From an uncultured Pseudomonadota bacterium (GTDB lineage: Bacteria; Pseudomonadota; Gammaproteobacteria; Steroidobacterales; Steroidobacteraceae), in NCBI GenBank assembly GCA_903885195.1, contig CAISHQ010000050.1, positions 1 to 41,241 of the forward strand: DNA of 41,241 nt, given 5' to 3'. A model generated the notes under the pieces. That model was not told where the DNA came from. It was given only the letters and a program-made list of their open reading frames with translations, and searched no databases. Below, in pieces: positions 1-41,241 of this stretch. The position numbers and the translations under genes are program-made. How positions within the stretch are numbered: the stretch's first letter is position 1; each line of letters starts with the position of its first letter.

Positions 1-1
1 C

Positions 2-958
2 ACCGTACTGGTGGGTCTCGGCGCATTGCCTTTTTCCGCGCTGCAGGCCGAGACCACCGCGTTTTCCCGCGGTGACGTGCTGGTTGGCTGCACGCTGCTG
101 AACGATCCCGCAGACGATCATCGCGGTCGCGGACGGATCCTGCACTACGACGCCGATCTGCGCCTTCGCAACACGCTGTGGATCGACGACACCACGCATA
201 TCGTCCAAGGTCTGCGATTTGCACCGGACGGCGTGTTGTGGGCGTTCGATGCTTTTGCGTACAAGATATTGCGCTACGGCCGCGATGGACAGCGCCTCGC
301 CGACTTCAAGGCACCCGCGCGCTCCTTCGCGCATGTGACCTTCGCAGCCGATGGCCGGTTTTTCCTAGGTGAAAACTTTGTCGGCACGGCCTCACGCGTG
401 CCACTACGCACCACGCTGCCGTTCATCCCCGGCACACGGCGGCTGGGCGATGGCCACTTGTTCGAGTTTTCCGCCAACGGACGCCTGCTGAACGAGCATC
501 GCACGCCGGTGCACGGCGGCATGGGCGGATTCCAGGGACTTACCGCGAGCGCACTCGCCGCCGATGGCAAGACCTTGTACTACACCTCCGAAACAGGTCC
601 GCGGATCATGCACTGGGACGTCGCGGCACGATCCAGCCTGCCCGATCTTGTTGCTGCAGCCGACAACTCGGGGCGATTTTTCTTTGATCTTGCTTTTGAT
701 AGCGCAGGTCGGCTGCTAGTGGTCACGGGGCTAGGAGTCGATGCGCTCGACGCCACGAGCGGCGCCGTGCTGCGCCGCTATCCGCTCGGCTCGTTTGGTT
801 GGGCGTCGATGAGCCAACCGGTCAACGATGCCGTGTATCTGAGCAATTTCTTTTCAGGCGAGATCGCGCGGCTTGATTTGCAAAGCGGTGCCATCACCGC
901 GAAGGCAGATACCGGGACGAAGAAATCCGCCTCAGGCGTGGCCGTAGCGCCAGGCTGA
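2..958 (+). CDS. Secreted beta-propeller (NHL/SMP-30-like) protein, 5' end cut by window
   Basis: The reading frame is open to the left edge of the window, so the true start is probably upstream. The first in-frame start is a GTG at 11, but the residues before and after it (TVLVGLGALPFSALQA) look like the hydrophobic core and cleavage site of a Sec signal peptide whose beginning is missing. The mature part has repeated blade-like units such as GLRFAPDGVLWAFD, VTFAADGRFFLGEN and LAFDSAGRLLVV, which are typical of NHL/SMP-30 six-bladed propellers. Such folds either bind ligands or act as lactonases in the periplasm. No catalytic metal site can be assigned with confidence. A second propeller gene of this broad type closes the window at 40300. 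Specific function unknown. Confidence 0.7.
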   Translation, partial: TVLVGLGALPFSALQAETTAFSRGDVLVGCTLLNDPADDHRGRGRILHYDADLRLRNTLWIDDTTHIVQGLRFAPDGVLWAFDAFAYKILRYGRDGQRLADFKAPARSFAHVTFAADGRFFLGENFVGTASRVPLRTTLPFIPGTRRLGDGHLFEFSANGRLLNEHRTPVHGGMGGFQGLTASALAADGKTLYYTSETGPRIMHWDVAARSSLPDLVAAADNSGRFFFDLAFDSAGRLLVVTGLGVDALDATSGAVLRRYPLGSFGWASMSQPVNDAVYLSNFFSGEIARLDLQSGAITAKADTGTKKSASGVAVAPG

Positions 959-1063
959 TCGGAGCACTCACGTCTTGACCCATCCATCGTTCGAGATCTA
1001 GGCGCACTTTAGCGCGGCGATGAGTAAGGGCCCGTTGAGTCCACGCGGAACGTGGGTGGCCGC

Positions 1064-1609
1064 TCAACGCAATAAAGCAATCACAGCAGTGAAGACGCCG
1101 AACAAGGTCACCATCAGACCACCGAGTTTTACGACGAGGCGATATTCAAGCGACCGAGACTCCTCGCGTACGGCAGCAAACTCGGCCTTCATCTCATTGC
1201 GTACGGCAGCGAACTCGGCCCCCATCTCATTGCGTACGGCAGCGAACTCGGCCTTCATCTCATTGCGTACAGCAGCAAACTCGACCTTCATCTCATTGCG
1301 TACGGCAGCCAACTCGGCCCTCATCTCTCCGCGTACGGCAGCGAACTCAGCCCCCTTCTCATTGCGTACAGCAGCAAACTCGGCCTTCATCTCATTGCGT
1401 ACGGCAGCAAACTCCGTTTTGGTCATCTCTTCGTACCGCTCGAGACGAGAAACCACCACCGCAATGTCTGCTCGTATCAAGGCTACGTCGGACTTGGTCG
1501 CAAACTCCGTTGTCATTTTATGCTCTAGCGCCTCGACGACCTCTCGGGCCTGGTTCTTAGGGATGTTGATGGCGGTCAATGCGTCGTAGAGCGAAGTGGC
1601 GAGTGACAT
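1064..1609 (-). CDS. Coiled-coil membrane protein with eight hendecad repeats (DUF1640-like)
   Basis: This 181-residue protein has three visible parts. Residues 1-64 form a charged helical head. Residues 65-152 are eight consecutive 11-residue units of the type EFAAVRNEMKA, a hendecad pattern expected to form a right-handed or straight coiled coil. Residues 158-180 form one hydrophobic C-terminal membrane segment followed by a final Arg. The start ATG is preceded by a good ribosome site (GGGAGG, about 5 nt away). The layout resembles the small DUF1640/CCDC90-like coiled-coil proteins common in bacteria, which have no firmly established role. It stands alone between a rightward propeller gene and a leftward operon. 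The near-identical repeats suggest recent expansion, so copy number may vary between strains. Confidence 0.8.
   Translation of the reverse strand: MSLATSLYDALTAINIPKNQAREVVEALEHKMTTEFATKSDVALIRADIAVVVSRLERYEEMTKTEFAAVRNEMKAEFAAVRNEKGAEFAAVRGEMRAELAAVRNEMKVEFAAVRNEMKAEFAAVRNEMGAEFAAVRNEMKAEFAAVREESRSLEYRLVVKLGGLMVTLFGVFTAVIALLR
1154..1417 (-). repeat. Eight in-frame 33-bp tandem repeats
   Basis: Exactly 264 bp made of eight 33-bp units, each encoding one 11-residue hendecad of the coiled-coil protein. Units differ by only a few bases, mostly at the last two codons of each unit. The units are contiguous with no spacers. Confidence 0.9.
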
Positions 1610-1790
1610 GGGGCCTCCCGATGAATCTTGGCGACGCTAGCGCCAGATCGACCCACCGACACCCGATAAAACTTACGAGATTCCGCAGTTACCGATGACC
1701 CTAGCCGTCGGCACTCGATGACGCACGCACTAAATCTGGCGGCTTCATACAGATTTGCATCGCACCGACAGTGCGGCGACGACCAACGAC

Positions 1791-2744
1791 TCAGCGCTGC
1801 AGATCGCGCGCGACGCGCAAGCCGAACACGGCACTCAGCAGTTCGGCAGGATCCCGGCCACGAAAACTCGGTCTCTGCCGGGAGATGTCGCTGCGCCATC
1901 CACCGCCGCGACTGCCGTGACGATCGCAACCGACAGTACGCTGTGCGGAGCCGTCCACGGGCCCGGCGCCGTAGGGCATCTGGTAGCAGTCCTCGACCCA
2001 TTCCCAGACGTTGCCCACGAGATCGTGCAGACCGAAACGATTGGCTTGGAAACGCCCAACAGGCGCGATCTGCTCGAAGCCGTCGTCGCACTGCGCCGCA
2101 ACGGCTGGAAATCCGGCCCGTGCACCACTGGTGTCGTAGACGTTGCCATGTCGACAAGCCTCGTCCGGTTTATTTCCCCACGGGAACGCAGCTGCACTAC
2201 CCGCTCGCGCGGCATATTCCCACTCGGCTTCGCTCAGCAGCCGATAGGGCTGACCGGTTCGCTGACGCAACCAGGCCACGTAGGCCTGGGCATCGTTCCA
2301 ACTGATACAGGCCACCGGCTCGTCATCGCGCGGCGGTCGACCATAGCCCGGATTTTGCCAACTCAGCGTTGCATCACGTTCGAGTCGTGCGGGATTCGTG
2401 CGCAGCACGTTGCAGCCCTGCCCGCCCACGTGTCCACTTGCGGTCACAAAAGCGCGGTACTCGGCTTGCGTGACCTCGAACTGACCGGCAGCGAAGGTCC
2501 GCGTAATCGTCACCTGGCGAACGGGTCCTTCGTAGCGCCCTTCCTCACCGCCGTCGAATCCCATGGCAAACGATCCGGCGGGCACGACCACCATCGTCGG
2601 ACACTCGGCGCATTCTTTAAAAGACGCTCCCGCAGACAAACTGACCGGCACCGTTGCGGGCGCGGCCTGCAGCGCTGCCGACGCCAATACGCCGATGGTC
2701 AGCAGAGCCCTAAGCCCCAGCAATGCGTGCGGGGACCCTGTCAT
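1791..2744 (-). CDS. Secreted FGE/SUMF1-fold (formylglycine-generating enzyme-like) protein, copy 1
   Basis: A 317-residue protein with an N-terminal signal peptide ending near ALQA, then a complete FGE-sulfatase (SUMF1/EgtB/PvdO) domain. Family landmarks are visible: MVVVPAGSFAMGF, PVRQVTITRTF, EVTQAEYRAF, PVACISWNDAQAYVAWL, YRLLSEAEWEYAAR, FGLHDLVGNVWEWVEDCY, GSRGGGWRSD and FGLRVARDL. The two active-site cysteines that follow the RGGSW motif in true formylglycine-generating enzymes are absent (the stretch reads RSDISRQRPSFRG), so this is probably not a sulfatase activator. Other cysteine pairs suggest disulfides in the periplasm. The start overlaps the amine oxidase stop as ATGA, so the two are translationally coupled. 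A paralog lies at 34845-35849. Confidence 0.88.
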   Translation of the reverse strand: MTGSPHALLGLRALLTIGVLASAALQAAPATVPVSLSAGASFKECAECPTMVVVPAGSFAMGFDGGEEGRYEGPVRQVTITRTFAAGQFEVTQAEYRAFVTASGHVGGQGCNVLRTNPARLERDATLSWQNPGYGRPPRDDEPVACISWNDAQAYVAWLRQRTGQPYRLLSEAEWEYAARAGSAAAFPWGNKPDEACRHGNVYDTSGARAGFPAVAAQCDDGFEQIAPVGRFQANRFGLHDLVGNVWEWVEDCYQMPYGAGPVDGSAQRTVGCDRHGSRGGGWRSDISRQRPSFRGRDPAELLSAVFGLRVARDLQR

Positions 2745-4204
2745 CCGAGTGACTCGAGCACCTCGAGCGCGGCACGCTCACCAGACTCCATGGCGGCTTC
2801 CATACCCACCTCGAGTCGGCGCGTGTGCTCGCCTGCGAAATACAATTGCTGATGCGGCTTGTTGAGCGTGTTGGCCCACGCCGCACCGCGCCACGGCAGG
2901 AATGCGTGACTGCAGCCGCCCTGCAACGGATCCTGCGCCCACGAATGCACGCCGATGAACTCCAGCTTGCCGCGAGTGCTCGGACGAACTTTCTCGATGT
3001 AGTCGATGGCCAAACGCCCGCGATCGGCGGGCGAAAGCGCATCGACCGCCTTCGACTTATTGCCGAAGGAGAGCACGCTCATCAGTTCGCGCTTGCCGTC
3101 GTACTCGAGCTGCTGACGAATCAGGGAAAACGGGCCGTCCGTCCACATCGACGCTTCGAGCCCATCGTCGTCCCAGTACGGCGCCTTGATGCGCAGCCAC
3201 ACCTGACTCTGATTGTTGTAGGGCATGCGGCGCACGGCATCCGACTGCGCACCGTTTAGTGAGGGCGTGATCGTCACATTGCGCAGCGCCGCAAAAGGCA
3301 CGGCCACGATCACCCGCCGCGCCAGATGTCGGCTGCCATCCTCGCAACGCACCTCGCAACCCGTAGGATCGAGATCGATGCTCGTCACCTTGTGGCGCAG
3401 CCGTACGCCGTCACCCAATGCTGCAGCCATGCGATCAGTGAGTACTGACGTGCCACCCACCACGTGCGACGAGGTGATCGCAAAGCGCTCGTAGACGTCT
3501 TTGCCTTCCATGTTTGGCATGGCGGCAATCGCTTTAACGTCGGCACGACTGCGCGTCGCTTCCTGCAGCATGCGCAACAGGCCGACGTTGTCGAGCCCGG
3601 GATTGCCTAGCGTGTGATCGATGATGCGCTGTGCGGCAGGCGAAGCACCCTGACGCTGCAACCACTGACCAAGCGAAAGATCGAACTCCGCCGCGCGCGG
3701 CGTGAGCCAATCATCGAGTGCTTCGAAGGGACTGCGACGCTCGACGTAGAACGCGCTGAGTGCCTGCGGACCGACCTCGCGCTCTTTGCCCTCAAGCGGA
3801 TTGTGCGGTGATGCGGTCCAGGCCTTGGCGCCGATGATCTGTTCGCCGAGCACGTAACAGTACGGCGCGTTGATATGAGCACCCGGGCTCAGCTTCACGC
3901 CGAGCCGCGTGGCGACGTCACGCACCCGTGCATACATCGGGCCGATCTGTGATGCGCCAAGCTCGATGCGCGAATCGAGGTGATGGGCGGTGTGCGAGCG
4001 GCCGCCGGGACGGCGCGCAGCCTCGAGCACCAGCACCCGCAAGCCCTGATCGCGCAACTGCGCGGCCGCGTTAAGGCCCGCAAAGCCGGCGCCGATGACG
4101 ATGACATCGGTGCGGTTTGCTGCCGCCCAACCGCGCGTGGCGGAAACACCCAACGACAAGGCGGCCAGAGATGTGCGCAACACCGTGCGCCGTGACACTG
4201 CCAT
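2741..4204 (-). CDS. Tat-exported flavin monoamine oxidase-family protein
   Basis: A 487-residue flavoprotein. Residues 1-28 are a Tat signal (SRRTVLRTSLAALSLG, cleavage near GWA|A). The FAD-binding dinucleotide fold follows (VIVIGAGFAGLNAAAQL, then LVLEAARRPGGRS), and the C-terminus carries the family signature GEHTRRLEVGMEAAMESGERAA. This is the full monoamine oxidase/polyamine oxidase architecture, with no obvious covalent-FAD cysteine. A strong ribosome site (AGGAGGGGG) precedes the ATG. It follows a tri-heme cytochrome c gene in the same leftward operon. NicA2, an exported member of this family, passes electrons to a cytochrome c rather than to oxygen, so the neighbour suggests a dehydrogenase role here (inference). 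The amine substrate is unknown. Confidence 0.9.
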   Translation of the reverse strand: MAVSRRTVLRTSLAALSLGVSATRGWAAANRTDVIVIGAGFAGLNAAAQLRDQGLRVLVLEAARRPGGRSHTAHHLDSRIELGASQIGPMYARVRDVATRLGVKLSPGAHINAPYCYVLGEQIIGAKAWTASPHNPLEGKEREVGPQALSAFYVERRSPFEALDDWLTPRAAEFDLSLGQWLQRQGASPAAQRIIDHTLGNPGLDNVGLLRMLQEATRSRADVKAIAAMPNMEGKDVYERFAITSSHVVGGTSVLTDRMAAALGDGVRLRHKVTSIDLDPTGCEVRCEDGSRHLARRVIVAVPFAALRNVTITPSLNGAQSDAVRRMPYNNQSQVWLRIKAPYWDDDGLEASMWTDGPFSLIRQQLEYDGKRELMSVLSFGNKSKAVDALSPADRGRLAIDYIEKVRPSTRGKLEFIGVHSWAQDPLQGGCSHAFLPWRGAAWANTLNKPHQQLYFAGEHTRRLEVGMEAAMESGERAALEVLESLG

Positions 4205-4250
4205 AACCCCCTCCTACGTGCTCGTTCGGTGACGGTTCGACGTCACTCTC

Positions 4251-4286
4251 ATTCGTCGTCGCTACGCTATTCGTCGTCGCTGCGCT
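4251..4286. repeat. 18-bp tandem duplication at the 3' end of the cytochrome gene
   Basis: Two adjacent 18-bp units (4251-4268 and 4269-4286) differ at a single base within the shared unit. The second unit encodes the last residues of the cytochrome (RSDDE). The first lies just past its stop and, read on in frame, would encode the same residues again. Confidence 0.8.
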
Positions 4287-5526
4287 GCTCGGCGACGTCT
4301 GCTTCAGTGACCTTGCCGCCACGATTGCCCCAGCTGCTGCGCAGATAGTTGGCGATCTGCGCCACCTCGTCATCGTCGAGCGAGTCGTAGAGCGGTTTCA
4401 TGTTTTTCCAGGCCTTCGGCGGTGTCGGCGTGATGACCTGGGTGCCGTAGAGAATGATATTGATGAGCGAGTAGGGCTCGGGCGACTGAACGACGGCGCT
4501 GCCCGCCAGCGGCGGACCGAGGTCCTCGCCGGGCTTGGCGCCGGCGCCCGTGGGCAAATGACACGTTCCGCAGTGAATGGTGTACAGCGTCTCGCCCGCG
4601 CCGCGTTCCCGATCCGACAGACTCTGTTCGTCGCTGCGCTCGACGGCTGGCAGGCTCTTCAGGTACACCGCCATCGCACGCACGTCAGCGTCACTGAGGT
4701 TACGCGTGCTGTTCTCGATCACCTCGTTCATGGGGCCGAACGATCCGGCCCGCGTGCCATGCCCGGTCTTGAGGTAGGACGTCAGATCGCCGATGGACCA
4801 GGCGCGCAGACCACTTTGCGCCTGAGTCAGGTTGACCGCGCTCCAGCGACGCACGGCACCGCCCGGAATCTTGTCGTAATACCACCCGCCGGCCATCGCC
4901 TGATCGGTCTTCTCGGCACCCAAGAGATTGCGCGGCGAATGACAGGCACCGCAATGACCGAGCGCCTCGACCAGGTAGGCGCCCCGGTTCCACTCGGCAC
5001 TGCGATCCTGCCGCGGCGTCAATCGCGCCGACTCGAAAAACATCGACTTCCACGGTCCAAGCAATTGCCGCTGGCCGAAAGGGAAACGCATATCGTTGTC
5101 CGGTGCCCGATAGGCAGAGGCCGGAACGGTCTTGAAGTAGGCGTAGAGATCCGCAAGATCTGCGTCGGTCAGGCGAGTGAAGGCCGTGTAGGGAAACGCC
5201 GGATACAGATGCTGGCCCTGCTCGTCCACGCCCTCACGAAACGCGCGCACGAATTGCGCCAGCGTCCAGCGGCCGATGCCGGCCTGAGGGTGACTCGTGA
5301 TGTTGGTCGAGTAGATGACGCCGAAATCGGTGGTGAACGGCAAACCACCCTCGTACGGCTTACCACCCGAGCGTGTGTGGCAAGTCTGGCAGTTGGCCGC
5401 CGTGGCGAGATAGCGCCCGCGAGCCACGGCATCCTGTGCCAGTGCACTCGCTCCCTCGGTCGCGGCTGCGATCAGCACCACGACGGAGACGAAAAACCGA
5501 CGCCAATCCGCTCGTGCCTTGATCAT
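4267..5526 (-). CDS. Tri-heme c-type cytochrome (alcohol dehydrogenase cytochrome-subunit type)
   Basis: A 419-residue periplasmic electron carrier with an N-terminal signal peptide (hydrophobic 11-22, cleavage near ALA|Q) and three haem c attachment motifs: CQTCH at 46-50, CGACH at 192-196 and CGTCH at 319-323. Three CxxCH sites in about 420 residues match the AdhB/GndH-type cytochrome subunits that accept electrons from periplasmic dehydrogenases. It is first in a leftward operon with the Tat-exported amine oxidase (62-bp gap) and an FGE-fold protein. It could also serve the molybdoenzyme at 7333-9582, because that family often uses this kind of cytochrome. The C-terminus sits inside an 18-bp duplication. 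Confidence 0.92.
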   Translation of the reverse strand: MIKARADWRRFFVSVVVLIAAATEGASALAQDAVARGRYLATAANCQTCHTRSGGKPYEGGLPFTTDFGVIYSTNITSHPQAGIGRWTLAQFVRAFREGVDEQGQHLYPAFPYTAFTRLTDADLADLYAYFKTVPASAYRAPDNDMRFPFGQRQLLGPWKSMFFESARLTPRQDRSAEWNRGAYLVEALGHCGACHSPRNLLGAEKTDQAMAGGWYYDKIPGGAVRRWSAVNLTQAQSGLRAWSIGDLTSYLKTGHGTRAGSFGPMNEVIENSTRNLSDADVRAMAVYLKSLPAVERSDEQSLSDRERGAGETLYTIHCGTCHLPTGAGAKPGEDLGPPLAGSAVVQSPEPYSLINIILYGTQVITPTPPKAWKNMKPLYDSLDDDEVAQIANYLRSSWGNRGGKVTEADVAEQRSDDE

Positions 5527-5716
5527 TGCTCTAACCGCCCACCCTCGGAAACTGGATCCATTCTAGGTCGCAGTCGAAACCCGCGTGGGTCCTCAGGCTC
5601 TATGTCCACGCTGTAAACCGCGGCGGCCAAGACGGCGGTAGACGACGGTCGCGGGGCTACACTCGAAGCGTCTCGGCGGTGCTGTCCGTCACAACCGATC
5701 CTGAAGGGGGGTCATC

Positions 5717-6556
5717 ATGTTTGCGAAAATCATTCCTGTCGCCTTGCTCGCCATGGGCCTGCTGCTGCCCACGAACGCCTCAGCCGCCTCGCTGGCCGGA
5801 GAAATGCGCTACGGCAGCAAAGTCCCAGTCGTGCCGATGGCCGAGTGGGAAATCCTGCAAACGGGTCGTGGCGAGCAGACGGGCGCCCGAATCCTCATCG
5901 CCGCGGGTGACAAAGAGCTCGCCAAGGCCCCGGCCAATGCAGTGCGTTACGACTCGCAGACCTTCAGCTTCCCGAGCGGCGAAATCCGCGTGCTGAAGTT
6001 CCGCAAGGCGGCAGGTGGCGTGCTGCACCAGATCACGAGCGAAACCCAGCTGTACGTCGCAAGCGGCTCCGCTTCGGTGGATGTCGCAGGCGCGCGCACC
6101 GAGCTGCAGGCGGGTGATGTCGTCAACCTGCCGAGCGGCGTGCTGCGCACCGCAGCGGCCGGGGCCGAAGACACCACCGTCATCCTCTACACCATCAAGA
6201 GTACGGTGAAGGATCCCAAGGCCGTTGTCGTGCGTGGCAAGGACAACCCGTCCGCGGTCATCGAGGCGGGCGAAAAAGCGGGCGAAGGCCCCGCCAAGGT
6301 CAGCGTGCAGCGCTACGCCTACGACGGCAACTCCATCCGCGTCGCACGCCTGTCGGGGCCCGGTCGCAACGCCACGGCAGTGCCCAAGGTCGACGCATTG
6401 ATCTACCTGCTCTCGGGACGCATGAACCTGCATCTTGGTGACGAGGTATTCGAAGTGAAGGCCGGCGATGCGCTGCGCGAACCGGCCGGCATTCCGGTGT
6501 TCTGGGACATCCTCGAGCCCTCCTCGTTCATCGCCACCAACGGAGTGGCGCCGTGA
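5717..6556 (+). CDS. Secreted bicupin protein
   Basis: A 279-residue protein with a clear Sec signal peptide (MFAKIIPVALLAMGLLL, cleavage after ASA or ASAA) and two cupin beta-barrels. The first is around residues 90-155 (HQITSETQLYVASG, then LQAGDVVNLPSG) and the second around 220-270 (VDALIYLLSGRM, then FEVKAGDALREPAG). Metal-binding histidines are sparse: one His in the first barrel and none in the usual positions of the second. It may therefore bind a ligand rather than catalyse (inference). The ribosome site AAGGGGGG lies just before the ATG. Its stop overlaps the next cupin start as GTGA, making a three-cupin operon. Confidence 0.85.
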   Translation: MFAKIIPVALLAMGLLLPTNASAASLAGEMRYGSKVPVVPMAEWEILQTGRGEQTGARILIAAGDKELAKAPANAVRYDSQTFSFPSGEIRVLKFRKAAGGVLHQITSETQLYVASGSASVDVAGARTELQAGDVVNLPSGVLRTAAAGAEDTTVILYTIKSTVKDPKAVVVRGKDNPSAVIEAGEKAGEGPAKVSVQRYAYDGNSIRVARLSGPGRNATAVPKVDALIYLLSGRMNLHLGDEVFEVKAGDALREPAGIPVFWDILEPSSFIATNGVAP

Positions 6557-6945
6557 TCCGCATGAAGACCTTTGGCATGGATGCCAATGGTCGATCCACC
6601 TGGACGGTTACCGAAATCCCCTTTCGCGAGGTGACGCCGCTTTATGCGGAAACCGCGAAACAGGATGGCGCGTATTGGGGCATCTCGATCAACCAGCCAG
6701 GCGAGCCTGTGGGCGGTGGGCCTAACGAAATGCACCTCACCAACCAGCCGCGCATGGTGTGGGCGATGTCGGGTCAACTCGACAATACGCTGCAAAGCGG
6801 CGAGATCCGCCGCTCGGGAATGGGCGAAGGCGTGATCGTCACAGGGCCGAGCCTGCACCACTCGTCGTTCGCGCGCAGTCGCGAACCGGTGATCACCTTG
6901 AGCCTGACCTTCCCTGGCACCAACGTTTACGAATTCAAGAAGTGA
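6553..6945 (+). CDS. Single-domain cupin protein
   Basis: A 130-residue protein without a signal peptide, so probably cytoplasmic. The central segment has a cupin pattern: NEMHLTNQPRMVWAMSGQLDNTL, then GVIVTGPSLHHSSF. His residues at MHLTN and LHHSS could serve as metal ligands. The chosen GTG start overlaps the previous stop (GTGA), which implies coupling. An ATG three codons downstream is an alternative. It sits between two other cupin genes in one operon. The substrate cannot be deduced. Confidence 0.8.
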   Translation: MIRMKTFGMDANGRSTWTVTEIPFREVTPLYAETAKQDGAYWGISINQPGEPVGGGPNEMHLTNQPRMVWAMSGQLDNTLQSGEIRRSGMGEGVIVTGPSLHHSSFARSREPVITLSLTFPGTNVYEFKK

Positions 6946-6955
6946 GGCCGCGCGC

Positions 6956-7321
6956 ATGAAATTCGTCAATATCGACGTCGACGAGCAGGGTCACTCTTTT
7001 TTCAAAGAGATCGACCTGCCGCAGTACGGCACAGCGCAGCGCGTCTCTTCGAAAAACCAGAACGTTCTGTATTGGAAAATGGGCCTGGCCAAACCGGGTC
7101 ACAAGGTGGACTTCGCCACTGTCCCCGATCTGATGTTCATGTCCGTGTTCTCGGGACAGATCAACTTCACGGTCAGCAATGGTGACACGCGACACTTCGT
7201 GCGCGGCGACATGCTGACGCTGTGGGATACGCGCGGCCAAGGCCACAAGATCGAGGTAGTCGGCGAAGAGCCCTGTCACTTCCTGATGGTGGCCCTGCCC
7301 GACAAGGGCGAGTTCAGCTGA
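6956..7321 (+). CDS. Small cupin-like protein
   Basis: A 121-residue protein lacking a signal peptide, last gene of the three-cupin operon, 10 bp after its neighbour. The segment from about residue 38 to 110 follows a cupin barrel: VLYWKMGLAKPGHKVDF, FMSVFSGQINFTV, HFVRGDMLTLWDTRGQGHKIEV. His residues (GHK, RHF, GHK) could bind a metal. The gene converges on the molybdoenzyme gene, with only 11 bp between the two stops. Role unknown. The pairing with a second leaderless cupin suggests related substrates or a heteromer (inference). Confidence 0.78.
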   Translation: MKFVNIDVDEQGHSFFKEIDLPQYGTAQRVSSKNQNVLYWKMGLAKPGHKVDFATVPDLMFMSVFSGQINFTVSNGDTRHFVRGDMLTLWDTRGQGHKIEVVGEEPCHFLMVALPDKGEFS

Positions 7322-7332
7322 CGACGCACGCC

Positions 7333-9582
7333 TCAGGCGCGTTGTACGCTGAACTCGAGCCCGACCTTGCGCAGCGGCAGGCTGCGGTAGCGCTTGCCGG
7401 TCGCCGCGAAAATGGCGTTGACAAGCGCGGCTGCCACGGGCGGAACTCCGCCCTCGCCCACACCGCCAATGCGGTGCTCGGACTCGAGCAGCACGACTTT
7501 GATCTGCGGCATTTCGGTGATACGCAGCAGTGACTGGTCGTGGAAGTTGGAGTTCTGCACCTTGCCACCCTCGATGCTGATCTCGCCATCGAGCGCGGCG
7601 CATAAGCCGTAGGAAATACCGCCCTCGAGCTGTGCCTCGACCGTGCTCGGGTTGAGCACTGGGCCACAGTCGTAGACACAGGTGACGCGATTGATGCGGA
7701 TCGACGACCCCTTCGCCGACACTTCGAACACCTGACCGCAGATACTGCCGAAGCCGGTGCTGAGTGCCACGCCCCGACCGCTTCCCTTGGGCAGCGGTGA
7801 GGACCAGTTCGACTCCCGGGCCAGCCGCTCGAGCACAGCGAGCGCACGCGGATTTTTGCCGAGCAGTCCGCGACGGAACTCCAGCGGATCACGCCCGGCA
7901 GCATGCGCCAATTCGTCCATCATCGATTCGGCAAAGAATCCATTCTGCGAGGCGCCGACGGCCCGCCAGAAACCGACCGGCACCGGAGCCGCCACTTCCA
8001 CCCAATCGGACCAGCGGTTCGGCATGTCGTACTCGACCGGAATGATGCCGAAGGCTGAGGAGAAGTCCGGCATCTTTGGATCGGGTCGCATGCCCTTGTA
8101 TCCGAGCAGCGACTGTCCGGCGGTGCGCCCATGCACGGCGAGTATCCGCCCCTCGCGATCGATGCTCGCGCGATAGCGCGCCATGTGCGCCGGTCGGTAG
8201 AAGTCATGCTGCATGTCCTGTTCGCGAGTCCAGATGAGATTGATCGCGCGACCGGGCACGGCGCGAGCGATGTTCACCGTCTGGCGCACGCTGTCGAGTT
8301 CCCAACGGCGACCAAAACCACCGCCGCCGAAGACTACATCGACGCGCACACTCTCGATCGGCAGCTTCGTCAATTGTGCGGCCAAACGGCGCGCGAAGTC
8401 CGGCTGTTGCAGACCGCCCCATACATGGCATGAATCCGCCGTGACCTTGGCCACGCAGGACTGCGGCTCGAGCGTCATGTGCGCGAGGTAAGGAACCTCG
8501 TAGTACACATCTATTTTTTTTGCATCGGCGCGCTGCAGCGCAGCTTCTACCGCAGCGCGATCAGCGGGCACTCGCTTCGGCGGATTGGAGCCCGCGACCG
8601 CGAGCGGCAACTCAATGGCCTTTGCATCGTCGGCGAGAGTGCGGCGAATCGTGGCGTTGAGCCCGGCCGAGGACAAACCGCGCAGATCCGACTCGTCGAA
8701 CTCGACCTCCAACGCTTCGGCCGCCTGACGCGCCACCCACCACGACTCGGCCACGATCGCCACCGCATCATCGAGCGGCACTACGGCCACCACACCCTTG
8801 CGTGAGCTGACGCTGGCTGCGTTGAAACTCTTCAGCGACCCGCGCAGGGATTGCGAGCGACGCAGCGCCGCAAACAGCATGCCGGGCTCACGGACATCGA
8901 CAGCGAACAGCGCCGAGCCGTCGACCTTCGATGGCGTGTCCTTGCGCACGTGACGGCGCCCGGTCAGACGCAGCGCTGACGGGTCCTTCAGCTTGGGTTT
9001 GGCTGGCACCGGCAACACGGCAGCCTCGGCCGCGAGTTCACCGAAGCCGATCGAGCGGCCGCTCGCCGCGTGCAGCACGCGGCTGCGCTCCGTCGTCAAA
9101 GTCTCAGGAGCGACGTTCCAGCGTGCCGCAGCGGCTGTGATTAGCATCTCGCGTGCAGCCGCGCCGACTTGGCGCAAGGGTTCACGATACGCGACGATCG
9201 AATCACTGCCACCAATGCGTTGCCGCTGATTGGCGGGATTGGCGAAGGCGAGATTGGCGTGCGGCAGTACCACCGTGACGCGATCCCAGTCGGCGTCCAT
9301 TTCGTCGGCGATGATCATCGCCAGCGTGTCGAAGATGCCCTGACCGATCTCGGGCTGCGGACTGACGATGCGCACCTCGCCGTCAGCGAGAATTTCGACG
9401 TAGGCGGCAAACGGGCTGCCGGCAGCCGGTTTCTTCGCAGGCGCGGCGGGCGTCTCGGCCGGCTCATGCGCGAACACACCCTCCTTGAGCAGTAGTGCGC
9501 CGGATGCACCGACCACCACCGAGACGAGGAAGCGGCGGCGCGGCAAGGTGTCGTCAGCAGCAGAATCTTGGACAGAGCTCAC
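7333..9582 (-). CDS. Tat-exported molybdopterin-binding oxidoreductase large subunit (IorB/xanthine dehydrogenase family)
   Basis: A 749-residue protein. The N-terminus carries a Tat signal (PRRRFLVSVVVGASGALLL). The body matches the aldehyde oxidase/xanthine dehydrogenase molybdopterin-binding fold in its isoquinoline 1-oxidoreductase beta-subunit form. Visible landmarks are FGGGGFGRRWELDSVRQ in the middle and GVGEGGVPPVAAALVNAIFAATGKR near the end, where Glu about 710 matches the catalytic Glu of the family. Length is normal for IorB. The start is a GTG, with a diverging PQQ dehydrogenase only about 60 bp away. These enzymes normally need a small [2Fe-2S] subunit. None is encoded in this window, although a tri-heme cytochrome c lies at 4267-5526. 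Substrate unknown; a hydroxylation or aldehyde oxidation in the periplasm is likely. Confidence 0.9.
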   Translation of the reverse strand: MSSVQDSAADDTLPRRRFLVSVVVGASGALLLKEGVFAHEPAETPAAPAKKPAAGSPFAAYVEILADGEVRIVSPQPEIGQGIFDTLAMIIADEMDADWDRVTVVLPHANLAFANPANQRQRIGGSDSIVAYREPLRQVGAAAREMLITAAAARWNVAPETLTTERSRVLHAASGRSIGFGELAAEAAVLPVPAKPKLKDPSALRLTGRRHVRKDTPSKVDGSALFAVDVREPGMLFAALRRSQSLRGSLKSFNAASVSSRKGVVAVVPLDDAVAIVAESWWVARQAAEALEVEFDESDLRGLSSAGLNATIRRTLADDAKAIELPLAVAGSNPPKRVPADRAAVEAALQRADAKKIDVYYEVPYLAHMTLEPQSCVAKVTADSCHVWGGLQQPDFARRLAAQLTKLPIESVRVDVVFGGGGFGRRWELDSVRQTVNIARAVPGRAINLIWTREQDMQHDFYRPAHMARYRASIDREGRILAVHGRTAGQSLLGYKGMRPDPKMPDFSSAFGIIPVEYDMPNRWSDWVEVAAPVPVGFWRAVGASQNGFFAESMMDELAHAAGRDPLEFRRGLLGKNPRALAVLERLARESNWSSPLPKGSGRGVALSTGFGSICGQVFEVSAKGSSIRINRVTCVYDCGPVLNPSTVEAQLEGGISYGLCAALDGEISIEGGKVQNSNFHDQSLLRITEMPQIKVVLLESEHRIGGVGEGGVPPVAAALVNAIFAATGKRYRSLPLRKVGLEFSVQRA

Positions 9583-9642
9583 GGTGGCGGTCTCACTCCG
9601 GGAAATGACTGTGCGATTATAGGCTGGCTCAAGGGGGGACTA

Positions 9643-11583
9643 ATGAGCTTATCGAAGGGCTGGCGCACCGTGATCGTCGGAGCCGCGTGGGGCGCACTCA
9701 GCGCCGCGGCGTCGGCCGCCCCCGGCGATTGGCCGGCCTTCGGCAATGATCCGGGGGGTAGCCAATTCTCGCCCCTGGGCCAGATCACCTCGGCTAACGT
9801 CGGCAAGCTGAAGGTGGCCTGGATCCACCGCTCGGGCGATGTCGCCCGCAAGGGCGACCCGCGGGGGGCGACGGCGCTCGAGGCCGTGCCAATCCACGTC
9901 AACGACACGCTGTACTACTGCACGCCATTCAACCGCGTGATTGCCCTTGATCCGGCCACTGGGCGGCAGAAATGGGCGTTCGACCCGCACGCAGCGCAGG
10001 ACGGCGGCGCCGCTCTCATCGCGGCACCCCGGCGCAGCGGCATCTGCCGCTCGGTCGCATACTGGCAAGCCACCACCCCGCAAGCGGGCAAGGCCTGCGA
10101 GAAGCGCATTTTCAAGGGCGACGTGCACGGTCACGTCTTCGCCATCGATGCCGACACGGGACGCAGCTGCCGCGACTTTGGCGCCAAACAAGGCCACCCC
10201 GGTTACGTCACGCATGCCGACTTCGACTCGCGCGGCACGGGCGACACCTCACGGGGGATGACCTCCGGCCCGCTGGTCATCGGCGATATGGTGGTCGCGA
10301 CAGCCGGTGCGCGCGACTCGCTGACCGATGCCAACAACGGCTTCGTGCGTGCCTTCGATGTGCGCAGCGGCGAGTTGCGTTGGGAGTTCGATCCGATCCC
10401 GCGCGAGCATGCCCACGACACGGGCGCGGCGAACGCCTGGTCGACGCTTAGCGCCGACCCCGAACGCGGCCTGATCTTCGTGCCGACCACCAATCCGTCA
10501 CCTGACTTCTACGGCGTGCGACGCCAATTCGACATTCCGTATGCCGATGCCACCGTGGCCCTATCGGCCGCCACCGGCGAACCCGTTTGGCATTTTCAGG
10601 CCACGCGGCACGACCTGTTCGATTTCGATCTGCCCGGTCACCCGTTGCTCGTCGACATCCTGCACCAGGGACAACGCGTGCCTGTGGCGATCCAGCAAAC
10701 CAAGCAGGGACGCGTGTTCGTGTTCGACCGCTCGAGCGGCCGGTCGCTGTTTCCGATCGAGGAGCGGCCGGCACCGCGCTCGGACATTCCAGGCGAACGT
10801 ACCGCACCCACGCAGCCCTTCCCGCTGCTGCCCGAACCCTTCTCGCGACAGACGTTCACTGAAGACGATCTGTGGGGGCTCAGCTGGTTCGACCGCGCGT
10901 GGTGTCGCCGCGAGTTCCGCAAGCTGCGCTACGAGGGCCCATTCACGCCGCCGAGCGAACAAGGCTCGATCGTGTTTCCCTTCGGCGGTGGCAATTGGGG
11001 CGGCGTCGCCTACGATCGGGTCAATAATCTGCTCATCGCCAAAGGTCAGAATCTCGCGCTTCGCGTACGACTCATCCGCAAGAGCGCCAAAGAAATCGAT
11101 GCCTCGGGCAAGCCCGTCGGTGCCGATCTTGTCGATACGCCCTACCGCGCCGAGATGGGGCTATTCGTCTCGCCGCTCGGCCTGCCGTGCACGCCACCGC
11201 CCTTCGGCACGCTGAGCGCCATCGACCTCTCGAGCGGCAAACTGCGCTGGCAGGTGCCGCTCGGCCAAGCACGCTACAAGGGGCTCACGGCACCGGCTTC
11301 ACTGGATTGGGGCTCACCCAACATCGGTGGGCCCATGGTGACGGCGGGCGGACTCGTGTTCGTCGCCGCGGCCATGGATCGTCGCTTACGCGCGTTCGAC
11401 GTCAAAAGCGGTACCGAGCTCTGGCGTCATGATCTGCCTGCACCCGGCATGGCCGTGCCGATGAGCTACATGGCCGATGGCCGGCAGTACGTCGTCATCG
11501 CCGCGGGCGGCAACGCTCGCGTCAGCCCGGAACTCGCCGATGCGATCGTCGCGTTCGCTTTACCACCTGTCTCGCAACCCTGA
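9643..11583 (+). CDS. Periplasmic PQQ-dependent dehydrogenase (quinoprotein)
   Basis: A 646-residue quinoprotein with a signal peptide ending near ASA|APGDW, followed directly by the eight-bladed propeller typical of soluble PQQ dehydrogenases. Visible landmarks include GDWPAFGNDPGGSQFSPL, ITSANVGKLKVAW, FAIDADTGRSC, DLFDFDLPGHPLLVDI, IVFPFGGGNWGGVAYD and TAGGLVFVAAAMDRRLRAFD. No membrane anchor and no haem motif are present, so electrons must leave to a separate carrier. The ATG at 9643 is preferred over an upstream in-frame start at 9568 because a ribosome site (AAGGGGGG) and a proper signal peptide follow. The MFS transporter gene begins 12 bp after its stop, so the two form an operon. It probably oxidises an alcohol, sugar or polyol. 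The exact substrate cannot be read. Confidence 0.92.
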   Translation: MSLSKGWRTVIVGAAWGALSAAASAAPGDWPAFGNDPGGSQFSPLGQITSANVGKLKVAWIHRSGDVARKGDPRGATALEAVPIHVNDTLYYCTPFNRVIALDPATGRQKWAFDPHAAQDGGAALIAAPRRSGICRSVAYWQATTPQAGKACEKRIFKGDVHGHVFAIDADTGRSCRDFGAKQGHPGYVTHADFDSRGTGDTSRGMTSGPLVIGDMVVATAGARDSLTDANNGFVRAFDVRSGELRWEFDPIPREHAHDTGAANAWSTLSADPERGLIFVPTTNPSPDFYGVRRQFDIPYADATVALSAATGEPVWHFQATRHDLFDFDLPGHPLLVDILHQGQRVPVAIQQTKQGRVFVFDRSSGRSLFPIEERPAPRSDIPGERTAPTQPFPLLPEPFSRQTFTEDDLWGLSWFDRAWCRREFRKLRYEGPFTPPSEQGSIVFPFGGGNWGGVAYDRVNNLLIAKGQNLALRVRLIRKSAKEIDASGKPVGADLVDTPYRAEMGLFVSPLGLPCTPPPFGTLSAIDLSSGKLRWQVPLGQARYKGLTAPASLDWGSPNIGGPMVTAGGLVFVAAAMDRRLRAFDVKSGTELWRHDLPAPGMAVPMSYMADGRQYVVIAAGGNARVSPELADAIVAFALPPVSQP

Positions 11584-11595
11584 CGGAGTTTCCGC

Positions 11596-12834
11596 ATGTC
11601 GCCCACTGCACTCGAGTTCAAGCGCGGCTGGCGTTCGCTGCTGGCTGCGGCCATCGGCAACGGTTCTGGTCTCAGCGGCCTGTCTTTCTACACGTTTGGT
11701 GTGTTCGTGCTGCCGCTGTCCGCCGCGTTCGGCTGGACGCGTGGCGAGGTGTCCACTGCGGCAAGTTTCCTCATCATCGGCACGGCGATCACCGCGCCGC
11801 TAATCGGCTCGGTCATCGACCGCTACGGTGCGCGCCGCGTCGGCATCACCTCGATGATCGCACTCGCGTTCGTGTATGCGGCGCTGACGCAACTGGAAGG
11901 TACGCTCGGCGTGTTCTATGCCGCATGGCTTGCTCTGTCGCTGATCGGTGGCGGCACGACGCCCGTCGTCTGGACGCGAACGGTCAACATCTGGTTCGAC
12001 CGCGGTCGTGGGCTCGCCCTCGGTGTGGCACTCGCCGGCTCGGGCGTCGCCGGGATCTTCGCACCGGTGCTGATCAGTCGCGTGATCGCGGACTACGGTT
12101 GGCAAGCAGGCTATCTCGCGCTCGGCGGTTTCATCCTGATTGTCTCGGTCCCCGCGATCGCGGTACTGCTGCAGGAGCGCCCCACGGCGGCGGTGACGGC
12201 ATCTCAATCCGACAAGGCAGAAGAGCCTGCCGCGCCGATGCCGGGCCTCGTTCTCGCCGAGGCGCTGCGCGAAGTGGCATTCTGGAAAATCGCCGTCGGC
12301 TTTTTCTTTGTCTCAGCCGTCATCGCGGCACTGATCATCAATCTGATCCCACTGCTCGTGGATCGCGGACTCGCGCAGCAAAGCGCTGCGAGTATCGCGG
12401 GTGTCATGGGCATCGCGGTACTCGTCGGGCGCGTCGCCATCGGCTTTATGCTCGATCGTTTCGCTGCGCCAGCGGTGGCCCGAATCCTGCTCGGACTGTG
12501 CGCTCTCGGCTGCCTTGCGCTGACCATGCCGGATGCGTCGATCTGGCTCATCGGCATCAGCGTGTTGTCACTGGGCCTCGCTGCAGCCGCAGAGGTCGAT
12601 CTTGTCGCCTATCTCACCAGCCGATATTTCGGCATGCGGTCGTATGGTGAGATCTACGGCTGGCAGTTGACCTCGTTCTATCTGGGTGCTGCCATCGGCC
12701 CACTCGCTGCAGGCATGGCGTACGACCATTACCAGAGCTATGTGCCGACGCTGTACTTCGCAACCGGCGCGATGATCTTCGGTGCGGTGGTGACGGGGAC
12801 GCTCGGCAAGCCGCGCTTCGCGCTACAGCACTGA
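11596..12834 (+). CDS. MFS transporter (12 TM)
   Basis: A 412-residue inner-membrane carrier with about twelve hydrophobic segments and the MFS loop signature between helices 2 and 3 (SVIDRYGARRVG), with a related motif in the second half (GFMLDRFAAPAVARILLG). The opening segment (FYTFGVFVLPLSAAFGWTRGEVS) is typical of the oxalate/formate and monocarboxylate-like MFS branch. It is co-transcribed with the PQQ dehydrogenase, which suggests uptake of an organic acid or another oxidation product (inference). The ribosome site is GACGGAG before the ATG. The stop is 1 bp from the stop of a convergent gene. Confidence 0.9.
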   Translation: MSPTALEFKRGWRSLLAAAIGNGSGLSGLSFYTFGVFVLPLSAAFGWTRGEVSTAASFLIIGTAITAPLIGSVIDRYGARRVGITSMIALAFVYAALTQLEGTLGVFYAAWLALSLIGGGTTPVVWTRTVNIWFDRGRGLALGVALAGSGVAGIFAPVLISRVIADYGWQAGYLALGGFILIVSVPAIAVLLQERPTAAVTASQSDKAEEPAAPMPGLVLAEALREVAFWKIAVGFFFVSAVIAALIINLIPLLVDRGLAQQSAASIAGVMGIAVLVGRVAIGFMLDRFAAPAVARILLGLCALGCLALTMPDASIWLIGISVLSLGLAAAAEVDLVAYLTSRYFGMRSYGEIYGWQLTSFYLGAAIGPLAAGMAYDHYQSYVPTLYFATGAMIFGAVVTGTLGKPRFALQH

Positions 12835-12835
12835 C

Positions 12836-14041
12836 TCAACCGCCGACGGTGACGCCCTGCATGGGTTCGCCGCTGCGCATGATCGCAGACCAGGAGCGAT
12901 CGCCGCCGAAGCGGATGCCCTTGAAGTCACCCGGCTTCTCGTCGAGCACGTTGGTGTAGAGCTTCATGCCCTTGTAGGTCCATTGCAGCTTGCCGCTCTC
13001 GAGCCGGGCGACCCCCCAACTGCCGATCGGCTTGTCGCTTGGGGATGCGTAGAACGGCTTCCACTGTGCATCGATGCAGGTGCCATCGGGACATTTAACC
13101 CCGGGGCCGCGATACACGCGCGAGCCACGCGCATTGGCACCGAACGAATAAATCGTGATGCCCTGCTTGTTGGCAATCAACTCCCCCGCGTCGGACGGCT
13201 GCACCGTCGCCCAAGGCGGCAACGGCGGCGCGGGCTCGAGCACGATCGCCTGCCAGCCATCGACGCCATGACCGAAGGTCTCGCCCGCCGACACGTCGCC
13301 GCTGCTGTAGCGATAGAGCGGTTTGCCGCGAAACGCCCACTGCCGTGAACCATCGGCACGCGCGACGGTCGTCCAATCGCCGGTCTGTCGCGTCGCGCCC
13401 CAAGGCGCCGCCAGCGGCTGCCAGGACCGCAGGCAATCACGATCGTTGCAGCCTGGCGTCTTGCCGGGCTTGTCGTCCCCGCTCGCGTAGAGCGTCAGGC
13501 CCTTGGCGTCGGTGAGCACCTGGCCGAGATACGTCGGACGGATCCGGACTTCGCGAGGCAGCGGAATTTGCTTGAGTGCCGCTCGCCACACCGTGCCAAC
13601 GCCGTCGCCAAACGACGCGCCCGGTGCATCGTCGAGCGTGTATCGATACAGCGGGCGCCCGCGAAAGGCCCACTGCAAACTGCCATCGGCACGCTGCACC
13701 ATCGACCATCCGGGCGGAGGGTTGGCGCCCGCCGGAGCGAGCACCGCAGGCCAGTTCGTCGCGCAAGGACCCTCGCAAGCCGAGCGACCCGGCGTGCCCT
13801 CGTCACGATCGTAAAAATAGAGCGTCATGCCCCGCGCATCGGTGAACACGAGACCGTCGCCGCGCGGTCGCGTGGCAATGCCGGCCGGCAACGCCACCGC
13901 CGCGGCACTCGTCGGCGCCGAACCGGCTTGGCCGGACGTGGCTTGCGCCGCGCTTGCCGACCACTCGGCCAGCAGCATCGTGGCCATCGCCACGGCGAGG
14001 CCGCCTGCAAAGGGTCGACGGATCGACGCGTTTCGCACCAT
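12836..14041 (-). CDS. Secreted three-repeat protein of the Yx(FWY)xxD type (PF03640/COG4315-like), copy 1
   Basis: A 401-residue secreted protein: signal peptide to about residue 35, then three imperfect repeats of about 110 residues. Each repeat opens with a motif such as GMTLYFYDRD, GLTLYASGDD or GITIYSFGAN. It continues with a Cys pair and a W-P core (CEGPCATNWPAV) and ends with a module like ADGSLQWAFRGRPLYRY. This matches the 'secreted repeat of unknown function' family. Paired cysteines suggest disulfides. It is the last gene of a four-gene leftward cassette, 14 bp after the DUF1552 gene. A paralog with the same three-repeat plan lies at 18916-20055. Biochemical role unknown; proteins of this family are extracytoplasmic. 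Confidence 0.87.
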   Translation of the reverse strand: MVRNASIRRPFAGGLAVAMATMLLAEWSASAAQATSGQAGSAPTSAAAVALPAGIATRPRGDGLVFTDARGMTLYFYDRDEGTPGRSACEGPCATNWPAVLAPAGANPPPGWSMVQRADGSLQWAFRGRPLYRYTLDDAPGASFGDGVGTVWRAALKQIPLPREVRIRPTYLGQVLTDAKGLTLYASGDDKPGKTPGCNDRDCLRSWQPLAAPWGATRQTGDWTTVARADGSRQWAFRGKPLYRYSSGDVSAGETFGHGVDGWQAIVLEPAPPLPPWATVQPSDAGELIANKQGITIYSFGANARGSRVYRGPGVKCPDGTCIDAQWKPFYASPSDKPIGSWGVARLESGKLQWTYKGMKLYTNVLDEKPGDFKGIRFGGDRSWSAIMRSGEPMQGVTVGG

Positions 14042-14055
14042 GGGCCGCTGCGCGC

Positions 14056-15432
14056 TCAGACGAGGATTTCGGTGATGGTCTTCGAGGTCTGCAGCGAGCG
14101 GGTACCCCAGGTATCGATGGGCACACCCATCACCTGCATCGCGGTCAGGCCGACGCGCGTGATCGGATCGCCATTACCGACGACATGCAGACCCGTTTTG
14201 ATGCGCCCACCGGCGTTACCCGCCGTGAATACGGGCACGCCGTCGACGGAGTGCACGCGCGCATAGTTGGTCTCGGTGGCGGCAAAGATCAGCATGTTGT
14301 CGAGCAGCGAGCCGGCGCCTTCACGGATGTTTGCGAAGGCATCGATGAAAGTCGCGAACGCATCCATCGTGCGGCAGTTGAACCAGAACGCCACCGGCTG
14401 GTAGCCGAGCACCTTATCCGGCGTCTCTTCGTGCGTCAGCAAGTGGTGGGTGTAGGTCTGCCCCGGGCGACGCATGTGCGAGAAGTTGTCGCTGAAGACC
14501 ATGTTGAATACTTTGGTCTGGTTGCAAGCGACGGCCATCGCCATCATCTGCGACATAACCTTGTGGTTGGCCACCACAGTGTCGACCTCGAGACCCTGCG
14601 GCATATCCTGCTCGGCGCCATCGCGACGCGGTGCACTCGGGATCGCACAGGATTGGTTGGGCTCTGGCTTGCGCAACTGCGCCTCCAGTTGTCCTTCGAG
14701 CTGACGGATCGAGGTGAAGTACTCGTCGAGTCGCTGCCGGTCCGCCGTGCCAACACGGCGCAGCAGGGCCTTGCGCTCATCGGTCACCGCGGAGAGCACG
14801 CTGCGCCGCACCATCATCCGGGTGTCGGGCTTGAAGTCGGTCTTGTTCGGATCGGCGAACTCGACGCCGAACACGCGTGAGTAGAGCCGCTCCGGCGAGG
14901 CCTCGGCGGCCGCGCGGCTGTTGGTGCTGCGGGCGCTGTAGTTCTCACGCGCGATGCCGCAGGCCGTGGCGTCGATGGTCTGGAACCGCGAGCCACGGGC
15001 GATGTGGTCGGCCACGAGCAGATCGAGCGTGGGAGCCGGAATCTCGCTATTGGTCGATGGCGCAGAGCCCGTACGCGAAGCCACCCAACCGCTGAAATGC
15101 GTGTAGTTGGAGCGGCCATCGAGCGGCATGTTGAAGCCGCCGAAGAAGTTCAGGTGCTTCTCATGACGCTTGAGCGGCAGACACTCGGTCAGGAATTCGA
15201 TGCCTTCGGCGGTGCGCGTCTTCGGCACGATCGCGTGACCCGGCGTATGCCCAAGACCCCAGTACCAGGTGCCGAAACGCACCGGCAGCGGAGCGCCGGT
15301 CCCCGCCAGTGCGGTGCCGCTTTCGTTCAGAAATGCGTCGAGGAAAGGCAGGGAAATGCCGATCGTCGCGCCGCCCAACGCGCCGCGCAGGACTGACCGA
15401 CGGGTGACGGGACGCGGTAACAGAATGCTCAT
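14056..15432 (-). CDS. Tat-exported DUF1552 protein, copy 1
   Basis: A 458-residue protein with a Tat signal (TRRSVLRGALGGATIGISLPFLDAF) followed by the DUF1552 body. Recognisable stretches are VRFGTWYWGLGHTPGH, LNFFGGFNMPLDGR, LDEYFTSIRQLEGQLE and a conserved end GTRSLQTSKTITEILV. DUF1552 proteins are usually encoded next to DUF1592-type cytochrome-like proteins, and that holds here: the start overlaps the DUF1592 stop as ATGA. The chemical function of the family is not established. It shares the whole architecture with the copy at 20074-21420, including near-identical C-termini, so the two arose by duplication. Confidence 0.92.
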   Translation of the reverse strand: MSILLPRPVTRRSVLRGALGGATIGISLPFLDAFLNESGTALAGTGAPLPVRFGTWYWGLGHTPGHAIVPKTRTAEGIEFLTECLPLKRHEKHLNFFGGFNMPLDGRSNYTHFSGWVASRTGSAPSTNSEIPAPTLDLLVADHIARGSRFQTIDATACGIARENYSARSTNSRAAAEASPERLYSRVFGVEFADPNKTDFKPDTRMMVRRSVLSAVTDERKALLRRVGTADRQRLDEYFTSIRQLEGQLEAQLRKPEPNQSCAIPSAPRRDGAEQDMPQGLEVDTVVANHKVMSQMMAMAVACNQTKVFNMVFSDNFSHMRRPGQTYTHHLLTHEETPDKVLGYQPVAFWFNCRTMDAFATFIDAFANIREGAGSLLDNMLIFAATETNYARVHSVDGVPVFTAGNAGGRIKTGLHVVGNGDPITRVGLTAMQVMGVPIDTWGTRSLQTSKTITEILV

Positions 15433-17084
15433 GACTTGCCTCTCGGACTGCCATTGACGGCGGCCGTACGGGCCGCTGGTTGCCTCACAGCATACATTGC
15501 TTCACCGAGCGCGATCTCGCGCAGCAGCGCCCGGACCTTGAAACCATCGTCCTCGAAGCGGTGCTCGAGGTGCTTGAGGTACTTGCGCTCGTTGCGTACC
15601 GGGGTACGCGCGGTGGCATAGGAATAAAGCCGGTTGACGAGGCAGGCCGGCGCCGCCGGGTTCTCGCGCAGGGCGGGGCCGATCCCGGCCACGTCCTTGA
15701 AGTCGAAACCGTCGAGCTCGCCGGTCGCATCGATCGGGTAGCCCTCTTCGGAGGTGCGCAGCTGGCCGGCCCCGTCGATGTGCTCCATGCCGAGGCCCAC
15801 TGGATCGGTGAGCTTGTGGCAGCCAGCACAAGCAGGCTCGATCGAATGCACGGTCAGGCGCTCGCGGGCGGTGTGCGCCGGGGATTGCGGATCGTTGAAC
15901 TTCGAGAAATCGACGGTGCCCGGCGGATCCGGCACCCGCTGACACAGCAGGATTTCGCGGATCGCCTTGCCGCGCAGCGTCGGCGAACTGCGCCCGGCAT
16001 GCGAGTGCAGGGCCGTGAAGCTGATGTGCGTGGCGATGCCGACCCGCGGATCACCTTCGGGGAACTCGTACTCCATCCAGCCGCCGTCGGGCCGCGAGAC
16101 GGGGACGCGATAGATCCGCCCGAGCGGTCCGCTGAGGAACGTCTTGCGGGTCGTGAACACGTCGCGATAATCGCCATCCTGCCGCAGCACCACGTCCATC
16201 ATCGTGCGCAAGGTCTGCTCGCGGGCATCGTTGGCGACAGCCGTGCTGAACGCCGGGTAGATGATCGCGTCCTTTTCAAGTCGCGCGATGTTCTCGAAGT
16301 TGAGCATATCGTCAAAGAAAAGGCGCAAGCCCTGCTCGAGGCGCGGCGAGTCGAGCAGGCGATCAACCTGCTTCTTCATCATCCGTGGCGCGTGCAACTC
16401 GCCGCTCTCGGCGACGCGCAACAACTCGTCATCGGGCGAAGTGCCCCACAGGAAGAAACTCAGCCGTGCGGCTTTGGCGTAGGCATCGAGGCGCACCGCA
16501 CCTTCGCGATCCGGATCGGGCTCGACCTCCTCGATGACGAAGAGGAACGAGGGCGAAATCAGCATGCCCGCGAGTCCTGCGGCGAGCCCCTCGTGGAAAC
16601 TGCCGAGCTCGGTGGTGGCAGCGTCCGCCACGGCTACGGCTGCATCGAGTTCATCTTTGCTCAAGGGCCTGCGGTACAGCAGTCGACCCGTGTCGCGGAA
16701 AAACAGGCGTGCGCACTGCGGATCGGGGCTCAGCGCATCGGCCGGCGCGCAGGGGATGAGAAAGTCGCGGTTTTCCTCGCTCGTCACCTGCGCTGCAATG
16801 GATCGCGCCATGCGATCGAGCTGCTCGAGACCTGCGGGAGTGATGTGCGCATCCGAAGAACCAACCGTCAACAGGCCGTTGGTCCGAACCAGAGGATCGA
16901 AGGTGCCACCGATCGTGATCTGCTCGCCAAAGATATCGGCGATGATGCGCCGATACTGCGGCTCGGTCAGCAGACGCATGCCGGGTTCAGCGCCGCGGGT
17001 TGCCGGCGTTCCGCCGCCGCAGGCCGCCAGAATCCCAAACGACAGGGCAAGCGCCAGCAAGGCAACACCACGCACACGACTCAC
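15429..17084 (-). CDS. DUF1592/DUF1588-type lipoprotein with one CxxCH, copy 1
   Basis: A 551-residue protein. The GTG at 17084 is preferred over a farther GTG at 17111 because it overlaps the upstream stop as GTGA and has a textbook ribosome site (AAGGAG, 8 nt spacing). It then starts MSRVRGVALLALALSFGILAACGGG, a lipoprotein signal with a lipobox ending LAAC. The body shows the DUF1592-type order: LLTEPQYRRIIADIFG near the N-terminus, RLSFFLWGTSPDDELL in the middle, RGKAIREILLCQRVPDPPG, then CAGCHKLTDPVGLGMEHIDGAG with a haem c-type CxxCH at 419-423. Probably membrane-anchored on the periplasmic side. It is coupled to DUF1552 downstream. Function unknown; the CxxCH suggests electron transfer. 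Confidence 0.9.
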   Translation of the reverse strand: MSRVRGVALLALALSFGILAACGGGTPATRGAEPGMRLLTEPQYRRIIADIFGEQITIGGTFDPLVRTNGLLTVGSSDAHITPAGLEQLDRMARSIAAQVTSEENRDFLIPCAPADALSPDPQCARLFFRDTGRLLYRRPLSKDELDAAVAVADAATTELGSFHEGLAAGLAGMLISPSFLFVIEEVEPDPDREGAVRLDAYAKAARLSFFLWGTSPDDELLRVAESGELHAPRMMKKQVDRLLDSPRLEQGLRLFFDDMLNFENIARLEKDAIIYPAFSTAVANDAREQTLRTMMDVVLRQDGDYRDVFTTRKTFLSGPLGRIYRVPVSRPDGGWMEYEFPEGDPRVGIATHISFTALHSHAGRSSPTLRGKAIREILLCQRVPDPPGTVDFSKFNDPQSPAHTARERLTVHSIEPACAGCHKLTDPVGLGMEHIDGAGQLRTSEEGYPIDATGELDGFDFKDVAGIGPALRENPAAPACLVNRLYSYATARTPVRNERKYLKHLEHRFEDDGFKVRALLREIALGEAMYAVRQPAARTAAVNGSPRGKS

Positions 17085-18250
17085 CGGAACCACTCCTTGA
17101 CGCGCTGCCACCAGCCTTGACCCGCACTCATCGTGCCTGCGGCCCCGTCATGCACGACGAAGGCCGACACCGCCTTGAACACGAAGGCCGAAGACAGCGC
17201 AGTGCACTCGCCCGTCTTCGGATCGGGATAGCCGTCGGCGATCTCGTGCGCCGCCACGTAGATCGAAGGACAGTTGGAGATCGCCGTCGACTGGATCGGG
17301 CCAAGTCCGCCGATGTAGAACATGAGCTCGTCGAGATCGAAATAGGCGGCGGCCGTTCCTTCGGCGCTATCACCGTCCTTGGACAGGGTCATGCGCATCC
17401 GCAGATCGCGAAACAGGCGATTTTGATAGGTGTAGTTGCCGTAGAACGGAAGGTTGACGTCACCCGGCTCCGTGATCAGCACGCCGTTGACGATCTTGCC
17501 GCGCACTTGACTCGCATAGCGCGGCTTACCCCCGTAAGTGTCGATGCGATAGCTGCCATGCGGCAGAAATCGGCCGCTGCCATCGAGGGTGTACAGATCG
17601 ATCGATCGATAGAAGTTGACCGTCACCTCGGGATCGTTGCGCGGGTTGTCGACGCCCGTGATCTCGATCAGCGTCATGCCTTTGCCGTTCGACTTGCGGT
17701 TCTCGTTTTCGTTGGCCTCGAACTGACCGTACGAACGAAATCCGTAAACGCAGCCGAGCAGTCGATAGAGTTGGTTGTCGACGCCCTTGGTGCCGTCGAT
17801 ACCCGTGAATTCCTTGTGCGGACAGGACCGACCGGCAGTCACGCCATCCTTGCCGTCGAGATCCATGCCATAGGCCTTCTCGCTCTCCACGAGCCGATGC
17901 GGCGGATCTTTCACCACGGTCGGGTTCATGCAGACGTCTTCGCCGTTCGGCCCGCGCCGGATGGCGTTGAAATAACGCTCGAGCCGGCTCTTCAAGCCGT
18001 TGTCCGTGTAGCGCGCCCGATCGGGCTTGGAGAGGCTGCGCCACCAGTACTCGTCATAGCCGACATTGAGGCCTTCGGGGCACTCGTCGACGAATCGCGT
18101 CTCGTAGGACGCGATGTTCCAGGTGGTGACGACGAAGCCCATAGACTGGCCATTCGCGGCGGCGTGCAACGGCGCCTGCGCGGCTATGGCAAGGAGACCG
18201 AACAGCGAAACGAACGCGGCCCGGCGGGCAAAGAGCGAAGTGGACATCAT
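17081..18250 (-). CDS. Secreted Cys-rich protein of unknown family (stand-alone form)
   Basis: I do not recognise this family. The 389-residue product (ATG at 18250; ATG at 18247 also possible) begins with a signal peptide ending near LHAA. Six cysteines in the mature part are matched one for one in the C-terminal half of the fusion protein at 23054-24754: MDECPEG, GEDVC, a Cys before the HK/HS-F(T/V)G segment, LLGC, NCPS and TGEC. Other shared stretches are WNIASYE, DPPHR, YGMDLDG, GVDNQLYR, GKPRYASQVRG, NLPFYGN and HEIADGYPDP. The conserved Cys and acidic residues suggest a disulfide-bonded, perhaps metal- or ligand-binding periplasmic protein (inference). It is first in its cassette and coupled (GTGA) to the DUF1592 lipoprotein. 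Confidence 0.85.
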   Translation of the reverse strand: MMSTSLFARRAAFVSLFGLLAIAAQAPLHAAANGQSMGFVVTTWNIASYETRFVDECPEGLNVGYDEYWWRSLSKPDRARYTDNGLKSRLERYFNAIRRGPNGEDVCMNPTVVKDPPHRLVESEKAYGMDLDGKDGVTAGRSCPHKEFTGIDGTKGVDNQLYRLLGCVYGFRSYGQFEANENENRKSNGKGMTLIEITGVDNPRNDPEVTVNFYRSIDLYTLDGSGRFLPHGSYRIDTYGGKPRYASQVRGKIVNGVLITEPGDVNLPFYGNYTYQNRLFRDLRMRMTLSKDGDSAEGTAAAYFDLDELMFYIGGLGPIQSTAISNCPSIYVAAHEIADGYPDPKTGECTALSSAFVFKAVSAFVVHDGAAGTMSAGQGWWQRVKEWFR

Positions 18251-18374
18251 GGCCCGTGGGTATACCAACTTTCGCCCCAGCTACGCCATGCCGGAACCCC
18301 ACCGAACACCTGCCGGCTCACACAGTGGACAAGGCAACCACGGGCTCCCGGCTCATTGCCGCGTTGGCTGCAGA

Positions 18375-18914
18375 ATGTGCTCCCCGTCCGGTCCGACACT
18401 GCGAGGTCTCGTGTTCATCCCACTTCGTGCCTTCAGTCACTGCCTGTTGGCACTGCTGGGTTGCGCCATCCTCGCGCCTGGTGCCATCGCGGCCAACGAC
18501 GACATCGTCTACACCGCCGTGCTGTCGGATGAGGATCAGAGCACGCCGACATACAGTCCCGGCAAGGGGTTCGCCGAATTTCGCCTCGAACGGGCGACGC
18601 TGAAACTGACTTGGAAAATCACCTACCAGGGACTGACCTCACCGCCGATCGCAGCCGGTCTCTATGGGCCAGAGAACGTCGGTGCCAATGCCGGACAAGT
18701 CGTCGATCTCGGCACCCGGGGTCTGCGCAGCCCGATCGTGGGTTCGACCATCGTCAGCGATGGCGTGCTCGGCTACCTGACCACGGGCCGCGTCTACGTG
18801 AACATCCACACCCGTCGCTACAAGGACGGTGAACTGCGCGGCCAGTTGCGCAGGCAGCGGACGGCCACCGCGCCCGCATCAGCACCCGCGCCTGCGTCAG
18901 CGCCCGCCCGCTGA
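18375..18914 (+). CDS. Secreted CHRD-domain protein
   Basis: A CHRD domain (found in chordin and in bacterial secreted proteins) with a signal peptide ending near GAIA|AND. Landmarks are YTAVLSDEDQSTP, GFAEFRLERATLKLTWKITYQGL, TTGRVYVNIHTRRYKDGELRGQL. The C-terminus is a short Ala/Pro-rich tail of repeated APASAPA units. The ATG at 18375 gives 179 residues. A GTG at 18411 preceded by GAGGT gives a more compact signal peptide and is a real alternative. The gene is divergent from the unknown Cys-rich gene and stops 1 bp from the stop of a convergent PF03640-type gene. In the second cassette the homologous domain is fused to the N-terminus of the Cys-rich protein. Confidence 0.85.
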   Translation: MCSPSGPTLRGLVFIPLRAFSHCLLALLGCAILAPGAIAANDDIVYTAVLSDEDQSTPTYSPGKGFAEFRLERATLKLTWKITYQGLTSPPIAAGLYGPENVGANAGQVVDLGTRGLRSPIVGSTIVSDGVLGYLTTGRVYVNIHTRRYKDGELRGQLRRQRTATAPASAPAPASAPAR

Positions 18915-18915
18915 A

Positions 18916-20055
18916 TTACAGTTCGTAATCGCGCCGTCGCAGCAGCGGATTCCAGCCACCACCCGCGCCACCGGAGCCGGCGGCCCACTTGTCGCCACCG
19001 ACCGCACCGGGTTCACGGTCTCGGCTGTGCGTATACAGCGCATCACCCTTGTAGGCCCACACCCGCGCGCCATCACCGAAGGGCGACTCGATGACGGTCC
19101 ACTCGCCGGAGGGGCGTGCCTCGGCGGCAGCCGGCACGAGGCGCCAATTGCGACGGATGCACTCGTCATTGCAAATCAACGTGCGAATCCGTTCGAGCGG
19201 CCCGGCAAGTGTGTAGAGCGTGAATCCGCGCGCATCGGCATAGACCTCGCCCATGTCGGCGCGCTGGATCTTGAGCCACGAAGGCAGCGGTGCCGCCGGT
19301 TCCAATACGGCCGCACGCCAGGCGTCGCGCTCGGCCGCTTCGCCCGTGCTGTCACCCGGCTGCAAATCGCCCACATGCAGATACAGCGGACGACCCTTGT
19401 AAGTCCACTGGCGCGGACCATCGTCACGATCGATCGGGCTGAATTCCCCCACGGCGTTCGCCAGCATCGGCGCCGGGAGCGGCTGAAACTCACGCAGGCA
19501 TTCCTCGACGCAGCGCAGTTTGGCTGTGCCGCCGGACTTCGGCACCTCGTCCTCGTGCCAGTAGAGCGTGAGCCCGCGGGCCTCGACGAGCGTACGCCCG
19601 ATATGAATCGAGCGCAGCGCGATACCGGGCGGCGTGCGCAGTGGCACGTGCGCCACACGCCAGGCCTGGCCCACTCGATCACCGAGTGCCACACGCGGCG
19701 CGGCGTCTTTTGCGAAGCTGTAGAGCGGCTTGCCACGGAATGACCACTGCCGCGTGCCATCGGGACGACTGATCGCCACCCAGTCGGCGGTCGGCGAAGC
19801 GACCGAATCGGCCGGCAGCGGCGGCCACAGCTTCGCGCACTCGGCGACGCAGCTCGACACGTCGCGCACGGAATCGCGGGCGTAGGTATAGAGCACGCGG
19901 CCGCGGGAATCGAGCAGCGTCGCGCCCGCCGCAGTGCGCTGCGCGGCCAGCCCTTTGGGCAGCACCAACTCCGCGGACACGGCGCAAGGAATGGAGGCCG
20001 CCACAAGCAGCCACGCTCCAAGGCTCAACCAGCGCATCGGCGGCACGCGTCGCAT
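18916..20055 (-). CDS. Secreted three-repeat protein of the Yx(FWY)xxD type (PF03640/COG4315-like), copy 2
   Basis: A 379-residue secreted protein with a signal peptide (WLLVAASIPCAVSA) and three diverged repeats opening GRVLYTYARD, GLTLYWHEDE and GFTLYTLAGP. Each carries a Cys pair near a W-P or related core (CVAECAKLWPPL, CVEECLREFQPL, CNDECIRRNWRL) and ends with a QWSFRGKPLYSF, QWTYKGRPLYLH or VWAYKGDALYTH module. It occupies the same last position in cassette B as 12836-14041 does in cassette A, 18 bp after DUF1552. The C-terminus is Gly-rich. Start could be six codons further in (ATG before RWLSLG). Function of the family is unknown. Confidence 0.87.
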   Translation of the reverse strand: MRRVPPMRWLSLGAWLLVAASIPCAVSAELVLPKGLAAQRTAAGATLLDSRGRVLYTYARDSVRDVSSCVAECAKLWPPLPADSVASPTADWVAISRPDGTRQWSFRGKPLYSFAKDAAPRVALGDRVGQAWRVAHVPLRTPPGIALRSIHIGRTLVEARGLTLYWHEDEVPKSGGTAKLRCVEECLREFQPLPAPMLANAVGEFSPIDRDDGPRQWTYKGRPLYLHVGDLQPGDSTGEAAERDAWRAAVLEPAAPLPSWLKIQRADMGEVYADARGFTLYTLAGPLERIRTLICNDECIRRNWRLVPAAAEARPSGEWTVIESPFGDGARVWAYKGDALYTHSRDREPGAVGGDKWAAGSGGAGGGWNPLLRRRDYEL

Positions 20056-20073
20056 CAGATAGATCGCGTCACG

Positions 20074-21420
20074 TTAAACGAGCACTTCGCTGATGGTCTT
20101 CGAGGTCTGCAGCGAACCGGTGCCCCAGGTTTCGATCGGCAAACCCATCACCTGCATGGCCGTCAGTCCCACGCGCGACACGGGGTCGCCGTGCCCCGCA
20201 ATGTGCTTGCCCGTCTTCAGCCGACCAGCGGCGCGGCCGATCGTCATCACCGGAATGTTGTCGACGGCATGCACTTTGGCGTAGCTCGTTTCGGCATGGG
20301 CGAAGATCAGCGTGTTGTCGAGCAGTGTGCCATTGCCTTCCTTGACCGACTTGAAGATGCCGATGAAGCTCGCCAACGCTTCCATGACCCGGCAATTGAA
20401 CCAGAACGCTTCTGGCTGATAGCCGAATTTCTGATCGACGGCCTCTTCGTGGGTCAAGGTGTGGTGGGTGTAAGCCGTGCCCGGGCGACGTAGACTCGAC
20501 AGGGCATTGTTGAAGGCCATGTTGAACACGCGCGTCTGGTTGCAGGCGAGCGCCATCACCAACAACCGCGCCATGGCGTCGTGGTTACCCTGCGCAACGT
20601 TGATCTCGAGACCGACCGGCCCCTCTGCAGGAAGCTGCGGCTTGAGGCAGGCGGCGAGCGCAGCGGGCTGCTGTTGTTGCAGCGCGAGCTGGGTCTCGAG
20701 CTGACGGATGGAGGTGAAGTACTCATCGAGGCGCGCACGATCGGCGGCGCCTACGCGCCGCTCGAACCGTTGCCGCTGCTCGCGGATGCCCGACAGCACG
20801 CTCTGCTGCAGCATCAGATCGGGATCGGCTTGCGAGCCCGTCTTTGCGGGATCTTGGAAACCTTCGCCGAACAGGCGGGCGTATAGGGCTCGCGGCGAGA
20901 CCTCGCCCGCATTACGCGTATGCGTGTTGCGCGCCGTGAACGAGTCGCGCGGATTTCCCGTGCAGGTCATGTCGATCGAACGGAACCGCGTATTGCCGCC
21001 GATAGCATCGGCGACGAGCACATCCAGAGTCGGTGCCGGAATGTCGCCGGGCAACACCGGCGCGGTCGCCGTGCGGGTGGCTACCCAGCCGGTGTGATGG
21101 ACGTGATTCGGTCTGCCGTCGAGCGGTGAATTGAAGTGGCCAAAGTAATTGATCTCATCGACGTACGGGATCAGCGCCTTGCACTCCTCGAGGAACTCGA
21201 TGCGGTCGGTCCGCTCGCCGACCGCATAGCCCGGCGTGTGCCCCATCGACCAGAACCAGGTACCGAAACGCACTGGCACGGGCGCTCCCGAGGCCAGCGC
21301 CTCGCCACTCTCGCTGAGAAAGCAGTCGAGGAACGGCAAGCTCACGGCGATCGCCGAGCCGCCGATCGAGCCGCGCAATACGTCGCGGCGAGTAAAGGGT
21401 TTTTTGATCAGAACGCTCAT
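20074..21420 (-). CDS. Tat-exported DUF1552 protein, copy 2
   Basis: A 448-residue paralog of 14056-15432, with a Tat signal (TRRDVLRGSIGGSAIAVSLPFLD) and the same order of conserved blocks: VRFGTWFWSMGHTPGY, INYFGHFNSPLDGRPNH, LDEYFTSIRQLETQL, ending GTGSLQTSKTISEVLV. Export by Tat implies folding, possibly with a cofactor, before secretion. The start overlaps the DUF1592 stop as ATGA, exactly as in the other cassette. The enzymatic role of DUF1552 is not established. The strict pairing with DUF1592 in both cassettes supports a joint complex (inference). Confidence 0.92.
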   Translation of the reverse strand: MSVLIKKPFTRRDVLRGSIGGSAIAVSLPFLDCFLSESGEALASGAPVPVRFGTWFWSMGHTPGYAVGERTDRIEFLEECKALIPYVDEINYFGHFNSPLDGRPNHVHHTGWVATRTATAPVLPGDIPAPTLDVLVADAIGGNTRFRSIDMTCTGNPRDSFTARNTHTRNAGEVSPRALYARLFGEGFQDPAKTGSQADPDLMLQQSVLSGIREQRQRFERRVGAADRARLDEYFTSIRQLETQLALQQQQPAALAACLKPQLPAEGPVGLEINVAQGNHDAMARLLVMALACNQTRVFNMAFNNALSSLRRPGTAYTHHTLTHEEAVDQKFGYQPEAFWFNCRVMEALASFIGIFKSVKEGNGTLLDNTLIFAHAETSYAKVHAVDNIPVMTIGRAAGRLKTGKHIAGHGDPVSRVGLTAMQVMGLPIETWGTGSLQTSKTISEVLV

Positions 21421-23057
21421 GTACGTGGCTCCTTGCGGTCGAGCAGCGCCGTGCGAACGGGCGTCACGCTGACCGCGTACAAAGCATCGCTTGTGGCGAT
21501 GTCAGAGATCAACTCCCGCAGACGGAAATCCTCCGCCGCGAACTCGTCCTCAAAATGATTGAGGAGCTTCCGTTCGCTGCGCTGTATGGGTCGGCCTGCG
21601 GCGTAAGTGTAGGCGCGACGCACGAGGCACGCTGGCACGGCCGGATCGTCGCGTAATGCCGACCCGAGCCCCGAAGAATCGGTGAAGCGGATGCCATTGA
21701 TCTCGCCGCTCGTGTCGATGAGTTCGCCGTTTTCGTACCCGCGCTGCTGACCGGCGCCATCAAAGTTTTCGAGGGCCAGCCCGATCGGATCCATCAACTT
21801 ATGGCAACCGGAGCAGGATGGGTCGGTGGAATGGCGAACGAGGCGATCGCGCGCCGTTTTGCTGGCTGAATTCGGATCGTTGAACAGATCAAAGTTCACA
21901 CTTCCTGGCGGATCCGGCACGCGCTGACAGAGCAGCAGTTCGCGGATCGCCTTGCCGCGCAGCGTCGGTGAGCTCTTGCCGGGATGCGAATGCAAGGCTA
22001 CGAAACTCAATTGGGTTTGGATGCCGGCCCGCGGGTCACCCTCCGGAAACTCGAACGGCACCCAGCCACCGCTCGGCGAGGCTGCAGGCACGCGATACAC
22101 GAGCCCGAGCGGCCCACTCATCACGGTCCGGCGCGTGGTGAAGATGTCGCGGTAGTCCTCTTCGCGCACCAGCAGCATCTCCACCAAAGTACGCAGCACC
22201 TGCTCCCGCGCATCGTTCGCCACCGCGAGGCTGAACGCCGGATAGAGGCTGGAGTCTTTCTCGAGCGTCTGGAAGTCATCGAGCGCGAGCATGTCGGTGA
22301 AAAACGCGCGCACACCGGTTTCGAAGCGCGTCGAAGCCATCATGCGCTCGACCTGACGGCGGATGCCGCGCATATCGTCCAGCTCACCGCGCTCAGCCGC
22401 TGCGAGCAACGCTTCGTCGGGTGTCGTGTTCCAAAGGAAGAGACTCAGCCGCGTGGCGCGCGAATAACCATCGAGCTGCGGCTGGCCCTTTTTGTCCGTG
22501 ACCACATTCTCAGCGACGAACAGGAATTCCGGCGAGGCCAGCATCGCCTGCAATCCGTACGCGAGACCCGCGTGGAAATCCCCTCGAGTGGCGGCGGCGC
22601 GCTCGGCGAGTTGCACGAACGACGCGACTTCTGCTGCCGCGAGCGGCCGACGAAAAAGATAACGCCCGGTCTGCGCAATGAAGCGCTCGGCACATTGGGC
22701 ATCGAAGGTCGCCCCTTGCGCCGGCTGACAGGAGACGAGCAACTCTCGATTGCCCTCGGCCATCACTTGCGTCGCAATCGATCGCGCCAGCGCGATGTAG
22801 CGCTCGACACCGAAAGGCGTCACCGTCGCCCGCCCGGCGCCGATGGCGAGCAGGCCCTCGACGCGCACGATCGGATCGAAGCGTGCTGCCACCTCAATGT
22901 GTTCGCCGAAAACGTCGGCGATAACGTTGCGGTACTGAGACTCGGTAAGCAGGCGCAGTGTCGGCGGTCCGCCGCGCGTCGACGGCTCACGCGAACCGCA
23001 AGCCACGAGCAACAGCGCACCCAAAGCAGCGCAGGCGATGCGTGTGAAGCGTTTCAT
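21417..23057 (-). CDS. DUF1592/DUF1588-type lipoprotein with one CxxCH, copy 2
   Basis: A 546-residue paralog of 15429-17084. It starts with a lipoprotein signal (MKRFTRIACAALGALLLVACGS, lipobox LVAC). Shared blocks are LLTESQYRNVIADVFGEHI, RLSLFLWNTTPDEALL, RGKAIRELLLCQRVPDPPG and CSGCHKLMDPIGLALENFDGAG, with the haem c-type CxxCH at 415-419. The ATG overlaps the stop of the upstream CHRD fusion gene (ATGA), so the whole cassette is translationally coupled. In other bacteria such proteins are secreted and cytochrome-like. One haem is possible, but no axial Met can be assigned by eye. Confidence 0.9.
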   Translation of the reverse strand: MKRFTRIACAALGALLLVACGSREPSTRGGPPTLRLLTESQYRNVIADVFGEHIEVAARFDPIVRVEGLLAIGAGRATVTPFGVERYIALARSIATQVMAEGNRELLVSCQPAQGATFDAQCAERFIAQTGRYLFRRPLAAAEVASFVQLAERAAATRGDFHAGLAYGLQAMLASPEFLFVAENVVTDKKGQPQLDGYSRATRLSLFLWNTTPDEALLAAAERGELDDMRGIRRQVERMMASTRFETGVRAFFTDMLALDDFQTLEKDSSLYPAFSLAVANDAREQVLRTLVEMLLVREEDYRDIFTTRRTVMSGPLGLVYRVPAASPSGGWVPFEFPEGDPRAGIQTQLSFVALHSHPGKSSPTLRGKAIRELLLCQRVPDPPGSVNFDLFNDPNSASKTARDRLVRHSTDPSCSGCHKLMDPIGLALENFDGAGQQRGYENGELIDTSGEINGIRFTDSSGLGSALRDDPAVPACLVRRAYTYAAGRPIQRSERKLLNHFEDEFAAEDFRLRELISDIATSDALYAVSVTPVRTALLDRKEPRT

Positions 23058-24754
23058 CGAGACGCCCTCACCGGCGTCTCGGCTGACTCATGCACGATAA
23101 ATGCCGGCAGCGCATCCATGCGAAACGCCGAAGAAATCGCCGTGCAATCTCCCGTGCGAGGGTCAGGGTAGCCATCAGCGAGTTCGCGCGCCGCCTGGTA
23201 CAACCCGGGACAACTCCAATCGCCGGTGGCAATGAGAAACTCCAGCTTCAGCATGTATTCCCACCACTTGTCGAAATCGTAGTAGCCGCCGACGAGGCCA
23301 TGCACCTTGCCGTCTTTGGCAGGCTTCAGATCGAGTTCGAGGCGCATGTCCTTCAGATCGAGTTCCGCGTAGGCAGCGTTGCCGTAAAACGGCAGTTTGA
23401 GACTGAGCGGTTCGGTCTTCAGGACGCCGTTTTCGATTCGGCCCCGAGCCACGGCGCCGTAGCGTGGCTTACCGTCGTGCGTATCCACGCGATAGCTGGC
23501 CCACGGCAGGATCCGCCCCGCACTGTCGATCTGGTAGGGATCCGTGGCGCGATAGAAACCCACCTCGACGTTCGGCGAGTTGCGTTCGTCGGTGACGCCC
23601 TTGATTTCGAGCAAGATGACGCCGCGTCCACTGTTGCGTCGCTCCTCATTGCCGAAGGTGTCGAGCACGCCGTTGCGACGCCAACCGTAGTGGCAACCGA
23701 GCACCCGGTACATCTGGTTGTCGACACCGCGCTCGCCACGTACACCAACGAAATTGGAGTGGGCGCAGGACTTGGGCGTGGCACGACCATCGCTGCGACC
23801 GTCGAGATCGAAGCCGTAGGCCACCTTGCCCTTCACGGTGCGCAGGGGTGGATCCTTGACGAGCGTGGGATTCCAGCACACGTCTTCACCCTTCGGACCA
23901 CGGAACACGGACACGAACCGACGATCGACCGGCTGTACCAGACCCTTGTCGGTCAGCTTGTCCTTGTCGGCCCGCGCCAGACCCCGCCACCACAACTCGT
24001 CGTTGCCGATCGCAGGACCCTCCGGACACTCGTCCATGAAGCGCGATTCGTATATAGCGTTATCCCAATTGGCGACCACGTAGCCGAGGGTGCGCGGACG
24101 GCGCGCGGTTTGCGCACGCGCCGGGGACGCCGCAACGGACGGCGCCTTGCTCGAGGTGACGCGTATCGGTGGTGCGGGCTCGGGCAAAGCGGCCAATTGC
24201 TCTGCTGTCAGCGGCACGCGCTGGATCTGGCCGCGCAATTCCCCAGCCGGGTAGCGCGCCGTGCGCACATTGACGTACATCCGACCGGCCAGTAAGTAGT
24301 CGAGTTGCGCCTCGGTTAGTACCGCGGAACCCTGCAATCGCGGCGCGAGGCCGCGCGGCGCCAAATCGATCTGCACGCCGGCATTGGTGCCCGGCCGCTG
24401 TGGCCCGTTGACCGACACGCCGAGCGCACGCGAGGTCAGTTTGTCCACGTTGACACGCCAGGAGAAAGTCAGCGTCTGCCGATCGAGAGAAAATTCGGCG
24501 CGCCCGCTGCCCACGCTCGCCACCGTGGCCGTTTGTTCGCCGGCTGACAAATCGGCATAGAAGCGCACCGGCCCAAGATGCAGATTCGCAGGCGCCGGCG
24601 CAGCGATTTGCGCTGAAGCACGCACCGGGTGCAGGGCGAAGACACCCAGCAAGCCCATCACAGCTACCCAAAACCCAACCGACCCTACAGATATGGATCC
24701 AACTGTCGAAGCCCGAGACTTCGGCTGAGGCGAGCGCAGGATGGAGATCAGCAT
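23054..24754 (-). CDS. Secreted fusion protein: CHRD domain plus Cys-rich domain of unknown family
   Basis: From the ATG at 24754 this is 566 residues. An ATG at 24892 with its own GGGAG site would add 46 residues, but that places the hydrophobic signal segment (FWVAVMGLLGVFALHPVRASA) about 70 residues in and only 20 bp separates it from the divergent cupin start, so the shorter form is preferred. Residues about 60-185 form a CHRD domain (FYADLSAGEQTATV to YVNVRTARYPAGELRGQI). A Pro/Ala linker leads to residues about 225-566, homologous to the whole mature protein at 17081-18250, with the same six cysteines. It heads cassette B and is coupled to DUF1592. The fusion implies that the separate CHRD and Cys-rich proteins of cassette A interact (inference). 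Confidence 0.87.
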   Translation of the reverse strand: MLISILRSPQPKSRASTVGSISVGSVGFWVAVMGLLGVFALHPVRASAQIAAPAPANLHLGPVRFYADLSAGEQTATVASVGSGRAEFSLDRQTLTFSWRVNVDKLTSRALGVSVNGPQRPGTNAGVQIDLAPRGLAPRLQGSAVLTEAQLDYLLAGRMYVNVRTARYPAGELRGQIQRVPLTAEQLAALPEPAPPIRVTSSKAPSVAASPARAQTARRPRTLGYVVANWDNAIYESRFMDECPEGPAIGNDELWWRGLARADKDKLTDKGLVQPVDRRFVSVFRGPKGEDVCWNPTLVKDPPLRTVKGKVAYGFDLDGRSDGRATPKSCAHSNFVGVRGERGVDNQMYRVLGCHYGWRRNGVLDTFGNEERRNSGRGVILLEIKGVTDERNSPNVEVGFYRATDPYQIDSAGRILPWASYRVDTHDGKPRYGAVARGRIENGVLKTEPLSLKLPFYGNAAYAELDLKDMRLELDLKPAKDGKVHGLVGGYYDFDKWWEYMLKLEFLIATGDWSCPGLYQAARELADGYPDPRTGDCTAISSAFRMDALPAFIVHESAETPVRASR

Positions 24755-24912
24755 GCAAAGTACGGTAACGGAACCACCGGGGCGGTGCCAAACCGATCTC
24801 TCAGTAATCCGCTGGATGAAACCAACGACACTTGATCGGGACTGTCGGGGTTCCCTGACCACTATAGTCGGCGAGTTCCGATCGACTGACATTCGTACTC
24901 CCGGGGGACTCC

Positions 24913-25869
24913 ATGCACATCACTCGTCGCGACGCTGTCGCCGGCCTGCTCCTCGCCGCTGCCCTACCGTCGCGACTGCGCGCCCAAGAAGTGCACCCGC
25001 TTGCGCTCGGACGACCACACACGGACTTCATCCAATCGCAGCTCGCCCCCTCGCGCGTGCTCGGTGCGAGCAATTCGCAGCCCGGCGTCACCGGCACGCC
25101 GCTCTCGTACGATGCCAAAGGCACACGGGCAGTGACGGTGGTCTTCCGTTTCCCGGCCAACTGGTCGATGACCCGGCCGCACTACGTCAACAGCGATCAG
25201 GAATTCCTCGTTCTGGATGGCGAGCTCGAGATCAACGGCGAGCGCTACCGCGCGGGCGACTACGCCTATCTGCCCGCGGGATTTGCCCATCAGAGTCGCA
25301 GCAGCGCCCCGGGTGCAACGCTGATCAACTTCTACGAGGGCGAGCATCTGGCGTTCTACGAGCCGACCCCGGCGGGAATGTACAAGCCCGAAAAACTGAT
25401 TCGCCGCCTCGCCACCAGCGAGATGCGCTGGGCGCGTGCCAAAGATTTGGCACTGACCAGTCTTGGATCCGAAGTGCGTCAAAAGCTGCTGCGCGATGAC
25501 CCAGACACGGGAGAGCGTACGTGGCTGATCCAGGTCGCCGCAGACCCGATGGGCCGCGATGAGCCGCGACGCCCTAAAATAGTGCACAAGGCCGTCGAAG
25601 AATCCTTTCTGCTGAGCGGCGAAGTCGCGACCCCGCGCGGGATCATGCAAAGCGGCGCCTACGTTTGGCGGGCACCCGGACAAACGCGCGGACCTTACGG
25701 CTCGCGCACCGGCTACCAACTGCTGATGCGCAGTAAAGGTGGTGCGCTCGCAACAACCCCAAGCGGAGCCCCGGAGTCACCGGCGTGGCAGGCCACCTAC
25801 GATCCGCAGATTTCTTCTTCCATGCGTTCTTTTGCCTTCGCCCCGCTGGATTCTGGCAAACGTTATTGA
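24913..25869 (+). CDS. Tat-exported bicupin protein
   Basis: A 318-residue protein with a Tat signal (ITRRDAVAGLLLAAALPSRLRA) and two cupin domains. The first is around 95-150: RPHYVNSDQEFLVLDGELEI, then YRAGDYAYLPAGFAHQS, with His/Glu residues at usual metal positions. The second is around 220-285: HKAVEESFLLSGEV, then SGAYVWRAPGQTRGPYGS. Tat export suggests that a metal is loaded in the cytoplasm. It stands upstream of two TonB receptor genes and diverges from cassette B. The ribosome site GGGGGA lies just before the ATG. It is unrelated in detail to the three cupins at 5.7-7.3 kb. Possible dioxygenase, isomerase or binding protein; not resolved. Confidence 0.85.
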   Translation: MHITRRDAVAGLLLAAALPSRLRAQEVHPLALGRPHTDFIQSQLAPSRVLGASNSQPGVTGTPLSYDAKGTRAVTVVFRFPANWSMTRPHYVNSDQEFLVLDGELEINGERYRAGDYAYLPAGFAHQSRSSAPGATLINFYEGEHLAFYEPTPAGMYKPEKLIRRLATSEMRWARAKDLALTSLGSEVRQKLLRDDPDTGERTWLIQVAADPMGRDEPRRPKIVHKAVEESFLLSGEVATPRGIMQSGAYVWRAPGQTRGPYGSRTGYQLLMRSKGGALATTPSGAPESPAWQATYDPQISSSMRSFAFAPLDSGKRY

Positions 25870-25964
25870 ACAAAAAATCATCCTGCCGAGTGCAACCAAA
25901 TCATCCTGCACGTTGCCACGTAGCGACACGAAAGACGCGCGACTATGGAGTTTGACTTCGACTT

Positions 25965-25994
25965 GTAGTACTCATCGGTGTAGTACTCATCGGT
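25965..25994. repeat. Perfect 15-bp tandem repeat upstream of TonB receptor 1
   Basis: Two adjacent identical copies of GTAGTACTCATCGGT at 25965-25979 and 25980-25994, ending 42 bp before the receptor start codon. GTAGTAC contains the palindrome GTAC. It could be an operator with two half-sites about 1.4 helical turns apart, or a simple slippage duplication. Confidence 0.75.
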
Positions 25995-26036
25995 CGACGA
26001 GACCAACAACGGATCATTGAGGGAGGGGAATTCTCG

Positions 26037-28553
26037 ATGTCTGCACGCACACTGAACAACAAAGTTTCGCTCGCTGTCGCCACGGCGCTACTTGCGCCTT
26101 TGACGCTGTCGGCCTGGGCCCAACAGCCCGCCGACGATGGCTTCGCGCTCGAAGAAATCGTCGTCACGGCACGCAAGGTCGAAGAAAACCTGATGACCGT
26201 GCCGATGGCCATCACCGCGTTCTCGTCCAAGGACATCGAAGCGGCGGGCTTGAAGACGCTCAACGACGTCATGCGCATGACGCCGAGTTTCAACTTCGTC
26301 AACCAGTTCGGTGGCTCGGGCCGCAACGACCGTTCGACGAACTCCCTTGTGTTCCGCGGTCTCTACATCAGCGGCAACGCGGGTCTGAGCGCCGGCGGCC
26401 TGCTGTTCATCGACGGCGCACCGGTGATCGGTGCGCAACCGCCCTCCATGGTCGACATCGACCGCATCGAAGTGCTGAAAGGCCCGCAGAGCGCCTACTT
26501 CGGCCGCTCGGCATTTGCGGGCGCCATCAACTTCATCACCCGCGATCCTTCGCAAGAGTTCAAGGGTCGTATCTCCGCGGAAATCTCCTCCTGGGATTCG
26601 CATGACGCCTCGCTGAGCGTCGAGGGCGGGCTTGGCGAGAACGCCTCGGCTCGCTTGACGCTGCGCAGCTTCGACCGCGGCGGTCAGTACACCAATGCGG
26701 CATTCCCGGCGACTGACAAGCTCGGTGCGCAGAGCACCAAGTCCGCTGCGCTCACGTTGCTGTGGAAGCCGACCGACAGCCTCAGCATCAAGAGTTACAT
26801 CAACGCGTTCAAGGACGACGACGGTCCGCCGGCGCAGCTGGCGCTGAAATCCGAATCCTTCACGGGCCGCGTCGATGCCAACGGCAACTGCGTGCCGTTC
26901 TCGCAAGCGCCGTCCGGCACTGCCGCGCTCGGCCAGGCCGCCAACTCACGCGCCTCGTTCGGCTATGTCTGCGGCACGGTGCCGCGCATTGGCAGCGTCC
27001 AGAAATCCCTCATCTCGGGCGACTGGGATACGAGCCCCGCAGCCACCAGCGCCGCGTTGTTCAATCCGCCGAACCCGGCCTGGAAAATCTTCGATACGTC
27101 GTTCAACACCAGCGGCGGCATGAACCGTGAGGCCTTCCAGGCAGACGTGCGCATCGACTACACCTTCGGCGGCGGCTATACGCTGAGCTCGCTGACGGCG
27201 TCACACCAGGACAAGAGCATGACGCTCATCGACCTGAACTATCGTGCTGCACGTGATCGGATCAATCCGTTCAACGCGTCGCGCCCGACCACCACAGTAC
27301 CCTGGGCCCAGTTCCTGCTGATCTCGCAGGTGAAGGTGCAGGATTGGAGTCAAGAGCTGCGTCTCACCTCGCCGCAGGAACAGGCGCTGCGCTGGACGGT
27401 TGGCGTCAACTATTTTGATGGCAACACGCCGGGCGGTACGGTCTACGGCCTGAGCCCGATCGGTCCGCTGTTCGCAGCAGCGATCACGGAGCAGAACGTC
27501 GAGACCCCGGCAGCCTTCGGTGGCTTCTATTTCGACGTCACAGACAAGATCACCCTGAGCGTCGAAGGTCGATACCAGAAGGACAAGCTCAACCAGATCC
27601 CGAAGGTCGGCACGACCGGCGCCGTGGTCACGGGGCTGGCCGCCACGCCGCTGAATGCGTCGTTCACGAGCTTCTCGCCGCGCGTCTCCCTGGACTACCA
27701 GATCACCGAAGACACGCTGCTCTACGCACTGTTCTCACGTGGCTATCGTCCGGGCGGCTTCAACTCCGGTCTCGTCACCTCTTCGGCGGCGACGATCGAA
27801 GCGCTCAAGGCCGCCGTACCTTCGGCCGGTCTGTCGTTCGAGGAGGAGCAACTCGACAACTACGAGATCGGCGTGAAGTCGACGTTCATGGACGGTCGTG
27901 CTCGTGCCGTGCTGACCTACTACGACTCGACCTGGAAGAACGGCCAGGTGTCGAACTCCGTCCCCGTGGTCGTCGCGGGTACTGCCAACCTCATCCCGCT
28001 CGTCATCAACAACGGCGAGGCGGAACTGAGCGGCGTCGAGTTCGAGGGTCAATTGCAGGTGACGCGTAACCTGAAGTTGTCCGGCACCTTCGCCTACAAC
28101 GACACTGAGATCGTCAGCTACGGCTTGGGTGCCGGCGCTTGCATCGACTGTAGCTACGTGTGGGGTTCCTTTGCCGGCGCAATCGGCAATCAGCTACCCA
28201 CCGTACCAAAGACCACTTGGTCGCTGTCGGCGGAACTCGGTGACAAGTTTGCCAACGGGCTCGACTGGTTCAGCCGTCTCGACATCATGAACCAGGGCTC
28301 GAAGTACACCGACTTCTCCAATGCGGCGGAGATCGAGAGCAAGCAGACGATCAATGCCCGCGTCGGCATCCGCTCGGATGTGTGGACGATCGAACTCTTC
28401 GGCAACAACCTGACCGACAACAACGTGGCTGAAGCCGGCCTCATCGGTGTTGACGCGCTGACGTTCCTGGCGGCACCGCCGAATCGGAACGAACTTCGTG
28501 TCTCGCCGCCGCTGCCCCGCGCCTTCGGCCTGCGCGCAACCTACAGCTTCTGA
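26037..28553 (+). CDS. TonB-dependent outer-membrane receptor, copy 1
   Basis: An 838-residue receptor. Signal peptide to about 28 (LSAWA|QQ), a TonB-box-like segment EEIVVTARK, the plug domain (VPMAITAFSSKDIEAAGL, VFRGLYISGN, IDRIEVLKGPQSAYFGRSAFAGAINF), then the 22-strand barrel ending in the aromatic terminus RATYSF. Full family length. It imports a scarce or large substrate across the outer membrane using TonB energy. The substrate cannot be inferred, but the enzyme neighbours point to a carbon source rather than iron. A long region has CIDC and paired Cys (GNCVPF to YVCG) in predicted external loops. A strong GGGAGGGG ribosome site precedes the ATG, and a terminator follows at 28585. A very similar receptor lies directly downstream. 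Confidence 0.94.
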   Translation: MSARTLNNKVSLAVATALLAPLTLSAWAQQPADDGFALEEIVVTARKVEENLMTVPMAITAFSSKDIEAAGLKTLNDVMRMTPSFNFVNQFGGSGRNDRSTNSLVFRGLYISGNAGLSAGGLLFIDGAPVIGAQPPSMVDIDRIEVLKGPQSAYFGRSAFAGAINFITRDPSQEFKGRISAEISSWDSHDASLSVEGGLGENASARLTLRSFDRGGQYTNAAFPATDKLGAQSTKSAALTLLWKPTDSLSIKSYINAFKDDDGPPAQLALKSESFTGRVDANGNCVPFSQAPSGTAALGQAANSRASFGYVCGTVPRIGSVQKSLISGDWDTSPAATSAALFNPPNPAWKIFDTSFNTSGGMNREAFQADVRIDYTFGGGYTLSSLTASHQDKSMTLIDLNYRAARDRINPFNASRPTTTVPWAQFLLISQVKVQDWSQELRLTSPQEQALRWTVGVNYFDGNTPGGTVYGLSPIGPLFAAAITEQNVETPAAFGGFYFDVTDKITLSVEGRYQKDKLNQIPKVGTTGAVVTGLAATPLNASFTSFSPRVSLDYQITEDTLLYALFSRGYRPGGFNSGLVTSSAATIEALKAAVPSAGLSFEEEQLDNYEIGVKSTFMDGRARAVLTYYDSTWKNGQVSNSVPVVVAGTANLIPLVINNGEAELSGVEFEGQLQVTRNLKLSGTFAYNDTEIVSYGLGAGACIDCSYVWGSFAGAIGNQLPTVPKTTWSLSAELGDKFANGLDWFSRLDIMNQGSKYTDFSNAAEIESKQTINARVGIRSDVWTIELFGNNLTDNNVAEAGLIGVDALTFLAAPPNRNELRVSPPLPRAFGLRATYSF

Positions 28554-28584
28554 TCCGCGATACGGTCTGATCTGTAACACCGTT

Positions 28585-28619
28585 GGGGGCCGGGTAATCT
28601 ACCCGGCCCCCTTTTTTTT
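28585..28619 (+). terminator. Rho-independent terminator after TonB receptor 1
   Basis: A perfect 11-bp GC-rich stem (GGGGGCCGGGT, 5-nt loop AATCT, ACCCGGCCCCC) followed by eight T residues, 31 bp after the receptor stop. It isolates transcription of receptor 1 from receptor 2. Confidence 0.93.
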
Positions 28620-28774
28620 CCTAGCCTGAGCCCCGGCCCCACCCCACGACACCGCCCGTCTGTTCACCCTGCGAATGGACGATGCTTTTTTGTGTACCGG
28701 AGCCGTTTTCCTCCGTAGCCTCAGCGCTGCATCACCCGTCTATACGGGACAACAACAAACGCTCAGGGGGCTTA

Positions 28775-31282
28775 ATGTCAGCATCGTCCGCGCGCCGCGT
28801 TACCAGCGCCATCCTTGCCATCCTCGCTGCACCGTCCGCGGTGCTGTCACCCGCGCAAAATGCGGGCGGTGACGGCGCGATCAGCCTCGAGGAAATCGTC
28901 GTCACGGCACGCAAGGTCGAAGAAAACCTTATGGATGTGCCCATCGCCATCACAGCGTTTTCATCGGCCGAAATCGAGTCGGCGGGCATCAAGCAGCTCG
29001 GCGATGTGATGCTCATGACGCCGGGCTTCAACTTCGTCAACCAGCAAGGCAGTTCGGGCCGCAACGATCGCTCGGCCAGCTCGCTGGTGTTTCGCGGCCT
29101 GTATCTAAACCTCAACACCGGCCTAAACGCGGGTGGCAACCTATTCATCGACGGCGCTCCCGTACTCGGCGCGCAGCCGCCGGCCATCGTCGACGTGGAA
29201 CGCATTGAAGTGTTGAAGGGCCCGCAGAGCGCCTACTTCGGCCGCTCCACCTTCGCGGGTGCCATCAATTTCGTGACCCGCGAGCCCGGGCAAGACGTCA
29301 AAGGCAAGGTCATCGCTGAAGTGAGCTCCTGGTCTTCGTACGACGTCAGCGGCAGTTTCGAAGGTGGACTCACAGACAGCATCACCGGTCGCGTGACGGT
29401 GCGCGACTTCAAGCGCGGCGGCCAGTACACCAACTTCACCGACTCGAGCGGCAAGAAGCTCGGTGAACAAACGACCCAATCGTTTTCTGCAGCGCTCGTC
29501 TTCAAGCCCTCCGACTCGCTGAAGATCAAGGCCTACGTCAACGTATTCCGCGATGACGACGGCCCGCCGGCTCAAGGTGCCTTGAAGTCCGACTCCTTCA
29601 CCGGTCGCGTCACCGCCGATGGCACCTGCGTGCCGTTCTCGCAAGCGCCGGCGGGCACCGCGGCTCTGGGGCAAGCGGCGAACTCCCGCGCTTCGTTCGG
29701 CTACGTTTGCGGCGAAGTGCCCACCATGGCCGCCATTCCTCGCAGCATCATTTCGGGTGACTACGACACCTCGAACCCGAACACCTACAAGGCGTTGTTC
29801 GAGCCGAATCCGCTTTGGACGCGATTCGAGACGAGCTTCAATCAGGACGGGGGCATCAAGCGTGAGGCGCTGCAGGCTGACCTGCGCGTCGACTACGACT
29901 TCGCCGGTGGCTACTCGCTGTCGTCGCTGACAGCAGCCCACCAGGATAAGACGATGACGCTCATCGATCTCAACTATCGCAACGGCAAGGACCGGGTGAA
30001 TCCGTTCTACGCCACGCGACCGACGACGACCGTGCCCTGGCTGCAGGCACTTCTGGTCTCGCAAGGCAAGTTCCGCGATTGGAGTCAGGAACTGCGCTTG
30101 ACCTCACCCCAAGAGCAAAGATTGCGCTGGGTGGTCGGCGGCAATTACTTCTCCGGCATGAGCCCGGGCGGCACGGTGTACGGCCTGCTGCCGAGCGGTC
30201 CGTCGTTCACGGCGTCCATCACCCGACAGGAGGTGACGACGCCCGCCGTGTTTGGCGCGGCTTACTACGATCTGACCGATCAGCTGACCGTGAGCGTCGA
30301 GGGTCGTTATCAGTGGGACAAGATCGAGCAGACCCCGCTCGTCGCGCCGCCGGGCGTTGCGACCACGGGTGTCGCCGCCGAAACGCTCTCGGAGACATTC
30401 ACGAGCTTCTCGCCGCGTATCTCGGTCGACTACCAGATCACCGATGACACGCTGATCTACGGCCTGTTCTCCCGCGGCTTCCGCCCGGGTGGCTTCAACG
30501 CAGCCCTCAAGACCTCGCCACCGGCTCTGGTGGCTGCGCTGCTGTCGGTCGTGCCCACGGCAAGCCTCGCGTTCGAGCAGGAGCAGCTCGACAATTACGA
30601 AGTGGGCATCAAGTCGACCTTCCTCGATGGTCGGGCGCGCGCCATCCTGACCTTCTACAAGAACGACTGGATCGATGGGCAGGTGGGCTCGACCGTGGCA
30701 CTGCCCGGCTTCACCAACCTGATCACCATCACCGTCAATAACGGCGAAGCCAAGCTCGAGGGCATGGAGTTCGAGGGCCAATTCCAGGCCACCCGCAACC
30801 TCAAACTCTCGGGAACCTTTGCCTACAACAAGTCGGAGCTCGTCAGCTACGGCGTGGGTTCGAGCGGCAACTGCGCCGACTGCAATCTCGTCTACGGCAG
30901 CTTTGGCGGGGCCATCGGCAATCGCCTGCCGACCACGCCGAAGATCACCTACTCGCTGACCGCCGAGTATTCACGTCCTTTCAGTGACTCGCTCGATTGG
31001 TACACGCGCGTCGATCTGATGCATCAGGGCGAGAAGTACACCGACTTCTCGAACGTGGCCTGGGTCGGTTCGTCCGATAACGTGAATGCGCGCATTGGCC
31101 TGCGCTCGGAGAAGATGACCTTCGAAATCTTTGGCACCAATATCACCGACAACAAAGTGATGACCTCGGCGCTGCTTGGCATCGACGCCTTCACCTTCCT
31201 CGTGCCGCCCAACAAGAACGAAGTGCGCTTCTCGCCGCCGCTGCCGCAAGCTTGGGGCGCGCGACTCAGCTACAAGTTCTAA
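28775..31282 (+). CDS. TonB-dependent outer-membrane receptor, copy 2
   Basis: An 835-residue receptor from the ATG at 28775, chosen over an in-frame start at 28682 because AGGGGG precedes it and the signal peptide (SAILAILAAPSAVLSPA) follows at once. It is closely similar to copy 1 along its whole length: LEEIVVTARKVEENLMDVPIAITAF, VERIEVLKGPQSAYFGRSTFAGAINF, the YQITDDTLIYGLFSRGFRPGGFN strand and the end RLSYKF. The Cys-containing loops are also kept (GTCVPF to YVCG, NCADC). Some DNA stretches of about 40 bp are almost identical between the copies, so duplication is fairly recent or gene conversion acts. It has its own terminator. Divergence in loops could give different ligand preference (inference). 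Confidence 0.94.
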   Translation: MSASSARRVTSAILAILAAPSAVLSPAQNAGGDGAISLEEIVVTARKVEENLMDVPIAITAFSSAEIESAGIKQLGDVMLMTPGFNFVNQQGSSGRNDRSASSLVFRGLYLNLNTGLNAGGNLFIDGAPVLGAQPPAIVDVERIEVLKGPQSAYFGRSTFAGAINFVTREPGQDVKGKVIAEVSSWSSYDVSGSFEGGLTDSITGRVTVRDFKRGGQYTNFTDSSGKKLGEQTTQSFSAALVFKPSDSLKIKAYVNVFRDDDGPPAQGALKSDSFTGRVTADGTCVPFSQAPAGTAALGQAANSRASFGYVCGEVPTMAAIPRSIISGDYDTSNPNTYKALFEPNPLWTRFETSFNQDGGIKREALQADLRVDYDFAGGYSLSSLTAAHQDKTMTLIDLNYRNGKDRVNPFYATRPTTTVPWLQALLVSQGKFRDWSQELRLTSPQEQRLRWVVGGNYFSGMSPGGTVYGLLPSGPSFTASITRQEVTTPAVFGAAYYDLTDQLTVSVEGRYQWDKIEQTPLVAPPGVATTGVAAETLSETFTSFSPRISVDYQITDDTLIYGLFSRGFRPGGFNAALKTSPPALVAALLSVVPTASLAFEQEQLDNYEVGIKSTFLDGRARAILTFYKNDWIDGQVGSTVALPGFTNLITITVNNGEAKLEGMEFEGQFQATRNLKLSGTFAYNKSELVSYGVGSSGNCADCNLVYGSFGGAIGNRLPTTPKITYSLTAEYSRPFSDSLDWYTRVDLMHQGEKYTDFSNVAWVGSSDNVNARIGLRSEKMTFEIFGTNITDNKVMTSALLGIDAFTFLVPPNKNEVRFSPPLPQAWGARLSYKF

Positions 31283-31310
31283 GTACACGCTCCAAGAAAG
31301 AGCAGATCAT

Positions 31311-31772
31311 TCAATTGGGGCCGGATGCTTGCATCCGGCCCTTTTTTTTGCGGAAGTGCACAATGAACAGAACGATCGCCGCAAGCCCAATGATCCAGTG
31401 CGCGAGCGACGTCCACGACCGCCAGCGATCACTGCCGATGTAGTACAGAGCACAGCCCGTGATCGTGAGCCACACGAGCACGCCGAACAGCGTGCCGCCG
31501 GTGGGCCGGCGCTGTCGCGCGCGCCAGCCGCGCACGATGTGATCCGACCACAGCGCTCCAAACATCCACACGGCAGCAAACGAAAACACCGCGTGACCGA
31601 TCAACCACCAGCGTTGTTGCGGGTGGGGACCGTCGAAGCCGAACTGATCCACGACGCGAATGAAGTAGTGGAAGATCAGCCATACACCGCCGGTCACCCA
31701 AGTGCCGATGGCCAGCGCGTGCAGCAGGCGCCGACGTCCGGGCGGCAAGACTCCTGTCCGAACACTGTTCAC
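31311..31772 (-). CDS. 4-TM inner-membrane protein, possible cytochrome b-like (DUF4405-like) partner of ApbE
   Basis: A 153-residue membrane protein with four hydrophobic segments near residues 17-40, 51-76, 91-113 and 121-145. Histidines lie in or beside helices: LLHALAIG, FHYF, IGHAVFSF, SDHIV, LAHWIIG and VHF. That pattern resembles small cytochrome b-like membrane proteins (DUF4405 and relatives), which occur with ApbE and FMN-binding proteins in flavin-based extracytosolic electron transfer. Haem binding is inferred, not shown. The GTG start overlaps the ApbE stop (GTGA), so it is translated together with ApbE. The last twelve codons lie inside the terminator hairpin of TonB receptor 2, on the opposite strand. 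Confidence 0.75.
   Translation of the reverse strand: MNSVRTGVLPPGRRRLLHALAIGTWVTGGVWLIFHYFIRVVDQFGFDGPHPQQRWWLIGHAVFSFAAVWMFGALWSDHIVRGWRARQRRPTGGTLFGVLVWLTITGCALYYIGSDRWRSWTSLAHWIIGLAAIVLFIVHFRKKKGRMQASGPN
31317..31349 (+). terminator. Rho-independent terminator after TonB receptor 2
   Basis: An inverted repeat GGGCCGGAT, loop GCTTGC, ATCCGGCCC followed by eight T residues, 35 bp after the receptor stop. The reverse strand of the same hairpin encodes the C-terminus of the 4-TM protein. Confidence 0.92.
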
Positions 31773-32659
31773 CGCTTCTCGCCTCCGAGGATCTTCCAGC
31801 CACTGACGGGTGCGTAGAGATACGCGGTCGCATCGCAGGCAGCAAGCACGGTCTCGAGGTTCGACCCCTCCGCGAGCACGACCTTGGTCAGTCCGTCGGC
31901 CACCATGCAGGTGGGAGCTACCACGCTGACGAACCGTCCGGACACCACGGCCCGATGGTCACTGCCCGTGAAATGCACTGCCTGCGGCGCATCGGTCGCG
32001 CTGCTCGCGAGACTCGCCTCCCGCAGTTCGATCACGGGGTGCGTGCTCTCCGGGTGTCCGGGAACACGCAGGGACACAGCCTGGATGTCAGGCCCCGACA
32101 CCCGCAGATCGCCCCCCGCATTGACCTGACCGCTGGCCGCGGACGGCAACTGCAAGGCCTCGATCGCCCTGTCGACCGCATACCCCTTGGCAATGCCGCC
32201 GAGATCGATCCACACCGAGCGTCGCGACACCACACGGTTGTCCGGGAGCAACTCAACGTCCGCCCATCGCGCGCGCGGATCCGGATTGCCGGTACCGGAC
32301 GCCGGCGCGGGCAACCCGCCCTCTCTCACCAGCGCGGGTGCAACGGTCACATCGAAGCTACCCCCTGACAAACGATACAGACGGTCGGCGCACTGCAGCA
32401 CGGCCATCGTGTCGGCGCACACTTCGACCGCCACCCCCACAGGGGCGGCATGTAGGCGTGCAAGGTCGCTGTCCCCGCTATGAAAGCTCATGACCGCATC
32501 GACCCGGGCGATCGCAGCGAACGCCCGCTCCAGGGCAGACTCGGCCTCGACCTCCGGCAGACCCGCAACCCCGACGGTGACGTAGGTGCCAAGACCAGGC
32601 CGGGTCTGCTGCAGCACCGGCTGCGGCACCGGCGACGAATGACCGTTCTCTGAACGCAT
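31769..32659 (-). CDS. apbE: FAD:protein FMN transferase (ApbE)
   Basis: A 296-residue ApbE-family enzyme that transfers FMN from FAD to a Thr/Ser of target proteins. Visible blocks are MSFHSGDSDLARLH (57-70), GGIAKGYAVD (154-163), NAGGDLRVSGP (180-190) and VVAPTCMVADGLTKV (246-260). The ATG at 32659 is fixed by a textbook ribosome site (AAGGGAG). The frame stays open far upstream, but that part is only the reverse of another gene. No signal peptide or lipobox is present, unlike many Gram-negative ApbE proteins, so it may act in the cytoplasm. A likely target is the FMN-binding protein at 34317-34835, which has an SGST motif. It is co-expressed with the 4-TM protein. Confidence 0.93.
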   Translation of the reverse strand: MRSENGHSSPVPQPVLQQTRPGLGTYVTVGVAGLPEVEAESALERAFAAIARVDAVMSFHSGDSDLARLHAAPVGVAVEVCADTMAVLQCADRLYRLSGGSFDVTVAPALVREGGLPAPASGTGNPDPRARWADVELLPDNRVVSRRSVWIDLGGIAKGYAVDRAIEALQLPSAASGQVNAGGDLRVSGPDIQAVSLRVPGHPESTHPVIELREASLASSATDAPQAVHFTGSDHRAVVSGRFVSVVAPTCMVADGLTKVVLAEGSNLETVLAACDATAYLYAPVSGWKILGGEKR

Positions 32660-32668
32660 GAAACTCCC

Positions 32669-32697
32669 TTGTTCACTGGGGCGTTGGGGATGATATC
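32669..32697 (+). promoter_or_regulatory. Possible sigma70-type promoter in the apbE/small-protein divergent gap
   Basis: TTGTTC at 32669-32674 and GATATC at 32692-32697 are separated by 17 bp, in the 66-bp gap between divergent genes and 28 bp before the start of the small-protein gene. Each hexamer matches the consensus only in part, so this is tentative. Confidence 0.25.
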
Positions 32698-32725
32698 GTC
32701 GGTCTGTTCTGCAGGAGGTTAGCCC

Positions 32726-33061
32726 ATGGCCATCGACAAGAACCGTCCCACCTACGCCGTCGAGGCGATTCCGTCCGACATCACCAATAGCGTGTTCCTC
32801 GGCAACCCTGCCGTAGACAACCTGCTGTCCTGTGTGATCGCCATGAACGCCGAAATGTGGGCGACCAAACGCCGCATGAAGGTGCTTGAATCCTTGCTCG
32901 CCAAGAAAGGCATCACGCAAGAAATGATCGAAGGCTACGTGCCTACCGCTGCGGAAACCGCAGAATGGGAAAAGGAGCGCGATCGCTTCATCGAACTCGC
33001 GATGGGACCGCTCGCCAACGATGGCTTCCGTACCATCGGCACGGGCTTTCCGAAGCGCTGA
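32726..33061 (+). CDS. Small helical protein paired with methyltransferase, copy 1
   Basis: A 111-residue leaderless protein of no family I recognise. It is mostly helical and charged (LLSCVIAMNAEMWATKRRMKVLESLLAKKG, then MIEGYVPTAAETAEWEKERDRFIELAMGPL). A perfect AGGAGG ribosome site precedes the ATG. It sits 24 bp before a methyltransferase gene. A similar-sized protein with a matching pattern (LL, E, RxR, ExL, G, ExYxP, PL spacing) stands directly before the second methyltransferase at 36936-37286, so the pair is probably a conserved two-gene unit. It may be a partner subunit or chaperone for the methyltransferase (inference). Confidence 0.8.
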   Translation: MAIDKNRPTYAVEAIPSDITNSVFLGNPAVDNLLSCVIAMNAEMWATKRRMKVLESLLAKKGITQEMIEGYVPTAAETAEWEKERDRFIELAMGPLANDGFRTIGTGFPKR

Positions 33062-33085
33062 AGGCGCGCACTCCGGGGGTGATCC

Positions 33086-34288
33086 ATGATCGGTCGTCGT
33101 GAACTGTTTGGCGCCACCGCTGGCGCGTTGGTGATGGCGCAGACGCTCAAGGCCGATGCCGCCGTCGCCGCCGAAAAACTCAAGTCCTACACCGCCGCGC
33201 CGAAGGGATCGTACCTGCCGCGCGGGACCGATGGACGCTTGGCGCGCCTCGCGACTCTCGATCTCGAGAGCCATCAGGATTTCACTCTCGGCTTTCGCTT
33301 GATGCACAGCAAGGCTCTGCGTGCCGCATCGGCCGCGGCCTTCGAGCGTGTGCTCGAGCGCGAAGGTATTGATCCGCTGACGCCGCTCACCGGCGAGCAG
33401 GTCCGTCAACTCGTCGAAACCGAACCCGGCATCAATATCGCCTCGCGTGCCTGGCTGGCCAACCAGCAGGTCACCTGGAAGACGCTGCGCGATCACTTCC
33501 ACGCCAATGCGGACGCCTATCTCTCAGAGATGGAAGCCGCGGACAAATCCGGTCCCGGCACACTCGCGCTCGCGCCGAACCTCGACATCCCGACCTACGC
33601 GCGGCACGAAATCCACATTCAGCCGGGTGGCTACGTCGGCGACCCGTTCGCCGGCCACATCTACCACTACGGCACCAACAGTTTTTATATCAGCGTCATC
33701 GGTCACAACGAACAGGACCAGGTGCATAAGGGCTCCGCGGCGCGTTTGCCGCTGCCCGAAGACGGCAAGGTCAAGCGTATCCTCGACATGGGCTGCGGCA
33801 TCGGCCAGATGTCGGTCGCGCTGAAGGAGCGCTTCCCGGACGCCGAAGTCTGGGGCATCGACGTCGGTGGACCGATGGTGCGCTACGCGCACATGCGCGC
33901 CCGTCGGCTCGGTGTCGAGGTGAATTTCGCGCAGCGCCTCGCGGAGCTCAGCGGTTTCCCGGACAACTACTTCGATCTCGTCACGAGCTACATCATGCAT
34001 CACGAGTTGCCGGGCGAGATCACCAAGAAGGTGATCGACGAAGCGCGCCGCGTGACGCGACCGGGCGGCGTCTACTACCCGATCGACTTCAACTCGGGCG
34101 GCACCAAGATGCCGGCGCGCATGATGTACAGCCGATGGTACGACCACCGCTGGAACAACGAAGTGTGGAGCTTCGAATATCACGCGCTGAATTTCACTAA
34201 CGAAATCGGTGCGCGAGGCTTCAACGTAGTTAAGAACGCGAAGCCTGCCCTGCCCGGGTTCGGCGTGCGGCACAGCATCAAGGTGTGA
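33086..34288 (+). CDS. Class I SAM-dependent methyltransferase with a Tat-like signal, copy 1
   Basis: A 400-residue protein. Residues 1-29 look like a Tat signal (GRRELFGATAGALVMAQTL, possible cleavage after ADA or AVA). An N-terminal helical region follows, then a short HIQPGGYVGD block near 177-186 and a Rossmann methyltransferase domain. SAM motif I is RILDMGCGIGQ (231-241), then VWGIDVGGPMVRYA, FPDNYFDLVTSYIMHHEL and EARRVTRPGGVYYPIDF. A methyltransferase with an export signal is unusual because SAM is not expected in the periplasm. It is paired with a small protein upstream and followed by the FMN-binding protein gene (28 bp). A paralog without the signal lies at 35788-36939. Substrate unknown. 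Confidence 0.87.
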   Translation: MIGRRELFGATAGALVMAQTLKADAAVAAEKLKSYTAAPKGSYLPRGTDGRLARLATLDLESHQDFTLGFRLMHSKALRAASAAAFERVLEREGIDPLTPLTGEQVRQLVETEPGINIASRAWLANQQVTWKTLRDHFHANADAYLSEMEAADKSGPGTLALAPNLDIPTYARHEIHIQPGGYVGDPFAGHIYHYGTNSFYISVIGHNEQDQVHKGSAARLPLPEDGKVKRILDMGCGIGQMSVALKERFPDAEVWGIDVGGPMVRYAHMRARRLGVEVNFAQRLAELSGFPDNYFDLVTSYIMHHELPGEITKKVIDEARRVTRPGGVYYPIDFNSGGTKMPARMMYSRWYDHRWNNEVWSFEYHALNFTNEIGARGFNVVKNAKPALPGFGVRHSIKV

Positions 34289-34316
34289 CGGCGGCGCAGC
34301 GCGCCGTGACGCCCTG

Positions 34317-34835
34317 ATGCATCACCGCCTTCTTCTCGTCCCGGCCATGGCCATCGTGGCGGCGCAGTACGCTCCCGCCTACGAGTTACAGACCCTCGAA
34401 GAAGCGCAGCAGCGTCTGTATCCGAACGCAAAGCTCACGCCATTCGAATTCAAGCTCGCCCCAGAGCAGTTCACACAGCTCAAGTTCGAATACAAAGTTC
34501 CGGCGTTTCGCCCGCTGTTTCGCGGCTGGAAAGTCGAAGGCGGTGGCTGGCTGTACATCGACCAGGTTTATGGTCTCAACGATATCGTCACCTATCTCGT
34601 AGCCATCGGCGCTGATGGCAAATGCCGCGGCATCGAGGTGTTGACCTGCGCCGATGGTTATTGCGACTTATATACCCCGCAATGGCGCAACACGCTCGTG
34701 GGACTCGAGCATGGCCGATGGGATCCGACCCGAACCGTGCCAATGGTCTCCGGGTCCACGCTGTCGGCGACCCATGTCGCAGAAGGCGTCAAAAAAATGC
34801 TCGCCGTTCACGCGCGCTATCGCCCACAACCCTAG
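34317..34835 (+). CDS. Secreted FMN-binding-domain protein with SGST flavinylation motif
   Basis: A 172-residue protein with a Sec signal peptide (LLLVPAMAIVAAQYAPA) and a body of FMN-binding type (PF04205-like, as in NqrC/RnfG). After the segment YLVAIGADGKCRGIEVLTC comes MVSGSTLSATHVAEGVKKML. This matches the SGATxTS flavinylation motif, with Thr148 in the position that carries the phosphoester-linked FMN. ApbE is encoded 1.7 kb away across a divergent promoter. It probably acts as a periplasmic flavin electron carrier between the membrane protein and an exported reductase such as 38777-40303 (inference). Domain assignment rests mainly on this motif and context. Two nearby Cys (LTCADGYC) may form a disulfide. 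Confidence 0.78.
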   Translation: MHHRLLLVPAMAIVAAQYAPAYELQTLEEAQQRLYPNAKLTPFEFKLAPEQFTQLKFEYKVPAFRPLFRGWKVEGGGWLYIDQVYGLNDIVTYLVAIGADGKCRGIEVLTCADGYCDLYTPQWRNTLVGLEHGRWDPTRTVPMVSGSTLSATHVAEGVKKMLAVHARYRPQP

Positions 34836-34844
34836 GTCACCTCC

Positions 34845-35849
34845 ATGACGCACGCTCTCACTCGTCTGACGGGTCTTCTCGCCCTTGCAGCGCTGACCCT
34901 GCCTACCGATATCTCCGCACAAGGCACGGCGGCCCCGGTTTCCTTGAATCCGGGTAGCGAGTTTCGCGATTGTGCCGACTGTCCCGCCATGGTGGTGATA
35001 CCGCCTGGCCAGTTTGATATGGGTTTCGATGGCGGCGAGGAAGGGCGTTACGAAGGGCCGGTGCGCCGAATCACCATCAATTACGCCTATGCGGTCGGTA
35101 AATACGAAGTCAGCAACGCCGAGTATCGGCGCTTCATCAACGATACGGGTCATGTCTCGGCGCGTGACTGCAACCTGCTGCGCGATGGTACCTATCGAGC
35201 AGAGCCAGGCACGAACTGGCAGGACCCCGGCTACCAGCGACCGATTCGTGAAAACGAGCCGGTGGTGTGCATCAGTTGGAACGATGCCAAGGCCTTCGTC
35301 GCCTGGCTCGCTCGTCGCACCGGTCAACCCTATCGGCTGCTGACGGAAGCAGAATGGGAATACCTGGGTCGCGGCAACCGCGGCGGCCATCGCTTCGTGT
35401 GGGGCGAACGTCCGGCCGAAGCCTGTCGCGAGTCCAACGTATTCGACCAGAGCGCAAAACGCGCACGGCCCGATCGACGCATCGACGCTGCGCCCTGCGA
35501 TGACGGCTTCGCCGAGGTGGCGCCGGTGGGCAGTCTTGCAGCCAACCCCTTTGGCGTGCACGACATCCTCGGCAATGTCTGGGAGTGGGTCGAGGATTGC
35601 TACGTCATGCCCTTGCCGCCAAGCGCACCGCGCGACGGCTCGGCGCAACTCGCCGAAGGTTGCGATCGGCGCGGCTCTCGCGGTGGATCCTGGCTCAGCA
35701 GCTTCTCACGCCAGACCCCGACATTTCGGGGTCGCGACCCTGCGACGCTCGTCAGTCAGATCTTCGGCCTGCGCGTGGCGCGTGATCTCAGCGCTTCACG
35801 CCCGACAGCAGATACCACACCACGTGCACCGGCCCCGGCGTCGAAGTGA
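34845..35849 (+). CDS. Secreted FGE/SUMF1-fold protein, copy 2
   Basis: A 334-residue paralog of 1791-2744, with a signal peptide (LLALAALTLPTDISA|Q) and the same sequence landmarks: MVVIPPGQFDMGFDGGEEGRYEGPV, EVSNAEYRRF, VVCISWNDAKAFVAWL, YRLLTEAEWEY, FGVHDILGNVWEWVEDCY, GSRGGSWLSS and FGLRVARDL. The active-site Cys pair of true formylglycine-generating enzymes is again missing. After RDL the protein runs 19 residues further than copy 1, in a Thr/Ala/Pro-rich tail that lies on top of the 3' end of the convergent methyltransferase gene (62-bp overlap). It is the fourth gene of the rightward operon with the small protein, methyltransferase and FMN-binding protein. Confidence 0.88.
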   Translation: MTHALTRLTGLLALAALTLPTDISAQGTAAPVSLNPGSEFRDCADCPAMVVIPPGQFDMGFDGGEEGRYEGPVRRITINYAYAVGKYEVSNAEYRRFINDTGHVSARDCNLLRDGTYRAEPGTNWQDPGYQRPIRENEPVVCISWNDAKAFVAWLARRTGQPYRLLTEAEWEYLGRGNRGGHRFVWGERPAEACRESNVFDQSAKRARPDRRIDAAPCDDGFAEVAPVGSLAANPFGVHDILGNVWEWVEDCYVMPLPPSAPRDGSAQLAEGCDRRGSRGGSWLSSFSRQTPTFRGRDPATLVSQIFGLRVARDLSASRPTADTTPRAPAPASK

Positions 35850-36939
35850 AGCGCGGCTCCGCGGCACGATCCGCTACGCGCACGGCAGGCTGATAGCCTG
35901 AAGCCACGTCGGCGAAGCCGGCGTCACGCACCGTCTGCGCGATGTCGGCCTGCTGAGCACCGATCCAGAACGGTTCGTTGTTGTGCAGGGCTTCAAAAAG
36001 ACCGCGGACACGGTTCCAGGCGGAAGCCGTATCGAAGCGCAGCGGCACTTCGAGGTGCATCATCACGCCACCCGGCCGCAACAGACGATGAGCCTCGCGC
36101 ATGATGCGGGGCAGAGCCTTGAACGACGTCTCGTGCAGCACCGCCGAGGACACTACGAGATCGAACGAGCCGTCCGCAAAGTCGGTCTGCTCGGCATTCT
36201 GCTGCGAGTAGTGGATCGACGCACCGAGTGATGCGGAACGAGCTCGCGCGTAACGCAGTAGCGCACCGCCCACGTCGATGCCGTGTACTTCAGCTTGCGG
36301 GAAATACCCGGCGATCGCGGTGGTGCTGTGACCCACCGTGCAGCCCATGTCGAGGATGCGCTGCGGCGTCATTCCCGGGAATCGATCGAAATAGTGCTGT
36401 ACCAGCGTATGCCCACGAACGTCGTTGAGTTCGCCGCCGTTACGACCCATGTGATAGAGCGCAGCCGCCTTGTCGAACACCGCGCCCTGACGCACGTCAC
36501 CCTCGCCGCGATCGTCAGCGTAGCCACCCGGCATCAGGTGGATGTCGACCGTACTCAGATAGCGCGGCGGGCGAAACTGCGGATCGGTGCGCACGGAGCC
36601 GCCTGCCTCGCTGTCGCTCGCCCGTCGTTCGAGTTCCGGCAGTTGCCGATCGACACACTCACCGACACTGCGCCACATCTCTTCTTGCGCGGACACCGTC
36701 AATTGCTGCCAGGTGCGATACGCACCGAGTCGCGCGAGACTGCGCTCGAGCGCCCGATATTCTTCCTTGGCGTCTCGCCCTTCAGACGCCAGTTGCGGGG
36801 CCAGCTTCTCGTCGACGAGCGTGCGCCACTTCGGCTCGAGTTGGCGCATCAAAAAATTCTTGAGACCTACCACATGGGCAAAGCGTGCGGCCTCGTCATG
36901 GGTGGCCTCAGGCATCATCGCGTGGGGCGTGGGGCTCAT
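35788..36939 (-). CDS. Class I SAM-dependent methyltransferase, copy 2 (no signal)
   Basis: A 383-residue leaderless protein. An N-terminal helical region (1-110) is followed by a DIHLMPGGYADD block (132-143) that matches the HIQPGGY block of copy 1, and then a Rossmann methyltransferase domain. Motif I is RILDMGCTVGH (194-204), followed by VHGIDVGGALLRYA, FADGSFDLVVSSAVLHET and EAHRLLRPGGVMMHLEVPL. It is last in a leftward operon with a GPH transporter and the second small protein, whose stop overlaps its start (ATGA). The 3' end overlaps the convergent FGE-fold gene. Probably a small-molecule O- or C-methyltransferase. Substrate unknown. Confidence 0.9.
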   Translation of the reverse strand: MSPTPHAMMPEATHDEAARFAHVVGLKNFLMRQLEPKWRTLVDEKLAPQLASEGRDAKEEYRALERSLARLGAYRTWQQLTVSAQEEMWRSVGECVDRQLPELERRASDSEAGGSVRTDPQFRPPRYLSTVDIHLMPGGYADDRGEGDVRQGAVFDKAAALYHMGRNGGELNDVRGHTLVQHYFDRFPGMTPQRILDMGCTVGHSTTAIAGYFPQAEVHGIDVGGALLRYARARSASLGASIHYSQQNAEQTDFADGSFDLVVSSAVLHETSFKALPRIMREAHRLLRPGGVMMHLEVPLRFDTASAWNRVRGLFEALHNNEPFWIGAQQADIAQTVRDAGFADVASGYQPAVRVADRAAEPRFTSTPGPVHVVWYLLSGVKR

Positions 36940-37286
36940 CGGTGGGTCTCCAGCAAGGTTTTCTGCACGGCGGGCTCTTCGAGCAGACGATCGAGCTCAT
37001 CCGAGAGGGGTTTGAATACTCGACCGATCATCGCCTGGTCATCGGTCATCCGCTCAGCCAGCGCCGTCGCGTCGGGACGATAGGCCTCGACTTTTGCACG
37101 ATCAAACCCGCCTTCGGCAGCCAGCCGCTCATGCGTATCGAGGCGCGCGCGCAGCATGGCGATCTCGCTCGTCAGCGCGGTGATCATGCCGAGCAAGCGC
37201 CCCACATCCGCCTGCCCCGCGAAGAACGCCGACCGCTTGCTCGGATCATCGCGGAATACCAGGCCTTCGGGATCGAGTTCCGTCAT
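36936..37286 (-). CDS. Small helical protein paired with methyltransferase, copy 2
   Basis: A 116-residue leaderless, largely helical protein (LLGMITALTSEIAMLRARLDTHERLAAEGG, then KVEAYRPDATALAERMTDDQAMIGRVFKPLSDELDRLL). It matches the size, position and residue spacing of the protein at 32726-33061, although identity is low. It is coupled to the downstream methyltransferase by an ATGA overlap, and 9 bp separate it from the transporter gene upstream. No known family recognised. Confidence 0.8.
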   Translation of the reverse strand: MTELDPEGLVFRDDPSKRSAFFAGQADVGRLLGMITALTSEIAMLRARLDTHERLAAEGGFDRAKVEAYRPDATALAERMTDDQAMIGRVFKPLSDELDRLLEEPAVQKTLLETHR

Positions 37287-37295
37287 CTGCAGTCT

Positions 37296-38642
37296 CTAGG
37301 CGCGCTGCGCACTCTTCAGGGTTTTTTCATCGAGACGATAGAACCATAACGGGATCAGCGAAATCCCGAAATAAAAACAGGGTAGGAAGGCTGCGCAGTA
37401 GCGAATGCCATCGATCGCCTCAGTCGTTTGCACCGGCGCCTTCGACTGAAAGCCGAACCAGGCATAGCCGAGACCGAGTAACGTCGGTGCAAAACTCGAA
37501 GCGACTTTCTCGACCACGCTATAAAGACCCGAGAACACACCTTCGCGACGCAGGCCGGTCCGCCGGTAGTCGTACTCGATGGTGTCTGGCAGCATCGACT
37601 GCCCAAGCAACAGCAAGCCGCCGGCTGCAAAGCCCTTGAGCAGCGCACGCAGCAGGAAAATGTAGATCGCCTCCTGCGGACTCGCCACCAGCCAAGTCAG
37701 GGACATCAGGCAGAAGGCCGCCGTGGAGAGCATGTATGCCGCGCGCTTCTCTACCTTGTTGGTGATCCAGGTCCACATCGGGATCGAGAGTGTCTGACCG
37801 ATGAAGCTCACCGCAGTGAAGTAAATCATCCACTCGCCCGGGTTCTCCTTGCCGAGCACGTACTTGACCACAAAGATGCTCATGGCCGTCGAGGTGAAGA
37901 GGCCAAAGAGCTGTGTGAACTTCGTACCGAGCAGTGCGGCGAACGGCTTGTTGGCAAGGCCCGTTCGCAACTGCTCAGCAAGCGGTACACGCTGGGTCTC
38001 GCGCGCGTGCTGGCGACCTCCGGCCGTACCGAAGAACGTGAGTGCCATGAAGAAAAACACGAACACGCCGACGATCAGACCCATCTGCGCATAGCCCTCG
38101 GCGTCACCGCCCAGAATCTCGGCGAGGCGCTGCGTGGAGATGCCGATCATGGTGCCGATGCCGATGCAGAAGACGCGCACCGAAATCATGCGCGTGCGCT
38201 CCTTGTAGTCGTCGACGAGCTCCGAGGGCATCGCCATGTACGGCACGTTGAAGATGGTATAGCCCGTACCGACAAGCGCGAGCGACAAGGTCACGAGCAC
38301 CAACGACTGCGATACCGGAGTCAACGCCGAGCTGAAGAACACAGCGAACGCGAAGCCCGAAATTACCCCACCCAGAATGAGGTAGGGCCGACGACGACCC
38401 CAGCGGGTGTGGGTGCGATCGCTGATCAAACCCATCAGGGGGTTTGCGATCCAATCCCAAATCTTCGCCGCAAACAGCACCAGAGATGCCGTGGCGATGG
38501 CTACGCCGAGTACGTCAGTGAGGTAATAGAGTTGCAGGGCCGCAAAGCTGTTCAGGAGGGTAGACGCCCCAAGAGTGCCGATCCCCCAACCGATGTGCAG
38601 CCGATTAGGCGTCGCGGACACAGCCGCTGCTGGTGAACTCAA
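37296..38642 (-). CDS. GPH-family (MelB-type) sugar/glycoside:cation symporter
   Basis: A 448-residue inner-membrane carrier from a TTG start at 38642, chosen because a G-rich ribosome site (GGGGGGTGGG) lies before it. An upstream in-frame ATG at 38705 would add a non-membrane leader, and a GTG at 38624 lacks a ribosome site. Twelve hydrophobic segments are visible. The GPH signature is clear near the N-terminus (KIWDWIANPLMGLISDRTHTRWGRRRPYLILGG), as is the later PYMAMPSELVDDYKERT. GPH proteins import glycosides, pentosides or hexuronides with Na+ or H+. It heads the small-protein/methyltransferase operon, so the methyltransferase may act on a glycoside-like import (inference). Confidence 0.92.
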   Translation of the reverse strand: MSSPAAAVSATPNRLHIGWGIGTLGASTLLNSFAALQLYYLTDVLGVAIATASLVLFAAKIWDWIANPLMGLISDRTHTRWGRRRPYLILGGVISGFAFAVFFSSALTPVSQSLVLVTLSLALVGTGYTIFNVPYMAMPSELVDDYKERTRMISVRVFCIGIGTMIGISTQRLAEILGGDAEGYAQMGLIVGVFVFFFMALTFFGTAGGRQHARETQRVPLAEQLRTGLANKPFAALLGTKFTQLFGLFTSTAMSIFVVKYVLGKENPGEWMIYFTAVSFIGQTLSIPMWTWITNKVEKRAAYMLSTAAFCLMSLTWLVASPQEAIYIFLLRALLKGFAAGGLLLLGQSMLPDTIEYDYRRTGLRREGVFSGLYSVVEKVASSFAPTLLGLGYAWFGFQSKAPVQTTEAIDGIRYCAAFLPCFYFGISLIPLWFYRLDEKTLKSAQRA

Positions 38643-38776
38643 AACCCACCCCCCGACAGGTTGACGAACGACGATGACGATACGCCATACCACAGGGCGG
38701 CGCACGGCTTCCTCGACGGTTCCGCCGAAGCGTGGCTCACTCTAGGATCGGACGACCACACTGAGATCGGACGGGT

Positions 38777-40303
38777 ATGAGCATGCTCAGCAAACGCGAG
38801 TTTCTCGTCGGGGCCGGCGCCACGATGGCGCTCGGCGTCATGAGCAGTAAGGCTCGTGCCGCCCGCCATAGCCACTTCGACCTAATCGTTGTCGGCGGAG
38901 GCAACGCAGGCCTGCCGACCGCCATTTTCGCGGCTGAGCGTGGCGCCCGCGTCGCCATCGTCGAGGCCGCCGGCATCCTCGGCGGCACCCTGCACCTCTC
39001 GAGTGGCCAGATGAGCGCTGCGGGAACGCGCTTGCAACGACAGCGCGGCATCGTCGACACCCCGGATCTTCACTACGCCGACGTCATGCGCATCAGCAAG
39101 AACACGGCCAATCCGGAGATCCTGCGCCTGGCCGTCAATGCCGCGGCGCCTGCCTTCGACTGGTTGATGGATCAGGGTTTCAAGCCGATCGACGCGCACC
39201 CGATTACCGGTACGACCCACGAGCCCTACAGCCAGCCCCGATATGTCTGGGGTCGCAACGGTGGTCGCGACATCCTCGAAGTGCTGAATCGGCAGCTCGC
39301 GCCGCATATGCAGTCTGGACGCGTCACCATCCTGACGGGTCATTCAGCTGTCGAACTCGTACAGGCGCGAGGTTCGGGTGCTGTCACCGGTCTCGTCGTG
39401 CGCGATCCCGACAACCGCAAGATCACGCTGCGCGCTCGTCACGTGGCGCTGACCAGCGGCGGCTACACGGCCAATCCGCAAATGTTCCTTAATTACGAAG
39501 GCACGCGCACTCACACACGCGCCACCTATCCGTTCAGCCAAGGCATTGGTCTCGAGCTCGGTCTTGCGGCGGGCGGCTACATTCGCGGTGGCGAACACCA
39601 CACGCCGTTGTTCGGTGCTGTGCTCGCCGACGATCAGTCGCCTACTGCCATGCGTGCCATGGCACGACACTTCCCGCCTGAGCGTCCGCCTTGGGAAATA
39701 CTCGTCAACGCCAAAGGCCAAAGATTTCTGCGCGAGGATATTCCGAGCCACGACGCCTATGAAATGGCGCTGGCACGTCTTCCAGACGAACGCTGCTGGT
39801 TTGTTTTCGACGAGACCATCCGTCGGCAGGCGCCCGCGCTGTTGCGCGGTGGTTTTTCCGGGCCGTGGACCGAAGCGGACACCGAGCAGGCGTTCGCCGA
39901 AGGCGCCTACGGCTTTCATCGTGCCACCGACCTGCGCACGCTGGCCGAACGCGCCGGTATCGACACGCAAGGCCTTCTCGAGACGGTCGCCGACTACAAC
40001 CGCGGCCGGGAAACCGGTAAAGACACTCTCGGTCGAACACATCTGCCGGCACCCATTGCCATGGCGCCGTATTACGCGATCACCATCAACAGCTGGAATC
40101 TACTGAGCTACGCCGGCGTCGCCGTCGATGCACAACTTCGTGTGATCCGGCGCGACGGCTCGCCGATTCCGAACCTGTACGCTGCGGGCGAGTTGCTCGG
40201 CATGGGAACGGTAATGGGCAACGGTATGCCAGGCGGGATGTCAGTCATGCCCGCACTCTCGCTTGGACGTCTGCTTGGCAAGGAACTGATCACCTTCGCA
40301 TGA
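38777..40303 (+). CDS. Exported FAD-dependent oxidoreductase (fumarate reductase/3-ketosteroid dehydrogenase superfamily)
   Basis: A 508-residue flavoprotein. Residues 1-28 form a Tat-type signal with a Lys-Arg in place of Arg-Arg (SKREFLVGAGATMALGV, cleavage near ARA). The FAD fold follows (FDLIVVGGGNAGLPTAIFAAERG, then VAIVEAAGILGGT). Further on come VWGRNGGRDILEVLNRQL, VNAKGQRFLRED and the C-terminal FAD-binding block NLYAAGELLGMGTVMGNGMPGGMSVMPALSLG. This is the FrdA/UrdA/KSTD-type layout (FAD_binding_2). Exported relatives such as urocanate and fumarate reductases take electrons from a covalently bound FMN domain. Here such a domain may be supplied by the separate protein at 34317-34835 (inference). 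Its stop overlaps the next start as ATGA. Confidence 0.9.
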   Translation: MSMLSKREFLVGAGATMALGVMSSKARAARHSHFDLIVVGGGNAGLPTAIFAAERGARVAIVEAAGILGGTLHLSSGQMSAAGTRLQRQRGIVDTPDLHYADVMRISKNTANPEILRLAVNAAAPAFDWLMDQGFKPIDAHPITGTTHEPYSQPRYVWGRNGGRDILEVLNRQLAPHMQSGRVTILTGHSAVELVQARGSGAVTGLVVRDPDNRKITLRARHVALTSGGYTANPQMFLNYEGTRTHTRATYPFSQGIGLELGLAAGGYIRGGEHHTPLFGAVLADDQSPTAMRAMARHFPPERPPWEILVNAKGQRFLREDIPSHDAYEMALARLPDERCWFVFDETIRRQAPALLRGGFSGPWTEADTEQAFAEGAYGFHRATDLRTLAERAGIDTQGLLETVADYNRGRETGKDTLGRTHLPAPIAMAPYYAITINSWNLLSYAGVAVDAQLRVIRRDGSPIPNLYAAGELLGMGTVMGNGMPGGMSVMPALSLGRLLGKELITFA

Positions 40304-41241
40304 AGCAGCTATCGGCAGGCTGGAGTCTGCTGCTCGCCTTCTGCGCGGCTGCCGTCGGAGCCGACCAGCCGACGCCGCAGGTGCTGGTGCCGGGCGGTCC
40401 ATTGCACGCCATCGAAGGAATGGCCTTCGGACCCGATGGCCAGCTCTACGGCACCAGTGTCTACGACCGGCGCATCTATCGCATCGATCCCCGGAGCGGG
40501 GCCGTCACCTACGCGGTGCCTGCCCCATTTGGTGAAGCCGATGATGTGGCCTTCGGCCCTCCGGGTTCGCCTGCAGCAGGCATCATGGCGTGGACTGCGC
40601 AGCGTTCCGGCGAGTTGCGCATCCGCCGGCCCGACGGCTCGCTCGAGGTCGCGCTGCCCAATGTGCCGCGCGTGAATCCCGTCGCCTTCGACGATCGGGG
40701 ACGGTTGTTCGTCGCACAGAGTCGAGCGGGCGATGACGCGCTCTGGGAAGTCGACACCACGGGGAGCCGCCCACCGCGATTGGTGAGTCGGGGTCAGGGC
40801 CCCTTGAACGGTTTCGACTTCGGCGCCGATGGCATGTTGTACGCACCGGCATTCGGCACTGATCGCCTCGTCGCCATCGATCCCGATACCGGCGCACATC
40901 GCGTTGTGGCGCAGGGTCTGGGATCGCCTGCGGCCGTCAAGGTGGATCGTCGCGAGGGTTCGCTCGTCAGTATCGATTACCTGCGCGGCGAACTGTGGCG
41001 CTCGGATCTGCGCTCGCAGCAAAACACCCTGCTCGGACGATTCGATGACGTCATCGACAACCTCACACTCGGTCCCGACGGGCTGATTTATCTGCCTAGT
41101 GTGGCAGACAGTCGTGTGCTCGTCTTCGACCCGCAGACCGGTCGCAGCCGTCGGCTCGTGGATGGCCACTTCAGCGTCGCGCTCGGTGCCGTCTTGACGC
41201 AGCACGCCGGTCGCGAAGCCATGCTGGTGGCCGATCCGTTC
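40300..41241 (+). CDS. Secreted beta-propeller (SMP-30/NHL-like) protein, 3' end cut by window
   Basis: The frame is open from an ATG at 40300 (overlapping the oxidoreductase stop as ATGA) to the end of the window: 314 residues so far, no stop. It starts with a signal peptide (WSLLLAFCAAAVGA|D). The body has blade units such as IEGMAFGPDGQLYGTS, IYRIDPRSGAV, VAFDDRGRLFVAQS, NGFDFGADGMLYAPAFG, LVAIDPDTGAH and NLTLGPDGLIYLPS, typical of SMP-30/gluconolactonase-like propellers. Coupling to the FAD oxidoreductase suggests that it acts on the same substrate, perhaps as a lactonase or binding protein (inference). It may extend only slightly beyond the window. Confidence 0.85.
   Translation, partial: MKQLSAGWSLLLAFCAAAVGADQPTPQVLVPGGPLHAIEGMAFGPDGQLYGTSVYDRRIYRIDPRSGAVTYAVPAPFGEADDVAFGPPGSPAAGIMAWTAQRSGELRIRRPDGSLEVALPNVPRVNPVAFDDRGRLFVAQSRAGDDALWEVDTTGSRPPRLVSRGQGPLNGFDFGADGMLYAPAFGTDRLVAIDPDTGAHRVVAQGLGSPAAVKVDRREGSLVSIDYLRGELWRSDLRSQQNTLLGRFDDVIDNLTLGPDGLIYLPSVADSRVLVFDPQTGRSRRLVDGHFSVALGAVLTQHAGREAMLVADPF

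Follow-up and report, generated by a model that had tools for sequence, protein, structure and literature searches.

The closest described systems are the adjacent gene pairs for "Planctomycete-specific" cytochromes (PSCyt3/PSD, DUF1585-1595) and DUF1552 proteins, a group of no known function. PSCyt2 and PSCyt3 genes usually adjoin two unknown gene families, and the function of the PSCyt/PSD proteins is described as unknown (PMC5615132). The locus analyzed here lies in a stretch of 41,241 nucleotides from an uncultured member of the Steroidobacterales, referred to as the window, and resembles these pairs in its Pfam domains, adjacent genes and CXXCH motif. It differs from ordinary pairs in that its DUF1552 proteins (window-type) form a separate subfamily, with Glu in place of the third His of the HXXSHH motif in 93%, and in that the cassettes of this type contain a gene of a Cys-rich family (73/75) and a PF03640 gene (66/75).

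A second comparison is offered by Cbp2D of Cellvibrio japonicus, a redox protein that is exported and contains DUF1587 as well as CXXCH domains. Cbp2D and Cbp2E are both reported in the source's account of them as required for growth on insoluble cellulose (PMC12542752). Unlike Cbp2D, the window proteins are products of stand-alone genes that form a cassette with those for DUF1552 and a predicted barrel, and no carbohydrate-binding module could be detected by Pfam scan in either window DUF1592 protein. The predicted fold of DUF1552 is like that of the alkaline phosphatase/sulfatase superfamily, from which it differs in its genetic tie to heme proteins and in a catalytic site that is putative. 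The fourth protein matches the secreted PF03640 Lipoprotein_15 (SCO0930-type) repeat proteins well above the Pfam cut-off, whereas with the NCBIfam SCO0930 model the copy 1 protein scored 151 bits, short of the cut-off of 275 bits.

Organization and relatedness of the two cassettes

The window contains two leftward cassettes with the order Cys-rich protein, DUF1592, DUF1552 and PF03640 repeat protein, both on the - strand as given in the preliminary description (Table 1). The stop-start overlaps noted there between the first three genes were present in both cassettes with a length of 4 bases each (17081-17084 and 15429-15432 in copy 1; 23054-23057 and 21417-21420 in copy 2), and the gap ahead of the PF03640 gene was 14 bases in copy 1 and 18 bases in copy 2. 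The Sec, Tat or lipoprotein signals ascribed to the members could also be recognized by eye: DUF1552 has a Tat-type RR, the two DUF1592 proteins of the window each have a lipobox, and the others have Sec-like N-termini. CHRD had been assigned to both cassettes; it is fused to the Cys-rich protein in copy 2 only, whereas copy 1 has a separate + strand gene divergent from the Cys gene, starting at ATG 18375 or GTG 18411. The copy 1 DUF1592 start at 17084 is a GTG within a longer ORF (15429-17111), which was the one used for the Pfam scan. The fused ORF of copy 2 has several possible starts (24892, 24754 and 24658), the latter two being likelier.

Table 1. Features of the two cassettes and of neighboring genes in the window
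Feature	Position	Strand	Remarks
Copy 1 Cys-family protein, 388 aa	17081..18247	-	6 Cys in mature part
Copy 1 DUF1595/1592/1588/1585 protein (PSD5-PSD4-PSCyt3-PSD2)	15429..17084	-	Pfam; one CXXCH
Copy 1 DUF1552 (PF07586)	14056..15432	-	Pfam E 3.9e-37; twin-arginine signal; HLLTHE
Copy 1 PF03640 (Lipoprotein_15) repeat protein	12836..14041	-	Pfam E 4.4e-51
Separate CHRD-domain gene linked to copy 1	18375..18914	+	PF07452 E 1.1e-16
Copy 2 CHRD fused to Cys-family domain	23054..24892	-	CHRD E 3.4e-18
Copy 2 DUF1592-block protein	21417..23057	-	Pfam; one CXXCH
Copy 2 DUF1552	20074..21420	-	Pfam E 3.7e-38; twin-arginine signal; HTLTHE
Copy 2 PF03640 repeat protein	18916..20055	-	Pfam E 4.7e-43
Three-CXXCH cytochrome c	4267..5526	-	7.3 kb from copy 1; candidate electron partner
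Two TonB-dependent receptors	26037-28553, 28682-31282	+	NCBIfam TonB models for first

Comparison of the nine window genes with their relatives gave dN/dS values of 0.02-0.20, which indicates that they are under purifying selection. The values were 0.15 for the copy 1 Cys gene (vs L025), 0.12 for the separate CHRD gene (vs L023) and, for copy 2 vs L023, 0.035 for DUF1592, 0.019 for DUF1552 and 0.10 for PF03640. A PF07586 profile search of the source genome revealed just two DUF1552 places, both in the window, and searches for RNA families and tRNAs found none within the window.

The cassettes had been described as tandem duplicated. They are adjacent and homologous, with identities of 56, 54, 48-49 and 36-37% across the four protein pairs (48-49% for the Cys parts), and yet are probably not sisters. 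The copies were not sisters in the DUF1552 tree, and a constraint uniting both copies and their congeneric orthologues in one clade was rejected for DUF1552 (p 0.0079) and for the concatenation (p 0.00086), while the DUF1592 tree alone did not reject it (p 0.096). When a third congeneric paralogue was added, the constraint gave p 0.036 for DUF1552 and p 0.12 for the concatenation, the latter not a rejection. A recent tandem duplication is thus doubtful.

Linkage and co-inheritance of the cassette genes

The survey of 396 genomes of the order Steroidobacterales revealed the Cys family in 32 genomes and window-type DUF1552 in 32, of which 31 were common to both; in the two genomes with a single family, the genes lay on cut contigs. 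PF07586 occurred in 67 genomes, and 32 of these 67 had the window-type protein. Among 75 distinct window-type cassettes, most of them fetched through the Cys search, 73 had a same-strand Cys-family gene within 6 kb. Of the remaining two, L156 has its Cys gene 91 bp away on the opposite strand, and L177 retains only a Cys fragment at the contig end. Control loci of the same order with ordinary DUF1552, picked from the listed PF07586 places and mostly the strongest of them, contained neither Cys nor PF03640 genes (0/30 each), with an ordinary DUF1592 in 26 of the 30 stretches and a weak CHRD match in one (L208). Chance linkage could be ruled out by the genome tallies together with these controls.

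In the converse search by DUF1552 alone, 76 window-type places were found in 32 genomes. Sixty-six were in Cys-fetched loci or the window, and 10 were on nine newly fetched stretches with no Cys gene seen, in each of which a contig end cuts into or adjoins the cassette; none of the 76 places was on a complete contig with window-type DUF1552 and without a Cys gene. A strict one-to-one tie does not hold in the other direction, since 26 of 104 Cys genes had no window-type DUF1552 within 6 kb. For 21 of these 26, one flank within the stretch was shorter than 6 kb; where at least 6 kb was available on both sides, 5 of 55 Cys genes stood without DUF1552 (L019, L024, L140, L147 and L158). These Cys-without-DUF1552 counts and the cytochrome counts below leave out L112 (same contig as L025), L123 (overlapping L122) and L110 (same as L030); the 75-cassette count drops the two L112 cassettes, and the 94-locus TonB count keeps L112 and L110.

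The extra genes that the preliminary description placed beside DUF1552/DUF1592 therefore recur elsewhere in the case of the Cys-rich protein and PF03640, apart from the five Cys genes that stand alone. CHRD was found in 15 of the 75 cassettes, every one of them in Cys-first order; it is accessory and lineage-limited, and was rejected as a core member. Nine of the 75 cassettes had no PF03640. A c' gene of 38-45% identity was present in six loci without PF03640 (L145, L164, L166, L167, L169 and L178). PF03640 occurred together with a weaker c' match (26-30%) in L040, L134, L135, L136, L138 and L148, and L146 and L159 had neither; these loci contradict mutual exclusion of PF03640 and cytochrome c', which is a tendency only.

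Gene order varies by clade, with Cys-last in 31/75 and Cys-first in 26/75 cassettes. Fusions could be observed in several combinations, namely CHRD-Cys (window copy 2, L023, L025 and L029), Cys-DUF1592 (L151 and L161) and Cys-PF03640 (L130, L150 and L160), and they lead to predictions on which proteins touch. For 64 full cassettes, a set in which L112 was kept and two cassettes are repeats, the distance matrices of the four families were correlated with r 0.875-0.955 against a permutation maximum of 0.20, demonstrating co-inheritance. The three core genes (Cys, DUF1592 and DUF1552) were also found in the genome G823, which belongs to the phylum but not to the order, and on sphingomonad plasmids, mostly without PF03640, which was missing from the four opened plasmids apart from one weak match.

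Core proteins and neighboring genes

In both copies, DUF1595, 1592, 1588 and 1585 were all above the Pfam cut-off in one chain, and DUF1587 exceeded it in copy 2 only. Exactly one CXXCH motif was present in 75/75 window-type DUF1592 proteins and at least one in 28/28 ordinary ones; the window protein is thus a predicted carrier of a single covalent heme c.

The DUF1552 proteins scored 128.9 and 132.3 bits with the PF07586 profile (Pfam cut-off 30 bits), and the name-giving HXXSHH motif is absent from both, its third His being H in 32/32 ordinary DUF1552 proteins and E in the stated share of 77 window-type proteins. The subfamily is distinct, with profile scores of 416-782 vs at most 161 for ordinary members. 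In the alignment, H112, H330 and H334 were conserved in 100% of both the 77 window-type and the 32 ordinary proteins, and H394 in 98% and 100%, respectively; these four are candidate metal-site residues, and the histidine-to-glutamate change leads to predictions on the metal site. The AF2 model of DUF1552 was moderate (pLDDT 69.8). Among the 50 rows that VIA-align gave for the model, enzymes of the alkaline-phosphatase superfamily predominated (best Z 13.0, 233 residues, rmsd 3.9), which points to the overall fold of that superfamily in the model, and Foldseek returned no significant match (best E 0.033). No convincing PDB sequence relative of DUF1552, DUF1592 or PF03640 was found, a match to a yeast protein at E 0.077 being taken as chance. 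Alignment of the copy 1 PF03640 protein revealed three conserved cysteine pairs.

The copy 1 Cys protein is exported, and its AF2 model (pLDDT 86.4, pTM 0.85) predicts a beta-barrel of eight strands and a helical part at the N-terminus. A known family or fold was sought without a significant match: Pfam gave weak matches in 1-2 members each among 26 (best E 0.0039), PDB sequences no match up to E 1, NCBIfam nothing with either the copy 1 protein or the copy 2 fusion, and Foldseek a best E of 0.099. The weak Foldseek resemblances included TbpB-type and haemophore barrels (E 0.24-0.29). In VIA-align, the best Z in the comparison with YceI, lipocalin and avidin barrels was 6.3 (rhizavidin), under the level separating relatives from a common arrangement, and avidin, PsbO and phenolic acid decarboxylase barrels scored at or above the TbpB and haemophore types. 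As all Z values were below 8 across such varied barrels, the protein is indicated only as a generic barrel; the model suggests a barrel of a previously undescribed family.

About a third of the loci had cytochrome genes nearby. The triheme cytochrome c family (three CXXCH in 27/30 members) was present in 28/92 Cys loci and 0/30 control loci, cytochrome c' in 12/92 Cys loci and 4/30 ordinary DUF1552 loci, and b561 in 0/92 and 6/30, respectively. Neither triheme c nor c' was in the fetched stretch of 58/92 Cys loci, or in 31 of the 59 Cys loci of at least 15 kb. Receptors of the window TonB cluster, a pair beyond the cupin gene adjoining copy 2, occurred in 21/94 Cys loci and 4/30 controls; such receptors are common near Cys genes (two clusters, each in 21/94 loci) and represent context rather than core. 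Two FGE-sulfatase-family genes were also seen in the window, one by PF03781 and the other by eye.

Proposed function and alternative explanations

Because much the same protein team recurs in other bacteria, the cassette is probably one exported working unit which moves electrons outside the cell. The best explanation as a whole, which we regard as evenly poised between right and wrong, is one extracytoplasmic redox unit per cassette made of the DUF1592 heme protein, DUF1552 and the barrel; the invariant heme motif and the cytochrome neighbors speak for this proposed redox role. In such a unit, the DUF1592-block lipoprotein would carry a single covalent heme c, and the Tat-exported DUF1552, with its alkaline-phosphatase-type fold and conserved histidine cluster, would likely be the catalytic, metal-binding subunit. 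The Cys barrel may dock both to each other and to PF03640 or, in one lineage, to CHRD. The most likely electron path would link the DUF1552 site with the heme of DUF1592 and lead on to cytochromes that are small and soluble (triheme c or c') or to the membrane cytochrome b561. An extracellular or periplasmic organic substrate would be oxidized, and the products may enter by the neighboring TonB receptors.

The fold of DUF1552 would agree equally well with a hydrolase whose heme partner is structural or regulatory. DUF1552 would then be a phosphatase/sulfatase-like hydrolase acting on an exported substrate, with the heme protein and barrel only anchoring or regulating it, a reading which appears possible though somewhat unlikely. 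The VIA-align rows, mostly alkaline phosphatases, sulfatases and phospho-transferases, and the FGE-sulfatase-family genes of the window favor it; however, the heme motif is invariant, cytochrome neighbors recur, with the membrane b561 in two plasmids, and the conserved DUF1552 stretches were by eye unlike the classical two-metal site. A more specific form of the redox unit, tentative and unlikely as it stands, would make window-type DUF1552 a redox metalloenzyme on the alkaline-phosphatase fold, in which an HXXTHE histidine-carboxylate site replaces the two-metal site, the protein is exported ready-folded by Tat, electrons are exchanged with the DUF1592 heme, and the new barrel family holds the parts together. 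The alkaline-phosphatase superfamily is known for hydrolases, transferases and mutases; if this proposal were true, window-type DUF1552 would be an oxidoreductase within it.

It is decidedly unlikely that the cassette supplies electrons to a different secreted enzyme (for instance a copper monooxygenase), in the way proposed for Cellvibrio Cbp2D. The domains described for Cbp2D include DUF1587, the uncharacterized CXXCH domain X132 and X183, which is able to reduce LPMOs (PMC8981238), and DUF1592 is the annotation given to a CBM2 protein of Cellvibrio (PMC6004670). Against this, correspondence of X132 to the DUF1592 block is our own reading, the window proteins have no carbohydrate-binding module by Pfam, and no LPMO was among the scanned proteins, which were representatives only. 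A surface receptor or metal/heme-scavenging complex, with the barrel as a lipoprotein-like partner feeding the TonB receptors, is improbable: the receptors are nearby and there is a weak resemblance of the barrel to those of TbpB type and of haemophores, but other barrels score as high or higher, and the DUF1552 enzyme fold would be left unexplained. That the genes stay together by descent alone without acting together is very improbable, for although most loci come from one order, shared descent raises every linkage count and some Cys genes have no DUF1552, gene order changed between clades with varied fusions, the core genes also lie outside the order, and the same-order controls had no such partners.

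The occurrence of the cassette in named Sphingobium strains, among them Sphingobium sp. TomTYG73 (pTomTYG73a), makes the role of the proposed redox unit experimentally approachable. A substrate guess from the tomato Sphingobium strains was set aside with nothing concluded, the cassette being also on S. herbicidovorans and rhubarb-soil Novosphingobium plasmids. The arrangement Cys-DUF1592-DUF1552-cytochrome c'-cytochrome b561 was present in two of the four sphingomonad plasmids opened, and on S. herbicidovorans pMSHV, where the Cys gene is annotated as two ORFs, the genes adjoining the cassette encode cytochromes c' and b561 together with a TonB receptor and an AraC regulator.

Cassette structure and linkage of the Cys family to a DUF1552 subfamily

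The preliminary description of two minus-strand cassettes in the order Cys, DUF1592, DUF1552, PF03640, with the first three genes overlapping, was borne out by the coordinates: 4-base overlaps join genes 1–3 in both cassettes, and the gap to gene 4 is 14 or 18 bases. CHRD, also taken as a cassette part, is present with both copies but fused only in copy 2, being a free gene at copy 1, a distinction not made earlier. A PF07586 search of the window's genome revealed no third DUF1552 place, only the two cassette copies. Nine window genes had dN/dS values of 0.02–0.20 against relatives in loci L023 and L025.

Coordinates of cassette genes, redox genes and apparent gene pairs in the window
Feature	Position	Strand	Remark
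Copy 1 Cys-family protein	17081-18247	-	
Copy 1 DUF1592-block protein	15429-17084	-	
Copy 1 DUF1552	14056-15432	-	
Copy 1 PF03640 protein	12836-14041	-	
Copy 2 CHRD-Cys fusion	23054-24892	-	
Copy 2 DUF1592-block protein	21417-23057	-	
Copy 2 DUF1552	20074-21420	-	
Copy 2 PF03640 protein	18916-20055	-	
Separate CHRD gene	about 18375-18914	+	head to head with copy 1 Cys gene
ApbE-family gene (flavin transfer) + FAD_binding_2 protein	31769-33502, 38777-40303		
PQQ dehydrogenase	9568-11583		
Molybdopterin enzyme	7333-9582		
FGE-sulfatase-like	1791-2744, 34845-35849		apparent pair
Methyltransferase	33086-34288, 35788-36939		apparent pair
TonB receptor	26037-28553, 28682-31282		apparent pair
Cupin	5717-6556, 24913-25869		apparent pair
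MFS	11596-12834, 37296-38705		apparent pair

Among the 396 genomes of the window's order, the Cys family was present in 32 (alignment A2, 26 rows) and PF07586 in 67. Profile A3, run on these 67 genomes only, assigned the window-type DUF1552, a distinct subfamily found in cassettes, to 32 of them (E 1e-70 or better); its scores were bimodal, 416–782 bits vs at most 161 bits for ordinary DUF1552 and fragments. Both families occurred in 31 genomes, Cys only in one (G654), DUF1552 only in one (G632) and neither in 363. The Cys contig of G654 (6593 bases) carries an apparently cut, low-scoring DUF1552 (132 bits), and the DUF1552 contig of G632 (4046 bases) stops just past PF03640.

Outside the window, 75 distinct window-type cassettes were fetched, mostly via Cys matches. 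A Cys gene lay on the same strand, no more than 6 kb away, in 73 of them, and a window-type DUF1592 was present in 72, PF03640 in 66 and CHRD in 15. No Cys or PF03640 match was found at 30 control stretches with ordinary DUF1552 (26 with ordinary DUF1592), where CHRD gave one weak match. The expectation that the extra genes lie beside DUF1552/DUF1592 therefore held for Cys and PF03640, but for CHRD only in a minority of cassettes. Searching the other way, from DUF1552, turned up no complete cassette that lacked Cys. In the fetched loci, a window-type DUF1552 lay within 6 kb of 78/104 Cys genes; for 21 of the remaining 26, the stretch shows less than 6 kb on one side. Five Cys genes lacked it despite 6 kb or more of sequence on either side (L019, L024, L140, L147 and L158; 5/55 such genes), and at L140 a PF03640 gene adjoins the Cys gene; DUF1552 is thus not an obligatory neighbour of the Cys family, which also stands by itself or with PF03640.

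The order DUF1592-DUF1552-PF03640-Cys was observed in 31/75 distinct cassettes, Cys-DUF1592-DUF1552-PF03640 in 26 and DUF1592-DUF1552-Cys without PF03640 in five, further orders being rarer. Cys was fused to CHRD (window, L023, L025, L029), to DUF1592 (L151, L161) and to PF03640 (L130, L150, L160), with L161, L130, L150 and L160 all from the single genome G713. Across the four families, distance matrices correlated at r 0.875–0.955 (64 full cassettes, two repeats; maximum 0.20 in 1000 permutations), a correlation to which shared descent contributes. On the strength of linkage, rearrangement and fusion, a single working unit of DUF1592, DUF1552 and Cys is highly probable.

Relation of the copies and wider distribution

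Copies 1 and 2 are about 56–57% identical in DUF1552, 54% in DUF1592, 48–49% in Cys and 36–37% in PF03640, and copy 1 DUF1552 is 63% identical to that of L017 (a MAG labelled Rhodospirillaceae) vs 57% to copy 2. The proposed tandem duplication stands insofar as two homologous copies lie adjacent, but a recent, sister origin does not fit the DUF1552 tree (77 rows), in which they fall in separate supported groups. Forcing nine congeneric sequences together was rejected by DUF1552 (p 0.0079) and by a DUF1552+DUF1592+Cys concatenation (24 rows; p 0.00086), but not by DUF1592 alone (p 0.096); with a third congeneric paralogue added, values were p 0.036 for DUF1552 and p 0.12 for the concatenation. 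Both paralogues also occur side by side in L025 and L111. The safest reading is an old paralogue pair kept adjacent rather than a recent tandem duplication. The L017–L028 cassettes were interleaved in trees, although their MAGs, several of which stem from a single sampling project, are labelled Fidelibacterota (Marinimicrobia) or Rhodospirillaceae; this reflects either between-phyla transfer or mis-binning.

The Cys family is rare outside the window's order, occurring in 2/398 phylum-sample genomes, the window's own included, and in 3/51 genomes of a sample of the second, G823, and its relatives. A pattern scan of an 84,980-genome collection, reaching close relatives only, gave 14 Cys-family loci. 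An earlier two-row Cys profile matched 8/196 genomes of the window's order, and PF07586 occurred in 6/369 class-sample genomes. G713 (about 4.1 Mb, window's family; e.g. L129–L133, L150–L177) gave 27 Cys-family and 17 window-type DUF1552 matches, a large expansion, with some members fused to PF03640 or DUF1592.

When copy 1 Cys and DUF1552 proteins were searched by tblastn against 72,556 plasmid records, Cys matched 13 (12 Sphingobium, 1 Novosphingobium), which amount to fewer than 13 independent cases, several Sphingobium plasmids being near-identical in size. DUF1552 matched the same 13 at 46–49% identity and two others at 24–25% without a Cys match. The Cys-DUF1592-DUF1552 order was present in all four plasmids examined out of these 13, PF03640 being absent from three and weakly matched in the fourth. 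In S. herbicidovorans pMSHV and pTomTYG73a, the cassette is followed directly by genes for cytochrome c' and cytochrome b561 and closely preceded by those for a TonB receptor and an AraC regulator; the gene after the pTomTYG46a cassette instead belongs to the glyoxalase family. Another plasmid record, H27, carries an ordinary DUF1592/DUF1552 pair without Cys. Some Cys genes look broken: that of pMSHV (L220, 11007-12352) is annotated as two ORFs, and G639:C22:7-1032 and G611:C273:259-1224 have one in-frame TGA each.

Protein features and redox context

Exactly one CXXCH was found in 75/75 window-type DUF1592 proteins, and at least one in 28/28 ordinary ones. A simple lipobox pattern was present in 42/72 window-type rows, so by this test lipidation is not universal. 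In the alignment, DUF1552 has an invariant twin-arginine pair. Its predicted model (pLDDT 69.8, pTM 0.75) resembles the alkaline-phosphatase/sulfatase superfamily (VIA-align, Z to 13.0), while Foldseek alone gave no significant match (E 0.033). H112, H330 and H334 are conserved in 100% of 77 window-type and 32 ordinary proteins, and H394 in 98% of the former and 100% of the latter. At position 335, 93% of the window-type proteins have Glu, vs His in 100% of the ordinary ones. The chances that DUF1552 is the catalytic subunit are about even. The Cys-family model (pLDDT 86.4, pTM 0.85) is a generic eight-strand barrel, with best Z 6.3, to rhizavidin. Mature C28 and C138 occur in 26/26 sequences and the other four cysteines in just 14–15/26; therefore, the 'Cys-rich' label suits only part of the family. 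PF03640 proteins have three conserved cysteine pairs.

A cytochrome c family, mostly with three CXXCH and including window 4267-5526, was found at 28/92 Cys loci vs 0/30 controls, cytochrome c' relatives at 12/92 vs 4/30, and b561 at 0/92 vs 6/30. Either cytochrome c type occurred at 34/92 vs 4/30, or 28/59 vs 3/16 for stretches of at least 15 kb. Cytochromes therefore also occur near some ordinary DUF1552 genes, which would be expected if electrons are exchanged between cytochromes and the DUF1592 heme in either variant. TonB receptors of the window's cluster were found at 21/94 Cys loci vs 4/30 controls, and those of a second cluster at 21/94 vs 2/30. The window as a whole is rich in redox genes (ApbE, FAD_binding_2, PQQ dehydrogenase, molybdopterin enzyme). 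That the unit is redox-active, as first proposed, seems reasonably likely.

Open-access literature searched by DUF/Pfam names gave no paper with both DUF1552 and DUF1592, and no description of the Cys family, which has no name to search by, was found there. In PMC5615132, PSCyt/PSD domains and their usual uncharacterised neighbours are described in Verrucomicrobia, with nothing known of their functions. PMC8981238, PMC10916295 and PMC12542752 treat Cbp2D and relatives, covering DUF1587 next to the CXXCH domain X132, the reduction of LPMO by X183 and a requirement for growth on insoluble cellulose; we infer that X132 is the DUF1592 block. A Cellvibrio CBM2 protein is listed as 'DUF1592' in PMC6004670. 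The long-unexplained DUF1552/DUF1592 pair has here a clear, testable variant with a new partner family, Cys.

Two further observations concern neighbouring genes. At the control loci (L179–L208), a gene of one cluster, represented by an ankyrin-repeat protein, was present in 21/30, vs 0/94 Cys loci. Many other window genes appear paired, several of them named by eye.
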